Source: Rothia sp. (in: high G+C Gram-positive bacteria) (lineage in GTDB: Bacteria > Actinomycetota > Actinomycetes > Actinomycetales > Micrococcaceae). Taken from it: 64,000 nucleotides of DNA. Made by a program: the position numbers and the translations under genes. The stretch spans positions 1 through 64,000 of the forward strand of contig JAUNHE010000009.1 in NCBI GenBank assembly GCA_030524105.1. The letters are read 5' to 3'. The notes under the pieces are model-generated. The model saw only the letters and a list, made by a program, of their open reading frames with translations. It was not told the DNA's origin and searched no databases. Within the stretch, counting starts at the first letter, position 1, and each line of letters starts with the position of its first letter. Below, in pieces: positions 1 through 64,000 of this stretch.

Positions 1-54
1 GGTGGTGCGGGGGTTGGTGTTTTTGGCTGCGGGTGGGACTTTTGAATAAGCCTC
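1..54 (+). mobile_element. 3' end of an IS5-like insertion sequence
   Basis: Codons 2-49 read VVRGLVFLAAGGTFE followed by TAA. This matches the ends of two decayed transposases in the window: TGLIFYTAGENFE before the stop at about 1740, and VVRELVFLCGWGT on the minus strand near 17285. The stop codon lies inside the terminal repeat TTTTGAATAAGCCTC (40-54), which recurs at 1733-1747. This fragment shows no frame damage, so the copy to the left of the window may be intact. Family assignment rests on the resemblance to the longer remnant at 939-1747. Confidence 0.7.
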
Positions 55-938
55 AAAGTAATCATTTGGGACTATAGACAGTAAAATAAGGTTTTTAGAT
101 CCAAACAGTGAACCGTGTAACGATTTTAACCTTTACCAGGGTATCAGTACTTCTATCAAAATGATCCGCGATCATCCATATAGAACGGCAAATCAATTTT
201 TGTTATTAATTATAGCTTTATTTAAATGTCAGATCTATTCATCATAAATAATTCTTTATATAATTAGAAATAAAACTATATCTAAAAGTTGAGCTGCCTA
301 TGATAACAAACAGAGACCCTAGAATTACATCTAATCCCTACAATAATTAGAGCGCCCTACAAACACCCTGGAGGTAATCACCGATATTATCTTACATATT
401 ATATTTTGTGCAGTTTTCAATGTCTATATAGTCCACATGTAAACAAGGAGATATTTGTAAAAAACATGACTGCACAAATTTATATTTGCTGGCAGATTTA
501 TATTCTTTGAAAACGGAACACCTAGACGGAGTCAAGTAAATAAATTTAAAGTATCTGTCAGAAAAATGCTGAGTTTAACCACAGGACCTACTGCACATTA
601 AAATAAATCTACCAGTGATCACGGAATTATCACCTAAGATTTGAGAAAATAACTATATTTTTGAATCCCCCCTCTTTGATTCGCTACTGGATTTAAGTAC
701 TCTCACCAATAAAGATCATACCGGGTTAACCCTATGTATTTCCTATTAGAATCAAATCTAAAACAATAGTACTTATTTATTACTCTGAAAATATATGGTT
801 CTTTCATCAAATAAGGTCAACTGCAAGCAAATCATCATTCAGATCATGATCTGCCGGGTATCATATCCAGGCTTCAGATAACCTTATATATTATAAGGAT
901 AACGTTTTTACGATACAAGGGCTGAGATTTTCAACCGT
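55..938. other. AT-rich stretch without a recognisable gene
   Basis: No open frame with a plausible ribosome binding site and recognisable product was found on either strand. The sequence is far richer in A and T than the chromosomal genes to the right. A small palindrome, CCTTATA-TAT-TATAAGG, lies at 882-898. The stretch is bounded by IS ends on both sides, which suggests decayed foreign DNA. Confidence 0.6.
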
Positions 939-1747
939 GAGACTTATTCAAAAATCCAACTCACCAAGAGACAACAGCCCCACCGAGCGGCAACCTTGAG
1001 GATAAAACATTAGTAATATTCTCAACACCGCACCGGAGAAACCGTTACACCGCCACCGGGCTTACCCTAACCCAATTCACCACACTAATGACCACCTTCA
1101 AAAACCGCACCAGCTGGACCCGCACCAGCAAAGGCAGACCACCAGCACTCACTCTCTCTGAACCAACTATCTCACGGGTTATTAACACCATCGAAAAGCA
1201 CTCGTAAAGATTCTCAAACCACTAACCAAAAACCACAAAGAAAGAAAGCCTGAAAGCACCGGGGTCCCTCGTCATTGACGGAACACTTATACCTACCTGG
1301 AATTGGCACTCATGAGCTAAAACGAACTATTCAGGAAAACACAAACGAGCTGGATTCAACCACCAAGTCATCTGCACACTCGATGGCAAGCTCCTGGTTA
1401 TCACAGATCCACTACCTAAGGCTAGGCATGATACGTATGCTTTCAGAGCTAACGGACTCAATGAGCTACTGGGTCCTTCGACTCTGACTGATAAGGGCTA
1501 TGCGGGCCTGGGGTTAGCCCCTCCGACCAAGCCTAAGCCTGACCAGTGACTGACTACCGGCGTGAAGGAGAATAACCGGCTACTCAATCGGTTACGCTCG
1601 GTGGTAGAGCAGGGGAAACGCTCAAGTCAAGACGTATCGGGTTCTGCACACTGGGTTCAGGCGGCCGTTGGGCTCGTATGAACGGGTGTTTTCTTCTGGT
1701 ACGGGGCTGATTTTTTATACTGCTGGAGAGAATTTTGAATAAGCCTC
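939..1747 (+). mobile_element. decayed IS5-like insertion sequence, left border of the RiPP island
   Basis: The left end GAGACTTATTC (939-949) is the near-exact reverse complement of the right end GAATAAGCCTC (1737-1747), giving an element of 809 bp. A damaged transposase fills most of it. Near the left end, the segment AGACAACAGCCCCACC recurs with few changes in the opposite orientation in the remnant at 17255-17914, so the two elements belong to the same family. Confidence 0.75.
1067..1743 (+). pseudogene. IS5-family transposase, frameshifted
   Basis: Fragments of one transposase appear in order but in different frames. They are a helix-turn-helix-like stretch (SKGRPPALTLSEPTI), the first catalytic block (VIDGTLIPTWNWHS, near 1270), ITDPLPKARHDTYAFRANG, the second block (LTDKGYAG, near 1485) and the last block (VKENNRLLNRLRSVVEQG, near 1565-1615). 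These carry the Asp, Asp and Glu expected of a DDE transposase. In-frame stops and frameshifts separate them, so the gene cannot be functional. A 70-codon frame at 1275-1487 is a by-product of this decay. Confidence 0.75.
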
Positions 1748-1805
1748 CCTAAACGCCATATAAATAACCCTCAAACTGGGTTATACCAATCGACATGATT
1801 TATTT

Positions 1806-1826
1806 ACTTCAGCAGGTAGCTGAAGT
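1806..1826. repeat. inverted repeat upstream of the RiPP operon
   Basis: A perfect 8-bp inverted repeat ACTTCAGC / GCTGAAGT with a 5-base loop lies about 110 bp upstream of the candidate promoter. It could be an operator or an old terminator-like hairpin. No T-run follows it. Confidence 0.4.
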
Positions 1827-1937
1827 GTGGAACTAGCCCAAGAGTATTCTAGTTAAATAGTTGGCAGTTGCATTCTACTTTGCTTACCGACCCCGTAGAA
1901 TAGTCAGAACTAATGCCAGTACGTATCAGGTTCAGTT

Positions 1938-1966
1938 TTGATACAGTGGTTCCTATCATATAAAAT
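1938..1966 (+). promoter_or_regulatory. candidate promoter of the RiPP operon
   Basis: TTGATA (1938-1943) and TAAAAT (1961-1966) are separated by 17 bases and lie about 50 bp before the first RiPP gene. The first gene has a ribosome binding site AGGAAG (2006-2011). The match to sigma-70 type elements is good, but the call is by eye only. Confidence 0.5.
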
Positions 1967-2017
1967 TGTTTCGATCCCTAGATTGCAAACTGCTTTGATA
2001 CTCATAGGAAGTTGACC

Positions 2018-3715
2018 ATGGATGACAGCGACAGGCCCTGGCTCAGAAAAGACACGATTTATGCACCTGTGTCCGGTGGCGTCCTTATCTCGAATGCCAC
2101 CACAAGCTTTGAGATTGCAGGTAATAATGCTTACGCATTATTTGATAAAATCGCGCCGTTATTCAACGGAAGCATGTCGGTGGGTGAAATTAAGACTTCC
2201 GTACCAGAAAACGTTTGGAAGCTGATGCTCCAAATTATTGAGCCACTAGCAGGGCACGGGTTTCTACGTTGGATACCCCAGGAAGATTTTGACGTCCTGG
2301 CGAAAGATGTCCGCGACAAATATTTAGACCAGCTTGCATTCCTCGCGCAGTACACAGACAAGCCTCATGCCGCGTTCTTAGATTTTTACAAAGCTAAAAT
2401 TGTGCTTGTAGGCAGCAAAGATCCAATTCTTGACGCTTTACAGACAAATCTGCTAGAAAATGGCGCCTCCCATGTAACCGTGGTCTCTACCATTGACGAG
2501 AATATGACCGGTGACCTATTAGTTTTCGGCCCCACAGGATTGACCCATCTGGACGTCATGAAAGGTAGCTTAACTGCGCAAATGGTAATTTGCCCAGCTG
2601 GGAACAAGATCTGGACTCTACCAGTCCGCTGGGCCAAGGGAGATGCTAACTGGCATTCCGGTCATAATTCAATGCAACAAGGTTCGCTGGTAGACCAATG
2701 GAATACTGCTTTCTTAGCAGCACGAGGAGGGAAACCGACGTGGAACTATGCCACTTCCTCTAAAGCTGTCCAAAGACTCTACGGTGCTCTACTCGCATAC
2801 GAAGTCTTCAAGGGTATCACTGGAGCGATTCCAGCTGAAACCGGCTCTGCGCTGTTCGCAATCGATTGTCTGACTGGTGAAACTGAGATTCATAAGGTCA
2901 CCCCGATATTTGCATCCATCGATTACAAGACTGACGAAGCACTCATAAAAGACCGTGACCTTATCAAACAGTGGCGCAGAGAAAACATTGTTTATACTCC
3001 CGCCCCGGACTTTTCCAGCGTGGACTCGCGAAGCAATGAGTACGACATGAACTGGGCAACTTTAGTTGATCCTGTAACTATGCCCGCAATCACATTTGAG
3101 GATCTAGATCTGGAACAAATCCCGCTAAAAGTCTCCGCCGTGCAAACTCGCTGGGGCATAGTGCGAACTGCAAGCGCATGGACAACCGCAGATGCCCGCA
3201 TTGATGCAATTGCAATCGCCTATGGTTTGGCACTCACGGTAAATGCACAAGATGAAGGCAAGCCTGCTTCAGTTGTGTTTGGGGTTGATAGAACCGCAAC
3301 ACAAGCAGTCTCACGAGCATTAGAACTGATTGTGAATACCATCGAGACTATTCCAGGAACAGCAACGAAGAACCATTCGATTCCAGGACGCCTCAAAGAA
3401 TTCATAGATGAGGTTTCCGGATGTGCGATCTCCTTTGAACGCATAGGTGAGATCGCAGGCTTCCAGCTAGAACGTGCCAGCTTTGATTGTTGGTCGCACA
3501 TCGCTGCTGGAGTAACTCGCGAGCGGGCACAAGCCAAGGCTGCAATCAACGTTCTCGGATCAGCACAGACAATGACAGCCTCAGCTATCCATCTTCAAAT
3601 TACAGAAGGATTCAACGACATATTCTCAGTGCCTCCCATCATCCGAACATTGGCCATTGCGAATGACTGGCATATTGCGCTCGTGTCTCCAGGACAAGAC
3701 TGCAAGGTAAGATGA
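2018..3715 (+). CDS. E1/ThiF-like RiPP maturation protein with leader-recognition domain (cyclodehydratase partner)
   Basis: 565 aa. Residues about 10-80 form a PqqD-like winged-helix stretch ending GHGFLRWI, the kind of RiPP recognition element that binds leader peptides. From about residue 125 a Rossmann-like segment (AKIVLVGSKDPILDAL) follows, but it lacks the GxGxxG and ATP-binding residues of active E1 enzymes. This is typical of the ocin-ThiF-like F-proteins of thiopeptide and goadsporin-type loci, which present the precursor to the YcaO enzyme. I chose the ATG at 2018 over the in-frame TTG at 2012 because AGGAAG lies six bases upstream. The stop overlaps the start of the YcaO gene by 4 bp. 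The assignment is by architecture and neighbourhood. A structural search with the N-terminal 90 residues would test the recognition-domain call. Confidence 0.75.
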   Translation: MDDSDRPWLRKDTIYAPVSGGVLISNATTSFEIAGNNAYALFDKIAPLFNGSMSVGEIKTSVPENVWKLMLQIIEPLAGHGFLRWIPQEDFDVLAKDVRDKYLDQLAFLAQYTDKPHAAFLDFYKAKIVLVGSKDPILDALQTNLLENGASHVTVVSTIDENMTGDLLVFGPTGLTHLDVMKGSLTAQMVICPAGNKIWTLPVRWAKGDANWHSGHNSMQQGSLVDQWNTAFLAARGGKPTWNYATSSKAVQRLYGALLAYEVFKGITGAIPAETGSALFAIDCLTGETEIHKVTPIFASIDYKTDEALIKDRDLIKQWRRENIVYTPAPDFSSVDSRSNEYDMNWATLVDPVTMPAITFEDLDLEQIPLKVSAVQTRWGIVRTASAWTTADARIDAIAIAYGLALTVNAQDEGKPASVVFGVDRTATQAVSRALELIVNTIETIPGTATKNHSIPGRLKEFIDEVSGCAISFERIGEIAGFQLERASFDCWSHIAAGVTRERAQAKAAINVLGSAQTMTASAIHLQITEGFNDIFSVPPIIRTLAIANDWHIALVSPGQDCKVR

Positions 3716-5307
3716 TGAGAGTTATCGAAGGGGCACGATATGTGGTTATACCAGACGAGAATACTTGTTACGTCTGCCTTCAGAAGCAGGTAAGAGATAC
3801 GGACAGCTTTGTTTTCCGAACCGGTAATCCTCTTAAAACTGTACATCCAAGCACCGCTAATCCATTTTTTGCACAAGCCCTGGAAACTGCACAGGAATGC
3901 TTCTTCGCTCACGGCATATCGATTAGTAAAAACTCGCTCGCAACGCGCGCGGCACATTCCACTTGTAGGCACATGCATGCTGACGAACAACAATGCTCTC
4001 AGGTATCGGGTTACCGGGCTCGAAGTCTCAAAGACTTTTTCAGAACTACGAAAGAAATCAACTTTGTGAGCCCTGTGCATGCAACCATCGGAATGAACAT
4101 CTACCATGACCTCAAGGGGCTTGGAACAGCAAAATCTTCCGGATTCATGATTCGTTACCGCGGTTCAGATTCATTTATGAGACCGTGGGGTGGACACTGC
4201 GAAAACTTTAATGACGCAGCTCGACTTGGCATTCTCGAAGGCATAGAACGCATTGAATGCGAGAGCGCGCCTAATGCTCCGTACAGTATCTCAGACAAGG
4301 CAGAGAAGATTGGACTCGATCAGTTCGGTCTAGATATCGGGCCATGGAAAATTCCTAATCCCAAGGTTGGGGCATGGTCGCCAGGGCGATTTCTGGACGA
4401 TAGGACATCAAGCTTTCTCGGCAGTGAAGTTGCGCTACCAGAACGACTCGTCTATTACGCTCCCACAGTCGATACCAGTCAGTGGGTGCAAGACTCTTCA
4501 AACGGCTGCGCGCTGGGCGGGTCCGAGCCCGAAGCAATCCTTTTCGGCCTCTTAGAAGTCATAGAGAGAGATGCATTTCTAGCTGCATGGTATGGCGGTC
4601 TCGACCTTGTACCTATCGATTTAAAAACGGTACAGAATCGCGTTTCGCAAAGCTATTTGCAACGTCTATCCTTATCTGGCGTAGAGGTTACCTTGCTCAA
4701 TGCCACGATTGGCGTGCAGATTCCAACGGTTATTGCAGTATGTGAGGAACCAGGTGGCTCAACTTGTGTTGGGGCAGGTTCTCATCCTGACCCAGAACGT
4801 GCGTTAAAGAGCGCACTCATTGAGGTAGCTTCCGACTTCCAGGTAGCAGCCGCACATCGCGAACAGCGTGCTGCAGAGCTAGATGCCATGCTTGCCGACT
4901 ACTCGCTAGTGCAAGTCATGGAAGACCATGCAGATATGTTTGCCAGCCCAGATGCACGCCCTCTAATCGCACGCTGGAGGCATCCTAATAAAGTTCCAGT
5001 TCCAATTACTGCTCTCAAACGCACGGAAATATATGGCAAGTCCGTTAAAGAAGACTTGCGATTCAGTATCCAGCAATGCCAGAATGCAGGTTTCAAACCG
5101 ATTGCATGTGATTTGACGGATGGTCTAGCTCGCACAGTTGGCGCACACGTGTGGAAAGTCGTTATTCCTGGCCTTATCCCGCTTGATTTTGGATGTTATC
5201 AGCGCGTTTACAGCATGAGTCGGTTAGAAAAGGTTGTCCGTTCTTTTGGAGATCTACCAGCTAGCAGCCAGTTCTATCCCGTTATGATTCCTCACCCATT
5301 TCCTTAG
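3712..5307 (+). CDS. YcaO-domain cyclodehydratase (azoline-forming)
   Basis: 531 aa. YcaO proteins use ATP to activate backbone amides so that Cys, Ser or Thr side chains cyclise to azolines. The ATP/Mg motifs are visible: GILEGIERIE (173-182), NGCALGGSEPEAILFGLLEV (264-283) followed by IERDAF, and GAGSHPDPERALKSALIEV (354-372). The usual Gln after the last Glu is replaced here (EVASDF). The C-terminus ends PHPFP, matching the PxPxP tail that many azoline-forming YcaO enzymes need. The N-terminus contains CYVC (19-22) and Cys85/Cys95, possibly zinc ligands of a degenerate C-domain. It is translationally coupled to the E1-like gene upstream and lies 10 bp before the dehydrogenase gene. It is the likelier main heterocyclase of the two YcaO proteins in the locus. 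Confidence 0.9.
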   Translation: MMRVIEGARYVVIPDENTCYVCLQKQVRDTDSFVFRTGNPLKTVHPSTANPFFAQALETAQECFFAHGISISKNSLATRAAHSTCRHMHADEQQCSQVSGYRARSLKDFFRTTKEINFVSPVHATIGMNIYHDLKGLGTAKSSGFMIRYRGSDSFMRPWGGHCENFNDAARLGILEGIERIECESAPNAPYSISDKAEKIGLDQFGLDIGPWKIPNPKVGAWSPGRFLDDRTSSFLGSEVALPERLVYYAPTVDTSQWVQDSSNGCALGGSEPEAILFGLLEVIERDAFLAAWYGGLDLVPIDLKTVQNRVSQSYLQRLSLSGVEVTLLNATIGVQIPTVIAVCEEPGGSTCVGAGSHPDPERALKSALIEVASDFQVAAAHREQRAAELDAMLADYSLVQVMEDHADMFASPDARPLIARWRHPNKVPVPITALKRTEIYGKSVKEDLRFSIQQCQNAGFKPIACDLTDGLARTVGAHVWKVVIPGLIPLDFGCYQRVYSMSRLEKVVRSFGDLPASSQFYPVMIPHPFP

Positions 5308-5317
5308 GAGTAAGACA

Positions 5318-6862
5318 ATGCAACCATGGTGTAATCCTGGCGAGGCAGCACTAGCGTACGCGAGCCTCATTCATTTTCGCGCGCGCCACGGAATGCTCGT
5401 CAACAACTGGAAAGTTAACTGGCATGAGGAACCACTAACGCATTCCTACTATGCCACGGACAGAATCCAGCCTATTGCACTACCTGATTTGAGCAGTGAA
5501 TTACTAACTGGGGTCAAAACATCTTCATCTAACTACATTGCCGGGCTTCTTTACGCAGCATATGGCTTCACAGGTCTTAGGCTTGTTACAAACCGCAACG
5601 ACAACGCAGACGTGTACCGGTCCATGGAGGCCATAAAATTTAGCCGTCACACCGCCTCGGGTGGAGGGCGATACTGCGCGGACTTTTATCTGGTTGAATC
5701 TGGTCAAGGCAATGATTCCCTTCCGCCCGGCATCTACCACTATTCGCCGCTTCGCCATGTCTGGGAAACCCTAACCGAGGGTGACTACACGCACTATGTT
5801 GCGAAAGCGCAAGGATACGTAACTACAGCCCAACGCTACGTTCTAATCACCATAGACTACTGGCGCAGCGGATTTAAATACAACGACTTCGCCTACCAGG
5901 CCACCGCAATGGATATTGGCACGGTTATTAGCTCAATTGCTGAAATAACTGGAAAACGTACTGCGAATACGTGGGACATGTGGGTGAATGAGGATGCCTT
6001 GGCCAAACTCCTCGAGTTAAATACCGACCGAATCGGCATCTATGTGGTGCAAGGATGGGGGGAACAAGTTCCGCTCAAGGAATCAGCTATCGCTTTGAAC
6101 AAGCCAAAAATCCCGAATCGAGTCGCATCAAATTTTTCGCAAGTGGTGGACTTTACAACTACCCTCGCTCTGCAAAATGACATGCAAAGTTACCCGCAAC
6201 GTCCCGCTCCGTTTGCCTGTGGAACCGTCCCGACAAATATGAGTGGGGCAAGAAATACTGACTGGTGGGACGCACTTCATCGCAGGCAAACAAGCTTTGG
6301 CAGGTTCACCGGCGAAGGGTACTCCACACAAACTCTGGAATCACTGCTAGACGCAGCAAACTTAGTGTGTAAACAATTTACTGCCCGCGATCACAGCAAA
6401 AATGGACTGAGATGGGAATATCTCATTTTTGTAAACAATATCGAGGGGCTTGATCCTGGAATCTACAGGTATCGAGACCGTAAGCTCAAGATATTGCAAG
6501 ATAAACCGCAACAAGATTTCCTTGCAGAAACCTACTTCTTAAAGAACTACGACGGACGAAAAGCTGCAGCGACTATTATCCCGTGCGGAAACGTGTTTGA
6601 AGTATCGCGGCTTTGGGGCGTACGCGGATACCGGCTTATCAACGCGTTGATTGGCGCTATATGTCAGGCAGTATCCGTCGAAGCGGTTCGATCCGGAGTA
6701 GGAACCGGCACTGCCCTTGGGTTCGATCCTGACGCGCACGCTAGACATGTTGGAATGGACAAAGACATGATGACACCAATGCTTATGATCATGACTGGTA
6801 TCGACAATCAGTACGCAGGAGAGTTTTACACAGACACGTCACTAATGCGAGGTACTATATGA
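5318..6862 (+). CDS. SagB-type (nitroreductase-fold) azoline dehydrogenase, tandem-domain
   Basis: 514 aa. SagB-type enzymes use FMN to oxidise thiazolines and oxazolines to azoles. The first half carries KFSRHTASGGGRYCADFYLV (about 107-126), the FMN-binding SGG region, and PPGIYHYSPL (about 136-145). The second half repeats the plan with RRQTSFGRF, ALL-type helix residues and GLDPGIYRYRDRKL, so two nitroreductase-like domains are fused. AGGAG lies 7 bases upstream of the ATG. The last four bases overlap the start of the dehydratase gene (ATGA), which indicates translational coupling. The C-terminal half keeps AVRSGVGTGTALGFDP. Which half carries catalysis cannot be told from the sequence. 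Confidence 0.85.
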   Translation: MQPWCNPGEAALAYASLIHFRARHGMLVNNWKVNWHEEPLTHSYYATDRIQPIALPDLSSELLTGVKTSSSNYIAGLLYAAYGFTGLRLVTNRNDNADVYRSMEAIKFSRHTASGGGRYCADFYLVESGQGNDSLPPGIYHYSPLRHVWETLTEGDYTHYVAKAQGYVTTAQRYVLITIDYWRSGFKYNDFAYQATAMDIGTVISSIAEITGKRTANTWDMWVNEDALAKLLELNTDRIGIYVVQGWGEQVPLKESAIALNKPKIPNRVASNFSQVVDFTTTLALQNDMQSYPQRPAPFACGTVPTNMSGARNTDWWDALHRRQTSFGRFTGEGYSTQTLESLLDAANLVCKQFTARDHSKNGLRWEYLIFVNNIEGLDPGIYRYRDRKLKILQDKPQQDFLAETYFLKNYDGRKAAATIIPCGNVFEVSRLWGVRGYRLINALIGAICQAVSVEAVRSGVGTGTALGFDPDAHARHVGMDKDMMTPMLMIMTGIDNQYAGEFYTDTSLMRGTI

Positions 6863-9450
6863 AGTTTGTAGATAACTACACGCAGCTACGCCTTGGTGGT
6901 ATATCGCAAGAATCAATGCGCAAACTTTACTACCCGGACTTTTCTAACAGTATGAATAGGATCATATATACAAAGTCGGAATTATTACGAAACAGAGAAC
7001 AAATTAGTGATGCTCTCCATATAGCTATTGGAGAGATTGGGCAAGACAAGCGTAAAGCTGTGATCTCATTTAGACGCGAACTCTACAAACTGAATATCTC
7101 TAAAGCTGTCTCCATCCTTGATGAACTCGACAACAACACGCGTCAAACCGTTAACAAACATGCTCCTAAAATCATCGACCTAGCGTACGCTTTCGCACAA
7201 GGATACAAAGTAATCAGCGAGAATTTTGAGAAAGCAATGCAGTGGGAACGTGAGGCTATCTCAAAGTTTTTAAACAACCAAGAATTCATGACTGGTCTAA
7301 CAATTTCTGCGCCCTCGCTTGTTCCTGCGATTAAAAGACTCAGTGAACATATTTCAACTCGATCCGTAGACAAAGAAGATAGGAAAGCTGAGCGGTCATT
7401 GCACTCCTATATTCTTCGTGCGGGGAACAAAACTAGTCCGTTCTCAACACTCAGTCCGATTTCCATTGTGTCTAGGAGTAATAATAATCCGGTCAGCCCC
7501 AAAAGGGCTTCACGCCCCTCCATCTATCCAATCGCGAGAGTATTCAATCAGCTCCTATCAGACCCATCCAAGCTTGGCCATCTTAAAGTCCGTATCTCAT
7601 CCTCGGTCCGCGAAGTTGATAACGAAATGATCATTAACCGCACAACCTGGGAATTCAAAGACAACAGCTCGCGCACCGACTTCGCTAAGTGCACCGAAAG
7701 CACTGTCCACGTCAAGCAAAGCGCCCTCACAAACACCGTGGCCAGCTTGATCGAGCCAGGCAGCAGCACAACACTAGGGAAACTTGCCGGACAAATCAGC
7801 GAAGGAGCCGACATTGAACTTACAACCTCATACGATATTCTAGGCGACCTTATCCGCCTTGGATTCCTTGAGATACCAATCCTATCTCTCCATCCCTATG
7901 ATGCGAAACAGCTTAACAAAATCGCGAGCAATGTGCGTGTGTTTGACGAATACCTCGCAACGCTCATCGAAGAGTATTTTGAGCGATCCAAAAGGTTAGT
8001 CAATCTCAAGACCTCCACGGAGCGCATAACTGATATCAGGGCGTTACACGATACAGTTGCCCGCATGTATAGAGCGGCTGGAATTGTAGGCCAGCTACCA
8101 CGATCAGTTGTCTACGAGGATGTCATTGTTGACGTTAGCTTGCCTAGCGTGTATTTTGACCAAGAAGTCTCAGACGAAACTATCCAGACATTATTTACGC
8201 TGCTTGACTTTTTGGATGATTCGAACGTCAAGCATGCTCTCATGGTCGGATACTTCAACAGCCAGAATACCTCCAGTATGGGAGTCGACGAGTTTATACA
8301 AGGATTCATCGAGGAATTGTTCGGCTCCTTCGAATCGTACGACCTCGCCTCTGTGAAAGACGAGAATCTTGCAACCGATCCTTGGTTGCGTTGGGGTGAT
8401 GCCTGGACCTGGGTAGCTGCAAGGCGCCAATTAACCAACGACCTTAAAGCTCACGCGGTTCATGAAAAGGTACAGGCTGGCATGGCTACTATAAACGACA
8501 TCATTCCTATAGACGCGACTGAAACACTGCGTAACGCCTGCAGGTTGGTACAACTATTTAAACCGACGTTCCGGCATACAAACCTTCTCGTACAACGCGG
8601 CGAAAATGCGCAATGGATAGTGAATGATGCCTTCGGGGGTATCGGCTTTCCGGTTTCGCGGTTTACCCATCTGCTAGACGAAGAAACGACCATGTACACC
8701 CAAGATGTGGAGAATCATGCCCAGAAATATGGGATTTTGTTGGCAGAGCTATCAGGTGGCGCTCTCTTCTCAAATCTAAATCTACATGAGCCGCTATTTC
8801 ACAGACGCCTAGTACTACCCGGTGAGCCAATCAGGGATACCGCACAACAAACGATTGTATTAGATGATCTAGAGGTAAGATTCAACGAAAACGAGAGCCG
8901 TCTTGCTATCTATCGAGGCTCCGAACAGATACACCCCATCTACTCCGGATACCTTGTCCCAGCAGCGACGCCGCAGCGCAACCAGCTTCTTTCGCTGTTC
9001 ACTCCATCGGGTCAGATGAGCCGGAAACTCACTGAAGTTGTATTCGACAAGCCAGCACCAGGGCACGTGGTACTTTTTCCGAGGATTTATTTAGACAACC
9101 TGGTTATTGCGAGAGCGAGGGTAATCCTGCCCGCAATAGATACCCCAAATCAAAATCCGCTGACAGCATCAGGATACATCGAATGGATCGAATTCTGGAC
9201 AGACAGAGGTTTGCCTATGTCTAGTTTTATTCGCATACATGATGAGTCATCCTCATCAAATAAACCATATTTTTTTGATATACTACAGGTGCTGTCCTGC
9301 TCTAACCTGTACAACAACATTCGCAAGGCAGTAGGAGAGGCCTTTGTGGAGATCACTGAGGTTCTTCCGGAAAACCCGTCCGTCAGGCACAAGGGCACCG
9401 CTGTGGTGAGTGAACAGATGATAGGTATCAGCTGGACAGAGGACGCGTAG
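6859..9450 (+). CDS. LanB-type dehydratase, glutamylation (N-terminal) protein
   Basis: 863 aa. This is the large Lant_dehydr_N part of a split class I dehydratase, which transfers glutamate from Glu-tRNA to Ser and Thr of the precursor. Conserved stretches include YILRAGNKTSPFS (about 184-196) and, near the end, FVEITEVLPENPS and VVSEQMIGISW, a usual finish for this domain. No elimination domain follows in the same chain. That activity is supplied by the next gene, as in the TbtB/TbtC and GodF/GodG pairs. Start and stop overlap the neighbouring genes (4 bp and 1 bp). The protein is unusually Ser/Thr- and Lys-rich compared with high-GC homologues, in line with the AT-richer island. Confidence 0.85.
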   Translation: MKFVDNYTQLRLGGISQESMRKLYYPDFSNSMNRIIYTKSELLRNREQISDALHIAIGEIGQDKRKAVISFRRELYKLNISKAVSILDELDNNTRQTVNKHAPKIIDLAYAFAQGYKVISENFEKAMQWEREAISKFLNNQEFMTGLTISAPSLVPAIKRLSEHISTRSVDKEDRKAERSLHSYILRAGNKTSPFSTLSPISIVSRSNNNPVSPKRASRPSIYPIARVFNQLLSDPSKLGHLKVRISSSVREVDNEMIINRTTWEFKDNSSRTDFAKCTESTVHVKQSALTNTVASLIEPGSSTTLGKLAGQISEGADIELTTSYDILGDLIRLGFLEIPILSLHPYDAKQLNKIASNVRVFDEYLATLIEEYFERSKRLVNLKTSTERITDIRALHDTVARMYRAAGIVGQLPRSVVYEDVIVDVSLPSVYFDQEVSDETIQTLFTLLDFLDDSNVKHALMVGYFNSQNTSSMGVDEFIQGFIEELFGSFESYDLASVKDENLATDPWLRWGDAWTWVAARRQLTNDLKAHAVHEKVQAGMATINDIIPIDATETLRNACRLVQLFKPTFRHTNLLVQRGENAQWIVNDAFGGIGFPVSRFTHLLDEETTMYTQDVENHAQKYGILLAELSGGALFSNLNLHEPLFHRRLVLPGEPIRDTAQQTIVLDDLEVRFNENESRLAIYRGSEQIHPIYSGYLVPAATPQRNQLLSLFTPSGQMSRKLTEVVFDKPAPGHVVLFPRIYLDNLVIARARVILPAIDTPNQNPLTASGYIEWIEFWTDRGLPMSSFIRIHDESSSSNKPYFFDILQVLSCSNLYNNIRKAVGEAFVEITEVLPENPSVRHKGTAVVSEQMIGISWTEDA

Positions 9451-10520
9451 TGCAATTTTTAACTAAAGTTCCAACATCGCTCAAGTATGAATATATGTTG
9501 CGCGAAGAGAACTCTTGGCGTGCCTATCACATCTTTTACGGTGGTACTCCGCTCACGGTACTCCGTGACTGTTTGCTACCACTGGCACAGAATATGGTTG
9601 ATGAAGGCGATATTATTGAATTTTTCTTTATCAACTACTGGCTGGAAGGATCACACGTACGGCTGCGTCTGCGTGTCCATCCCGACAATGTTAATCATGT
9701 AAACGAAAAAGTGATTGCACGTGTAGAGGACTACCTAGCAAAGCACCCCTCCTATCATCCGATGGCTGAGCTCGCCGACAACAACTTCTACGAGAGCCTC
9801 TTCGAAGGCGAGTTCACAACGGCAGATCGACCGAAATATTTCGACGAGTTTGGAAATCCGAGGTTTGCTAAAAACAATTCAATCGAGATTCGCGAGTATG
9901 AACCAGAATGGCTACGATACGGCGGTGAGGTTGGCATGCTCATTTCTGAGCGTCAATTCGTGGATTCAACTCATCTGATGATCAAACTGATGGAACTCGG
10001 AAATATGGGTGTTAGAACGATCTTGCTTGGTATTTCAACCCAGATCACGTTCATCACCGCGGTATGTATGTTAAAAGATCTCAGCCTCATCGAAGATTTC
10101 TTTGTCGCATACCACCGCCGGTGGACCGATGGTTACGACATGAACCCTGCATATGAAACAAAAGAGGGAAGGGTTCAACATACTGCGACAGTTAACAATA
10201 TCCGCAAGAAGATTGTGCCGCGTGCAAGCTCCATCCTCTCAGGGAACGTTGAAGATTTTCCACAAATTCTTAAAGACTGGGTAAGGATTTGCACTAGAGC
10301 GCGCAAACAAATCGAAGATGCTTGTACAATTGCCCCATTAACGTTCAAATACGAGGACGGAATACGCGAAGTTTCAGACCCACAGGATGCAGCATGGTCT
10401 TTGTGTCACTCATTCATTCATATGACTAACAATCGTATTATGGTTTCAGTAGCTGACGAGGCATTCATTGCCTACCAGATTGTGGAAGCAATGCGGAAGG
10501 CAAAGACCAATGACAACTGA
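9450..10520 (+). CDS. SpaB_C-type thiopeptide biosynthesis protein (glutamate eliminase)
   Basis: 356 aa, GTG start sharing its G with the stop of the dehydratase gene. It has the thiopeptide-type SpaB_C plan: SWRAYHIFYGGTPLTVLRDC (residues about 22-41) at the N-terminus, then FFFINYWLEGSHVRLRLRV, where the HVRLR signature is prominent, and a helical C-terminus ending in SLCHSFIHMTNNRI. In loci with a separate glutamylation protein, this family removes glutamate to leave dehydroalanine or dehydrobutyrine. The [4+2] pyridine synthases of thiopeptides belong to the same fold. Because only one member is encoded here, elimination is the required role and cycloaddition is unlikely, though it cannot be excluded. 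An ATG at 9495 is an alternative start but would remove conserved sequence. Confidence 0.8.
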   Translation: MQFLTKVPTSLKYEYMLREENSWRAYHIFYGGTPLTVLRDCLLPLAQNMVDEGDIIEFFFINYWLEGSHVRLRLRVHPDNVNHVNEKVIARVEDYLAKHPSYHPMAELADNNFYESLFEGEFTTADRPKYFDEFGNPRFAKNNSIEIREYEPEWLRYGGEVGMLISERQFVDSTHLMIKLMELGNMGVRTILLGISTQITFITAVCMLKDLSLIEDFFVAYHRRWTDGYDMNPAYETKEGRVQHTATVNNIRKKIVPRASSILSGNVEDFPQILKDWVRICTRARKQIEDACTIAPLTFKYEDGIREVSDPQDAAWSLCHSFIHMTNNRIMVSVADEAFIAYQIVEAMRKAKTNDN

Positions 10521-11601
10521 GCTGAAAAACTGGGTACCAAAAAAACAATCGCAGCTTGAGCTTGGCCCAGCCAGATGGAACGGCACAGCCATCATTTCCG
10601 ATCTATGTGTTGGAGGCTCTGAACGCCTAATTAGCATCGGCCTTGTTGAAAGGCTAATTCTAGAAAGGGTTGACGGCAAGAAGAGCGTAGGCGATATCGA
10701 GCAGTGCTTACAAGCGGATGGGCTGGGACTACCTAACGGCAAACTCTTCACAACATTGAATAAGTTCGCATTCTTTGGAGTTATTGAGCGCCCTTTTACA
10801 GTAAAGCAAGGGACGAGGCAGGTCGATGCACAGTCCAGACAGGCGCCGTCGGCTCGAAACAATCAAGTTACGAGCGTAAGCAGACAACGAGGCATACTGG
10901 CGCTATGGAAGACTCTACCCTGGCTAGCTTCTGAAACTGCGTTCACGCTACTTGCTATCTTCGGGATTGCCTCTTTCGTTGCCCTTAGCATAACGGTTCC
11001 AAGTGCCTTACTTGCGATCAAGAGCTCACAGTTTATCTATGTAGCAATGGGTATCTTCGTCGCTGTTTCATGGTTAACACTCGTCACGTTTACACACGAA
11101 AATGCGCATGCTGCAGTATTCAATGCGTACTCAAAACGTGAACCATATTTAGCCCTAGCACGTTTTGGAATTCTTCCTATGCCAAATACACACATGCCTG
11201 GCATCTCCTTAATGCAGCCAAAACACAAAGTAGCGGTGATTGCCGCAGGGCCGCTAGTGTCGATGCTTCTTGCCACAATCCCCATTACTCTATTTTGGAG
11301 TATCGAAATACCCGAACTCCAAACTATTGCAGCCATCTGTATCCTCATCGACGTAATTATCATAGGCCTTAGCATTTCGTTCTTTCCAAACACCGATGCC
11401 ACCAGAATCCTTGAAACAATCAGCGGAGTAGACCAAATCCAAGCCGTCAGCTTCAACATACTAACGCGCAAATACAAGCTCCCCTCGTCGCTGCCAGGGA
11501 AAACTCGCGTAGCGGTATGCGCATATCCAGTCTTGCTGTTAGTTGCAATCGGAACATGGCTAGCAGCAGTAGGGTGGGCCATCCGGCTCATTCTAAACTA
11601 G
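10510..11601 (+). CDS. membrane M50-like zinc protease with PqqD-like domain (candidate leader peptidase)
   Basis: 363 aa. The start at 10510 overlaps the eliminase gene by 11 bp. A frame open from 10468 merely extends into that gene. Residues about 25-90 look like a PqqD-type winged helix (LILERVDGKKSVGDIEQ, then KLFTTLNKFAFFGVIE). Several membrane segments follow, with H196-E-N-A-H200 (HExxH) in the sequence TFTHENAHAAVF and an NTDAT motif with D296 near the C-terminus. This is the arrangement of zinc ligands in site-2 (M50) proteases. An intramembrane protease directly before the precursor gene, carrying its own leader-binding-like domain, suggests leader removal at the membrane. It could also be a degenerate M50 protein with a binding role. 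No other protease is present in the locus. Confidence 0.75.
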   Translation: MTTELKNWVPKKQSQLELGPARWNGTAIISDLCVGGSERLISIGLVERLILERVDGKKSVGDIEQCLQADGLGLPNGKLFTTLNKFAFFGVIERPFTVKQGTRQVDAQSRQAPSARNNQVTSVSRQRGILALWKTLPWLASETAFTLLAIFGIASFVALSITVPSALLAIKSSQFIYVAMGIFVAVSWLTLVTFTHENAHAAVFNAYSKREPYLALARFGILPMPNTHMPGISLMQPKHKVAVIAAGPLVSMLLATIPITLFWSIEIPELQTIAAICILIDVIIIGLSISFFPNTDATRILETISGVDQIQAVSFNILTRKYKLPSSLPGKTRVAVCAYPVLLLVAIGTWLAAVGWAIRLILN

Positions 11602-11630
11602 CCCTGAAGGGCAAAATAGAAAGGAACGCT

Positions 11631-11813
11631 ATGAATCTCGAAGCATTAGCAACTGAGCTAGAGGCCTTTACCTCGGAAACCTTTGAAGTTAAGGACTACG
11701 TAGACTACGCAGACATGGCCTTTGGCTCCACCTGTTCGTCTTCTTCCTCATCTTCTTGCTCTTCAACCTGCTCCTCGTGCTGCACCTCAACATCGTCTTG
11801 TGCAGCAGCGTAA
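11631..11813 (+). CDS. RiPP precursor peptide, Ser/Cys/Thr-rich core
   Basis: 60 aa, preceded by AAAGGAA. The leader (about 1-32) is acidic and contains SETFEVKDYVDYADMAFG, resembling the leaders of thiazolylpeptide-type precursors. The core (about 33-60) contains 15 Ser, 6 Cys, 4 Thr and a terminal Ala-Ala-Ala, and nothing else. The cysteines are at 35, 43, 47, 50, 51 and 57, and a run of seven Ser fills 36-42. Every non-Ala residue is therefore a possible substrate for cyclodehydration or dehydration by the upstream enzymes. The boundary after FG is inferred from composition. An in-frame open frame begins at 11517, but the ATG at 11631 has the ribosome binding site and follows the protease gene by 29 bp. 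Confidence 0.88.
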   Translation: MNLEALATELEAFTSETFEVKDYVDYADMAFGSTCSSSSSSSCSSTCSSCCTSTSSCAAA

Positions 11814-11868
11814 ATCACACAAAAGAGTAAAAGGAACGCCTAAAAATAGATCTAACCCGGTATAAAAA

Positions 11869-11914
11869 CCGTCACCGCCCGGGCATTTACCTGGAAATAA
11901 CCCGGCGGTGACGG
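11869..11914 (+). terminator. long hairpin between precursor and exporter genes
   Basis: CCGTCACCGCC (11869-11879) pairs perfectly with GGCGGTGACGG (11904-11914), and the inner bases CGGG/CCC can extend the stem. No T-run follows, so this is more likely a partial terminator or an mRNA-stabilising or processing structure that raises precursor transcript over downstream genes than a simple intrinsic terminator. It sits 55 bp after the precursor stop. Confidence 0.6.
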
Positions 11915-12119
11915 CCGAACCGACTAAAGTGTGCTTCTACACCAAATGTTGAGAGGCTTGATATATCTTGATATTTATCAGGTAGATAGGTTTTACCAAA
12001 GGTAATTTTCCTCCAACCGAGGCATTACAGCACAACCCACTAACCATCGCGATAGAACAAAACGTGTGGAATAAGCGATACCAATCCGCGTATCCCACAT
12101 TTTCACAAGGAAGTTATGA
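11915..12119 (+). promoter_or_regulatory. upstream region of the exporter genes with CTTGATAT direct repeats
   Basis: The 205-bp gap contains no gene. CTTGATAT occurs twice, 10 bp apart (11957-11964 and 11967-11974), each containing a TTGATA hexamer like the -35 of the candidate promoter at 1938. A second promoter for the exporter and YcaO-2 genes is plausible. No convincing -10 at ideal spacing was found. AAGGAAG (12108-12114) is the ribosome binding site of the next gene. Confidence 0.35.
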
Positions 12120-13028
12120 ATGACAGATCCAATTGTGGATATCAGAGATATGACCGTCAAGATCAAAGGGAAAACTATCCTTGATGGCATCAATCTTGAG
12201 GTTAAACCTGGATCATTTCACGGAATCATCGGCCCTAACGGAGCAGGAAAAACCACACTTTTTACGACCATTCAGGGATTTTGCGCACCAGCTCATGGCA
12301 CAGTCCGCCTTCTGGGACAAAACCCCTATCCACGAAACATCGGTCTTCTAGGTCAGATTGGGATACAACCACAGCGTTCCTCTTTCTTTCCGAAAACTAC
12401 TCTTTTAGAACACCTCACCGTTGTTGCAGAGCTGCAAGGAGCGCCGCAAAGTAGAGTGTCACAGCTCATCGAAGAGCTCAATCTCATGCATGCCATAAAG
12501 ACCAAAGTTGAGGCTCTCTCAGGTGGTGAACGTCAGCGTCTAGCCGTTGCAACCGCAATCATTCATCAGCCAAAAGTACTGTTCCTAGATGAACCGACTG
12601 CCGGGTTGGACCCTGAAACCAGACGCAACCTTGTTTCGCTGCTTCAAAGTACTGATTTAGACGGCGTAACTACGCTCTACACTACGCACTTTCTAGATGA
12701 AGCTGAACGCCTGTGCAACGTGGTGTCCATCGTGGATGAGGGCAAGATTCTCATTACCGAGAGCCCCCGCAAGCTGATTGAGAAGGCAGCTCTTGGATCC
12801 ACGGTGCTACTTCCGCACGCGCTTCACCAGGCAGACATAATTTCTGCCAAATTTGGTGAGGGCCAAGTTCGAGTTACCCAGGAAGGGATCGCAATCCGCA
12901 CCAGTGACACGGCAAAACTTTTCATTGCCCTGGAATCCATTGGAGTTACAACCAGTGGTGCCCACGTGTCAGAGGGAAGGCTCGAGGATGTTTACTTAAC
13001 AATCACTGGGAAGGACTACGTGATATGA
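12120..13028 (+). CDS. ABC transporter ATP-binding protein (RiPP export or immunity)
   Basis: 302 aa. All ABC signatures are present: Walker A GPNGAGKTTLF (about 40-50), LSGGERQRLAVA, Walker B VLFLDEPTAGLDP and the H-loop TTHF. The C-terminal third (from about 225) is the extension common in drug and lantibiotic-type exporters. It is coupled to the permease by a 4-bp ATGA overlap. ATG at 12120 is preceded by AAGGAAG at correct spacing. An out-of-frame ATG lies at 12116. Its position in the locus implies export of the modified peptide, self-protection, or both. Confidence 0.9.
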   Translation: MTDPIVDIRDMTVKIKGKTILDGINLEVKPGSFHGIIGPNGAGKTTLFTTIQGFCAPAHGTVRLLGQNPYPRNIGLLGQIGIQPQRSSFFPKTTLLEHLTVVAELQGAPQSRVSQLIEELNLMHAIKTKVEALSGGERQRLAVATAIIHQPKVLFLDEPTAGLDPETRRNLVSLLQSTDLDGVTTLYTTHFLDEAERLCNVVSIVDEGKILITESPRKLIEKAALGSTVLLPHALHQADIISAKFGEGQVRVTQEGIAIRTSDTAKLFIALESIGVTTSGAHVSEGRLEDVYLTITGKDYVI

Positions 13029-13756
13029 ACTCGTACAAGTCGTTATCGAAAACTATGCTGAAATATGATTTGCGCGATTGGTCCACTCTGTTTTTTACTT
13101 TTGCCTTTCCAGCTGCCTTACTATTTATTCTTACGACTACTTTGAAAGACTCAGCTCCCGGCACGGATTTAACGGGTAGCATTAGCGCGAATATGATAGC
13201 ATTTGGTGCCGCTTTCGTAGGAATTTACGCGGGAGCCACTCACTTGGCACTGTGGCGTGAAAACGGTATGTTCAATGTGCTTAGAAACTTCCCATTGTCT
13301 TCAAATACTGTGCTTGCCGCGCAGGCATCAGCCGGTACACTTTTGCTTTTAGGACAAATTCTACTGCTGTTTGTACTTGCATTGATCCTCGGCGTATCGC
13401 CAGCTGCAACCTTGCCCATCGCAGTCATTCCTGCCGTATTCGGATATCTTCTATTCTTCTTCGTCGGTGTTGCACTAGGTATCTTCGTGCCATCAATGGC
13501 GGGTGTTTCCATGGCAGCGACATTCATCATTATTCCGCTCGGCATTATTGGTGGAGCGATGATGCCGCTAGAAATGTTGCCGGATTGGGCTCAGAGCATT
13601 GCTCCATACACGCCGATTTACCATATGCGAGAAAGTATTTCTATGGCGCTCATTAATGTCGGAACCTGGAAGGATTTCGGCATCGGCATGGTGTATCTGA
13701 TTACTGTGGGCTTCGTATTGTGCTTATTGTCCCAGCGGTTCATGAGATTCAAATAA
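13025..13756 (+). CDS. ABC-2 type transporter permease
   Basis: 243 aa with about six hydrophobic segments. The first is LFFTFAFPAALLFILTTT, and a pair in the middle surrounds FFVGVALGIFVP. The sequence MMPLEMLPDWAQSIAPYTPI is the loop before the last helices that is typical of ABC-2 exporters. It forms a transporter with the preceding ATPase. The stop is followed 17 bp later by the start of the second YcaO gene. Confidence 0.85.
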   Translation: MNSYKSLSKTMLKYDLRDWSTLFFTFAFPAALLFILTTTLKDSAPGTDLTGSISANMIAFGAAFVGIYAGATHLALWRENGMFNVLRNFPLSSNTVLAAQASAGTLLLLGQILLLFVLALILGVSPAATLPIAVIPAVFGYLLFFFVGVALGIFVPSMAGVSMAATFIIIPLGIIGGAMMPLEMLPDWAQSIAPYTPIYHMRESISMALINVGTWKDFGIGMVYLITVGFVLCLLSQRFMRFK

Positions 13757-13773
13757 GCCAAACTGCCCACGAG

Positions 13774-15519
13774 ATGAATATGTTTACTGAAGTCGCACAG
13801 AATCTCTTTACTATTCCCGGAGGAATTCTTGTAACTACCCAAGATCTGCGAGATAGTTTGGAGGTCGAAGAGCTACGGGAGCGCTGGTTACGTACGCGCC
13901 AGAACCAAATAGTAGAAATTTGCGCGAACCCTTCAGCAAAGCGTGTATTTACTGGCAGCCAGATCTTTTCTGGAATAACAACAAGTCTTCAACATGCATG
14001 CCTCGAACTAAGCAGAATCGAGGAAAACTGTAACAGCGTATGGGAGTTTCACACAGCACGTGGACAGATTCGACGAGGTAGTCCTACCTTTGGCAGAATC
14101 TGGGAACGGGGGAATGGATTGTCACGATACCCTTATATTGATGCTGAATCGAAAAAAGGGGATAGTCCTGACGCAACACAACAGACTAGAGGCAGTTCCC
14201 CCGACAGTCGTGTCGTAAGCCAGAAGCTTCGTGCAAAACCTTTGGCAGATATATACCTGCCCCGTGAAGTACTCACAAATCCTGTTGCATCCTACCTGGG
14301 CTGCCCACCAAATCTAAAGATCGGGTGGGTAACTTCCTCTCCAGCTACTGGTAAAACTCCAAATTGGAATGGGAAAGAAGTTAGAAGTCTATCTTGGTCT
14401 GGGCATTTGAACAGCTTCAGCTTAAGTGAAACTGCCGCACTTTTAGAGGGCATCGAACGCAGAGTCGGAGCACTTGAGAGTGAACCGCGGTCGGTTCTTT
14501 GTAAAGCCAGCGAATTGGACGGAACTATACTCACGCCCGCAGATTTTCCACCTTACCCAGATGCCTTCTACGATGTGTTTGGCGCTAAATACAACACCGA
14601 TCAGCCTCATGAATGGGTGCGTGTCACGCGCCTTGCTGATGGTGAGAAGGCATGGATACCGCGTGAATATGTGTATTACGGACAGCAAATGAAGTACCAA
14701 CCGTGGGCGTTCAGTACTTCATCAGGGTGCGCCACCGGCTCTACCCTTGCGGAGGCCCAGCTTTTTGGGGTGTTGGAACTTATCGAGCGCGATTCGTTTG
14801 TTGGGTGTTGGTATGCCAGCATCAATGCGAGTCCAATCGATTTGAGCAGTATCACTAGCCTCGAAAAACTGAGAGTGCGGTCCTCATTACTGGGGATTGA
14901 ACTTAAATGCGGGTTACTGCCATCCATCATTGGTATCCCTGTGGTGGTTTCATCCGCACTGATTTCTGATGAAGTCGGACCTGTACTTGCGGTCGGGGCG
15001 TCATGCCACCCTGATATAACGCAAGCTGTTAGCGGAGCCATCAATGAAGTGTGGACTTACATTAATGAGCGTGCTGCATTCGCACGAAACCATCGCGATA
15101 AAATTGAATACCTACATTCTAACCCCACGCTGTGTGCTAGCATCGAAGACCACCCGCTATTTGGCATGTATACTACAGAACAAGCATACCTGGAGTTCAC
15201 AGGAACCGATACCAGTAACTCTATATCCTTCGAATCTGATTGGCAAAGCTGGAGCGAGCAGCCCATCAACGAACTTCTAGATTACATTATTACTCGTTTG
15301 CACAATGAAGATATAGATGTCTGGACTCACAGACAAACATCTAAATTTGAGCAATCATTAGGTTTAGAAACCGTTATGACCGTGTCTCCGAACTTAATCC
15401 CTATTGACTTTGGCTGGAAGCAGCAACGCGTCTTGCAATCCGAACGACTCAGAAAAATTATCAAGGAGCATCATGGATCAAAGGCAAAACCACGATTACT
15501 CCCCCATTCGTTCTCCTAA
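13774..15519 (+). CDS. second, divergent YcaO-domain protein
   Basis: 581 aa counted from the ATG at 13774; another ATG follows at 13780. Frames opening earlier run inside the permease gene. The YcaO signatures are ALLEGIERR (about 221-229), SSGCATGSTLAEAQLFGVLE (about 315-334) followed by LIERDSF, and VGASCHPDITQAVSGAINEV. The Gln expected after the last Glu is Trp here (EVWTY), and the C-terminus is LPHSFS rather than PxPxP. Residues 1-190 show no domain I recognise. No TfuA partner is nearby, so thioamidation is not supported. It may act on a different residue class (for example Ser/Thr rather than Cys) or be a helper subunit. Its place after the exporter, apart from the main biosynthetic run, is unusual. 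Confidence 0.75.
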   Translation: MNMFTEVAQNLFTIPGGILVTTQDLRDSLEVEELRERWLRTRQNQIVEICANPSAKRVFTGSQIFSGITTSLQHACLELSRIEENCNSVWEFHTARGQIRRGSPTFGRIWERGNGLSRYPYIDAESKKGDSPDATQQTRGSSPDSRVVSQKLRAKPLADIYLPREVLTNPVASYLGCPPNLKIGWVTSSPATGKTPNWNGKEVRSLSWSGHLNSFSLSETAALLEGIERRVGALESEPRSVLCKASELDGTILTPADFPPYPDAFYDVFGAKYNTDQPHEWVRVTRLADGEKAWIPREYVYYGQQMKYQPWAFSTSSGCATGSTLAEAQLFGVLELIERDSFVGCWYASINASPIDLSSITSLEKLRVRSSLLGIELKCGLLPSIIGIPVVVSSALISDEVGPVLAVGASCHPDITQAVSGAINEVWTYINERAAFARNHRDKIEYLHSNPTLCASIEDHPLFGMYTTEQAYLEFTGTDTSNSISFESDWQSWSEQPINELLDYIITRLHNEDIDVWTHRQTSKFEQSLGLETVMTVSPNLIPIDFGWKQQRVLQSERLRKIIKEHHGSKAKPRLLPHSFS

Positions 15520-16105
15520 TCCAGATCAAAAATACCCGAACGGTACGCAACTGAAGCATGGTACTACAGTAAATATAGGTTTTCTGTGTACATTCACGAT
15601 ACTTTATTTGATACCGATTTTATCGACTTCATCCGTATACCTTGCATTTCTTGCTGCTGGCCTGTTTCTAGCACTTTTCGGTGTTGGGCTTGTTTTTACT
15701 AGGCTAGTAACGTCCTCTCCTGCCAAAATACACAAGGTAAGAAGCAGGAAGCAAGCCGTCCTCATCACCATAACCTCTTTCGCGGAGTTTGGTGCGGCTG
15801 CAATTGGCCTCTGGATCGGATTTTGGCTAGATATTTGGTGGCCATTTGGAATTCTTCTAGCAGGAACGGTAGCTGTCCATTTTCTATCTCTCACGTGGAC
15901 CTATCGGCGAACCCTGGACTACTATGCCTTGACTTTAGCCATTATATCGTTACTCCTACTGATCACAAGCCCGATGCCCTTGTTGCGAGATCTCTGGGCC
16001 GTATCTGGTGCCATTATGGCTTCCTGCACTGCACTCTACGTTGTGGAACTTTCGTGTACACTGCGATCCTTGTCAGAATCACAAGTATCCAGACCATTTT
16101 CATAA
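15473..16105 (+). CDS. unknown six-helix membrane protein, possible immunity function
   Basis: 210 aa from the ATG at 15473, which follows AAGGAG at four-base spacing. The gene overlaps the YcaO-2 gene by 47 bp. About 40 polar residues precede about six hydrophobic segments, with a basic loop KIHKVRSRKQ between the second and third. I recognise no family. Translational linkage to the RiPP genes suggests a product-related role such as producer immunity or a transporter accessory, but this is inference from position only. Confidence 0.6.
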   Translation: MDQRQNHDYSPIRSPNPDQKYPNGTQLKHGTTVNIGFLCTFTILYLIPILSTSSVYLAFLAAGLFLALFGVGLVFTRLVTSSPAKIHKVRSRKQAVLITITSFAEFGAAAIGLWIGFWLDIWWPFGILLAGTVAVHFLSLTWTYRRTLDYYALTLAIISLLLLITSPMPLLRDLWAVSGAIMASCTALYVVELSCTLRSLSESQVSRPFS

Positions 16106-17254
16106 GCACGCTTCAGCCAGCTAGTGAGATAAGTCTTCATGTCTTTTTGAAGCAGATTCTGTAAGTTTTGACTTGACATATTCTGGGTCCAGTTCCGCTC
16201 CAGCTTTTAGAAACTAATCAATCATGGGGGCAACCCAAGCCCCGTTACCTTTTATAAATGCTTACCAAACAGCCCTGAACAGGGTCACACTAGAAGCGTA
16301 AGTAACCAACTCACCCCCCCCTGACTTGAGACACCAAATAGCCAGAAGAAGTATCTCCGCCGGTATCAGGAATAGAACACAGGCTAGCCCAAAACTATCA
16401 GCGCTATACCATTAACTATTACCCAGTACCTGAAAATCCAGGTTGTCTGCCTTCCCAAACTTACTATACGCAGAGTAGACATAGTCACCCCCTGGGGAAG
16501 CTAAAGTCGCTGTTTGCAATGCCTATATCGCCGTTGAAACAACTCATATGAGACCCCATACCTTGTACTAGTTTACGGTCACGGATGAAGCCACCGCTTT
16601 GCTTTCCATAATCAGCGGCTTCGATAAAGATCTAGCTGCGACGTACACCCACCGCATAAGCTTAGGCATCAGGCTATACAGAAATTTATAATGAAATACC
16701 TACCAACTACCGGCTTATACTCAGCTAGATGTGCTAAAACATGCAACGTATTCAAGAGGGGATTATCCCTGATATCAAACTGATCGATTCGGTTTTCCAG
16801 GCTCTAGATATACAAAACATGATCGTGACCGGTACTAGGGTGCAGCCAGTATCGTTGGCGACCGCCTACGCCAGTTAGCCGCACAGCAGGCTGATAATCA
16901 GACTCAAGTTTTCATTCTGGCAAAGACCCACCTAGGGCATATGCACCCCATTAATGGTTCTCCCTAGGGTAGTGGGTAGATTTTCCGGATACTTCACGTC
17001 TAGCTTCTTATACCGAGTCACCCTAATATATCGGATTTCAGGCGCATTATTTAGGAGGCTCCCATGTTTCGCGGTTTGGGAACAGGGCACTCATCATCAA
17101 ATGAGTGCTTTTCTTATCTCTACTTTACTTCGATAAAGGAGAGCATCACGAGTTCATTGCCATCGGAAACAGGGTGAACGTGTTGCTCACGATGTTAATG
17201 TATGGGTTCTTTGCCCTGGGCGATAATATAGGCGTAACGAAAACTATGAGGGGA
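16106..17254. other. decayed region without intact genes
   Basis: Only short frames are present and none has a convincing start context. The segment near 16740-16950 reads on the plus strand as a broken protein with LIDSVFQALDIQNMIVTG, a stop and then a continuation VGDRLRQLAAQQADNQTQVF in another frame, suggesting a degraded transposase or other gene. A short fragment near 17135-17210 (HHEFIAIGNRVNVLLTML) may be another gene relic. The stretch separates the RiPP locus from the right-hand IS remnant. Confidence 0.5.
17087..17112 (+). terminator. intrinsic terminator-like hairpin
   Basis: GCACTCAT (17087-17094), a six-base loop, ATGAGTGC (17101-17108) and TTTT form a perfect 8-bp stem with a short T-run. 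No intact gene lies directly upstream, so it may be the relic of a lost gene or end read-through from the RiPP operon. Confidence 0.5.
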
Positions 17255-17914
17255 TCATTTGTAAGGTACCCCAGCCGCATAAAAACACTAACTCTCGTAC
17301 TACCGAAAATGCCTGCCTGTATGAACCCAGTGGCTGCCTGAAATCTGTGTACAGAACCTGTCGGTTCTTAGCCTGAGCTTTTCACCCACTCCACTACCGA
17401 CCGCAGACGATTGAGTATCCGATTATTCTTTTTATGCTCCCGATTTAGCCGTTGTCCAGACTTAGGACGAACTGGGGTTTGGCCATGCCCTGTCCCACGT
17501 ATCCCTTATCGGCCAAAATTCAGGAATCTAGCAGCTTATCTAGCCTGTGAGCTCTGTAAGGCATGAGCACCATGTTTGGCCTCAGGTAGTGGATCGGTGA
17601 TGCCTAGGAGTTTGCCATCTATCACGAGGAATCCTGGTACTTTCAGGTTGTTTGCCAAGATTCAAACTAGTGGGGTGGGGTTTCTTGGGTGAGCTTGTAA
17701 GGTTTTCGGTCTGGTTTGGTCCAGGTGAGATGGCTGCTTAGTAACGTGGGAACTGCTTGGCTGTGAGCGGCGGTTGTACGCTGGTGTAGCAACGGTTCTT
17801 CCGGTATGGCTTGAGGTTATTTGTAGAGATTTAACACTCATATTTTTGCCGTCTGATGGGGCCGTTGTCTAGTTGGTGGCGGTTGGGTTGTACCCCCTCT
17901 TATGAATAAGCCTC
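17255..17914 (-). mobile_element. decayed IS5-like insertion sequence, right border of the RiPP island
   Basis: On the minus strand the element begins with GAGGCTTATTC (17914 down to 17904). It continues with AGACAACGGCCCCATC, the counterpart of the left remnant, and then broken transposase segments: FLVIDGKLLGITDPLPEAKH, KKNNRILNRLRSVVEW and VVRELVFLCGWGT. The alignment to the left copy ends near 17255, and the second terminal repeat is missing. It is inverted relative to the copy at 939-1747. Multiple stops and shifts make it non-functional. Confidence 0.7.
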
Positions 17915-18133
17915 TATAGAAGCGCCTCTTTGCCTTGGCCTCATTTTCCACTAGCCCCTCGTCGATCTGTCTATTTTATCTGCAACAAGACTGGAAAAGA
18001 TTTCTAATAAAAGAATAATAGCCAGGAGAAATATACTCGCAAAGATAAACTATTCTTATCTTCTAAGAAGGACCTCATAAAAACCAGAACTATTAATATG
18101 CAACCTAAGTGTTCTGACTCCTGGGAATAAATC

Positions 18134-19198
18134 CTAGCCGCTACCTTCTGGCGGTTCTAGGCCCAGATGCTGCCAGGCTGCTGCTAAAGCAACCCTCCCT
18201 CGCGGTGTTCTACCCATCAATCCCTGACGCACCAAATAGGGTTCGGCCACCGTCTCAACTGTTTCCGTTTCCTCCCCCACGGCAATAGCCAGAGTAGAAA
18301 GCCCCACTGGCCCGCCAGAAAAGTTGTGGATTAATGCTCCAAGAACAGCACGATCAAGACGATCCAAGCCGGCAGCATCGACTTCGTACATATCTAAAGC
18401 TGAAGCAGCCTGCTCAGCTCCTATATAATCGACCTTATAAACGAGGGCCCAGTCCCGCACCCGTCGTAACAAACGGTTGGCAATGCGGGGTGTCCCCCTA
18501 GACCTACTGGCAATCTCAGCATAACCTTCGGGAGAAATCTTCATATCCATTAACCCAGCAGAGCGGCGCAAAACTAACTCAAGTTCCGCCTTCGAATAGA
18601 ACTCCAAATGACCGGTAAAACCAAAACGGTCCCGCAAAGGCCCGGGCAGCAGACCGGCCCGTGTTGTCGCACCTACCAGGGTAAAAGGCGGTAGTTCTAG
18701 AGGGATTGAGGTTGCCCCGGCCCCTTTACCCACCACAATGTCCACCCGGAAATCTTCCATGGCCATATACAGCATTTCTTCGGCAGGGCGGGACATCCGA
18801 TGTATTTCATCTAAAAAGAGAACCTCACCGGGGGTCAGCGACGATAGAATTGCTGCTAGGTCCCCAGAATGTTGAATAGCTGGCCCAGAAGTAATCCGTA
18901 ACGGTACTTCCATTTCAGTAGCAATAATCATGGACAGCGTGGTTTTACCCAGTCCCGGTGGCCCCGATAATAAGACATGATCTGCATTTCTGCCCCGAAG
19001 TTTAGCGGCTTGCAGTAATAAGGCCAGCTGACTTCGAACCCGCTGCTGGCCCACAAAATCATCTAAGGACTTGGGCCGTAGGGCGGCCTCAATCATTTTC
19101 TCCTCGGGTTCCTCTTCCATGGCAACCAGACGAGAAGATACCGGGCTGCTAAACTCTTGTTGGCTGGCACGGGAGTCCGGTAATGGTGAGCCGGTCAT
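18134..19198 (-). CDS. ruvB: Holliday junction branch migration helicase RuvB
   Basis: 354 aa. RuvB is the AAA+ hexamer that drives branch migration with RuvA. The sequence shows [12 protein letters not shown], Walker [10 protein letters not shown] (about 80-88), Walker [10 protein letters not shown], sensor GATTRAGLL, the arginine-finger region PLRDRFGF and the C-terminal winged helix ending GRVALAAAW. The first 35 residues are an extension before the conserved core. It follows ruvA by 29 bp. Its coding strand is G/T-rich, unlike the ruvC-yebC stretch upstream. It is the last intact gene before the accessory island. Confidence 0.97.
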
Positions 19199-19227
19199 AG
19201 GGAATTCCTCACAATAGTAGCCTTACT

Positions 19228-19851
19228 TTAGTAACGAGTCGTGGTCTGCCCAGACCCCAGCGAGGCAAGAACCGCCTTAAGGGCCTGAGCAAGCGAGGCC
19301 GTAGCTATCTGCGGGTTTGCGCTGACGTATGAATCAATAGCCGCCGAAGCGTCCTTCTCTGACCAGCCCAGCCCCATCAGAGCGTCTAGGACCTGCGGCT
19401 TCCAGGCTACTGCTTCTGTCTGGCTACTAGCCGGCTTAGCCTGGTCATCACCTAAAATCAGCTTGCCCGCTAACTCCAAAACAATTCGGCGAGCGCCTTT
19501 GGGGCCAATTCCCGGTACTTTGCTGAAGGCTTTGTCGTCTCCTGTGGAGACGGCTTGTTCGACTTCGTGTGCTGTGTGTACTCCTAGGACGGCGAGGGCG
19601 ATTCGTGGTCCGATGCCTGAGACGGAGAGTAGGGTTTCGAAGACTTCGCGGTCGGCGGGGTCTGAAAAGCCGTAGAGGGTCATGGAGTCTTCGCGTACGA
19701 TCATGCTGGTTAGTATTGTGGTTTCTTGTTTTAGTCGTAGGTTGGTTAGGGTTCGGGTGGGGGCGTGGATGAGCATGCCGAAGCCGTTTACGTCTAGTAC
19801 TAGGTTTTCGAGTCCTAGGTGGGTTACTGTGCCGGTGAGGGAACTAATCAT
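19228..19851 (-). CDS. ruvA: Holliday junction DNA helicase subunit RuvA
   Basis: 207 aa from the ATG at 19851 (MISSLTG, the family's usual beginning). A GTG two codons earlier is possible. Domain I is the OB fold (to about 65). Two helix-hairpin-helix motifs follow (VSGIGPRIALAVLG and VPGIGPKGARRIVLEL), then a linker and the C-terminal three-helix domain that binds RuvB (ALMGLGWSEKDASAAI). RuvA tetramers hold the junction for RuvB. Base composition switches inside this gene near 19505: the 5' part shares the A/C-rich coding strand of ruvC, while the 3' part resembles ruvB. Confidence 0.95.
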   Translation of the reverse strand: MISSLTGTVTHLGLENLVLDVNGFGMLIHAPTRTLTNLRLKQETTILTSMIVREDSMTLYGFSDPADREVFETLLSVSGIGPRIALAVLGVHTAHEVEQAVSTGDDKAFSKVPGIGPKGARRIVLELAGKLILGDDQAKPASSQTEAVAWKPQVLDALMGLGWSEKDASAAIDSYVSANPQIATASLAQALKAVLASLGSGQTTTRY

Positions 19852-19878
19852 GGCCACAATTCTATTCGAATATATGTA

Positions 19879-20574
19879 CTACTTCCAGCTTTTGCGGTTT
19901 TTTTGGCTTGTTTTGCTTTCTGCTGCTAGCCATTGTTTTTGTGCTGGTGTCAGTGTTTGGGTGGGTTTTGTTGGTTTGGAGCCTTGGTGGGTTTGTACTC
20001 CTTGGCTGAGGTCTAGGCCGGCTCCGGCGGTTCCGCCTCTCCAGCCGTGGCAGATGGCGATGGCTAGGGCGTCGGCGGCGTCGGCTGGGCGGGGTGGGGT
20101 GGTTAGTCCTAGGATTTTGCTGACCATGCGTGCTACTGATGCTTTGTCTGCTCGTCCGGATCCGGTGACGGCTGCTTTTACTTCGGATGGTGTGTGGAAG
20201 TGTACTGGGATTGTTCGGCTGGCGGCGGCTGCGATGATGACGCCGGCGGCGTGGGCGGTGCCGATGACGGTGTTGACTTGTTCTTGGGCAAAGATTCGTT
20301 CTATGGCTAGGGCGTCTGGTTGGTAGGTTTCTAGCCATGTGTGGGTGGCTTTGAATATTTGTAGGATTCTTTGGTCGAGTGGGTCTTGTGCTGCTGTTCC
20401 TGCTATGCCGACTTTGATGAAGGTGGTTGTGCGGTTGGCTGAGACGTCGACCAGGCCAAAGCCGCATCGGGTGAGGCCTGGGTCGACGCCTAGGATTCGG
20501 GCGGTGTGGGGGGTTCGGGCTATTGGTTGTAGGTCTGGTGTTGGCAGGGTGGGTTTGTCTGCCTGTGTGCTCAC
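19879..20574 (-). CDS. ruvC: Holliday junction resolvase RuvC
   Basis: 231 aa, GTG start. The nuclease core begins [14 protein letters not shown], with the first catalytic Asp. Glu follows in LAIERIF, and the last acidic pair is in [16 protein letters not shown]. The first 26 residues are a polar extension. The protein is longer than typical RuvC because of a C-terminal tail of about 45 residues. Only three bases separate it from yebC, and ruvA follows, so yebC-ruvC-ruvA-ruvB is likely one operon. Its codons end almost entirely in C, A or G. Confidence 0.96.
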
Positions 20575-20577
20575 TGT

Positions 20578-21336
20578 TTAGTTGTTTTCTAGGTCGGTGA
20601 GGATGGATTCTTTGATGTCTGCGTTGGAGTAGACGTTTTGGACGTCGTCGAGTTCTTCGATGGCTTCGGCCAGTCGTAGGAATTTTTTGGCGCCTTCGAG
20701 GTCGAGGTCGACTTGCATGGTTGGTCTGAAGACGGGGTCGTCGTTGTTGTAGTCGAGTTGGGCTGCTTCGAGGGCTTTGCGGATGGCGGGTAGGTCGCTG
20801 GCTTCGCAGATGACGGTGTAGGTGTCGTTTTCGTCTATAACTTCTTCGGCGCCTGCGTCGAGGACGGCTAGGAGGACGTCGTCTTCGGTGAGGGAGGGGG
20901 TTTTGCTGACTTCTGCGACTCCTTTTCGTTCGAACATGAAGGCGACGGATCCTTGGTCTGCCATGGTGCCGCCGTTGCGGGTTACTGCTGTGCGTACTTC
21001 TGCTGCGGCTCTGTTGCGGTTGTCGGTGAGGCATTCGATGAAGAGGGCTGTGCCTTGTGGGCCTCGGGCTTCGTACATGATTTCTGTGTAGTCGATGGTT
21101 TCGCCGGTGAGGCCTGCGCCGCGTTTGATGGCTCGGTCGATGTTGTCGTTGGGGACTGAGTTTTTCTTTGCTTTGGAGACGGCTAGGTCTAGGGCTGGGT
21201 TTCCGGCGGCGTCGGGTCCGCCCATGCGGGCTGCGACTTCGATTGCTTTGATGTATTTTGCGAAGGCTTTGGCTCGTTTTGCGTCGATGGCGGCTTTTTT
21301 GTGTTTTGTGGTTGCCCATTTGGAGTGACCCGACAT
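20578..21336 (-). CDS. YebC/PmpR family protein
   Basis: 252 aa. It starts [20 protein letters not shown], the family signature, and contains [15 protein letters not shown] and [20 protein letters not shown]. Members of this family have been linked both to transcription regulation and to relieving ribosome stalling. The location directly before ruvC is the usual actinobacterial one. The coding strand is strongly A/C-rich, which makes the opposite strand open over long distances. Confidence 0.96.
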
Positions 21337-21447
21337 GTGGTCTCCTTACTGTGATGCGGTGCCGTGGGGCACGGAAATTCTTTGGAAGCGGCTTCAATTC
21401 TAACGCTAGAGTTGCTGAGAACCCAGCAGCGGGTGTTTTGTTCTGTT

Positions 21448-22170
21448 TTATCGGGGTCTAGATATGGCGCTGTGGCGGGCTTTGTTGACTAGGGTGTCAT
21501 CGATGTGCTGGCTTTGAAAGTGGCCGTATTTTTTTTGGGCGGCTTGTGCGATGAGGTAGTCCGAGATTTGGGGGTTTTTGGGTAGGAGGGAGCCGTGTAG
21601 GTAGGTGCCGATGACGTTTTTGTATCTGGCTCCTTCGGTGGAGTCTTGGGTGTTGTTCCCTTCTCCTTTGCTGACTTTGCCTAGGGGTTGTACTCCTGGT
21701 CCGAGGGTGGTGAGGCCGGAGTGGTTTTCGTAGCCTACGATGGTTCCGAATTCTTCTGATTCTTCTACGATGTTTCCGATAAGGCGTTCTTTTCCGCCAA
21801 TGGTTACTGCGTCAAAGATGCCGATGCCGGGTAGGGTTTGGCCGCTGATTGTTTTAAATTCTTTGCCGAAGAGCTGGTATAGGCCGCATATGACTAGCAT
21901 GGGTGTGCCTTCGTCTGCTAGTTGGCGGAGTCTGTCGGCTTGTTTGTGGAGGTCTTCTTGGATGAGGGTTTGGCCTGAGTCTTGTCCGCCGCCGCCCAGG
22001 AGGATGTCTGCTTGGTGGGGGAAGTTGTCTCCTTGGTTGTAGTCGATGATTTCTGTTTCGAAGCCGTGTCCTTGTGCCCTGCGTGCTAGGGAGAGGGTGT
22101 TGCCCCAGTCTCCGTAGATGTTCATGTCTCGTGGGTATAGCTGTACGATGTTTATTTTTTGGGGTGTCAT
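21448..22170 (-). CDS. gatD: lipid II isoglutaminyl synthase, glutamine amidotransferase subunit GatD
   Basis: 240 aa. It is a class I glutamine amidotransferase of the CobB/CobQ type. The nucleophile Cys lies in LVICGLYQLFG (about residue 95) and the catalytic His in GTYLHGSLLPKNP. GatD releases ammonia that MurT uses to amidate D-Glu of lipid II to D-iso-Gln. It lies immediately after murT with no gap, as expected for the heterodimer. Confidence 0.93.
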   Translation of the reverse strand: MTPQKINIVQLYPRDMNIYGDWGNTLSLARRAQGHGFETEIIDYNQGDNFPHQADILLGGGGQDSGQTLIQEDLHKQADRLRQLADEGTPMLVICGLYQLFGKEFKTISGQTLPGIGIFDAVTIGGKERLIGNIVEESEEFGTIVGYENHSGLTTLGPGVQPLGKVSKGEGNNTQDSTEGARYKNVIGTYLHGSLLPKNPQISDYLIAQAAQKKYGHFQSQHIDDTLVNKARHSAISRPR

Positions 22171-23466
22171 TTAGGAGATGTCCTCTACCTCTGTGATTTT
22201 GCTTAGTTCTTTGCGGAGGGTAAGCATGGCGGTGTAGGTGCAAAAGATTCGCATGGGTTTGTTGGCGGAGGTTTTTATGAAGCTGGTGAGGGCTTGGTTG
22301 AGGTCTTCCTGGATGTTTTGTACGGGTACGTCGTCGTGGGCTAGGCGTAGGGCCATGTCGTAGGCTCGTACCCCGGATACCGTGTCTACGCCTTTGTTTT
22401 TGAGGCTGTGGAAGTCTACGTCCCAGAGCCAGCTGACGTCTCGGCCGTCGGCGTATTGGTCGTTGATGGCGATCATGGTTGCGTAGTCTTGGGCGTCGGC
22501 GCTTGCTAGGGATAGGCGGAAGCCTGAGGGGTTTTTGACCAGGAGTAGTTGGATGGGTTGCTTGTTGATGTAGATGGTTTCGCCTCTGCCGAAGGCTGGG
22601 CTGATTTTTGCTAGTTCTTTGACTAGGGCCGGCTGGTCTGCTTCTTTGCCCATGACTGCTAGGGTCAGGGCCATGGCTGCTGCTGCGTTGAAGATGTTGT
22701 AGATGCCGTAGAGGTTGACCCTGCCTTCTTGTTTCTGGCCGTTGATCAGGAATTGGGCCTGGGTGCCGGTGAAGCCTTCTAGGATGACGGTGGCTTCTGG
22801 TAGTTCTTGGGTCTGTGCTTCCTTGTGGTCTTTTCCTTGGCCTTCTAAACGCATCTGGTCGTCTGAGGGGAAGAGGGATCGTAGGTTGGGTGAGAGTCCA
22901 AAGTAGTTGATTTTGGTTTGGGCTGCTACTTCTTGGGCTAGGGATCGGATGCGGGGGTCTTCTCTGTTAAGAACCACGGTGTCGCTGGTTGCCTGAGCTA
23001 CTTGGGCTAGCATGCGGCGGGTGGTATCAATTTCTCCAAAGCGGTCGAGCTGGTCCCTGAGGACGTTGAGTAGGAGGCTGTGGGTGGGTTTAACTTTTTT
23101 AACAAAGTGCACGGCGTGGGCTTCATCAAGTTCTAAGACGGCGATGTCTGCCTCTAGCCGGCCTCGGATATCCATCTCTGCGAGCAGGGCTGCTGCTACT
23201 CCGCGCACAAAGTTTGAGCCGGTGCGGTTGGTAAAAACTTTAAGGCCTTGGGATTGGAGGAGCTGGACCACCATCTTGGTGGTGGTGGTTTTTCCGTTGG
23301 TGCCGGAAACAACAACAACGCCGTGAGGAAGTTTTGCTAGTTCTTCTGGAACAAAGTGGGGGTGCAGTTTTTCCATGACGAGGCCGGGGAAGGCTGATCC
23401 TCCGCCGCGTAGTTTTGTAAGGTAACGGACACCTTGGCCAAGAAGGCGTGTGACAGGTCTAGACAT
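22171..23466 (-). CDS. murT: lipid II isoglutaminyl synthase subunit MurT
   Basis: 431 aa. It is a Mur-ligase-like ATPase with the P-loop SGTNGKTTTTKM (about 54-65), LELDEAHAV and the DUF1727 region containing DVSWLWDVDF with the catalytic Asp. It activates the D-Glu carboxylate of lipid II for amidation with GatD. The Cys4 zinc ribbon inserted in staphylococcal and streptococcal MurT is absent: between about residues 185 and 245 there is a Cys-free polar linker (EGQGKDHKEAQTQELPEA), and the protein has a single Cys near its end. Confidence 0.93.
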   Translation of the reverse strand: MSRPVTRLLGQGVRYLTKLRGGGSAFPGLVMEKLHPHFVPEELAKLPHGVVVVSGTNGKTTTTKMVVQLLQSQGLKVFTNRTGSNFVRGVAAALLAEMDIRGRLEADIAVLELDEAHAVHFVKKVKPTHSLLLNVLRDQLDRFGEIDTTRRMLAQVAQATSDTVVLNREDPRIRSLAQEVAAQTKINYFGLSPNLRSLFPSDDQMRLEGQGKDHKEAQTQELPEATVILEGFTGTQAQFLINGQKQEGRVNLYGIYNIFNAAAAMALTLAVMGKEADQPALVKELAKISPAFGRGETIYINKQPIQLLLVKNPSGFRLSLASADAQDYATMIAINDQYADGRDVSWLWDVDFHSLKNKGVDTVSGVRAYDMALRLAHDDVPVQNIQEDLNQALTSFIKTSANKPMRIFCTYTAMLTLRKELSKITEVEDIS

Positions 23467-23522
23467 GGCTCTTATTCTAACAGTGCGCTGCTATCTGCTG
23501 GGTAGAGGTTGGGGGCTGACTT

Positions 23523-24083
23523 CTAGTGGGGGTATGTTTCTTTCCAGGCTTGGGCAAGGAGCTGCTGGATCTCGGCCAGGGTTTGGGTGACCGTTTTTGC
23601 TCCGGCTACGATGGGTAGGAAGTTGGTGTCTCCAGACCAGCGAGGCACCAGGTGCTGGTGGAGGTGGTCTGCTATTCCGGCTCCGCCGATTTTTCCTTGA
23701 TTAATGCCTATATTAAATCCGTGGGCTTTGCTGACCCGCCGTAGGATCCCCATGGCCTCTTGTGTCAAATGAGCTATTTCTTCTACCTCTGCCGGACTTG
23801 CCTGATCGTAGTCGGCTACGTGCCGGTAGGGGCAGATCAGCAGGTGCCCGGGGTTATAGGGGTAGAGGTTAAGCAGGACGAAGGCCTGCTGGCCGCGGTG
23901 GACAATGAGCGATTCCCGGTCTTCTCGGTGCGGAGCGGAGCAAAAAGGGCAGGTGGCTTCACTGTAGTCCTGCTGGCCAGCTTTAACGTAGGCTCGACGG
24001 TGTGGCGTCCAGAGGCGCTGAAAAGCGTCGGGTACAGCGGGAAGCTCAAAATCATCGGTCTGGTAGGTAGGAGTTTCAGCCAT
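23523..24083 (-). CDS. HIT-family nucleotide hydrolase/phosphorylase
   Basis: 186 aa. It carries the histidine triad DHLHQHLVPRW (about 141-151) and a CPFC site (about 46-49) with further zinc-type ligands, like actinobacterial Ap4A phosphorylase/hydrolase proteins. It probably degrades dinucleoside polyphosphates, which are produced as by-products by aminoacyl-tRNA synthetases. The position downstream of thrS is conserved in actinobacteria, although here two other genes intervene. Confidence 0.9.
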   Translation of the reverse strand: MAETPTYQTDDFELPAVPDAFQRLWTPHRRAYVKAGQQDYSEATCPFCSAPHREDRESLIVHRGQQAFVLLNLYPYNPGHLLICPYRHVADYDQASPAEVEEIAHLTQEAMGILRRVSKAHGFNIGINQGKIGGAGIADHLHQHLVPRWSGDTNFLPIVAGAKTVTQTLAEIQQLLAQAWKETYPH

Positions 24084-24170
24084 CTTTTACCTTCCGATTT
24101 CTTGAGCAGCCGCGGTCCACACAAGGCCTGGGAGCAGGCTGGCTCACTAGTCTACCCCACCCTGCTGAAC

Positions 24171-24350
24171 CTATTTTTTACCGGTCATAAAAAAGGTTTT
24201 AACCTTTGTCTGCTTTGTTTCTTTAGCCAAATTTTTACGCCGGTCTTCTAATTCTTGGGCGCGCAGAACCGAATCCTGATAACCACGTTCCATATCGTTT
24301 TTGAGACCACGGATGAAACGTTCACGACGCTCATCAAGGGTAAGTGACAT
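24171..24350 (-). CDS. small charged hypothetical protein, 59 aa
   Basis: The ATG at 24350 is preceded by AGAGGAGA at proper spacing, and the frame runs 59 codons to TAG. The product begins MSLTLDERRERFIRGLKND and ends KTFFMTGKK. It is highly charged, probably helical in the middle (RAQELEDRRKNLAKETK), and has no cysteine or membrane segment. I do not recognise it. The strong ribosome binding site and the position 26 bp after the GAF protein gene argue that it is real. Confidence 0.65.
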   Translation of the reverse strand: MSLTLDERRERFIRGLKNDMERGYQDSVLRAQELEDRRKNLAKETKQTKVKTFFMTGKK

Positions 24351-24376
24351 TTCATTCTCCTCTCTTGAGAAATATT

Positions 24377-25198
24377 TTACGGGGTTGTTGCCCTAGTTTC
24401 TAGTAGTAGCGCTGCCGAGCGAGCTAAAACAATCATGGCAAGTCGGTCCGTTTCTGTTAACAGGCCAACTTCTACCGTTTCTAACATTAAAAGAGCATAG
24501 GTATGACTTTGAGACTGGACCGGCACAACCAAAGCCTCAGAAAATTCTCCCTGCTCAGGCAGTTCCTGCTTATAGGCAGAGCTCTCCCGGATCCTGGCAG
24601 CTAGATCCCCGCCCCTGATGAGGCAGCTCAAGGCAGAGTCCGCCTGCAGGCTAAAGCTGCCGGCAGCACGCGGTAGGTAACCGCTAGAGTAGATCTCCTG
24701 AACCCGATACTGCCCAGCAACAGGCCCAGCTAACCTGTAATAGCTCGCCCGAACCTGTGAATCATCGACCAGGCCAAGCACCAGGGTAACCAGCATTTCG
24801 GGCAGGAAAAGAAACCTATCGCTTTTAACCTCCCGGTGGTGGGCCGTATTTTTAAGCAGTAAATCCAGCATTTTGATAATAGGCTGCAAGGCCCGGTAAC
24901 CTGCGTTAAGAATCTCTTTCTGATCTCGGTGGGCAATTTTTTTCTGATGTAAATCTGCGGTTTTATCACAAACCGTTGACACAACAACACTAAAACCCAG
25001 CAAGGCCAGGGTCACCGTAATCCACGTTTTCTGCTCTGCCTCCGAAAAAACGAGCACAATAGATAAAACCGCACTAATCAGCCCGGCAAGCAGCTGCGTA
25101 GCTAGATAAACCCAACGCTCTCTGAGTTTGAGGGTTAAGCTACCAAGTTTCCACTGCCAGCTTATCCGGTCATCAGCAGGCATTGTCCCCTTCTCCAC
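24377..25198 (-). CDS. membrane protein with GAF-like domain
   Basis: 273 aa. Two adjacent hydrophobic segments occupy about residues 32-78 (LATQLLAGLISAVLSIVLVF and WITVTLALLGFSVVVSTV). They are followed by a helix with a coiled-coil look (DKTADLHQKKIAHRDQKEI) and a soluble C-terminal half of GAF-like character ending ETDRLAMIVLARSAALLLET. No output domain (kinase, cyclase or DNA-binding) follows. It lies 14 bp downstream of thrS on the same strand. The function is unknown. A sensor or partner-binding role is a guess. Confidence 0.65.
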   Translation of the reverse strand: MEKGTMPADDRISWQWKLGSLTLKLRERWVYLATQLLAGLISAVLSIVLVFSEAEQKTWITVTLALLGFSVVVSTVCDKTADLHQKKIAHRDQKEILNAGYRALQPIIKMLDLLLKNTAHHREVKSDRFLFLPEMLVTLVLGLVDDSQVRASYYRLAGPVAGQYRVQEIYSSGYLPRAAGSFSLQADSALSCLIRGGDLAARIRESSAYKQELPEQGEFSEALVVPVQSQSHTYALLMLETVEVGLLTETDRLAMIVLARSAALLLETRATTP

Positions 25199-25212
25199 CA
25201 GAAGCTAAAAGG

Positions 25213-27246
25213 CTAACTCTGCTGGTTCTGGGCCTGCTCAGCCCCGGGGTCCTCATTACTGCGGCTCCTAATATGGGTAAGGATCTTAGCAATAGCAGCA
25301 TCGAGACCAACCCCGTTTTCTTGGGAGCCATCCCGATAACGGAAAGAAACCGCCTGCTGCTCCTGATCCTGCCCACCAGCAATCACAATAAAAGGCACCT
25401 TTTCTTTTGACGCGGTCCGGATCTTTTTGGGGAACCGGTCCGTACCGTAGTCCACCTCAACCCGGACCCCCTCTTTCTGAAGCCGCTGCGCAACCTGACC
25501 CATATAGTCGTTAAAGGCCTCCGCCACGGGAATACACATAACCTGAACCGGACTCAACCAGGCGGGGAAAGCACCGGCATAGTGCTCGGTTAAGATCCCC
25601 AAAAAGCGTTCAAAGGCACCAAATTTGGCTGAATGGATCATAACAGGCTCACGCCGGCTGCCGTCTGAAGCCTGGTACTCTAAACCAAACCGTTGCGGCT
25701 GGTTAAAGTCATACTGAATAGTTGACATCTGCCAGGTACGACCAATAGCGTCCTTAACCTGAACAGAGATCTTAGGCCCATAAAAAGCAGCTCCGCCGGG
25801 ATCGGGAACCAAGGTGATACCGCTTGCCCTAGCCACCTCTTCAAGAACCGCAGTAGCTTCTTCCCACTGCTGATCGGTACCAATAAATTTATCTTTTTTA
25901 TCCCCAGAAACATCGCGGGTGGAAAGCTCAAGATAAAAATCTTTCAACCCAAAATCATTCAGCAAAGAAAGCACAAAATTAAGCAGATGACGAATCTCCT
26001 GCGGAGCCTGCTCCTTGCTGACATAACTGTGCGAATCATCCTGGGTAACCTTACGTACCCGGGTAAGGCCCTGGAGCACCCCAGATTTTTCGTTCCGATA
26101 AACAGAACCAAATTCAAAAAGACGCAAGGGCAGCTCCCGGTAGGACCGTCCACGAGACCTAAAAATCTCATTATGCATAGGACAGTTCATAGCCTTCAAA
26201 CGATAATTACCGTTATCGGCTTCCATCGCCGGAAACATATCGTCCTGGTAGTAGGGCAAATGACCGGACGTATAAAAAAGATCTTCCTTAGATATATGGG
26301 GAGTAGCCACATACTGGAAACCTTCTTCAAGGTGGCGGGCACGCACATAGTCTTCCATCTCGCGCAAGATAATTCCACCCTTAGGATGAAATACCGGCAG
26401 CCCCGAACCCAGGTTTTTAGGAAAAGAAAAAAGATCCAGCTCTTCACCCAGGCGACGGTGGTCCCGGCGTTCAGCCTCAGCAAGACGATCTTTATAGGCC
26501 TGCAGCTGATCCTTAGAGGGCCAGGCCGTACCATAAATCCGCTGAAGCATAGGGTTTTTCTCTGAGCCACGCCAGTAGGCCCCTCCAGAACGCATCAACG
26601 CATAACCGTGAGCAATCAGCTTAGTATGCGGCAGATGAGGCCCCCTACAGAGATCCTTCCAGACCACCTCACCGGTTTTAGGATGAACATTATCGTAGAT
26701 AGTGATCTGCCCCCGACCAACCTCCACGCTGGCACCGTCTGCAGCATCAGCCCCAGATCCAGGACCCTGGCTCAGCTCTAAGAGCTCTAGCTTGTAGGGC
26801 TCTTCAGCCATTTCTTCTTGGGCCTGCTCAAGGCTGACCTCACGACGCTGGAACTTTTGACCAGATTTAATGATCTTGACCATCAGCTTCTCAATTTTTT
26901 TGAGATCCTCAGGGGTAAAAGGCTCGGCCACATCAAAATCAAAATAAAACCCGTCCTTAATATAAGGCCCAATACCGAGTTTTGCATCGGGTCGATACTG
27001 CTGAACAGCTTGAGCCATCACGTGAGCTGCAGAATGACGCAGTACATCAAGCCCGTCTTGATCAGCAATAAAAACAGGATCAACCCTATCTGCCGCCTGA
27101 AGCACATAGCTAAGATCCACCAGCTCGTCATTGACGCGAGCAACAACCACGGTAGGCTGCTCGCTAAAAAGCTGCGCTGCTCTTGTGCCGGCAGCAACCT
27201 GCTGTTCCTGGCCACTGACGGTAATTGCTATAGTCTCGACAGACAT
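25213..27246 (-). CDS. thrS: threonyl-tRNA synthetase
   Basis: 677 aa from the ATG at 27246, which follows AAGGAG. A longer frame opens at 27273. Domains in order: TGS (about 1-65), the editing domain with [11 protein letters not shown] (about 75-85) and the second zinc-site Cys, the class II catalytic core with motif 2 [19 protein letters not shown], zinc ligand Cys in MNCPMHN, motif 3 near the end of the core, and the anticodon-binding domain with [16 protein letters not shown]. No T-box leader was seen upstream, unlike ileS. Confidence 0.98.
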
Positions 27247-27351
27247 GAGTCTCCTTGTCTTCTTGCTGCGCACCTATACCGGGGGCACGCCTAAAGTTTT
27301 TACTGCGCAAGGAATAAGGACGCAGCACCCTGACCATTCTACCTGCTCTAG

Positions 27352-28203
27352 CTAGCAGCAAGTACACCTGTTCCTAAGCTTTCCTATGCCCTCAATCTCT
27401 GTTTCTAGCAGTTGACCGGGCTCTAGCCACTGCCTAGGACGCAGGGAAAGTCCCACACCTGCCGGAGTTCCCAGGGCAATAATATCTGCAGGCAGCAGGG
27501 TCATAAAACGCGAAACATAGGAAAGTACCTGTGCTGGACTAAAAATCATATCCGCCGTTGTCCCCTGCTGGCGAAGCTGGCCATCAACCCGACAGCTAAT
27601 CCTTAACCCCCGCTGGAGCTCAAGCTGATCAGCAGAAACAATGCAGGGCCCAAAAGGCGTCGTAGCATCCCAATTCTTTCCTTGAAACCACTGGCTAGTT
27701 CTACCCTGCCAGTCACGAACAGAAACATCGTTCAAGACAGTAAAACCCAGGATGTATTCCATGGCCTCCTGCCCAGAAACCCGACGGGCCTTCTTTCCCA
27801 CCACCAGGGCAAGCTCCGCCTCCCAATCAATTTTGGTCGATTCCTCCGGCAGAAGAATCTCTTCCCTAGGCCCAATCATTGCATTGGCATACTTGCTAAA
27901 TACCGTGGGAAAAGCGGGAGTATCTGCACCGACCTCTGCCGCATGATCCCGATAGTTCAAACCCAAACACAGTATTTTTTGAGGGTGAAGAACCGGCTGA
28001 ACAAAATCTAACTGACTAAAGTCACAATCTAAGCTATACAGGCTGCTCTCTTTGACATCCCGAACAGAAGCCGGGTCTATGTTTCCGGCAGCAGCCGGCC
28101 TCAAAAGCTGAGAATCCAAGGAACCGGGCAGAACATAAACAGTGTTTTCTATTTCAACGACCCCAGCGACCCCTCCTGCCAGTACCGCATTACCCCAACG
28201 CAT
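27352..28203 (-). CDS. fumarylacetoacetate hydrolase family protein
   Basis: 283 aa from the ATG at 28203, which has AAGGAGG just upstream. Metal-binding Glu, Glu and Asp occur in KIDWEAELALVVGKKARR and later VLNDVSVRDWQ. GLNYRDHAAEVG and the C-terminal GDIIALGTPAGVG-type stretch (DIIALGTPAGVG) complete the fold. Substrates of this family range from fumarylpyruvate to oxaloacetate, so the reaction is not assigned. Confidence 0.85.
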   Translation of the reverse strand: MRWGNAVLAGGVAGVVEIENTVYVLPGSLDSQLLRPAAAGNIDPASVRDVKESSLYSLDCDFSQLDFVQPVLHPQKILCLGLNYRDHAAEVGADTPAFPTVFSKYANAMIGPREEILLPEESTKIDWEAELALVVGKKARRVSGQEAMEYILGFTVLNDVSVRDWQGRTSQWFQGKNWDATTPFGPCIVSADQLELQRGLRISCRVDGQLRQQGTTADMIFSPAQVLSYVSRFMTLLPADIIALGTPAGVGLSLRPRQWLEPGQLLETEIEGIGKLRNRCTCC

Positions 28204-28397
28204 AAACCTCCTTAGCAACCTAACATAATTCCGCTCACTTTAGGCCGAAACGAGTACCATCCAGCCAGAAATGTGACGGCATGTATAGCCTTAAAATATA
28301 GTTTTAATAAAAATAAGGTGAAACACTCTTACTATATAGTGATTCCAGTTACTCTTTAAGATAAAGGTGCGCGCCACCGCGAATCAAGGAGGACATC

Positions 28398-28913
28398 ATG
28401 GAACGTACAATCACGTTGATCAGCAAGACGGTAGCTCACAAAAAACCTACGACCGTTAGCACCCGCTCTATCCGCAAAGAGGATGCCCAGGCCCTAGCCC
28501 GCCTGCTTTTCTCCTCCTATGACGACAGCCGCGTCCCCTCTCAGGCCCATGCCCTTAAAGAAATTGAGTCTATTTTGGACGGTAGCCACGGTGATTTTTA
28601 TCCAGAAGCATCCCCGGTGGTAGTAGATCAGCATGACCGTGTTGTAGCCGCCGTTCTTTGCCTACGCAACAGAAAAGATCAGGTTGAACCGGCCAACGTT
28701 GCCACCATTTATGAACTCTTCACCGCCGCTTCCCGTCGACGCGAAGGCCTAGCTGAACAGCTCATTCGCATGAGTATCAATACCATGTATCGGGACGGTT
28801 TATCCGAGGTAACCGTCCAGATTCCCGAATCAAATGCAGCAGCCCTTGCCCTCTACCTCACCCTAGAATTTAGGCGCTGGCAGAGCCCGGATGATGCAGA
28901 AGAACTCCTGTAA
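28398..28913 (+). CDS. GNAT-family N-acetyltransferase
   Basis: 171 aa, preceded by AAGGAGG. The GNAT fold is seen in RSIRKEDAQALARLLFSSYD at the N-terminus, ATIYELFTAASRRREGLAEQ with the acetyl-CoA pyrophosphate loop (about 111-123), and SNAAALALYLTLEFRRW near the end. The substrate is unknown. It is a lone plus-strand gene between two minus-strand blocks. Confidence 0.8.
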   Translation: MERTITLISKTVAHKKPTTVSTRSIRKEDAQALARLLFSSYDDSRVPSQAHALKEIESILDGSHGDFYPEASPVVVDQHDRVVAAVLCLRNRKDQVEPANVATIYELFTAASRRREGLAEQLIRMSINTMYRDGLSEVTVQIPESNAAALALYLTLEFRRWQSPDDAEELL

Positions 28914-28934
28914 AGTCCGCTAGTTTTAGGCCCG

Positions 28935-29621
28935 TCAAAGCCAACCCCTTGTACGGTAGGCTTCAAGCAAGGCATCTTCAATGTCTTCGGCCCTCAGCAG
29001 CGGGTCCAGCTGCTGAAGCCCGGCAATAGTCTGTGGATCCAAGTCCAGGTCAAGCTGGCGGTAGACTCCGGAGGTCACCCCAAGAAGATCCTCAGAGGCC
29101 CTCAGAACAATGCCACTACTAAACCACCAGGCTCCCGGGACCACCCGCTGAGCCGTGCCAATAATTTTTACCGGCCTACCACCGGGCAGATAGGCATGCA
29201 CAGAATATTCTCCCGGGCAGTACTCCCCCGGTAGCTCACCAACCCCAGCCTCAAGCCCAAATCCTTCGAGCATTGCTACAAAAAGTGCAGCGAAGTCAGC
29301 GAAACGGCTCCGGCTACCGGTAACAGCGTCAGCTTCTGGCTGAAAGTGATCAATAATAAGTGACCCTAAATCATAGGCTGCCGCGTGACCGCCGACCGGC
29401 CGCACCCGAGGAGAATAGCCAGCAGCAGCCGCTAGCTTACTGGCCCGAGTAAAACCGGGATTATGCTGGTCACGACGGCCAAAGGCCAGCACGGGGCGGG
29501 GCCGGTAGAGCCGCAGCAGGGCTTGCCCTTGGCCACGACCAAGAGCCCTGAGCAGGGCCACCGACTCATCAAAAGAATAATAATGACCGGCAGCCTGCCC
29601 AAGCTTGCTTACAACCTTCAT
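28935..29621 (-). CDS. lipoate/octanoate transferase family protein
   Basis: 228 aa. It has the biotin/lipoate ligase fold: RPVGGHAAAYDLGSLIIDH (RxGGG-like site) and the lysine-containing VKIIGTAQR. A Cys in GEYCPGEYSVHA sits where LipM/LipL-type amidotransferases have their catalytic Cys, so octanoyl transfer is possible as well as ligation. The protein is shorter than LplA ligases and lacks their C-terminal accessory domain. Confidence 0.75.
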   Translation of the reverse strand: MKVVSKLGQAAGHYYSFDESVALLRALGRGQGQALLRLYRPRPVLAFGRRDQHNPGFTRASKLAAAAGYSPRVRPVGGHAAAYDLGSLIIDHFQPEADAVTGSRSRFADFAALFVAMLEGFGLEAGVGELPGEYCPGEYSVHAYLPGGRPVKIIGTAQRVVPGAWWFSSGIVLRASEDLLGVTSGVYRQLDLDLDPQTIAGLQQLDPLLRAEDIEDALLEAYRTRGWL

Positions 29622-29643
29622 CCGGCTCCTTCGCCCCTAACAA

Positions 29644-30666
<1,023 letters not shown>

Positions 30667-30675
30667 CTAAGTTTG

Positions 30676-32856
30676 TTAGAGCATGCAAGAAACGCAGCCC
30701 TCAACCTCAGTACCCTCTAAGGCCATCTGGCGGATCCGCGAATAATAAATTGTTTTAATACCCTTGCGCCAGGCGTATATTTGAGCTTTATTGACATCTC
30801 TGGTTGTAGCAGTATCCCGGAAAAAAAGCGTCAAAGACAGTCCCTGGTCCACATGCTGGGTAGCCACAGCATAGGTATCAATAATCTTCTCGTAACCAAT
30901 CTCGTAGGCATCTTGATAGTAGTCAAGGTTGTCATTCGTCATAAAGGGTGCCGGATAATAGACCCGGCCTAACTTACCTTCTTTCCGAATTTCGATTTTG
31001 GAAGCAATCGGATGAATCGAAGAGGTAGAACCGTTGATGTAGGAGATAGAACCGGTAGGAGGAACCGCCTGTAAATTCTGGTTATACATACCGTACTGGG
31101 CAACGTCAGCAGCAAGTTGCTGCCAGTCCTGCTGCCTTGGAATATGGTGCCCGGCAAACAAATCGGCAACCCGGGCTGTTTTTGGCTCCCACTGCTGGTT
31201 AAGATATTTTTCAAAATACTTGCCCGTAGCATAGTCGGAATTTTCAAAATTAGCAAAAGTTTCCTGCCGCTCCCTGGCTATTTCCATAGAGGTTTTAATA
31301 GCATGGTAAGTCACGGTATAAAAATAAATATTTGTAAAATCTAAGGCCTCTTCAGAACCGTAATAAATATGCTCTCTTGCCAAATACCCGTGAAGATTCA
31401 TCTGCCCCAAGCCCACTGCATGAGACATAGAGTTACCTCGTTCAATAGAGGGTACAGAACGAATGTCTGACTGGTCAGATACAGAAGTTAAAGATCGGAT
31501 CGCTGCACCAACAGTTTTACCTATGTCACCGCCATCCATAGTCAAAGCAATGTTAAGAGAACCTAGATTACAGGAGATATCCTTACCAACCGTGGCATAA
31601 CCCAAATCTGGGTTATAAGCAGATGGCTCAGAGACCTGCAAGATCTCCGAACAAAGGTTAGACATAATAACTTTACCCTCAATCGGGTTAGCCTTATTGA
31701 CGGTATCCTCAAACATGACGTAGGGATAACCGGACTCAAACTGGATTTCTGCCAGAGTCTGAAAGAATTCACGAGCATTGATTTTACGCTTTTTGATGCG
31801 GGGGTCATCCAGCATTTCATAGTACTTTTCCGAAACATTGATATCCGAAAAAGGTTGGCCGTAGACCCGTTCAACGTCATAGGGGGAAAAGAGGTACATG
31901 TCCTCATTACGCTTTGCTAGTTCAAAGGTAATATCTGGGATAACAACACCCAAGGAGAGGGTTTTAATACGAATTTTTTCATCCGCATTCTCTCTTTTAG
32001 TGTCTAGAAAGGAATAGATATCTGGATGATGGGCATGCAGGTAGACCGCTCCCGCCCCTTGGCGGGCACCTAGCTGGTTAGCGTAAGAGAAAGAATCCTC
32101 CAGCAGCTTCATAACGGGGATAACTCCAGAAGACTGGTTCTCTATCTTTTTAATAGGAGCGCCAGCTTCCCGTAAATTCGTCAGGGCAAAGGCAACCCCG
32201 CCACCGCGTTTAGATAGCTGCAGGGCTGAGTTGATGGATCGGCCGATAGACTCCATATTGTCTTCCATCCGCAGCAAGAAGCAGGAGACCAGCTCACCGC
32301 GCTGGCGCTTACCGGCGTTAAGGAAGGTTGGAGTTGCCGGCTGAAAACGGCCGGCAATAACTTCTTCAACAATCTCTTGTGCCAGCTCTTTGTTACCCTG
32401 GGCTAAAAAGAGTGCCACCATCAGCACCCGGTCTTCAAACCGTTCTAGGTAGCGCTGGCCGTCAAAGGTTTTAAGGGCGTAGGAGGTATAAAATTTAAAG
32501 GCTCCTAAAAAGGTAGGGAACCTAAATTTTTTTGAATAAGCAAATTTAGAGAGCTCTTTGACAAAGGAAAAATCGTATTGGTCAAAAACTTCTTGCTCAT
32601 AGTATTGATGTTTAATGAGGTAGTCAATTTTTTCTTCTAAATCGTGAAAGAAAACCGTATTGTTATTGACATGTTGCAAGAAATACTGCCGAGCAGCTTG
32701 CCTGTCTGCATCAAACTGAATTTCGCCCGCCGTATCGTAAAGATTGAGCAGAGCATTAAGTTCGTGATATCCAAGACCCCGAAATTTTTCCGGCACGGTG
32801 GGGTCTTCGTGGCCGGGTTCCTGGCTCAAGCCGGGGACAGGGAGTTTTGATTCCAA
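30676..32856 (-). CDS. nrdE: ribonucleotide reductase class Ib, alpha subunit NrdE
   Basis: 726 aa. The N-terminal truncation typical of class Ib (no ATP-cone) is seen. Active-site residues appear in [22 protein letters not shown] and the [13 protein letters not shown] block. The C-terminal redox pair is CVSC, at the end of the chain (EGCVSCML). It reduces ribonucleoside diphosphates with electrons from NrdH. The start overlaps nrdI by 31 bp. Confidence 0.96.
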
Positions 32857-33293
32857 AGTTCTTTTAACCCTTCATTAACTTTTTTAACGTCTTCGGCGGT
32901 GCCCATCAGTTCAAAACGATAAAGCACCGGAACATGGCATTTTGCCGCTACCTTATCTGCAGCAATGGCATAGAGCCTGCCAAAATTACTATTACCGCCA
33001 CCGATGACACCTATCAGGTTCCGTCTATTCTGCTCAACATTCAAAAACTTAACTGCCTGCGGTGGCACCGATCCGGAGCCTCCTGGCCGGCCATAACTGG
33101 GGATACATAAGACAAAGGGCTCATTAACCCGAGGTGTCTCTTCACCGGTCCGTAGTGGAAGGCGAAGGCTACGAGCCTGCGTTTTCTGTACAAATTTATG
33201 GGTATTTTCAGAGATTGAAGAGAAGTAAACAACCAGAGGGCTGCCAGTAAGGGCGGTCTTGGCGGAGCTTATCTTCGCAGCATCCGAGCTCAT
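32826..33293 (-). CDS. nrdI: flavodoxin-like NrdI
   Basis: 155 aa from the ATG at 33293. An ATG at 33305 is only one base from AGGAG, which makes the later one likelier. The FMN phosphate loop is [18 protein letters not shown] and [14 protein letters not shown] follows. NrdI supplies the oxidant that assembles the manganese radical site of NrdF. It is preceded by nrdH and overlaps nrdE. Confidence 0.93.
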
Positions 33294-33411
33294 GCGTCGA
33301 CTCATCTCCTGACGAGACTCAAAAGATAGTTATTCAAAAAAAAATATGTGCCTGCCAGGACCTAGGCCTGCCCAGGCTGTGGGCGGACCGTCCCGGCCTT
33401 GATCTAGCAGA

Positions 33412-33636
33412 CTAGGCTGCTAGAGCGTTAATACGGTCTGGCTGGAAGCCTGACCAGTGCTCACCACCGGCTATAACAACGGGAGCCTGCATGTAACCCA
33501 ACTCGGTAATACGAGCCAAGGCAGCGGCATCTTGGGTGACGTCCACGGTGCTGTACTCAATGCCATTCTTATCTAACGCGCGATAAGTCATATTGCACTG
33601 AACACAAGAGGGCTTGGTGTACACCGTAACTGACAT
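33412..33636 (-). CDS. nrdH: glutaredoxin-like NrdH
   Basis: 74 aa. It has the thioredoxin-fold redox site KPSCVQCNMTYRALDKNG (CxxC at 10-13) and the C-terminal SGFQPDRI, which is diagnostic for NrdH. It donates electrons to NrdE from thioredoxin reductase. It is the first gene of the nrdHIEF set. A 118-bp gap separates it from nrdI. Confidence 0.95.
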   Translation of the reverse strand: MSVTVYTKPSCVQCNMTYRALDKNGIEYSTVDVTQDAAALARITELGYMQAPVVIAGGEHWSGFQPDRINALAA

Positions 33637-34107
33637 TTTAACTCCTTGAACATCCCGTAGCTACGAGACTAAATGGTGCGGATAATGAGGTGCAGATTCC
33701 AGCGCCGGCTGGCCTGAGCGTGAGGGCGTTCATGCAGTCCGGCAGCTGCAGCTCTGTAGCTGAACTATGCATCTAATACTACATGTAGTGTTCGGACTTA
33801 ATCCACGCCCCTAGATGATGTGGTTTACTCAAAAAATTTTTTGCGGGCTCTTAATCCACAGCCTGCAAGGCGTCTTTACGGCCTTTCTAAGAGTTATCCA
33901 CAGTTACTAGCTCCTTGAGGTGCCAAAACCCCAAAGTAGGTCTTTTTAATCACGTCATGACAAGTGGCTTACCTGTTTTCCGCTCTATCTCGCGCCCAAA
34001 GCAGCCAGTACAGGGAGCCCACAGGCTTAAGAAGGGTTCTGGGCAAGAAATTTTAGAAAGATGAGCACCATGGGAGTGTCGAGACAAGGAAGAAAAGACA
34101 AGAGACC
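33637..34107 (-). promoter_or_regulatory. nrd upstream region with DnaA-box-like sites and a palindrome
   Basis: The 471-bp gap holds no gene. ACTACATGTAGT at 33778-33789 is a perfect 12-bp palindrome with the look of an NrdR-type box. TTATCCACA at 33894-33902 is a perfect DnaA box, and the related TAATCCACA (33852-33860) and TAATCCACG (33799-33807) lie in the same orientation. Control of nrd genes by DnaA and NrdR is known from other bacteria. Its occurrence here is inferred. Confidence 0.55.
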
Positions 34108-35226
34108 CTACAGCAGTCCGACACGTTTAAGATCGGCGATCAAGGAGGCACCGTCGTTAGCTTCCATCCATAGATCCCCGGTTGTAATCTGCTGGGCGCG
34201 TTTGTCTCCCCAAACCCGTCCAGAAGCCAAGACCGACTCCCCTAAGGTCAGATTGCGGATGAGAATAGCCGCTACGTTCTGCGGGTATCGCACGGCAAAT
34301 CCGTTGTAAATATCGGGATCGCGCTGGCCATCGTCTCCCACTAAAATCCACTTCATATCCGGAAACTCTGCGGCTAGGCGCTTGAGAGAATTGACCTTGT
34401 GTAAGGAGCCGGATCTAAACCAACGATCGGGGGTTGGGCCCCAATCGGTTAATAAAAAAGTTCCTTGTGGGTAGGCATTTCGAGTCAGAAATCGCCGTAG
34501 AGTTGGCGTCGTGTTCCAGGCTCCGGTCGATAGGTACATAAAGGGGGCCTTAGGATAGGCCTGATGCAGCCTATCCATGAGCACAGCCATACCCGGTGTA
34601 GGGGTACGGGCATGTTCGTTAAGCACAAAAGAGTTCCAGGCAGCTAGTAGGGGCCTGGGTAGGGCCGTTACCATAACCGTGTCATCAACATCAGAGATAA
34701 CACCAATTTTTTGCTGCGGAGGAACAATGTAGACCGTTGTTTTGGCAGGTTCACTACCAGGAACTTCCATGGTTACCTGGTGGATCCCGGGTTCAAGGTC
34801 AATGTTGAGTTTGACGTCAAGTACACCGCCACGGTCGGTGTACTCCACAAACTGCTGGCCGGCTATAGTAATGGTCACCTGAGCCTGGGAGATGGCGATT
34901 GAAGTAAAAGAACGCCAGCCCCGTATCGGTTCAGCAGCAGAATCCTCAGCTTCTAAGGCATTAAAGAGTTTCTGAAAAAGCTCGGTTTTATACAGGGCCC
35001 GACCAATCACACGCACCCAACCGGGGGCACCATAACCAACGGAAGGAACCACTATCGGCTCCTCCCGGTGCTCAATTGCTCTTTTTTCACGCCAACGGTG
35101 AAAACTATCAGCAACCCGGTAACCAAGGTTGACTGCTTCATCCGCGGCCTCGGTCACTATAGTGCGAAGCTCGTGCGATCCCAGTGTGCTCATGCCTTCC
35201 AGCTGCTCTTTAAAGATAGAGTTCAA
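34108..35226 (-). CDS. App1/DUF2183-family phosphatase-like protein
   Basis: 372 aa. The C-terminal half carries a HAD-type phosphatase signature: VISDVDDTVMVTALPRP (about 193-210, DxDxT), MYLSTGAWNTTPTLRRFL and WILVGDDGQRDPDIY. The N-terminal half includes a beta-rich region (about 90-170). This matches App1-like phosphatidate phosphatase domain proteins common in actinobacteria. The substrate here is not known. Confidence 0.85.
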   Translation of the reverse strand: MNSIFKEQLEGMSTLGSHELRTIVTEAADEAVNLGYRVADSFHRWREKRAIEHREEPIVVPSVGYGAPGWVRVIGRALYKTELFQKLFNALEAEDSAAEPIRGWRSFTSIAISQAQVTITIAGQQFVEYTDRGGVLDVKLNIDLEPGIHQVTMEVPGSEPAKTTVYIVPPQQKIGVISDVDDTVMVTALPRPLLAAWNSFVLNEHARTPTPGMAVLMDRLHQAYPKAPFMYLSTGAWNTTPTLRRFLTRNAYPQGTFLLTDWGPTPDRWFRSGSLHKVNSLKRLAAEFPDMKWILVGDDGQRDPDIYNGFAVRYPQNVAAILIRNLTLGESVLASGRVWGDKRAQQITTGDLWMEANDGASLIADLKRVGLL

Positions 35227-35277
35227 ACAACTCTAAGGTAACTTCTGTCCAAGAAGGAGAGACCTCAGAGTCCAGGT

Positions 35278-35715
35278 TTAATGCATCTCGATACTACAGG
35301 TGGCAGAGCCTTTGCCCTCGGCATGGGCGGAGTGGACCGGTTCAAAGATACCGGTATCTTTGATAGCGCAGGAAACGGTGTCCTCAGGGTTCTGAGCAGA
35401 GACCGTCACCGTCAGCCGGTGCCCGCTTAGTTCCTTGCTATCCTCAGCAACAAGCTTATAGAAAGTTTCTTCTGCCGGCAGGTCTACCCGGTAACCGCTA
35501 AAGGGCATCTGGTCTTGATAAAAGGATACGCTGCCGGTTTTATGGTGGGCGCCAGCGGCGTCAAGGACCTGAGCCTCCACCACTACTGCATTACGATTTT
35601 CTTCAAAACCGCTCGTTTTCTCAACGCTGAGACCGGGGACAATGGTGGTTGCACATCCGCTTAAGACAAAGGTTGTTGCAAGAGCGAGTGCCGCAAAAAC
35701 TTTTTTATTAGCCAT
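35278..35715 (-). CDS. predicted lipoprotein
   Basis: 145 aa from the ATG at 35715 (another Met two codons earlier). A signal peptide with lipobox LSGC (ALATTFVLSGCA, Cys about residue 20) directs it to the outer face of the membrane. The mature part is about 125 residues with beta-strand character and two late cysteines (VSCAIK and ATCSIEMH) that could form a disulfide. No family was recognised. Confidence 0.75.
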   Translation of the reverse strand: MANKKVFAALALATTFVLSGCATTIVPGLSVEKTSGFEENRNAVVVEAQVLDAAGAHHKTGSVSFYQDQMPFSGYRVDLPAEETFYKLVAEDSKELSGHRLTVTVSAQNPEDTVSCAIKDTGIFEPVHSAHAEGKGSATCSIEMH

Positions 35716-35809
35716 ACCCAAAAATATAGCTTGTTCTTAGCACGATGCAGTAGACATTTACCCGATTTTTTGACAGATCGTCCATAAATTTTACCGACAA
35801 CTAGCCAGG

Positions 35810-35855
35810 AAAAAGCGCCCGTAGTCCTCGGCCTATCTAACCGGGTTACGGGCGC
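35810..35855 (-). terminator. intrinsic terminator of ldh
   Basis: On the minus strand GCGCCCGTA (35855 down to 35847) pairs with TACGGGCGC (35823 down to 35815), followed by TTTTT. The stem is 9 bp and GC-rich. It lies 37 bp after the ldh stop. Confidence 0.8.
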
Positions 35856-35891
35856 CCAACCTTTATGGGTGAGGGTTCTAAAACTCTCGGA

Positions 35892-36860
35892 CTAGCTGCC
35901 TAGACCAACACCGGTCAAAACCTCATCAATAGCGTGAGCAGAGGCACGAAGTTTAGTGAGTTCTTCCTCGTTCATAGGAACATCGAGAACTTTTTCCACT
36001 CCCTGGTAAGAGACGACAGAAGGCAAGGAGACGGCAGCCTGACCTTCGATGCCGTAACGACCGTTAAGCTGGGTTGCCACCGGGAGCACCGCCTTTTGCC
36101 CCTGAAGGACAGCTTCTACGATTCGTGCCCCAGAAATACCAATGGCATAGTTGGTAGAGCCTTTGCCTTCAATAACTTTATAAGCGGCTCGCATAGCCTC
36201 ATGAGCCAGCTGATCTTTAACTTCTTTTGTAAAGATTTTTTGCCCGTCAACTTCCCAGTCAGCCAGGGGAACCATACCGATATTTGCTGCCGACCAAACC
36301 GGAAATTCAGAATCACCGTGCTCACCAACAATATTGGCGTGCACAGAGCGGATCGAAACACCGGCCTTACGGGCAATTAACCAGCGGAGTCTGGATGAGT
36401 CCAAAACGGTACCCGAAGCAAAGCAGCGTCCGGTAGGTAGGCCGGTAATCTTTTGGGCAACAACAGCCAGGGCATCACAGGGGTTGGTCACAATCATCAA
36501 GATAGCGTCCGGGGCAACTGCCATCACCTGTGGGAGCATGGACTGAAAAATCTTAACGTTGGCGTCAACAAGTTCTAGTCGAGGCTGGTTTGGCTTCTGA
36601 CGGGCTCCTGCCGTAATAACAATCATGTCGCAATCGCGCAGAATTTCTACGTCTCCGCTACCTGAAACAGCTGCTTCATGGGCAAACATAGTGCCGTGGG
36701 CAATATCAAGGCCTTCAGCGGTTGCCCGCTCCGCCGCAATATCGTAGATAACAATTTCGTCAGCTGACCCCCGCAGGGTTGCTGCATAGGCTAGGGCTGA
36801 TCCTACTCCCCCTGCTCCGATAACGCCGAGTTTAGTGCCTTTACTGAGGTGGCTTGCCAT
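35892..36860 (-). CDS. ldh: L-lactate dehydrogenase
   Basis: 322 aa. The NAD-binding start is KLGVIGAGGVGSALAYA. The substrate-loop sequence TAGARQKPNQPR has Gln at the position that distinguishes lactate from malate dehydrogenases, and the catalytic His is in VGEHGDSEFPVW. It reduces pyruvate to lactate with NADH and points to a fermentative or facultative lifestyle. A possible redox-repressor (Rex-like) half site TTGTGATTGTTTACC lies near 36945-36960, but the match is weak. Confidence 0.93.
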   Translation of the reverse strand: MASHLSKGTKLGVIGAGGVGSALAYAATLRGSADEIVIYDIAAERATAEGLDIAHGTMFAHEAAVSGSGDVEILRDCDMIVITAGARQKPNQPRLELVDANVKIFQSMLPQVMAVAPDAILMIVTNPCDALAVVAQKITGLPTGRCFASGTVLDSSRLRWLIARKAGVSIRSVHANIVGEHGDSEFPVWSAANIGMVPLADWEVDGQKIFTKEVKDQLAHEAMRAAYKVIEGKGSTNYAIGISGARIVEAVLQGQKAVLPVATQLNGRYGIEGQAAVSLPSVVSYQGVEKVLDVPMNEEELTKLRASAHAIDEVLTGVGLGS

Positions 36861-37184
36861 GATGATAAGGTCTTCCTTTCCTGGAACTACTGTTGACCTG
36901 GGTGGACTGTTGCCTTAAAGTATTCCACAAACGCTCTGTGTTTGTGATTGTTTACCTTGGATTACGTTTTGAATTCTTTAAAAACCCTGAGTTTTTCGGC
37001 CTTAATTGCCACATAAAACCACATAATTTGTTTTCTACCTTTTGTGGAAGATCACAGTTTGCGTAAGCCTTAAGGGAAGACAGGCAGATTTTACAGCTAG
37101 GGATTAGGAGCAGCGGAGTATAATAAGTGGCGGTTTCTGCCCCCAGCGGCAGGTTCTGTCAGAAGCTGAAGAGAGGGAGTACCT
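36861..37184. promoter_or_regulatory. divergent promoter region of ldh and the ABM gene
   Basis: The 324-bp gap holds no gene. A TATAAT element at 37119-37124 is suitably placed for the plus-strand ABM gene. The -35 at normal spacing is weak. On the ldh side the sequence is AT-rich with several TTTGTG/TGTGAT-like words that could bind a redox or catabolite regulator. Confidence 0.4.
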
Positions 37185-37493
37185 ATGAGCTATCTAGTTA
37201 TTAACGCTATTACTGTCCCTGAAGGTGCTGGCCCGGAGTTAGAGAAACGTTTTGCAGCTCGAAAACATGCTGTTGATCGGGAGCCTGGTTTTGAGAGTTT
37301 TGATTTACTGCGTCCTGTTGCCGGTGAGGACCGTTATTTTGTGGTAACTCGTTGGGCCAGCCGGGAAGATTTTGAAAGCTGGCGGGATCAGCGGGCAGCA
37401 GCCCAGCACCGGCGGGAAGCGGATCAGCCTAAACCGGTAGCTACGGCAGCAGAGTTACTGGAGTTTGAGGTTGTAGCCTTTGATCAAGAATAA
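37185..37493 (+). CDS. antibiotic-biosynthesis-monooxygenase (ABM) family protein
   Basis: 102 aa. It is a small ferredoxin-like fold with VINAITVPEGAGPELEKRF, GFESFDLLRP and YFVVTRWASREDFESW, like HmoA/IsdG-type heme-degrading or quinol-monooxygenase proteins. The catalytic residues of heme degraders (Asn, Trp, His) are partly recognisable, so heme turnover is a possibility. It is a single-gene unit followed by a strong terminator. Confidence 0.75.
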   Translation: MSYLVINAITVPEGAGPELEKRFAARKHAVDREPGFESFDLLRPVAGEDRYFVVTRWASREDFESWRDQRAAAQHRREADQPKPVATAAELLEFEVVAFDQE

Positions 37494-37562
37494 CCCTTCT
37501 AAACAGAAGAGTGCCCTCATCGGGAGGCAATTAATAAGCCCCGACAGGCGGAGGACTTAGCA

Positions 37563-37604
37563 AGAGACCGGCTACCCATGGGGGCGCCGGTCTCTCTATT
37601 TTTT
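37563..37604 (+). terminator. intrinsic terminator of the ABM gene
   Basis: AGAGACCGGC (37563-37572) pairs with GCCGGTCTCT (37586-37595), followed by CTATTTTTT. It is a perfect 10-bp stem. Confidence 0.85.
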
Positions 37605-37615
37605 AGACTGTTTTT

Positions 37616-38002
37616 CTAGGCCTGCTTAAGCTCTTGAATCGCAAAGTGATTTCCCTCCGGATCTGCAAAACTGAAGGTTTTGAGTTGGCCAGCGGTCATG
37701 ATAGCGTTGACCCGGATGTCCTGCTGGGTCATGGCTGCGTGTGTCTGATCAATGTCCTGGCAGCTAAAGAGAATACTCGGTGTTGCAAGGTTAACGCCGG
37801 TTGCCATGGCAGCTACCCCGTCCTTGTTGTGCAAAACCAGCTGCATCTGTGATCCGGGGGCAGGAGCTAGGGTGTATGAGGTCTTGCCGCCGGGGCCTTC
37901 AAATTGGTCAAGGCAGGTAAAATTCATCTTCTGACACCAGAATTCGGCGCAGGCATCGGTATCCTGGCAGTACAACATAACTTGTGTGAGTGCTTGAAGC
38001 AT
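37616..38002 (-). CDS. VOC-superfamily (glyoxalase-like) protein
   Basis: 128 aa. It is a single VOC module with paired beta-alpha-beta motifs: VMLYCQDTDACAEFWCQKMN at the start and FSFADPEGNHFAIQEL at the end. Members are metal enzymes such as glyoxalases, dioxygenases or resistance proteins. The ligands here cannot fix the reaction. Confidence 0.8.
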   Translation of the reverse strand: MLQALTQVMLYCQDTDACAEFWCQKMNFTCLDQFEGPGGKTSYTLAPAPGSQMQLVLHNKDGVAAMATGVNLATPSILFSCQDIDQTHAAMTQQDIRVNAIMTAGQLKTFSFADPEGNHFAIQELKQA

Positions 38003-38133
38003 AGGTCTTTAACTCGTTTTCTAGCTAGAGGGTCTTAATTTTTCTCTTTCCATAACTAGCATACGAATCTGGACTTTAGCCGCTGATTTATGAGTTGTCG
38101 TCCTTAATGAATTTATGGAAGGGAAAGAATCCT

Positions 38134-39276
38134 ATGAAATTTAAAGACTACTTTGATCAGGCCTGCGCCCAAGAAATTGCCGCAGGAATCAAACCCTTTT
38201 TTCCTTCCTTTAGAGGACAAGACTTTGTTACTGCTGTAGCGGAGCAGGTAGGGGAACTAGAACTCAAAGAGCGGGTTTTGCTTATCGCCCAGGAGCTGGC
38301 TAGTAGGCTGCCCTCTCACTATCCCACAGCCCTGCAAATTATTACTGACTCTTTAGGGTCCTCTATACCGGAGGAAGGTGCTAGCTCTGAACTGGCCTTT
38401 CAGGCAATGCCCTTAGCCCGTTTTGTGGAAGAGTTTGGGCTTGATTATCCGGAGCAAAGCCTGGATGCACTGAGAAAGATTACACCCCACAGCACCGGGG
38501 AATGGGCTATCAGGCCTTACCTGCAGGCTTATCCGGAGCTAACGCTGGCCACCGTGAGAGATTGGGTTTTTTCTGCTAATCATCATATCCGCCGGCTAGC
38601 CTCGGAAGGGCTAAGGCCCCGGCTCCCCTGGGCAAGCTACTACCGTCCCTTTATGGAAGATCCCAGTCTACTGGTGGATATTATTAGTCCGCTTATTAAT
38701 GATCCTTCCAAGTATGTGCGCACATCCGTGGCAAATAATCTGAACGATATTTCTAAAGATAACCCTCAGCAGGCTATAGAGACGGCTAACCGCTGGTTGC
38801 AGGTTTCGGATTCGGCTAGGACTCTCTGGATTGTCAAACACGGCCTACGCAGTCTGATTAAGGCTGGTCATCCTGGAGCCCTGGCCTTATGTGGCGCTGA
38901 ACCCAGCGATTTACTTTACATCAGTGATCTTGCCTTAGACCGGTCCAGGCTTGTTATTGGCCAGCAGGCAGAACTTACCCTGGTGGTCCAGAATGATTCA
39001 GAGCAGGAGCGTACCGTGATTGTGGATTATCAGGTACATTACCTGCGTAAGAGAGGCCAGCTGATCCCTAAAACCTTTAAACTTAAGCAGCTGACTCTTG
39101 GCCCAGGCCAGCGGGCGCTACTTTCTAAAAAGCACAAGTTCTACCCTACCTCTACCCGGGCTCTTGACCCCGGCCGGCACCTGCTGACAGCTAGCGTTAA
39201 CGGTTTAGTCAGCCAGGCTGTGGAATTTGAGTTAACCCCGGGCCCCTCTCATAGAGAGGAGAGCTCACTTTCTTAG
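38134..39276 (+). CDS. AlkD-like DNA alkylation repair protein
   Basis: 380 aa from the ATG at 38134, preceded by GGAAGGGAAAG. An earlier TTG at 38095 has no ribosome binding site. Helical HEAT-like repeats fill about residues 1-260 (for example WVFSANHHIRRLASEGLRPR and DPSKYVRTSVANNLNDISKD), as in AlkD glycosylases that remove N3- and N7-alkylpurines without base flipping. A C-terminal beta domain of about 110 residues, seen in related actinobacterial proteins, follows. Its stop overlaps the stop of the convergent gene by 4 bp. Confidence 0.85.
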   Translation: MKFKDYFDQACAQEIAAGIKPFFPSFRGQDFVTAVAEQVGELELKERVLLIAQELASRLPSHYPTALQIITDSLGSSIPEEGASSELAFQAMPLARFVEEFGLDYPEQSLDALRKITPHSTGEWAIRPYLQAYPELTLATVRDWVFSANHHIRRLASEGLRPRLPWASYYRPFMEDPSLLVDIISPLINDPSKYVRTSVANNLNDISKDNPQQAIETANRWLQVSDSARTLWIVKHGLRSLIKAGHPGALALCGAEPSDLLYISDLALDRSRLVIGQQAELTLVVQNDSEQERTVIVDYQVHYLRKRGQLIPKTFKLKQLTLGPGQRALLSKKHKFYPTSTRALDPGRHLLTASVNGLVSQAVEFELTPGPSHREESSLS

Positions 39277-40292
39277 GATGATCTACCGGTGATATACCCG
39301 TTAGCTAGGGTGAATTCCCAGGAAATCCCATTACTGGTTAGTACTTGAGTCCTGTCTGCCTGGGAATGGAAAATAGCGTCACGATCCTTATAGGACATCA
39401 GGTATTCGTCAAAGGGTGGCAGCCGGTATTGGCGCCGTAGTGCCGCATTGATTTCTTTTTCAGTCACTTCTTCCTGCCAGGGAGCCATATACATGCTGCT
39501 GGTACGATACTGGACCTGTAGCAGCTGACCGGTTTTGAGCAGGTCATTGACGGCGGCAGTTAGCTGTGTTTTAGGTAGGCCGCTCCACCACTGTAGGTCG
39601 GCAATACGAGCGGGGCCACGGCTGTACATGTAGCGGCGGGTCATTTCTCGAATAGCTTGCTGAGGGGGCGGACGGTGATCCGAGGCGTCAGGTTTATTTT
39701 GCGCTAGGGCTATTTCTGTTTGAATAAAGGTGTCCTCTTGGCCGGCTCTAGGACCCTGGATGAGGACACCGCTGGCCCCCAGGTAGCGCAGCAGGTTAGA
39801 GGTTACTGCCGCCATCTGTGTGGGGGCGTATTCCTGGACAATCGTCTTTAGGTCAGAACGAGGCTTGAGGGTGGCGCAGGCGGCAACCACCTGCTCTTTC
39901 ATGCTGGAGTAGTCTGCTAGAGGAATCGAAAAATATTGGGCTCGTTGAGCAAGGTCCTTTTGCACTGAACGGGACCCGCACAGATGCACCATCCAGTAGT
40001 CATTCTGGTGGAGGTAGTGCAGGGTGCCACGTTGGGGCCAGGTCCGAATGACCTGATAATTGTTGAGGACAGCGTCTAAGCCGGCTGCGGCAGCTGTTTG
40101 ATACCTCATTTTTTGTCCGCACCGTACCGCTAAGCCGGTTAATCCGGCCCGGTAATTTTGCCCTTGGGTGCACAGCATATAGTGGGCAGTCTGAGCCAGG
40201 TTCTGTACTTGTTCTGGCCTTGCCGCACTGGGGGCAAGGAGCTGAGCGATCATCCTTCTAGCCCGCAGCTGCCTGCCGGTAAGCTCTATCAT
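39273..40292 (-). CDS. winged-helix AlkZ-like protein (HTH_42), apparently C-terminally truncated
   Basis: 339 aa. It matches the HTH_42 family, which includes the interstrand-crosslink glycosylase AlkZ: RGTLHYLHQNDYWMVHL, an ARIADLQWWSGLPKTQL winged helix and PPFDEYLMSYKDRDAIF. The chain stops at NGYITGRSS, in the place where relatives continue GRVVGTW and about 50 further residues that complete a beta barrel. No continuation in another frame was seen before the convergent AlkD-like gene, whose end overlaps this stop. It may be a functional short form or a decaying gene. Confidence 0.75.
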   Translation of the reverse strand: MIELTGRQLRARRMIAQLLAPSAARPEQVQNLAQTAHYMLCTQGQNYRAGLTGLAVRCGQKMRYQTAAAAGLDAVLNNYQVIRTWPQRGTLHYLHQNDYWMVHLCGSRSVQKDLAQRAQYFSIPLADYSSMKEQVVAACATLKPRSDLKTIVQEYAPTQMAAVTSNLLRYLGASGVLIQGPRAGQEDTFIQTEIALAQNKPDASDHRPPPQQAIREMTRRYMYSRGPARIADLQWWSGLPKTQLTAAVNDLLKTGQLLQVQYRTSSMYMAPWQEEVTEKEINAALRRQYRLPPFDEYLMSYKDRDAIFHSQADRTQVLTSNGISWEFTLANGYITGRSS

Positions 40293-40398
40293 GTCCTTAC
40301 CCCATCACCTTAAGTTTTTATCCATATCACACTAATGGTTATAATAGTCCAGGTTGACCTGCAGCAGGAGGCCCGCCCTGCTAGGACTCCTGGACACT

Positions 40399-40442
40399 AA
40401 AAACGCTCCCCCTGCCGACAAATTATCAGCAAGAAGAGCGTT
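40399..40442 (-). terminator. terminator downstream of tRNA-Ala
   Basis: On the minus strand AACGCTC (40442 down to 40436) pairs with GAGCGTT (40408 down to 40402), followed by TTT. The loop is 27 bases long, so efficiency may be moderate. Confidence 0.6.
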
Positions 40443-40457
40443 CATCTACCATAGAAG

Positions 40458-40530
40458 TGGAGATAAGGGGACTCGAACCCCTGACCCCTTGCATGCCATG
40501 CAAGTGCGCTACCAGCTGCGCCATATCCCC
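40458..40530 (-). tRNA. tRNA-Ala (GGC anticodon)
   Basis: 73 nt on the minus strand with acceptor GGGGATA/TATCTCC and the G3:U70 wobble pair that is the identity element for alanine. The D arm is GCGCAGCTGGTAGCGC, the anticodon loop is ATGGCAT with GGC, the T loop is GGTTCGAGTCC and the discriminator is A. CCA is not encoded. Confidence 0.95.
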
Positions 40531-40611
40531 TTATTTTTTTATTGCTACCCTAAGGCACTCAAACAGTTTACACACCAGCTAGAGCAGAATGCAAACTGAT
40601 CAGAAGAATTT

Positions 40612-41061
40612 TTATGACTTTTCCGAGCCAGGCTCGTCAACAGCACGAATCATCCTTTCATCAGCACGATGATCCACATCCTTAACCAAGGCTGCCTCAT
40701 GCTCCAAACCCAAAACAATTCGCGGTGAATCAGCCCACAGACGATCCAGCGCATAAAAGGCCCTATCTTCAGCGTGCTGGACATGAACCACGATATCGGC
40801 AAAATCTAACAGCACCCACCTGCCGCCAGCGCGACCTTCCCGCCGTAAGGGCCGCCAAGCAAACTCCAGTTGCAAAGCCTCTTCCACCGCATCAACAATG
40901 GCATTAACAAGACGCTCATTATGGGCAGAAACCAGTAAAAAACCATCTATAAGGCCCATGCTATCCGAAGTGTCTACCGCAAAAAGCTCAGTTCCCTGTT
41001 TCTCTTCAGCAGCACGAGCAGCAGCCAATAAGGCCTCAACAGACTTTTGTGAAGCAGCCAT
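40612..41061 (-). CDS. rsfS: ribosomal silencing factor RsfS
   Basis: 149 aa. It has DTSDSMGLIDGFLLVSAHN, RREGRAGGRWVLLDFADIVV and FYALDRLWADSPRI, the family's conserved path. It binds L14 on the large subunit and blocks joining when nutrients fall. In the minus-strand order, nadD and a membrane protein gene precede it and tRNA-Ala follows. Confidence 0.94.
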   Translation of the reverse strand: MAASQKSVEALLAAARAAEEKQGTELFAVDTSDSMGLIDGFLLVSAHNERLVNAIVDAVEEALQLEFAWRPLRREGRAGGRWVLLDFADIVVHVQHAEDRAFYALDRLWADSPRIVLGLEHEAALVKDVDHRADERMIRAVDEPGSEKS

Positions 41062-41121
41062 CGCTTCCTTTCACCAACACAGCACCTCCGGTGCAAGCAC
41101 AATACATCAAGCGGTTTTAGC

Positions 41122-42327
41122 CTACTGCAAAAAGAGCAAGAGACCCACCAAAACTACCACGACCAGCACAGCCAAAACCAGCCATACCCAAAGTCGACTC
41201 CCCTGCGGGCCAGCATCATCATTCATTAAGGCAGCTTCCCGGCGGCTCTCATAAGAAGGGGAACGCAAGACATCCCTAGAATGAGGAGCATCCAAAAAAT
41301 GTTTTGGTGAATTAGCCTCATCCACCTTCTCATAGATACCGCTAGACCAGGGAGCCTCCCCCTCAAGGTCAGTCTGATCAATGGAAGCCTGCTCTGTTGT
41401 ATCCAGGGCAGCGGTGTAGGTGGCGTCCTCCTGCTCCCCCAGATCCGGACCCATCTCTTCCTCCGCATAGTCAGAAGTATCGTAGGCATCCGATGCAGCG
41501 GAAATATCCTGCCACTGCCCCTGCTGGTCAGAGTCCTGCTGCAGGGAAGGACGGACAGGGCCAAAATGATAGGAGGTGCTAGCCGACTGGGGGTAGCCTT
41601 CATCCTCATCACCATCAACAGGTTCAATTTCCGTCTCAATACCGGCCAAATCCAAGCCCTGAGCATCCAGGGCCCGAACCGGCTCAGGTAAGCCTCGCTC
41701 ACCCTGATCAAGGCCCGTCCTTGACTCAGCAGAGTCGGAGCTAGTAGCAGCCAGGGTCTGCGACTTAGGATCAGCATAAACCTGAGCTTGAACCTGAGTC
41801 TGCTGCATGGCCTGCCGATCCTGGGCGGCCTGGGCCAAATCCTCCTCCGTGACAATATCTCCACTCACGGTGACATCGGATGGGGCTATGGTCTCCTCGG
41901 GCTCATAGTCGGCAGCAGGCAGGTGCGGATCAAAACCCTCTGCAGAGCTCTCGGGGACGGCAACGTCATCGCGCGTATCCTTACCACCCTGCTCAAAAAT
42001 GCTGGCAGTATGCTCCCAGGAAGTATCAATACCCCCCTGAGAAGCAAGAGCATTAAAACGGCGTTGAACAGCCAAGACCTCGGGAGTTATCCCCACAGCA
42101 GTATCCAGAGACGGCATATAGGGCACAGGTTCTTCCGGCACATCATCGCCGTTACGCATAGCCCTCAAATAAGCGGCAGCATCGTCCCGGTAGCGGGCCA
42201 GACGACGCGGGCCCATAGAACGGGTGGGCGGTGGAACCTCAATCCCGTCATCAGTGACAAAAGCTTCATACAGGTATGACGCATTCTCGTCTTCTGCTCC
42301 CTGCTCATGAGGTTTATTCTCAGTCAT
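41122..42327 (-). CDS. acidic protein with one C-terminal membrane helix
   Basis: 401 aa. Residues 1-370 are strongly acidic, Gln/Asp/Glu-rich and of low complexity, probably disordered. The last 25 (WLVLAVLVVVVLVGLLLFLQ) form a single membrane anchor, giving a tail-anchored topology. A short basic patch PRRLARYRDDAAAYL (about 40-54) is the most ordered part. The gene lies between nadD and rsfS, where actinobacteria often carry a poorly characterised gene. The function is unknown. Confidence 0.7.
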   Translation of the reverse strand: MTENKPHEQGAEDENASYLYEAFVTDDGIEVPPPTRSMGPRRLARYRDDAAAYLRAMRNGDDVPEEPVPYMPSLDTAVGITPEVLAVQRRFNALASQGGIDTSWEHTASIFEQGGKDTRDDVAVPESSAEGFDPHLPAADYEPEETIAPSDVTVSGDIVTEEDLAQAAQDRQAMQQTQVQAQVYADPKSQTLAATSSDSAESRTGLDQGERGLPEPVRALDAQGLDLAGIETEIEPVDGDEDEGYPQSASTSYHFGPVRPSLQQDSDQQGQWQDISAASDAYDTSDYAEEEMGPDLGEQEDATYTAALDTTEQASIDQTDLEGEAPWSSGIYEKVDEANSPKHFLDAPHSRDVLRSPSYESRREAALMNDDAGPQGSRLWVWLVLAVLVVVVLVGLLLFLQ

Positions 42328-42433
42328 GTGTCCTAGATCCTTGGGCCTTTATTAGTTCTTCTGCCTTCATCCTAGCAATACCAGCAGAAAAGCACAGGTC
42401 ATAACCCACAAGTCTTAAGCCTAATCAGTTGTT

Positions 42434-43144
42434 TTATTCTTGAACCGGGTGCGGCAAACCATCCGAATAGTGGTGCAGCTGAGCTAGCGAATTATTCTTC
42501 TCCGGCGAATACAGTTCATACTTTTTAATGTACTGAACCACCCCATCAGGCACCAAGTACCACACCGGCATGCTATCGCGAGCCCGCCGTCTAATATCTG
42601 TCGACGAAATAGCCAGCGCCGGAACCTCCATCAAAGAGTAATGCTCAGCCGGTACCCGCGCAATATCCAGTTCATGACCGGGGCGGGTGACGCCCACAAA
42701 GTAGGCAAGTTCCCAAAGCTTGTCAGCGTCTTTCCAGGTCATCAGCTGGTTCATAGCGTCTGCACCGGTGATAAAAAATAGGTCCGTTCCCGGACGTAAA
42801 CGTTTAAGATCATTGAGGGTGTCAATAGTATAGGTAGGCCCACCGCGGTCTATATCCACCCGACTAACAGTAAAACGCGGGTTAGAAGCGGTAGCAATAA
42901 CCGTCATCAAATAGCGGTGCTCTGGATCTGTAACACTACGCTGGCTTGATTTTTGCCAGGGTTGGCCGGTAGGAACAAAGACTACCTCATCCAGGTCTAG
43001 CAGGGCTGCTACTTCGCTAGCTGCTACAAGGTGGCCGTGGTGAATCGGATCGAAAGTTCCACCCATGACACCCAGCCGGGTTCGCCCCGGTTTTCTAGCG
43101 GGAACACTGGTGGGGTCAACCCCCAAGGTGCTGATGCTAATCAA
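42434..43144 (-). CDS. nadD: nicotinate-nucleotide adenylyltransferase NadD
   Basis: 236 aa, TTG start at 43144 preceded by GAGAGGAC. The nucleotidyltransferase signature is [19 protein letters not shown] (about 25-43). Downstream is [15 protein letters not shown] and the [10 protein letters not shown] motif. It makes deamido-NAD from nicotinate mononucleotide and ATP. Confidence 0.95.
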
Positions 43145-43164
43145 GGTGTCCTCTCAACATCAGT

Positions 43165-43200
43165 GAGTCGGTGTTACTTTATCTCAAAGCACACCGACTC
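43165..43200. repeat. perfect 10-bp inverted repeat before nadD
   Basis: GAGTCGGTGT (43165-43174) and ACACCGACTC (43191-43200) can form a hairpin between the small membrane protein gene and nadD. No T-run follows on the minus strand. It may be a processing or stability element. Confidence 0.55.
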
Positions 43201-43217
43201 TCAGGTACAAAATTTTT

Positions 43218-43445
43218 TTAGTGGTTATGTTTAGACCGGTAGTCTTTGATAGCCTGCTGCTCCTGTGCATCTAGCTGGTCTACTGCCCGATCGGGACGGA
43301 CGACACCGCGCCCACTAAAGGAAACGGTGATGATGAAGCCAAGCATAAAGATAATTCCAGCGATAATGGCGAACCAGTAAGTGGGCATGCCTAGGAGTAC
43401 TCGTTCTGCATGTTCTTCAGCAAGAAGAATCAGGGGCTGGTTCAT
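43218..43445 (-). CDS. small single-helix membrane protein
   Basis: 75 aa with one membrane segment, WFAIIAGIIFMLGFIITVSF (about 24-43), followed by a polar tail RPDRAVDQLDAQEQQAI. It lies between proA and nadD. The function is unknown. Confidence 0.7.
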   Translation of the reverse strand: MNQPLILLAEEHAERVLLGMPTYWFAIIAGIIFMLGFIITVSFSGRGVVRPDRAVDQLDAQEQQAIKDYRSKHNH

Positions 43446-43555
43446 GCGGGTCCTTCCGTTGGTATTGTGCGTGAGTGCGCTAGATAACTAGCTAAGTACA
43501 TGCTACCGGTAAGTCTAGGGTCAGCCTTGTATATTGCCGTGCGAAGTCCACTAGA

Positions 43556-44848
43556 TTACGGGCGAACATGACCGTCGCCACGGATAATCCATTTGCTGGT
43601 AGTCAGCTGTTCTAGACCCATGGGACCGCGGGCATGAAGTTTTTGGGTGGAAATACCCACTTCGGCTCCTAAACCAAACTGACCACCGTCAGTAAAACGG
43701 GTTGAAGCATTCACATAAACTGCTGCTGAGTCAATCTCACGAATAAAGGTTTCAGCCCGCTCTAAATCGTTGGTAAGAATAGCCTCCGAATGGCCGCTGC
43801 TATATTTACGAATATGAGAGATAGCCCGCTCAAGATTATCTACCGTTGCAACGGCTAAGTCCAAGGAGCCATACTCTGTAGCCCAATCCTGCTCCCCTGC
43901 ATCTACAGCCTGAACGCCCGGGGGCAAAATCTGCCGAGTCCGCTGGTCAACGTGGAGTGTTACACCCGCCTGGGCCAGACGCTCAAGTATCTTTGGAGCC
44001 GCCGCTGCATCGGGAGCAAGCAGCAGAGTTTCAACAGTGTTACAGGTACCCGGACGCTGCGTCTTAGCATTAAGAATAATTTCTGGAGCTGTTTTGGGAT
44101 CAGCACTGCTATCCACATAAATATGGCAGTTTCCCTCACCCGTTTCTATAACGGGCACCCGAGCATTGTTAATAACCGACTGGATTAGCTGGCGGCCCCC
44201 TCTAGGAATAAGAACGTCAAGATGACCGCGAGAAAGCATCATAGCCTGGGCACCTTGCCTGCCATACTGGTCTACCGACTGGACGGCATCCATAGGCAGG
44301 CCGCTGCGGTCAAGAGCAGAACGAATAATACGGGTTATTGTTTGATTCGTTTTTTCTGCTGCGCTACCGCCACGAAGCATAATAGCGTTACCGGATTTAA
44401 GGGCCAGCCCAGCAATATCCACCGTAACATTTGGCCTGGCTTCGTAGATTGCCCCAACAACCCCCAGCGGAACCCTGATCTGCTGTAGACGCAGCCCATT
44501 GGGCAGAGTCCTACCGCTGATAACAGACCCAACCGGATCCGGCAAGGCAATTAACTGGTGCAGGGCCTGAGCTAATTCTTTAACACGCTGGGGGCTTAAG
44601 GCCAGCCTATCGAGCATAGCTTCACTCATGCCCTCCTGGCGCTGTTGCGTCAAGTCATCCCGGTTACGGGCAACAATCACTTCCGTATTTTCTTCTAAAG
44701 CTTGCGCAATAGCCGCCAGAGCAGCGTTTTTCCACTGGCTATCTGCCTTAGCCAAAACCCGGGAAGAAATACGGGCATCGTAGGCCATATCCTGGATGTC
44801 TTTAAGGACCGTCTCTGGAACAGTCATTTCTTGATTGCTGGAGGTCAT
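43556..44848 (-). CDS. proA: gamma-glutamyl phosphate reductase
   Basis: 430 aa. It is an aldehyde-dehydrogenase-fold enzyme of proline synthesis. Active-site Cys is in AKTQRPGTCNTVETLLL, and the family stretches LPNGLRLQQIRVPLGVVG and GQFGLGAEVGISTQKLHARG are present. It reduces glutamyl phosphate to the semialdehyde. It lies 33 bp downstream of proB. Confidence 0.96.
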   Translation of the reverse strand: MTSSNQEMTVPETVLKDIQDMAYDARISSRVLAKADSQWKNAALAAIAQALEENTEVIVARNRDDLTQQRQEGMSEAMLDRLALSPQRVKELAQALHQLIALPDPVGSVISGRTLPNGLRLQQIRVPLGVVGAIYEARPNVTVDIAGLALKSGNAIMLRGGSAAEKTNQTITRIIRSALDRSGLPMDAVQSVDQYGRQGAQAMMLSRGHLDVLIPRGGRQLIQSVINNARVPVIETGEGNCHIYVDSSADPKTAPEIILNAKTQRPGTCNTVETLLLAPDAAAAPKILERLAQAGVTLHVDQRTRQILPPGVQAVDAGEQDWATEYGSLDLAVATVDNLERAISHIRKYSSGHSEAILTNDLERAETFIREIDSAAVYVNASTRFTDGGQFGLGAEVGISTQKLHARGPMGLEQLTTSKWIIRGDGHVRP

Positions 44849-44881
44849 AGTCTTATCCTAACTAGTGGTAGGGGTCATTGA

Positions 44882-46042
44882 CTAGCTAGTCGTGAGAACA
44901 ATGTTATCCGCATGCACCAGCGTGCCATCGTAGCTTAAGCCCATCTGCTGCTGGATCTGCTGGCTACGTTTACCCACCATCTCAGCCGTCTCCTGCCAAT
45001 CATAGGAGCTAAGACCGTGGGCAAGAATTCGACCTGAAGGGTCACAGATAGCAAGAGGATCACCGGCATCAAAACGTCCGCTAACAGCAGTGGCGCCAAT
45101 AGCTAGCAGAGAGCTACGACGCTGGACGGCAGCTGCTGCACCAGCATCAACGCTGATGCTGCCAGTAATTTCAGCTAAATGCTCTAACCAAAGAGACTGA
45201 ACAGGACGCCTGCTGCCGGTAGCGTAAAACCAGGTACCCACCTTTTCACCGGCCAAGGCAGCTGCTGCACAGCTAGTGGCACTAATAAGAGTAGGAATAC
45301 CCGATGAAGCGGCTAACTGGGCGGCTTTAACCTTAGTGATCATGCCGCCCGAACCTACTGCAGCTGTGCCGGCCCCTCCAATTTTACTGCCCTCTAGATC
45401 CGCCAAACTACGAACGCTACTAATCTTTTGTCCGCCCTGTCCGGGAGGGGCATCATAGAGAGCGTCAACATCGGAAAGAAGAATAAGCAGGTCCGCTTTA
45501 ACGGCGTGCGCAACCAAAGCTGCAATCCTGTCGTTGTCACCAAACTTTAGTTCTGTGGTAGCTACGGCATCATTTTCGTTAATGATCGGCATAACCCCCA
45601 GCTCTAGCAGACGCTCCAGCTGACGGTGGATATTGCGGTAGCGATCTCGGGCCATTAGGTCTGTTGCAGTAAGCAGTACCTGCGAGACCTTTACCCCGTA
45701 ACGGGCAAAGGTCTCGGTATAGCGAGTCATTAAGAGAGACTGGCCCACAGAGGCTGCCGCCTGCAAGGTTGCTAGATCTTTAGGGCGACGGGTCAGCCCC
45801 AGAGGAGCCAGCCCCGCTGCAATAGCCCCGGAAGAGACCAAGAGAAGTTCCAGCTGCGGCCTGGCTGCCTTGGCTTGAGAAAGTACATCAATGATGGTGG
45901 CGATAGCCAGCTCATCCAAGGAATTTTTAAGAGAGGTTAAGGATGAGGAACCAACCTTAACCACGATCCTCCTGGCCTGAGCAATATCGGCACGTTCTAC
46001 AATGAGGCTGCGCCGGTAGGTGTCCTGGCTACGCTTACTCAT
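44882..46042 (-). CDS. proB: glutamate 5-kinase
   Basis: 386 aa from the ATG at 46042, which overlaps obg by 8 bp and follows AAGGACC. A frame open from 46081 lies further inside obg. The kinase domain shows [14 protein letters not shown] and [20 protein letters not shown], and the C-terminal PUA domain holds [20 protein letters not shown]. It phosphorylates glutamate in the first step of proline synthesis and is usually feedback-inhibited by proline. Confidence 0.95.
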
Positions 46043-47606
46043 GCGGCTGATGGTCCTTGGACCCTGTTTTTTTGCGCTCAAGCGATTCCGTCCAGATACC
46101 GGCTTGACGTTCAGCTTCTAATTCGGCCCTGGCTTCGGCTTTAGCATCCATACGCTCATGGTAGTGGGCCTTTCGCTCTGCCCGAGTGGGCCGAATCAGC
46201 TCTTCAAGCCGGGAGTCTGTTCCTCTCGGGGAGGACAAGACTTCTGCCCCAGTCACCATGGTAGGCTCCCAGTCAAAGACAACTGCGTCCTGAGCCTGCC
46301 CGATCACCACGGCTTCCCCAGCTTTAGCACCCACTTTAAAGAGCTGTTCTTCAATACCGAGCCTGGCAAACCTATCCGCCAGGTAACCAACGGCTTCATC
46401 GTTATTGAAGTCTGTTTGCTGCACCCACTTTTCAGGCTTTTCACCTAAGATTCTGTACAGGGGCTGCAGATTGTGCTCTTCTTTACGGATGGTGAACTCT
46501 ACTTTTTTCTTACCAGATTTAAGGGCCGGTGGGTGAATCACCGGGTTTTCTTGGACCCTGGCCAGCTGCGCCTGCTGCTGACGGTCCCGCTCCACCAGGG
46601 CAGCCATAGCAAAGGTTAGCTCTTTAAGGCCCTGGTGGGAAACCGTTGAAATCTGGTAAACAGCTAACCCCATTTTTTCAAACTCTTCACGCACAAATTC
46701 TGCTAACTCCAGGGCCTCAGGAACATCAATCTTGTTGAGAACCACCAGCTGGGGCCGCTCATGCAGGGGTGTAACCACCCCTGCGGTAGGATCAACCGAA
46801 TAATTTTGAAGCTCTTTTTGAATAACCCGATAATCGCTAACTGGGTCTCGACCCGGTTCTAGTGTGGCACAGTCAATAACGTGCACCAGGGCTGATGAGC
46901 GTTCTACGTGGCGTAGAAAGCGCTGACCTAGACCCTTTCCCTGGGATGCTCCTTCAATAAGACCGGGCACGTCTGCCACCGTGTAACGAACCTGCCCTGC
47001 TTCTACAACACCCAGGTGAGGAGTTAGCGTGGTAAAGGGGTAGGCTGCAATCTTAGGTCGGGCTGCAGACAGTGCCGCAATCAGTGAAGATTTGCCCGCG
47101 CTAGGGTAACCAACAAGGGCAATATCTGCAATGGATTTAAGTTCCAGAACAAGTTCTCGTTCCTGGCCAGCTGTCCCCAGGAGGGCAAAGCCGGGAGCCT
47201 TACGTTTGGGTGAGGCTAAGGCTGCATTGCCCAGGCCACCCTGACCGCCGCGGGCAGCCAGATAGCTGGCACCCGGATCCAGCAAATCTGCTAGCACCTG
47301 CCCCTGGCTATCCTTAACAACAGTGCCCTGGGGTACCTTCAGCAGCAAGGATTGACCTTTCTGACCATGGTGCATATCCCCGCGGCCAATATCACCGTTA
47401 GGGGCGTGCTGATGAGGATTATGATGAAAGTTAAGCAGGGTGGTTACCTGCGGATCTACCTGCAGAATAACATCTCCACCGTTGCCCCCATTGCCACCGT
47501 TTGGGCCGGCAAGGGGTTTAAATTTTTCGCGGCGAACCGAGACACAGCCGTTACCTCCGTGGCCGCCGGATACCTGCAAAACGACACGGTCTACGAACTC
47601 TGCCAC
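46035..47606 (-). CDS. obg: GTPase Obg (CgtA)
   Basis: 523 aa from the GTG at 47606 ([15 protein letters not shown]), chosen because AAGGAG lies nine bases upstream and because Obg proteins begin here. The upstream frame to 47678 is an extension. The glycine-rich Obg fold ([13 protein letters not shown]) is followed by the G domain with [20 protein letters not shown] and LNKIDVP, then the OCT domain, and a C-terminal charged tail. It acts in late 50S assembly. Confidence 0.96.
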
Positions 47607-47682
47607 ACAAATCGTCTCCTTATTGGGCACTGGCCTTAACTTTTTCAATTCTGCCATATCGGGCCCACAATACGACAACTAC

Positions 47683-47724
47683 AAAAAGAGGGTAAACACC
47701 TCAGGTGCCTACCCTCTTCTTTTG
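47683..47724 (-). terminator. terminator between rpmA and obg
   Basis: AAGAGGGTA and TACCCTCTT form a 9-bp stem. On the minus strand the second arm is followed by TTT. The plus strand has CTTTT. The hairpin would reduce rather than abolish read-through into obg. Confidence 0.7.
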
Positions 47725-47743
47725 CTATGACTAAATCAGTACA

Positions 47744-47998
47744 TTACTGAGCGGCAAGAATATTAACAACCTTGCGTCCCTTACGGGTTCCAAATTCAAC
47801 CTCGCCTGCAGCAAGAGCGAATAGGGTGTCGTCACCACCACGGCCAACATTGCTGCCAGGATGGAAGTGGGTGCCTCGCTGGCGAACAAGGATTTCGCCT
47901 GCGTTAACAGTCTGCCCACCAAAACGCTTAACACCCAGGTACTGGGGGTTGGAATCACGACCGTTGCGGGTTGAGCTCGCGCCCTTTTTATGTGCCAT
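47744..47998 (-). CDS. rpmA: 50S ribosomal protein L27
   Basis: 84 aa. It starts [20 protein letters not shown] and continues [20 protein letters not shown], the full L27 pattern. No N-terminal cleavage extension of the firmicute type is present. It lies 49 bp after rplU. Confidence 0.98.
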
Positions 47999-48047
47999 CT
48001 ATGCCTACCTTAAGTAAAAATTCTTCGAAGATCCAGAGCTTACTGTA

Positions 48048-48359
48048 CTATGCGTTGATCGCGGTAATCTTGACGGTCGTAAGGTCTGCCCGGAAGCCCT
48101 GACGCTTCTTGTAGCCGGTCTTGTTTTTAAATTTCTGAATAACGATCTTTGGTCCACGCAGGTCCTCGATCTTCTCAGCAGTTACCGTTGCAGAAGCCAG
48201 GGTCTTAGCATCGGCAGTGACCTTGTCCCCATCAACCAGCAGCAGTACAGGCAGCTCAATGGTGCTACCGGGCTCACCAGCGACGCGGTCAAGGGTAACG
48301 AGGTCTCCTACTGAAACCTTTTCCTGGCGGCCGCCAGCGCGGACAATCGCGTATGCCAC
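48048..48359 (-). CDS. rplU: 50S ribosomal protein L21
   Basis: 103 aa from the GTG at 48359 ([19 protein letters not shown]), where the family starts. ATG at 48383 and GTG at 48371 are alternatives and none has a strong ribosome binding site. Longer frames reaching 48440 are upstream extension. The conserved end is [20 protein letters not shown]. Confidence 0.93.
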
Positions 48360-48635
48360 TTGGGAACTCACTTCTCTCGACATCTTTAGTTTGAACATTA
48401 AATTCGACCAAGCGCAGACCCAGTAGCAAACGAGCAGCACAGCCAGAAAGTATCTGACACTAGGCTATGCGGTAATTTATTTGGGTTCGCGCTTATCGAG
48501 CATTTCTAGCGGTTACCCGCTAGCCAAGGTGCTCATTCTACACCTTATCTTTAAGGGCATAATCTAAAACAGCACCGAAAAGATAGACTACGATAATAGC
48601 CCTGTTAGGGCAAGTGACACGCCGCAATTTTGCGC

Positions 48636-51554
48636 TTACTTACCCTCACGTTTGATCTGGCTAGCCGAAACACCGACACCCAACATCATGGGCTCAGCTT
48701 CCTGGGCAGGAGGCTTACTTTCTTGAACAGAAGCAAGCACCTTGCCGGCGCCCTGACTAGGCTTAAGCTCTTCGGTATTGACCGTACCCGTTAGACCGCT
48801 GCTCACTGCCCGCCGCGGTCGCTTCTTCTTTTTGCTAGGAGCAGCCTGGGCCGGGCTAGCCGAAGTAGAACTAGCTGCCTTTTGAGCTGCAGGTGCAGAC
48901 CGTGATACACCCTGGTGACGGCTTGGCGCCCCCTGCTTATGAGCAGCTGCCCCAGCCGAGCTAGTTTCAGCCTGGCGAGATGACAGATCACGTCCAGCTT
49001 TCTGAGAAGCCCTGGCCCGGGCTTCTCCAGCCCGAATAGCTTCATAACGAGAAGAATTCTGGGTAAAACGAGCCGTTAGGTCCTTATCAGGATCGGCAGC
49101 GTCAGAATTACTGCCCAAGCGCTCCGCTTTAAGATCTACCGTTTTCTTAGCTGGAGTAAGCGCTCTTTCAGAGCTCTTCTGATCAAAAACTTGGGATAAA
49201 TCTTCCAAGGTAAAGGAGCCCTGCTCCCCCATAGAGTCCTGGGAGGGGTCTGACCTTTCAGAACTCTGGTGTTGGGGTACTTCAACAACTTTTCCGGCAA
49301 TTGTCAGTAGCAGCTGAGGCTGATCAGACAGGGTTCCTAGACCGCTATCCTGACCTTGGGCAGCAAGAGCAGCCTCCTGCTTATTTTTCTTGCGGCGTTT
49401 ACGTTTACGAGCATTCTTAGACTCAGTCTGTGGCGATTCTGAGCCGTCCGAGTCAGCGGTATCGCCTTGAGCACTAGCAGCGGCAATACTGGCCAAGGCC
49501 TGACGCCGAGCCTGATCCTTCTGCTCCTGCTCTAGGTCACGTGCTGCCTCTTCCGAACGGGCTTCAAGAATCCGCTGCTGCTTTTGATTTCTCACCTTAC
49601 GTCGATCTTCACGATCGTGCCGGTGAATGTAGTCGCTACCCACGGTGCTGCCCTGTAGCGGCTGATCGTGCACGATAATTCCCCTACCGGCGCAGGCTTC
49701 ACAGGGCTCTGAGAAAACCTCTAACAAGCCGGTTCCCATACGCTTACGAGTCATCTGAACCAGGCCAAGTGAGGTAACCTCTGCAACCTGGTGTTTAGTT
49801 CTATCCCTGCCCAGGCACTCCACCAAACGACGCAGAACCAGCTCCCGGTTGGATTCAAGCACCATGTCGATAAAGTCAATAACAATGATGCCGCCAATAT
49901 CGCGCAGACGCAGCTGGCGGACAATCTCCTCGGCAGCTTCAAGATTATTCTTTGTAACGGTTTCTTCTAAGTTGCCGCCCGAACCCGTAAATTTACCGGT
50001 ATTGACATCAACAACGGTCATAGCCTCGGTACGGTCAATGACTAAGGAGCCTCCCGAAGGCAAAAAGACCTTTCTATCCAGAGCCTTCTGTAACTGCTCA
50101 TCAATTCGGAAGGAGGTAAAGAGGTCTTCGTCTTCCTCCCATTTTCTGAGCCGGTCAACTAGATCCGGTGCCATATAGGTTAGGTAGGCTTCAATAGAAT
50201 CCCAGGCTGCCTGCCCCTGTACCGTCATGGCAGAAAAATCTTCGTTAAAGACATCACGAACAGTTTTGATGGTCAGATCGGGCTCTTGATACAGCATCTC
50301 TGGAGCTAAAGTTTTGGGGGCATTAGCCTGCTGCTCAATTTCTTCCCACTGGGCCCTAAGCCGGTTAATGTCGTGCGTCAGCTCATCCTCAGAGGCTCCC
50401 TCGGCGGCCGTACGCACAATAACCCCGGCGCCTTCAGGCAGCTTGTCTTTAAGGATTTTTTTCAGCCGGGTCCGTTCCGTATCGGGCAATTTTCGGGAAA
50501 TACCCGTCATGCTTCCGCCGGGAACATAGACCAAAAACCGGCCCGGTAAGGAAACCTGACTGGTCAGGCGAGCGCCCTTATGGCCCACTGGATCCTTGGT
50601 GACCTGGACGAGGACGGAGTCACCGGCTTTAAGGGCGTTTTCGATCTTGCGGGGTGTGCCTTCTAAGCCGGAGACGTCCCAGTTTACTTCGCCGGCGTAG
50701 AGGACGGCGTTGCGGCCGCGGCCGATGTCTACGAAGGCTGCTTCCATGGAGGGTAGGACGTTTTGTACCTTGCCTAAATAGACGTTGCCGATGAGGGAAT
50801 CTTGTTGGGTTTTGGAGACAAAGTGTTCGGCTAAGATGCCGTCTTCGAGGACGCCAATTTGGATTCTATGGTCTTTTTGGCGTACTACCATTTGCCGGTC
50901 TACTGATTCGCGGCGTGCTAGGAATTCTGCTTGGGAGAGGCCGCGTTGGCGGCGGCCGGTTTGTCGGGACTCTCTACGGCGCAGTTTTTTTGCTTCAAGG
51001 CGGGTGGATCCGCGTAGTCCGGTGACTCGGTTGGTGGTGTGGGAGTCGGAGAGGCGCGGGGTTCTGACTTTGGTGACGGTGTTTTCTGGGTCTCCGTCGC
51101 CGCCGCCTTCTATTTCGATGTCTTGTTCTCCTCGGCGTCTGCGGCGGCGTCGGCGTGAGGTTACTTCTTCTTCGTCGTAGTTAAGTTCGGCCAGGCGGCG
51201 TTGGCGGCGTTCTGCCTCTTGTGCTTGCCGGCGGGCTTGCCGTTCGGCTTTGACTTTTTCGTTAATTTCTTCTAGGTCTGGTGCGAAGAAAAGCAGCTTG
51301 TTGGGGGAGGCTGCTACGGTGATGGATTCTAGTTCTTGGGCTAGAATTTCGCGTTGGCTGACCTGGTTGTCTTGCTGGGCTTCTTGGTTTTCTGCCTGAG
51401 CTTGTTCTAGGTCTTGTTCTGGGTCGGCTGCTGGTTGGGGATAGTTCTCTTCTTGCTGGGTTTCAGCTAGAGGAGCAGAGGTTTGTGCTACCAGTTCCTG
51501 TTGGGCTGAGTCGTCCTGGGAGGCAAGCTCTTGCGACTCGTAAGAATCACTCAT
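48636..51554 (-). CDS. rne: RNase E/G family endoribonuclease
   Basis: 972 aa. An acidic, Gln/Glu-rich N-terminus (to about 90) and Arg-rich patches precede the catalytic core: S1 domain with LIGNVYLGKVQNVLPSMEAA (about 250-270), the DNase-I-like site with VVDVNTGKFTG and IVIDFIDM, and the zinc link CEACAGRG. The C-terminal 300 residues are low-complexity (Ser/Lys/Ala) and likely a scaffold for other factors. The N-terminal coding part (near 50640-51554) has a different base composition from the rest. It precedes rplU on the minus strand. Confidence 0.95.
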   Translation of the reverse strand: MSDSYESQELASQDDSAQQELVAQTSAPLAETQQEENYPQPAADPEQDLEQAQAENQEAQQDNQVSQREILAQELESITVAASPNKLLFFAPDLEEINEKVKAERQARRQAQEAERRQRRLAELNYDEEEVTSRRRRRRRRGEQDIEIEGGGDGDPENTVTKVRTPRLSDSHTTNRVTGLRGSTRLEAKKLRRRESRQTGRRQRGLSQAEFLARRESVDRQMVVRQKDHRIQIGVLEDGILAEHFVSKTQQDSLIGNVYLGKVQNVLPSMEAAFVDIGRGRNAVLYAGEVNWDVSGLEGTPRKIENALKAGDSVLVQVTKDPVGHKGARLTSQVSLPGRFLVYVPGGSMTGISRKLPDTERTRLKKILKDKLPEGAGVIVRTAAEGASEDELTHDINRLRAQWEEIEQQANAPKTLAPEMLYQEPDLTIKTVRDVFNEDFSAMTVQGQAAWDSIEAYLTYMAPDLVDRLRKWEEDEDLFTSFRIDEQLQKALDRKVFLPSGGSLVIDRTEAMTVVDVNTGKFTGSGGNLEETVTKNNLEAAEEIVRQLRLRDIGGIIVIDFIDMVLESNRELVLRRLVECLGRDRTKHQVAEVTSLGLVQMTRKRMGTGLLEVFSEPCEACAGRGIIVHDQPLQGSTVGSDYIHRHDREDRRKVRNQKQQRILEARSEEAARDLEQEQKDQARRQALASIAAASAQGDTADSDGSESPQTESKNARKRKRRKKNKQEAALAAQGQDSGLGTLSDQPQLLLTIAGKVVEVPQHQSSERSDPSQDSMGEQGSFTLEDLSQVFDQKSSERALTPAKKTVDLKAERLGSNSDAADPDKDLTARFTQNSSRYEAIRAGEARARASQKAGRDLSSRQAETSSAGAAAHKQGAPSRHQGVSRSAPAAQKAASSTSASPAQAAPSKKKKRPRRAVSSGLTGTVNTEELKPSQGAGKVLASVQESKPPAQEAEPMMLGVGVSASQIKREGK

Positions 51555-51942
51555 TAAATTTTTCTCCTGTGGTATGACCAGCCGTACCGGGTTTTACCAC
51601 CTCATCTACGTGGGTTAGCTTTAGCTAAGCCTATAAGTCTTTTATTACTTAACTCTCTCAAGCCTTGGCTGGCGATTTACTGTGAACTAGGCTCTTTCTT
51701 CAATGTAGGGCTCACAGCGTGTTAAGCCGGCGAGTATCTCTGCATGCCGGTGCTTCTAACACCGGTCTTCTTGTGCAGTCTTCATGAATTTTCACGGTAC
51801 ACTCACACATAGAAATCTCTGTCCGGGCAGGGATTTTGAGTACGGACAAAAGCCTGCCTCTGTCATTCTCTCATACCTATGGCAGATTTCTCAGGTATAA
51901 ATCAGTAATATGGGTAAGGATTTGTGCCCATGGAAGGAAGCT
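51555..51942. promoter_or_regulatory. divergent promoter region of rne and the VKOR gene
   Basis: The 388-bp gap holds no gene. An inverted pair TGTCCG / CGGACA lies at about 51820-51848. A TATAAA word near 51895-51900 suits the plus-strand VKOR gene. No convincing riboswitch was recognised. Confidence 0.4.
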
Positions 51943-52572
51943 ATGCCCCAACAGTCCCTCACCGCAGACGATCACGACGAACGCGGCGGTCTAGAGAAGT
52001 CTCTTGACCGTAGCTTTGCTTTGCTCTCGTTACTGACCGGTATTATTGCGCTTGTTTCGACGTCAATGCTGGTGTACGAGCGGCTGCAAATCTATATGGA
52101 CGCTTCGCATGTCTCTGTCTGTGATGTTAATGCTTTGCTCAATTGTGGCACGGTGATGCGCACCCCCTACGCTGAGGTTTTTGGCTTCCCTAATCCCTTT
52201 ATTGGTTTGGTGGGCTATAGCATTGTTATCACCATAGCTGCAGCACTGCTGGCTGGGGCTCGTTTTCGGCCTTGGTTCTGGTGGTCTATGGCTCTTGGTC
52301 ACCTCTTGGCCTTTGCCTTTATACTCTATCTTTGGTACAACACTACTTTTGAGATTAATGCGCTCTGCCTCTTTTGTATGATTGTGTGGGTGATGCAAAT
52401 CATCCTGTTTGTTAAGGTTGTGGCGCGCAATATTGCTGTTTTTGGTCCGGCTAATCCTGCCCTGGTGCAGCCTATTGCCGGCTGGTCCTGGTTTGTTGTT
52501 GTTCTAATCCTTACCCTCATGTTTGGCATTATTATTATTAGGTTTTTTGACGTTATCGTAAATATGCTTTAG
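51943..52572 (+). CDS. vitamin K epoxide reductase family protein (VKOR)
   Basis: 209 aa from the ATG at 51943, which follows GGAAGG. Earlier codons to 51910 are unlikely. Five membrane segments are seen, with the paired Cys of the loop in CDVNALLNCG and the quinone-side CxxC in CLFCMIVW. Bacterial VKOR reoxidises a DsbA-like protein in disulfide formation at the cell envelope using quinone. No DsbA partner is in the window. Confidence 0.92.
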   Translation: MPQQSLTADDHDERGGLEKSLDRSFALLSLLTGIIALVSTSMLVYERLQIYMDASHVSVCDVNALLNCGTVMRTPYAEVFGFPNPFIGLVGYSIVITIAAALLAGARFRPWFWWSMALGHLLAFAFILYLWYNTTFEINALCLFCMIVWVMQIILFVKVVARNIAVFGPANPALVQPIAGWSWFVVVLILTLMFGIIIIRFFDVIVNML

Positions 52573-52579
52573 CAGGGCA

Positions 52580-52616
52580 GGGGCTGGTTAGCCGAGGTTA
52601 CCCAGCCCCTTTTTTT
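52580..52616 (+). terminator. intrinsic terminator of the VKOR gene
   Basis: GGGGCTGG (52580-52587) pairs with CCAGCCCC (52602-52609), followed by seven T residues. It lies directly after the stop. Confidence 0.85.
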
Positions 52617-52642
52617 ACCGACCCTAAACTTGGGCTGAGCCC

Positions 52643-53059
52643 TTAGTCTGCAAACCAGATAGCTATCTCTCGTTGGGCGGATTGGGGCGAGTCCGAACCG
52701 TGTACCAGGTTCTTTTGCACACCTTGGCCCCAGGATCTTCCTAGATCTGCACGGATAGTGCCTGCTGGTGCTGTTGTGGGTTCTGAGGGTCCCATAATGG
52801 TGCGGATTCCTTCAACAACCCGGTCGCCTTCAAAGATTGCTGCTACGACCGGTCCGGAGAGCATAAAATCAACCAGGGGCTGGTAAAAGGGTTTATCCCG
52901 GTGTTCAGCGTAGTGCTCGCTTAAGATTTCTGTGGTTGCTGTGAGCATTTTAAGCTCAACCAGCTGGTAGCCCTTGGCTTCAATGCGGGCTAGAATCTGT
53001 CCGGTTAAACCCCGCTGAACCCCGTCGGGTTTAATAAGGATCAGGCTGCGTTCGGTCAT
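52643..53059 (-). CDS. ndk: nucleoside diphosphate kinase
   Basis: 138 aa. RSLILIKPDGVQRGL at the start and the catalytic His in NLVHGSDSPQSAQREI are plain. It equalises nucleoside triphosphate pools by phosphohistidine transfer. It follows the DUF4233 protein gene on the minus strand. Confidence 0.98.
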   Translation of the reverse strand: MTERSLILIKPDGVQRGLTGQILARIEAKGYQLVELKMLTATTEILSEHYAEHRDKPFYQPLVDFMLSGPVVAAIFEGDRVVEGIRTIMGPSEPTTAPAGTIRADLGRSWGQGVQKNLVHGSDSPQSAQREIAIWFAD

Positions 53060-53116
53060 GTTTTCTCCTTTGTGTTGCCAACAGCTTCTACCCTAGAAGC
53101 TCTCTTGCACACTCTA

Positions 53117-53551
53117 TCAGGAGTTACTCTGTTCCCATTCAGCTTGCCGCTGTGCTCGTACCTTATTTTCCTGGTCAAGCCGGCTACCGATGTGCAGGGC
53201 ATACCAGTAGGCTCCACAAAAGCATAGTGCCACAAAAAACATGGCTGGAAGGACTAAGCCGCTCATCAGCAGCAGGGCTTGGAGGATCCATCCTAGCTGG
53301 TAACCTCCTGTTTTTTTGAGCAGGGCCGGGCTCAGCAGAAAAGCAAGGGCTAGGCCTAAACCCAGGGTCCAGATCAGTGTTTTGTGGCCTTGGCTGGCTG
53401 AAAAATTCATGCCGAAGGTGGCCAGGGTTCCAAAGAAGGCTACCAGTGCTTCTAGGCTTAAAACCATGGCGGCAAGCGTGTGTTTAAGGGAGGACTGCTT
53501 CTTTTGCATTCCGGGCTGCCATTGGCGCTGTGCGCGGGTTAACCAGACCAC
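53117..53551 (-). CDS. DUF4233 membrane protein
   Basis: 144 aa from the GTG at 53551. AGGAG lies seven bases upstream, inside the end of folC. Four hydrophobic segments are visible, beginning TLAAMVLSLEALVAFFGTLA, with a charged C-terminus (ENKVRAQRQAEWEQ). The family is conserved between folC and ndk in actinobacteria. Its function is not known to me. Confidence 0.85.
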   Translation of the reverse strand: MVWLTRAQRQWQPGMQKKQSSLKHTLAAMVLSLEALVAFFGTLATFGMNFSASQGHKTLIWTLGLGLALAFLLSPALLKKTGGYQLGWILQALLLMSGLVLPAMFFVALCFCGAYWYALHIGSRLDQENKVRAQRQAEWEQSNS

Positions 53552-53555
53552 TGAT

Positions 53556-54929
53556 TTACTCCTGACTAGCTTCTTGTAGTTGACGTATTTCACCCACCAG
53601 GGTGATAGAGCCGGTCACCAAGACCATACCATTTTCTGTCTCGCTCATAGCTCTTGTAGCTGCCCTCAGCGCCTGTGCAGACTCTTGGTAGGTCTGGATT
53701 TGTTCGGGGTCAAAGCCGGCTGCCAGAGCGTAGTCTAGTAGGTTATGGACAGCGATAGCTCGGCTAGAGCCGGACTGGGTGAGGTAGAGCTTAACCGGGT
53801 AGTCACCGGGGTCTTGGTAGTGTCGGCGCAGGACCTCAAAAATACCCAGGGCATCCTTTTCTGCTAGGATTCCAACCACCAGAGCCAGCTGGGATGGGCT
53901 GAAGGCTTCTTTAAAGGCTGTAGCGGCGCCAGCTATTCCGTGGGGATTATGGGCTGCGTCAACAATAAGTGTTGGCTGGCTGGATAGCAGTTCTAGGCGG
54001 CCGGGAGAGCGAAGGTTTTCCCAGCCGGCTTGGATAAGCTCGGTTTTAAGCTCCTGCTTACCTGAGCCCAGGAAGGCTTCGATAGCTGCGAGGGCAAGGG
54101 CTGCGTTTTCTGCTTGATGGCTACCGAACAGGGGCAGGGCCAGATCGCTGTAGCGTCCTGCTAGTCCTTGGATAGTCAGCACCTGGCCTCCGACTGCCAG
54201 CTGACGCTGCTGTACCCCAAAGTCTAGGCCGGCAAAGCGGTAGGGCACCTGCTGCTCTTGGGCTCCTGCAATAAGAACCTGGGCAGCCTGCTCTTCTTGA
54301 GCCGCTGAGACCAAGAACCCGCCCGGTTTGATAATGCCCCGTTTTTCACGGGCAATTTCTGCTACCGTATGGCCCAGCTTGTCAGTGTGATCCAAGCTGA
54401 TGGGGGTAATGACGCTAACGCTACCTTGGGCAATGTTGGTGGCATCCCAGCTACCGCCAATTCCTACTTCTAAGACCACCACATCTACCGGTTGATCGGC
54501 GAAGATAGCAAAAGCTAGAAGAGTCAGTGCCTCAAAATAGGTGATAGCGGGTTTATCCTCTGCTAAAAGCTGCTGGTCAACCAGGTCTAGCACGGGCAGG
54601 ATCTGCTGCCAATAAGAGACAAAGGCTTCGGCACTTACTGGCTGAGCGTCCAAGCATATTCTTTCGGTAACCTGCTGTAGATGTGGGCTGGTGAACCGGC
54701 CCACTCGCAGATTGTAGGCCAGCAGAACAGCTTCGATCATTCGCGCTGTTGTTGTTTTACCGTTGCTGCCGGTGATGTGAATAACCGGGGCAGCGTCTTG
54801 GGGGTTGCCCAGAAGATCAGCAGCGCGTTGGACGGCCTCTAACCTTGGTTGCATCCGGTGCTCGGGGGCTCGACTCAGCAGATCAGCATAGACCTGATCA
54901 AGACTTTTAGCAGAGGAATCAGGGGTCAT
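53556..54929 (-). CDS. folC: folylpolyglutamate synthase / dihydrofolate synthase
   Basis: 457 aa. It is a Mur-ligase-type fold with HITGSNGKTTTARMIEAVL (about 49-67), VVLEVGIGGSWDATN and ITPISLDHTDKLG, then DAAHNPHG in the C-terminal domain. It adds glutamate to dihydropteroate and folates. It lies 13 bp downstream of ileS. Confidence 0.96.
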   Translation of the reverse strand: MTPDSSAKSLDQVYADLLSRAPEHRMQPRLEAVQRAADLLGNPQDAAPVIHITGSNGKTTTARMIEAVLLAYNLRVGRFTSPHLQQVTERICLDAQPVSAEAFVSYWQQILPVLDLVDQQLLAEDKPAITYFEALTLLAFAIFADQPVDVVVLEVGIGGSWDATNIAQGSVSVITPISLDHTDKLGHTVAEIAREKRGIIKPGGFLVSAAQEEQAAQVLIAGAQEQQVPYRFAGLDFGVQQRQLAVGGQVLTIQGLAGRYSDLALPLFGSHQAENAALALAAIEAFLGSGKQELKTELIQAGWENLRSPGRLELLSSQPTLIVDAAHNPHGIAGAATAFKEAFSPSQLALVVGILAEKDALGIFEVLRRHYQDPGDYPVKLYLTQSGSSRAIAVHNLLDYALAAGFDPEQIQTYQESAQALRAATRAMSETENGMVLVTGSITLVGEIRQLQEASQE

Positions 54930-54942
54930 CGTTCTTTTACTC

Positions 54943-57900
54943 TCATACTTTCTGAATGCTGACTTCTTGCTGGTCAGCCACCCGGTAGCTGATGCTCTCT
55001 GCCAGAGTTTCAGTAGCTACAAGCTCCCGGTAGTCCCGGAGGGCAGCAAGGACCTGGCTCGGTGCCGCAAGTTCTAGCTCAATACGATCAGAGACCTGCA
55101 AACCTGCTTCCTTACGGGCGTTTTGAACAGACCGGATCGTGTCTCTGGCCAGTCCTTCAGCCTTAAGCTGGTCAGTCAGCTCAGTGTCAAGAACCAAAAA
55201 GCCCCCACCTGCCAAGACAGATACTGCCTTGCTGCCCTGGTCCTGGCCAGAGTTGACAACTGTCTCCAGCTCATACTCACCCTCCAGTAGTTCAAGGCTC
55301 TCCCCTAGGTCAGCTAAATCCAGCAGGGGCTTTCCAGCAGCACTAAGCTGCCAGCTACCGGTCTTGGCTGCTTTAATAGCTCGCTGCACCTTCTGGCCCA
55401 GGCGGGGGCCAGCGACACGAGCATTAATTTTAAGCTGCTGCGAAATACCGTAATCTGCTGGGTCTACCTGAGAAGAATCCAGCAGCTGCACCGTTTTAAG
55501 ATTAAGCTCCTGGGCAATAATCTGCTCATAAAAACCAGAAAGTTTATGGCCTTCTCTGGAGGCAACAATCATTTTCTGCAAGGGCTGGCGCACCCGCAGC
55601 TTGTGTTCCTTACGCAGGGCCGAACCTGCAGAGCAAATAGCACGGGTCCTATCCATTAATTCCAGTAGCTCTGTTTCATCGGCAAAAGCTGCCTCTTGGG
55701 GCCAGTCACTCAGGTGCACAGAACGCTGGCCGGTCAGGCCCCGGTAGATTTCTTCTGCCAGAAAAGGAATCAGCGGAGCGGCAAGCGATACGGTGGTCAC
55801 CAGGGCAGTATAGAGCACATCAAAGGCAAGGGGATCCTCATCAAAAAACCGCTGCCTGGAACGACGAACATACCAGTTTGTCAAAGAATCCATATAGTGG
55901 CGAAGGTGCTCACAGGCTGCCCAGATGTCGTAAGAATCCATAGCCTGGCTAAGATCTCTCACCAGCTGCCCGGTTTTACCTAGGATAAAACGGTCCATGG
56001 GCTGGCTAGACTCATAGCGCAGCTGCGCCTGATAGCCGGCGCCCCGGTTAGCGGCGTTAGTGTAGAGGGTAAAGAAATGGTAGGCATTCCACAGCGGCAG
56101 CATCAGTTGGCGGACGCCTTCACGAATACCCTGCTCAGTGACAATCAGATTACCGCCACGCAGGATGGGTGAAGACATTAAAAACCAGCGCATAGCGTCG
56201 GAGCCGTCCCGGTTCAAAACTTCAGAAACGTCCGGATAGTTCTGTAGGGATTTAGACATCTTCTGCCCATCGGATCCTAAGACAATACCGTGGGAGATCA
56301 CGTTCGTAAAGGCAGGACGATCAAACAGCGCTGTAGCAAGAATATGCAGGGTATAAAACCAGCCACGGGTTTGACCAATATATTCAACAATAAAATCTGC
56401 CGGATTGTGCTGCTCAAACCAGTCCTTATTTTCAAAAGGATAGTGCACCTGGGCAAAAGGCATCGAGCCGGAGTCAAACCAAACGTCCAAGACGTCCTCA
56501 ACCCGGCGCATCTTAGAACGCCCACTAGGATCGTCAGGATTAGGCCTAGTCAACTGATCAATATAGGGACGGTGCAGGTCTGGTTCTCCCGCCTCGTTTA
56601 AAGGCAACTGGCCAAAATCAGCTTCCAGTTCTGCCAGAGACCCGTAAACATCCGTCCGGGGGTAGTGGGGGTCATCCGAGACCCAGACCGGTATGGGAGA
56701 ACCCCAGAACCGATTGCGAGAAATAGACCAGTCACGAGCGTTATCCAGCCATTTACCAAACTGGCCATCTTTAACGTTGGCCGGGACCCAGTTAATATCG
56801 GCATTAAGCTGGCTCATTCGTTCTTTGATCTCGGTAACTTTTACATACCAGGATGTGACGGCCCGGTAGATGAGCGGTGTCCGGCAGCGCCAGCAGTGCG
56901 GATAAGAGTGCTGATAGGATTTTTCCCTTATCAGCACTCCCCTGTCTTTGAGAACATTAATAATGATGCGGTTGGCCTCAAAAACCTGAAGACCAGCAAT
57001 AGCAGCTAACTCAGCCCCCGAGCTAGTTGAGCTATCGGCAAAGAGGTCAAGAAAGCGGGCTCCTTCATCCACGGAAAGAATAACGGGTATTCCGTACTGC
57101 TCACACACCTTCTGGTCTTCTTCACCATAGGCAGGGGCCTGGTGTACCAACCCGGTACCGTCACTAGTCGTCACGTAATCGGCCAGGACAAACTGCCAGC
57201 AGTTTTGGGTGGCAAATTTCTCTGTATCCGTAAAATAATCCCAGAGCGGCTGATAACGGATACCTTCCAGCTGAGAGCCCAGATAGCGGCCTAAGACAGC
57301 CTGCTGGCCCTGTTCAAGGTGCTCATAACCAAGATCCTGATAGTAGCTGGGCAACAGATCCTCTGCCAGCAAAAATTTTTGACCGCTATAGCGACCGACC
57401 CCAGCCAGGACAACATAGCTGATGTGCGGGCCCAAGGCCAGGGCCTGGTTAGTCGGCAACGTCCAGGGGGTGGTAGTCCAAGCCAGGGCCTGAACCCCAG
57501 CAAGCTCCGCGGCAATAGCCGGATCTTTAGCCCCAGCCTGCTGGGAGCTAATTTTAAAGGCGACCGTCACCGAGGGATCCTGCCGATCCTGGTAGACCTC
57601 ATCGTCCATCCGCAATTCGTGGTTAGATAAGGGAGTTTCGTCTTTCCAGCAGTAGGGCAAGACCCTAAACCCCTGATAGGTTAAACCCTTCTCATGCAAA
57701 GTTTTGAAGGCCCAAATAACCGACTCCATGTACTGAAGGTTCAGGGTTTTGTAGTCATTGGCAAAATCAACCCAGCGCCCCTGCCGGCGCACATAGGCCT
57801 CCCATTCCTTGGTGTATTTAAGCACCGATCGACGGGCCTCCTGGTTAAAGCGGCCTATACCCATGTCAAGGATTTCTTTTTTATCCTTCATGCCCAGTTG

Positions 57901-58242
57901 CTTCATGGCCGCAAGCTCTGCCGGTAGCCCGTGGGTATCCCAGCCAAATCGGCGCTCTACCCGCCGGCCCCGTTGAGTCTGGTAGCGGGCAACCAGGTCT
58001 TTGACGTAGCCGGTCAGCAGATGCCCGTAATGGGGTAGTCCGTTAGCAAAGGGGGGCCCGTCATAAAAAACAAATTCGTTGGCACCTTCAGCGCCGGCCT
58101 CTCTGGCTGCAACAGAAGCAGCAAAAGTATTGTCTTTGTCCCAGTAGGCCAGCACAGCCTCTTCAATGGCAGGGAAGGAAGGTGAAGCAGCAAGACCTGC
58201 ATCGTGGCCACTAGTAGCCCGGGGATAAATAGGTTTATTCAT
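54943..58242 (-). CDS. ileS: isoleucyl-tRNA synthetase
   Basis: 1099 aa. It is a class Ia synthetase with the HIGH-type site in [18 protein letters not shown] (about 61-78), editing domain [15 protein letters not shown], the KMSKS loop QKMSKSLQN and a helical anticodon domain. The CxxC near [10 protein letters not shown] belongs to the zinc site. The length and the lack of a C-terminal zinc-finger pair fit the eukaryotic-like IleS type of some bacteria, which is often less sensitive to mupirocin. This last point is inference. The gene is preceded by a T-box leader. Confidence 0.96.
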
Positions 58243-58550
58243 GGCGAAGCGCCCTTATCAATCACGTATTCAATATTGAGGACTCGCAAGGACGCCTCAA
58301 GGGCGCGGTACCACCTTGCTTACCAATAACCAAAGCCGCACCGCTGCCCTGGAGTTAAAATGCCCCAGGGTGGCGGTGCAGATAAGCGCTATCAGTCGCT
58401 TCTTTGACTGCTGTCTCGGGCTTACCCGTTCGGTTCTACTCAGGCTGTATCTATTCCGCGCAGCCCCTCGTCGCAACGAATACTTGGGACCTTGCAGGTA
58501 CGGCCTTTTCTTCCGAATTGCTCGCCGGTGATAGCCGGGTCTATGCAACT
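58243..58550 (-). promoter_or_regulatory. T-box leader of ileS
   Basis: The minus strand contains AAGGTGGTACCGCG (58317 down to 58304), the hallmark T-box sequence that pairs with uncharged tRNA acceptor ends. Long stems flank it, including CACCGCCACCCTGGGGC with its partner GCCCTGGAG-type arm near 58345-58385. ATC at 58532-58530, within GGCTATCACC near the 5' end, is a candidate isoleucine specifier in a short stem I. As the sequence between the T-box and the ATG can pair (GCGCCCTT with AAGGGCGC) without a T-run, control of translation rather than termination is likely, as in other actinobacteria. Confidence 0.85.
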
Positions 58551-58556
58551 TTTTAT

Positions 58557-58586
58557 AGTGTAAGCAGTTTGTTCTGCTCTGTCTAA
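58557..58586 (-). promoter_or_regulatory. candidate ileS promoter
   Basis: On the minus strand TTAGAC (58586-58581) and TACACT (58562-58557) are 18 bases apart, placing the transcript start near 58550, just ahead of the T-box stem I. Judged by eye. Confidence 0.45.
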
Positions 58587-58761
58587 CGAGACGAGCTATC
58601 AAACATATATTCTAATTTCGAATTTAGGGCAGCCCGGGACCGGCTTAACCCAAGATCTTGTGCCAGCAGAGTCTGAATAACCCAAAATAAGCTACTGGAA
58701 TTCGAAACTAAAGCGAGCAGATTCACTCAAAATATCCCCTGATCTTTTTTGGTTATTTCTA

Positions 58762-59214
58762 TCAAACATATTTCTGACCGGCCTGTTTAGACAAGTAACG
58801 CAACAGTTGTTGAGCTCGTTGAGGACGACCAAAAGCAGTCACAGCAATCAAAAGATCGTCGGCTATTTTTTCATGGGCCAGCAACCATACATCGGAGTCG
58901 GCAGCATTACCTCCCTGCAAACACCAAATCTGACGCTGCTGGCACAACCGGGCCACTTGTTGGTTAACTGCCGCCTGGCTGGTATGGGCCAGCACCAGCC
59001 AGCAACCAATCACATCCCCTGGTTCAAACTCCCGCTGCCGCCAGAGCAACTTACCCTGCCCAGCCCAACTGGCAAGCTCTGCACTCACCTCAGGAGCTAC
59101 CAGCTGCACACAAGCCCCAGCGGCAAGCAAAGAAGCAACCCGACGTTGAGCCACCTGCCCACCCCCAACAACCAGCACAGGCTTACCTTCTAGCCGTAAA
59201 GCGCAAGGTAGCAT
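58762..59214 (-). CDS. SirC-like precorrin-2 dehydrogenase
   Basis: 150 aa. The NAD-binding start is KPVLVVGGGQVAQRRVASLL (about 11-30), with WCLQGGNAADSDVWL later. It is the N-terminal CysG-type domain as a stand-alone protein, which oxidises precorrin-2 to sirohydrochlorin for siroheme. The usual C-terminal dimerisation extension of CysG is short here. Siroheme is needed by the neighbouring nitrite reductase. Confidence 0.85.
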   Translation of the reverse strand: MLPCALRLEGKPVLVVGGGQVAQRRVASLLAAGACVQLVAPEVSAELASWAGQGKLLWRQREFEPGDVIGCWLVLAHTSQAAVNQQVARLCQQRQIWCLQGGNAADSDVWLLAHEKIADDLLIAVTAFGRPQRAQQLLRYLSKQAGQKYV

Positions 59215-59372
59215 GATCCCTCCTCAGCAGGGCCAAGCCGACAGGACAGCTTCTGAAATAGCCCGACCCACATATCTGCCCCTAGACTTTTACTTAAGCC
59301 CCATATTCGGCAGACATATTAATAAATTATTATTAATGTTTAATAAACCTTAAGAAAATAGTGGGAGACTAA

Positions 59373-59702
59373 CTAGACCTGAATAAAAACTTCTCCCTCG
59401 TCCACCCGGGCCGGATAAACACCAAGACTATAATCTGACCCATTGAGTTGCTCACCAGTGAGCAGGCTGTACTCCTCCTTATAAAGAGGAGAAGCAAGAC
59501 TGGGAACACCGGCCTTCTCCCCCGTAATTCCGCGGGCGATCACCAGGGCACCGCTACGCGGATCACGGTGATCTGTAGCAAAGACACGATCGCCACTCAG
59601 CCTAAAAATTGCAAACTGCCGGCCCTCCACTAAGGCCACCTCCCCCCAGTTTTCTTCCAAATCATCAAGTAAACATACCCTGTGCCAGATTAGGTCACTC
59701 AC
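59373..59702 (-). CDS. nirD: nitrite reductase small subunit NirD
   Basis: 109 aa from the GTG at 59702, preceded by GGGGGT. Frames reaching 60014 run into the nirB region and are not credible. It has the Rieske-like fold without the cluster ligands: DLIWHRVCLLDDL, VFATDHRDPRSGALVIARG and SLASPLYKEEYSLLTG. NirD associates with NirB. Here it is transcribed away from nirB, not downstream of it. Confidence 0.88.
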   Translation of the reverse strand: MSDLIWHRVCLLDDLEENWGEVALVEGRQFAIFRLSGDRVFATDHRDPRSGALVIARGITGEKAGVPSLASPLYKEEYSLLTGEQLNGSDYSLGVYPARVDEGEVFIQV

Positions 59703-59849
59703 ACCCGTACCCCCATACAGTTTTAATACTCCAGACAACGCTTCATCTTGACTTAAAACAAAAATCAATTCCAGTGTTATATTAGCATTATTGATACCGA
59801 TAATAGGAGCTTCCCACAAGCTCAGAACTAGCAGTAAAAATGGGGAAAC
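59703..59849. promoter_or_regulatory. nirD-nirB divergent promoter region
   Basis: The 147-bp AT-rich gap separates divergent starts. It contains ATTATTGATACCGATAATA, an imperfect palindrome near 59787-59805 that may bind a nitrogen regulator. This is suggestive only. Confidence 0.35.
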
Positions 59850-62480
59850 ATGACTGAGAGCAACACACAGGAACCTCGCAATATTCTCGTCATCGGCGGC
59901 GGCCCCGCAGCCTGGCGATTTGTACGAGCTTTCCTCCAGGAAAACAGCCGCGACCAGGTTAGCGTCCTCAGCGCCGAAAAACACATCCCCTACGACCGAG
60001 TCGCCCTCGAACAACTCTTTAAGGAACCTACAAAAGACCTCACCCTAGCCAACCCAGAAATCTGGCAAGATCCCCGCGTCAATCTTGTCCTGGGCGTCAG
60101 CGCACAGAGTATCAACCGCAAAGAACAAACCGTCAAGGCAGACAACCAAGAAACCTACCCCTACGATCAGCTTGTCCTAGCCACCGGCTCCCGAGCCGTT
60201 AAAATCCCCATCCCCGGCTCAGAGGCAGCACACGTCTTTAGAACCATCGAAGACGTACAAACCATGGTCTCCGAAGTAGCCCGCCTCAAAAAACAACTGG
60301 GCAGAGCCCCCCAAGCCATTGTGGTAGGCGGAGGCCTGCTCGGACTCGAAGCAGCTGAAGGCCTACGAGACCTAGGCGCAGAAGCAACCATTCTTGACGT
60401 AGCCCCCTGGCTCCTCTCCATCGAAGTAGACCAAGGCGGCGGGCACCTTGTCAACAGCCTTATCCGCCAGGCAGGAATCAAGGTAGAAACAGGAGCCTTT
60501 ATCTCCTCCATCAACCTCAACACCGCAGGAGAAGTCAACTCCGTATCGGTAGCAGACGGTATGGGAGACGAAGCAGCCCTGCACAACCTCCAGGCAGATT
60601 TAGTCTGCATGGCAGCAGGTATCCGCCCCAACGACGACCTAGCCCGCAAGGCAGGCCTTGCCCTAGGCGAGCGCGGCGGTGTTGTTGTTAATGCCCGCTG
60701 CCAGAGCCAGGACGAACGTATCTGGGCCATCGGCGAAGTAGCCTGCGTGCTAGGACGAACCTGGGGTCTGGTAGCCCCGGCCAACCAGATGGCAGAAGCC
60801 GTAGCTAAAAACCTTAATGGAGCGGCAGTAGAAGTTCAGGAATTTGATATTGCCACCAAACTTAAGTTCTCCGGTCTAGAAGTGGGCGGCTTTGGTGACC
60901 GCAGAGCAAGCAGTGATCAGGCCCTGGAAGTTATCTACCTGGACCCAACCCAAAATATCTACCAAAAGATTGTTACCTCCCCGGACGCCAAGACCCTGCT
61001 GGGCGGAGTCTTTGTAGGAGACGCTTCCCCCTTTGACGCCCTTAAACCCCTGCTGGGGCGGGAACTTCCAGCAGAACCGGCAGCCTACCTCTCTGCAGCT
61101 GGCGGTGAGGGCGCTCCCGATACAGAGCTACCCGACGAGGCTATTCTCTGTTCCTGCAACAACATCAGCTTTGGCAGTGTCCGCTCTGCCATTAGCCAGG
61201 GAAATCAGGATCTGCCCTCGCTGAAGAAAACAACCACTGCCGGCACCCAGTGCGGCTCCTGCCTGCCCCTCCTTCAAAAAACCCTGGAACAGGAGATGAA
61301 GAAGCTAGGCCTGAGCGTGAGCAAGGCCCTGTGTGAGCACTTTGAGTTTTCCCGGGCAGAACTCTTTGCCGCTGTTAAGGCGAGCGACTACGATGATTTT
61401 CCCTCTATCCTGGCCCGGTTCGGCCAGGGCCAGGACGGTTGCGCTATCTGCAAACCCACCGTAGCCTCCATCCTCGCTTCCACCAAAAAATCCTATGTTC
61501 TTGATAATGGTCGCGGCAGTCTGCAAGATACTAATGACCGCAACCTAGCCAATATGCAAAAGGACGGCACCTACGGAGTGGTTCCACGCATCCCAGGCGG
61601 TGAGATCACGCCAGAGAAACTAGCCGTTATAGCCCAAGTAGCTGGTGATTACGGCCTCTACACCAAGATCAACGGGGCCCAGCGTATTGGACTGTACGGG
61701 GCCCGCCTGGAACAACTCCCCCAGATCTGGGCTCGGCTTGTTGAAGCGGGTTTTGAGTCTGGCCAGGCTTACGGAAAGTCTTTACGCAATGTTAAATCCT
61801 GTATTGGTTCGTCCTGGTGCCGTTTTGGGGTGCAGGATTCGACCACGCTGGCTATTGATCTGGAACACCGGTATCGGGGTCTGCGCTCGCCGCATAAGTT
61901 TAAAATGGGGGTTTCCGGTTGTAACCGTGAATGTGCTGAGGCTCAAAATAAGGATGTTGGTGTTATTGCTACGAGCAAGGGCTGGAACCTTTATGTTGCC
62001 GGCAATGGGGGTGCCACCCCAGCCCACGGTAGGCTGCTGGCTCAAGACCTGGATCAGCAGACTTTGTTCACCTATATTGACCGTTATTTGATGTATTACA
62101 TTAGGACGGCCGATAAGCTTCAGCGTACCGCCCGCTGGGCTGAAGATCTCGATGAACAGTATGGTGATGCTATAGAGCATCTGCGGCAGGTTGTGATTGA
62201 GGATAAGCTCGGTATTTGCCGGGACTTAGAGGCAGACATGCAGTACCATGTCGATTCCTACGAGGATGAATGGGCTGCCACGCTTAAAGATCCTCAGCGG
62301 CTCAGGCGCTTTCGGGCTTTTGTTAATGATCCTACTGGTCAGGATAGCCATTCCCGTATGTATGTCTTAGAACGGGAGCAGATTAGGCCGGCCACAGCTC
62401 AAGAAATTGCCGAACATGAAGCGGGTCAGGGAAAGGTGCTTGTTAGCGGAGCCAAGATCCCCCTTGGCCAGCCCAACTAA
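59850..62480 (+). CDS. nirB: NAD(P)H-dependent nitrite reductase large subunit NirB
   Basis: 876 aa. Domains in order: FAD/NAD-binding reductase (ILVIGGGPAAWRFVRAF, then VVGGGLLGLEAAEGLRDLGA), a BFD-like 2Fe-2S region (CSCNNISFGSV and AGTQCGSCLPLL), a second Cys pair (GCAICKP), the ferredoxin-like half-domain, and the siroheme/4Fe-4S site with Cys at CIGSSWCRFG and GVSGCNRECAEAQ. It reduces nitrite to ammonia for assimilation. Uroporphyrinogen methyltransferase follows by 16 bp. GGGGA precedes the ATG. Confidence 0.96.
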   Translation: MTESNTQEPRNILVIGGGPAAWRFVRAFLQENSRDQVSVLSAEKHIPYDRVALEQLFKEPTKDLTLANPEIWQDPRVNLVLGVSAQSINRKEQTVKADNQETYPYDQLVLATGSRAVKIPIPGSEAAHVFRTIEDVQTMVSEVARLKKQLGRAPQAIVVGGGLLGLEAAEGLRDLGAEATILDVAPWLLSIEVDQGGGHLVNSLIRQAGIKVETGAFISSINLNTAGEVNSVSVADGMGDEAALHNLQADLVCMAAGIRPNDDLARKAGLALGERGGVVVNARCQSQDERIWAIGEVACVLGRTWGLVAPANQMAEAVAKNLNGAAVEVQEFDIATKLKFSGLEVGGFGDRRASSDQALEVIYLDPTQNIYQKIVTSPDAKTLLGGVFVGDASPFDALKPLLGRELPAEPAAYLSAAGGEGAPDTELPDEAILCSCNNISFGSVRSAISQGNQDLPSLKKTTTAGTQCGSCLPLLQKTLEQEMKKLGLSVSKALCEHFEFSRAELFAAVKASDYDDFPSILARFGQGQDGCAICKPTVASILASTKKSYVLDNGRGSLQDTNDRNLANMQKDGTYGVVPRIPGGEITPEKLAVIAQVAGDYGLYTKINGAQRIGLYGARLEQLPQIWARLVEAGFESGQAYGKSLRNVKSCIGSSWCRFGVQDSTTLAIDLEHRYRGLRSPHKFKMGVSGCNRECAEAQNKDVGVIATSKGWNLYVAGNGGATPAHGRLLAQDLDQQTLFTYIDRYLMYYIRTADKLQRTARWAEDLDEQYGDAIEHLRQVVIEDKLGICRDLEADMQYHVDSYEDEWAATLKDPQRLRRFRAFVNDPTGQDSHSRMYVLEREQIRPATAQEIAEHEAGQGKVLVSGAKIPLGQPN

Positions 62481-62496
62481 GGATAGTGGTAGGCAG

Positions 62497-63522
62497 ATGT
62501 TCGCTGAAATTGAACTTGATCAGAGCCATGTAATGCTCTGTGGGGCTCCTGAACGGACCCAGCGGGTTGCTCTTAAATACGGGGCTGCAGCCCAGCTATC
62601 CCGCTGTGCAAAAGTGTCCTCGCTGGCTGTGGCGGACCCTTTTGCCTTAGCTGTTATCTGCTGCTCGGATGAGCAGGAGCAAGTTCAGTGGCGTCAGGCT
62701 CTTCAGCCTCACGGTGCGGCGATCATTATCGATCCAGAGCCAGAGCCTAGCCAGCCTGGGAAAGTTTATCTGGTAGGTGCCGGCCCTGGGGCTAGTGATC
62801 TTGTAACCAGGGGGGCTCTTAAGGCCTTAGCCCAGGCTGATCTGGTGCTACTTGACCATTTAGCTCCGCAGCAGCAAGTGCAGCAGTGGGCTCCACACGC
62901 CCAGCTTATCGACGTGGGTAAAATACCGGGTAAGCATCGGGTCCCTCAAGAAGAGATCGATCGTTTGATGGTAGAGCATGCCCTAGCCGGAGAAGTCGTT
63001 GTTCGTTTTAAAGGTGGGGACCCTTACGTTTTTGGGCGGGGTGCCGAAGAGGAATATGTTTGCCAGCAGGCCGGTGTGCCGGTAGAAGTGATCCCCGGAG
63101 TCAGTGCCGCCATTGCGGTACCGGCTGCAGCCGGAGTCCCGCTCTCCTTACGAGGTCTTAGCCGGGTATTTGCTGTAGCTTCTGGGCACCAGCCGCTATC
63201 GGCTAGCCAGCTAGACTACCTGGCGGCCCTGCTAGCTGACGGTGGAACTCTCAGCCTGCTCATGGGAGTTAAAACCCTGGCTCAGACCGCCACCGGTTTA
63301 GCTCAACGCCAGGTGGACCCAGACCTGCCGGTGCTAGCTATTGAAAACGGTTACCGCCCCCACCAGTGCATCACCTTTTCAACCCTAGCCCAGATGATCC
63401 ACGATTTTCAGTCGGTTAAGCCCCCGGCCGTGCTAGTTCTGGGACAGGTGGTGGGCAGCGCTGGGCCAGACCGGGATGCAGTCATGGCCGCAGCCTTTGA
63501 AACCCATAACAATCAGCCCTGA
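62497..63522 (+). CDS. cobA: uroporphyrinogen-III C-methyltransferase (SUMT) with degenerate N-terminal domain
   Basis: 341 aa from the ATG at 62497. Earlier codons overlap nirB. The SAM-methyltransferase core begins GKVYLVGAGPGASDLVTRGA (about 88-107) and includes VRFKGGDPYVFGRGAEE and VIPGVSAAIAVPAAAGVP. It makes precorrin-2 for siroheme. The first 85 residues resemble a worn CysG-type dehydrogenase half (VMLCGAPERTQRVALKYGAA) without the GxGxxA signature, while a separate SirC-like gene supplies that activity nearby. Gene symbol follows common use; it acts here for siroheme. Confidence 0.92.
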   Translation: MFAEIELDQSHVMLCGAPERTQRVALKYGAAAQLSRCAKVSSLAVADPFALAVICCSDEQEQVQWRQALQPHGAAIIIDPEPEPSQPGKVYLVGAGPGASDLVTRGALKALAQADLVLLDHLAPQQQVQQWAPHAQLIDVGKIPGKHRVPQEEIDRLMVEHALAGEVVVRFKGGDPYVFGRGAEEEYVCQQAGVPVEVIPGVSAAIAVPAAAGVPLSLRGLSRVFAVASGHQPLSASQLDYLAALLADGGTLSLLMGVKTLAQTATGLAQRQVDPDLPVLAIENGYRPHQCITFSTLAQMIHDFQSVKPPAVLVLGQVVGSAGPDRDAVMAAAFETHNNQP

Positions 63523-63523
63523 T

Positions 63524-63544
63524 GCGATCAGTTTAGAACTGATC
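63524..63544. repeat. inverted repeat between cobA and ahpD-like gene ends
   Basis: GATCAGTT and AACTGATC form an 8-bp stem with a three-base loop, starting just after the cobA stop and extending into the final codons of the convergent gene. No T-run, so its termination strength is unclear. Confidence 0.45.
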
Positions 63545-63868
63545 GTAGGCATCCAGTACCCGAGTAGAGTAGACGGTTGCTGCCCCGGCATTAAGCGCAA
63601 TGGCTGTGCCCAAGGCTGCGGCAACCTCTTCTTTGCTGGCCCCCGCTTTTTTAGCGGCATGGGCGTGGGCAGAGATGCAGCCATCGCAGCGGGTCGTTAC
63701 CGCTACCGCTAAGGAAATAAGCTCGTGGGTTTTATCGTCCAGCACCCCGGTTTTTCGGGTTGCCAGATCCAGCTGATGTGCTGCCTCCGCTACCGGCTCA
63801 TTAACACTGCGAAGGTTTTTGAGTCCTCGCACAACCGAACTGAGTTTGTCCTGCCACGGTCCCATCAT
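63533..63868 (-). CDS. AhpD-like carboxymuconolactone decarboxylase-family protein
   Basis: 111 aa from the ATG at 63868, which follows AAGGATC. Codons up to 63937 are upstream extension. The family motif TTRCDGCISAHAHAAKKAGA has the CxxC of alkylhydroperoxidase AhpD, with the downstream His. It probably reduces peroxides or acts in redox defence. Its end faces cobA. Confidence 0.88.
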   Translation of the reverse strand: MMGPWQDKLSSVVRGLKNLRSVNEPVAEAAHQLDLATRKTGVLDDKTHELISLAVAVTTRCDGCISAHAHAAKKAGASKEEVAAALGTAIALNAGAATVYSTRVLDAYDQF

Positions 63869-64000
63869 ATGATCCTTTTCTCGAAGATTCTGCTTGTCAG
63901 AAACAAGCTGACTACCAGCAACTAGCCTAGTAGACAAAAATATTTTTGAACATATTTTCTGGCTTAGATTTTCCGAAGACAGAATCCATGTATCTAGTCA

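Follow-up and report, generated by a model that had tools for sequence, protein, structure and literature searches.

A compact, complete-looking gene set of 14 kb at positions 2018-16105 on the + strand of the window (the whole analysed stretch of 64,000 nucleotides) is, with fairly good confidence, a RiPP locus that probably works and would yield an antibiotic-like, heavily modified peptide of ~28 residues, linear and freed of its leader, with many thiazoles and (methyl)oxazoles as well as dehydroalanine and dehydrobutyrine (Dha and Dhb). Genes for an E1-like (F) protein, a first YcaO protein (YcaO1), a SagB dehydrogenase, a split LanB dehydratase (LanB-N and LanB-C), an HExxH membrane protease, the precursor, an ABC exporter, a second YcaO protein (YcaO2) and a membrane protein follow one another in this order, all of them open, which bears out the consistent one-strand arrangement described in the sequence-only reading. 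Its account of a complete locus that forms azoles, dehydrates residues and includes a membrane protease is likewise backed by family and motif matches together with the open frames, and a check for loss of function found every frame open and the HExxH and PxPxP motifs intact. As for the overlaps of 1-11 bp that it described among the early genes, overlaps of 4, 4, 1 and 11 bp occur up to the protease, whereas YcaO1 and the SagB gene are separated by a 10-bp gap. The locus is taken to be more than a product of chance because syntenic relatives carry conserved precursors, and chance or artefact as the origin of the gene set is rejected on this synteny and on the codon pattern of the precursor core. 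Promoter and terminator scans returned 18 sites (19.3 in shuffles) and 14 sites (13.4 in shuffles), respectively; since these counts match the shuffles, neither promoters nor terminators are claimed.

The first gene (2018..3715, likely start ATG 2018, preceded by AGGAAG) encodes a predicted ocin-ThiF-type F protein with an N-terminal RRE for leader binding, its residues 12-165 matching ocin_ThiF_like (TIGR03693) at 59.9 bits, far below the cut-off of 561.9, and its residues 11-88 resembling the RRE of PbtF (structure 8t19, E 5.9e-5). YcaO1 (3712..5307; PF02624, 180.8 bits) is a putative cyclodehydratase with a PxPxP C-terminus, PHPFP, kept in 6/6 aligned sequences, and is followed by a SagB-type FMN dehydrogenase (5318..6862) expected to convert azolines to azoles (TIGR03605, 96.1 bits, cut-off 78.4; Pfam Nitroreductase, 44 bits). 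YcaO2 (13720..15519, alternative start ATG 13774; PF02624, 167.5 bits) is seen in the alignment to lack PxPxP, ending in PHSFS. In both YcaO proteins the long N-terminal part gives no Pfam match, and both stay below the TIGR03604 cut-off of 219.25 (YcaO1 191.9 and YcaO2 171 bits); of the 15 loci having the core enzymes, 4 showed no second YcaO. It is possible, if not the favoured view, that YcaO2 acts in the same pathway without forming oxazolines, for example through thioamidation, by making amidines or as a partner protein, as suggested by the missing PxPxP, also absent from the Actinomyces oris counterpart (PHPFS), and by the lactazolicin clusters, whose second YcaO lacks a PxP motif and has a role that is likewise not known (PMC7136475). 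On the contrary, the SagD-family profile aligns over YcaO2 residues 236-585 of 599 (171 bits, cut-off 219.25), and the scan of ten proteins from 2018-16105 showed no TfuA-type family.

The precursor consists of a 32-residue leader ending in MAFG (11631..11726) and a core, STCSSSSSSSCSSTCSSCCTSTSSCAAA, which with its stop occupies 11727..11813; the border between them is placed here because FG-STC is conserved. It scores above the cut-offs of NF033400 (42.7 bits vs 30) and of the thiopeptide precursor family thiopep_precurs, TIGR03892 (30.8 vs 25). The NCBI models name it 'thiazolylpeptide-type bacteriocin', a name that holds by family only. The core comprises 15 S, 6 C, 4 T and 3 A, so that 25/28 residues are Cys, Ser or Thr. 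Its calculated mass is 2558.848 Da unmodified, 2438.691 Da with six thiazoles and, as one example, 2268.533 Da with six thiazoles, four oxazoles and five Dha, each azole taking away 20 Da and each Dha 18 Da. Among nine close copies four positions vary, with only S/T and A/T exchanges, and the window core differs from the eight others by 13-17 silent codon changes and 2-3 that alter the amino acid, per 28 codons, a pattern of many silent and few amino-acid changes that points to selection on the core. The window has one precursor copy and each of its four closest relatives two; by eye, the window precursor flanks are collinear with what precedes the first copy and what follows the last copy in the relatives, which would fit, without proving, loss of a second copy by recombination between tandem copies. 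In the precursor-exporter interval, the fold of 11855-11960 predicts an RNA hairpin at 11869..11914 on the + strand (z -4.07; 0/200 shuffles as stable), while the Rfam scan of 1-18200 gave no match. That such a peptide is made but serves as a signal or cytolysin instead of an antibacterial is rather unlikely: the spongiicolazolicins, long linear peptides that span 28-29 residues and carry azoles and dehydrated residues (PMC8838263, PMC11583998), resemble the predicted product by description of the products, not by gene sequences, and are reported to be without antibacterial activity (PMC8838263), yet direct evidence speaks in neither direction here.

Regarding dehydration, the LanB glutamylation half (6859..9450) is over the Lant_dehydr_N cut-off (PF04738, 68 bits, cut-off 28) and matches TbtB (6ec7, E 2.8e-11), and the elimination half (9450..10520) is over that of Lant_dehydr_C (PF14028, 121.9 bits), being the single PF14028 match genome-wide. 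Residues Y150, P152, E153, Y157, G158 and G159, and H324, M325, N327, N328 and R329 of LanB-C are invariant in 9/9 sequences. Its YxPExxRYGG region aligns weakly with the full-length dehydratases 5ehk and 9g04 (E 0.11 and 0.003), its HMTxNR motif aligns, also weakly, with 5ehk, and a TbtD alignment of a LanB-C homologue has a gap at YGG; counting the other way, TsrE (7cww) retains part of the first motif (E 0.22). On these weak alignments, the motifs appear closer to those of an eliminase than to those of a pyridine synthase. Thiopeptides (thiomuracin, micrococcin P1 and others) have in common with the locus the F protein, YcaO, SagB-type enzyme, split LanB and precursor family models; they carry a pyridine synthase beside the LanB eliminase, whereas the host genome has no second PF14028 match. 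A macrocyclic thiopeptide or pyritide, in which the Lant_dehydr_C protein would catalyse a [4+2] pyridine-forming step (with or without elimination) and the leader would be lost in that step, is thus improbable. It would accord with the TIGR03892 match and with the pyridine-synthase model TbtD_PbtD_pyrid, which matches LanB-C at 65.3 bits and four homologues at 59-92 bits, exceeding the general thiopep_ocin model in 2/4 of the latter (92.5 vs 87.5; 74.6 vs 63.3). Nonetheless, (i) these scores lie far under the cut-off of 325, (ii) LanB-N requires an eliminase and the genome offers one PF14028 protein, with motifs nearer those of eliminases and aligning with full-length dehydratases, and (iii) a separate protease is encoded in the locus. 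The thiopeptide was dropped as first choice on the single PF14028 match, the low pyridine-model score and the dehydratase-like motifs.

In the preferred reading of a linear product, the leader would be removed by the M50-type membrane metalloprotease (10510..11601, likely start ATG 10510). Taken alone, the window protein only weakly suggests the M50 assignment (14.1 bits, below the cut-off of 27.2), while its same-place counterpart in a Streptomyces-like genome (L024) passes PF02163 at 35.7 bits, and H210, E211 and H214 (HExxH) as well as P307 and D310 (PxxD) are invariant in 8/8 aligned sequences. The N-terminus weakly matches PqqD (E 0.061) and is perhaps RRE-like. For the epipeptide EpeX, an M50 protease is thought to perform cleavage and export (PMC10885120). 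The exporter comprises an ATPase (12120..13028; PF00005, 112.9 bits) and a permease (13025..13756; PF01061, 56.9 bits). The last membrane protein (15473..16105, likely start ATG 15473) gave no family above cut-off in profile scans; counterparts 28-45% identical follow YcaO2 in four close relatives, none being detected in A. oris, and it is possibly an immunity protein or export partner.

Altogether, the RRE of the F protein would bind the leader around ETFEVKDY and present the core to YcaO1, which would form azolines, at the six Cys first, for oxidation to azoles by the SagB enzyme. YcaO2 would close more rings, oxazolines at Ser/Thr being the likeliest; LanB-N would then transfer Glu from Glu-tRNA to remaining Ser/Thr, chiefly azole-adjacent ones, and LanB-C would eliminate it to give Dha/Dhb. 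The protease would cleave probably at MAFG/STC, the ABC pair would export the product, and the last membrane protein may confer immunity. We infer these chemical steps, the cleavage site, the division of labour between the YcaO proteins, export, immunity and any antibacterial activity.

Among known systems, the product is best read as goadsporin-like in chemistry and the locus as coryneazolisin-like in layout, albeit differing in its core and in having an M50-type protease. In goadsporin, azoles form before Dha, with a split LanB (PMC5303826); a split LanB acting after YcaO and dehydrogenase, and a product in which Dha precedes azoles, are taken as common to both, and the locus combines split LanB and azole enzymes without a pyridine synthase as that group does. 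Goadsporin nevertheless differs, according to the available accounts, in its one cyclodehydratase (GodD, vs two YcaO here), its 19-residue core (28 here), its N-acetyltransferase GodH and a leader thought to be removed by the peptidase domain of the ABC protein GodB; neither an N-acetyltransferase nor a peptidase-ABC transporter was found among the ten scanned proteins, and LanB-N matches the goadsporin protein structure 9jhq at E 0.19 only. Dehydrazoles, e.g., carnazolamide, also unite azoles and Dha in one peptide, by means of a LanM-type DUF4135 enzyme instead of a split LanB (PMC10676384), a family absent from the same ten proteins. The coryneazolisins, a class predicted from Corynebacterium (Cox et al. 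2015, PMC4603692), share with the locus two YcaO (D) proteins, LanB-type dehydratases, no [4+2] enzyme, surrounding transposable elements and an uncharacterised product, a likeness drawn from their description, not their sequences. On the contrary, their core is 10 C/S/T, Ile and 5-7 C/S/T, vs 25 consecutive C/S/T and no Ile here, and the available part of their description, which counts two cases only of F proteins outside thiopeptide and HCA clusters, makes no mention of an M50 protease. One of their YcaO proteins is fused to a C-protein domain; the YcaO N-terminal parts here, long in both proteins, have no Pfam match.

The set had been presented as not recognised, which holds in so far as the literature searched, where coverage of subscription journals is thin, yielded no characterised locus that has all components; the available parts of PMC13347742 (Rothia), PMC4746626, PMC8549736 and PMC10668837, the last reporting that R. 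dentocariosa has a LAP cluster not yet characterised, do not describe it. It does not hold otherwise, the two-D-protein, LanB, no-[4+2] class being already predicted, the precursor already named by NCBI models, and a few actinobacteria, distantly related, carrying the same set and order. The order recurs in Ancrocorticia populi, an Actinomycetaceae MAG, a Brevibacterium MAG (two contigs) and one more genome from the same family as the window; A. oris, with four precursors, has most of the set, as do Streptomyces and others. L015 (Streptomyces iconiensis), matching the E1-like and YcaO queries only, and L010 (G022), with weak scattered matches, were left out. In the class-wide genome sample, the YcaO1 query at E 1e-60 retrieved the window's own genome only (1/394). 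Plasmid records gave 4 matches for LanB-N, 11 for YcaO1 at E 1e-20 and 16 for LanB-C, 11 of these from Staphylococcus at ~24% identity; those of A. oris and NBC_00316 were inspected individually.

As previously proposed, the island adjoins ruvB. It lies amid insertion-sequence remnants at 945..1747 (end motif GAATAAGCCTC at 1737) and 17320..17915 (end motif at 17904), their outer limits set by eye, with 1382-1678 matching 17320-17619 in inverted orientation (68%, E 2.8e-23). Its proteins find their closest matches in genomes less related to the window's by IleS, so that it was apparently acquired by horizontal transfer. That the island is decaying and carried along silently between insertion sequences is very improbable, given that, despite the flanking remnants, a lower GC of 0.478 vs 0.522 and one precursor instead of two, no frame is broken, HExxH and PxPxP are intact and the precursor core keeps its character.

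Thus, the cluster type is known in outline, and the core and the M50-type protease set this locus apart from the predicted coryneazolisins. With its 14 kb of open genes it gives access to a peptide type predicted from genomes, of which no isolated product was found in the literature searched, and makes testable how one Ser/Thr/Cys run is shared between two YcaO enzymes and LanB, whether an intramembrane protease may be the leader peptidase, and what purpose peptides made almost purely of C/S/T serve. The apparent transfer of the cluster between families, amid insertion sequences, means that the class is mobile. Tentatively, the locus may belong to a RiPP subfamily of its own, scattered widely over the actinobacteria, in which near-wholly Cys/Ser/Thr peptides would be turned into long azole and Dha runs by an F-protein-dependent YcaO pair, one acting on Cys and one on Ser/Thr, and a split LanB, with the leader released at the exporter by an RRE-fused, leader-binding intramembrane metalloprotease.

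Eleven genes, all of them open, occupy window positions 2018-16105 (+) in the order E1-like protein, first YcaO (YcaO1), SagB, LanB glutamylation half (LanB-N, Lant_dehydr_N), LanB elimination half (LanB-C, PF14028), membrane protease, precursor, ABC ATPase, ABC permease, second YcaO (YcaO2) and a membrane protein, which bears out the single-strand order given by the sequence-only reading. The overlaps that it had described among the early genes were also found, the E1-like gene overlapping YcaO1 by 4 bp, a 10-bp gap separating YcaO1 from SagB, and the three following junctions up to the protease overlapping by 4, 1 and 11 bp. Assignments are backed by Pfam and NCBIfam scans, with E1-like, YcaO1 and YcaO2 scoring below the NCBIfam cut-offs of their respective best models, and with no family found in these scans for the last membrane protein.

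Residues 11-88 of the E1-like protein resemble the solved RRE of PbtF (8t19, E 5.9e-5). YcaO1 ends in PHPFP, also present in all five aligned relatives, and YcaO2 in PHSFS, its A. oris counterpart showing PHPFS (the window and A. oris are the sequences compared here, the other two alignment rows stopping short of the end). A PxP motif is described as marking azoline-forming YcaO enzymes (PMC7136475). One in-frame TAG lies within the YcaO2 match of locus L037 (G944:C24, Actinomycetaceae MAG), and may stem from a sequencing error or mean that the gene is broken.

The precursor core is STCSSSSSSSCSSTCSSCCTSTSSCAAA, with 25 of its 28 residues being C, S or T. Nine close copies, the window one and two each in G165 (a genome of the window's family), A. 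populi, the Actinomycetaceae MAG and a Brevibacterium MAG, vary in the core only at positions 14, 16, 20 (S/T) and 27 (A/T); relative to the other eight, the window core differs silently at 13-17 and in amino acid at 2-3 of the 28 codons. FG-STC is kept in all nine, as well as in copies of A. oris (four), G981 (one) and G956 (two), whose precursors retain ETFEVKD with different C/S/T runs. Precursors of G252, G338, G195 and G1149 have a related leader and a different leader/core border, a precursor scan of G234 and G284 found none, and in Streptomyces sp. NBC_00316 a C/S-rich ORF (L046, 4242-4415 (+)) fits a precursor. The public annotation of the latter places an antisense hypothetical protein over this ORF (4223-4474). 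The A. oris cluster (L022), on a 415-kb record labelled plasmid, encodes four precursors, among which three distinct cores occur. Between precursor and exporter, an RNA hairpin (window 11869-11914) is more stable than its shuffles (z -4.07, 0/200), and in four relatives hairpins downstream of the precursor are so to a variable extent (z -2.66, -1.68, -3.62 and -6.67), that of A. populi being the least convincing (9/200 shuffles fold equally well). No Rfam family matched window positions 1-18200. We infer that this stem-loop raises the precursor transcript.

LanB-N resembles TbtB (6ec7, E 2.8e-11), its match to the goadsporin protein 9jhq being only marginal (E 0.19). In a nine-sequence alignment, LanB-C shows two invariant motifs, Y150, P152, E153, Y157, G158 and G159 in the first, and H324, M325, N327, N328 and R329 in the second. 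Elimination in NisB is performed by a histidine and arginines. LanB-C might alternatively be a pyridine synthase, although this appears improbable: the corresponding model gives 65.3 bits (cut-off 325) for the window protein and 59-92 bits for four homologues, exceeding the general thiopep_ocin model in two of them, but in a profile of six of the nine sequences the first motif lines up with two full-length dehydratases, 5ehk and 9g04, and the second motif with one of them, 5ehk, and the window's genome contains a single PF14028 match. Against TbtD, the homologue from L024 (a locus of a Streptomyces-like genome) has a gap at YGG, and the aligned region stops before the second motif; the TsrE aligned stretch (E 0.22) retains part of the first. 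Since matches to solved structures are weak (9g04, E 0.003; TbtD, 0.0079; 5ehk, 0.11; TsrE, 0.22), the motifs would favour an eliminase as support rather than proof.

The protease HExxH and PxxD motifs are unchanged in all eight aligned sequences. Alone, the window protein scores 14.1 bits with Pfam M50, below the cut-off of 27.2; the L024 homologue exceeds it at 35.7 bits, and reaches 73.5 bits with the daptide metalloprotease model (cut-off 300). No NCBIfam model matched the A. oris homologue. M50 proteases are described for epipeptides and pearlins (PMC10885120), so the proposed protease role would have precedent.

In goadsporin, as described in PMC5303826, azoles are formed first and Dha is then introduced beside them by a split LanB, and a similar working is proposed here, azoles being followed by Dha through the split LanB. 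Cox et al. 2015 (PMC4603692) coined the name coryneazolisins for clusters that combine a pair of D proteins with LanB-type dehydratases and lack a [4+2] enzyme; our literature search found the name only there. Coryneazolisin cores, compared by description and not by sequence, contain Ile, unlike the window core. Considering this difference and the kind of comparison, the cluster would work like goadsporin with the layout of coryneazolisins, and is assigned to neither group.

Counting loci with YcaO, SagB, LanB-N and LanB-C gives 15: the window, G165, A. populi (L012/L036), the Actinomycetaceae MAG (L013/L037), the Brevibacterium MAG (L014/L038, split over two contigs), A. oris, G981, G956, G195, G252, G234, G338, G284, G1149 and NBC_00316. 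The protease was seen in 12 of the 15, the loci with a translated site (all but G338, G284 and G1149); in G252 and NBC_00316 its HExxH motif was picked out by eye. Eleven loci show a second YcaO, while none was seen in G956 (at a contig edge), G284, G1149 or NBC_00316. This second protein scores higher with YcaO2 than with YcaO1 in nine loci, window included, and about equally with both in G234 and G195. In G195, SagB comes first and the YcaO genes lie downstream. This genome belongs to the window's genus, in which its cluster (L009) represents a second, divergent type, differing in gene order and with NTYTSSCSSSSTSSCTCCCA as the precursor tail. The cluster's frequency is low across the sampled genomes, with LanB-N matches in 4 of 197 from the window's family and LanB-C matches in 5 of 396 from the phylum (own genome included in both). 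The A. populi family gave 5 LanB-C matches among 213 genomes, and among 60 from the Brevibacterium MAG's family the MAG itself was the sole match.

Decayed insertion-sequence remnants flank the island in inverted orientation (window 1-2000 and 16106-18133), being inverted copies with 68% identity over 302 nt, and their end motif GAATAAGCCTC occurs at 44, 1737 and 17904. GC content is 0.478 in the cluster vs 0.522 from 18134 to the window end. In all four same-genus genomes examined, what we take to be ruvB is followed by a presumed secD-like gene, and in three a presumed yajC-like gene lies 112, 136 and 116 bp from ruvB. Window base 1 is the start of contig C8, contig C9 ends ~1.6 kb past a YajC match, and both end stretches resemble the window's remnants; thus, across these two separate contigs, the island most likely lies between yajC and ruvB. 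For IleS, the window's genome shares 68% identity with G165, 59% with A. populi and 58% with the Actinomycetaceae MAG, while LanB-C shows 59, 75 and 82%, and YcaO1 48, 59 and 69%, respectively. With IleS nearest to G165 and both cluster proteins nearest to A. populi and the Actinomycetaceae MAG, the cluster reverses the IleS order, and judging from these identities it was apparently acquired by horizontal transfer.
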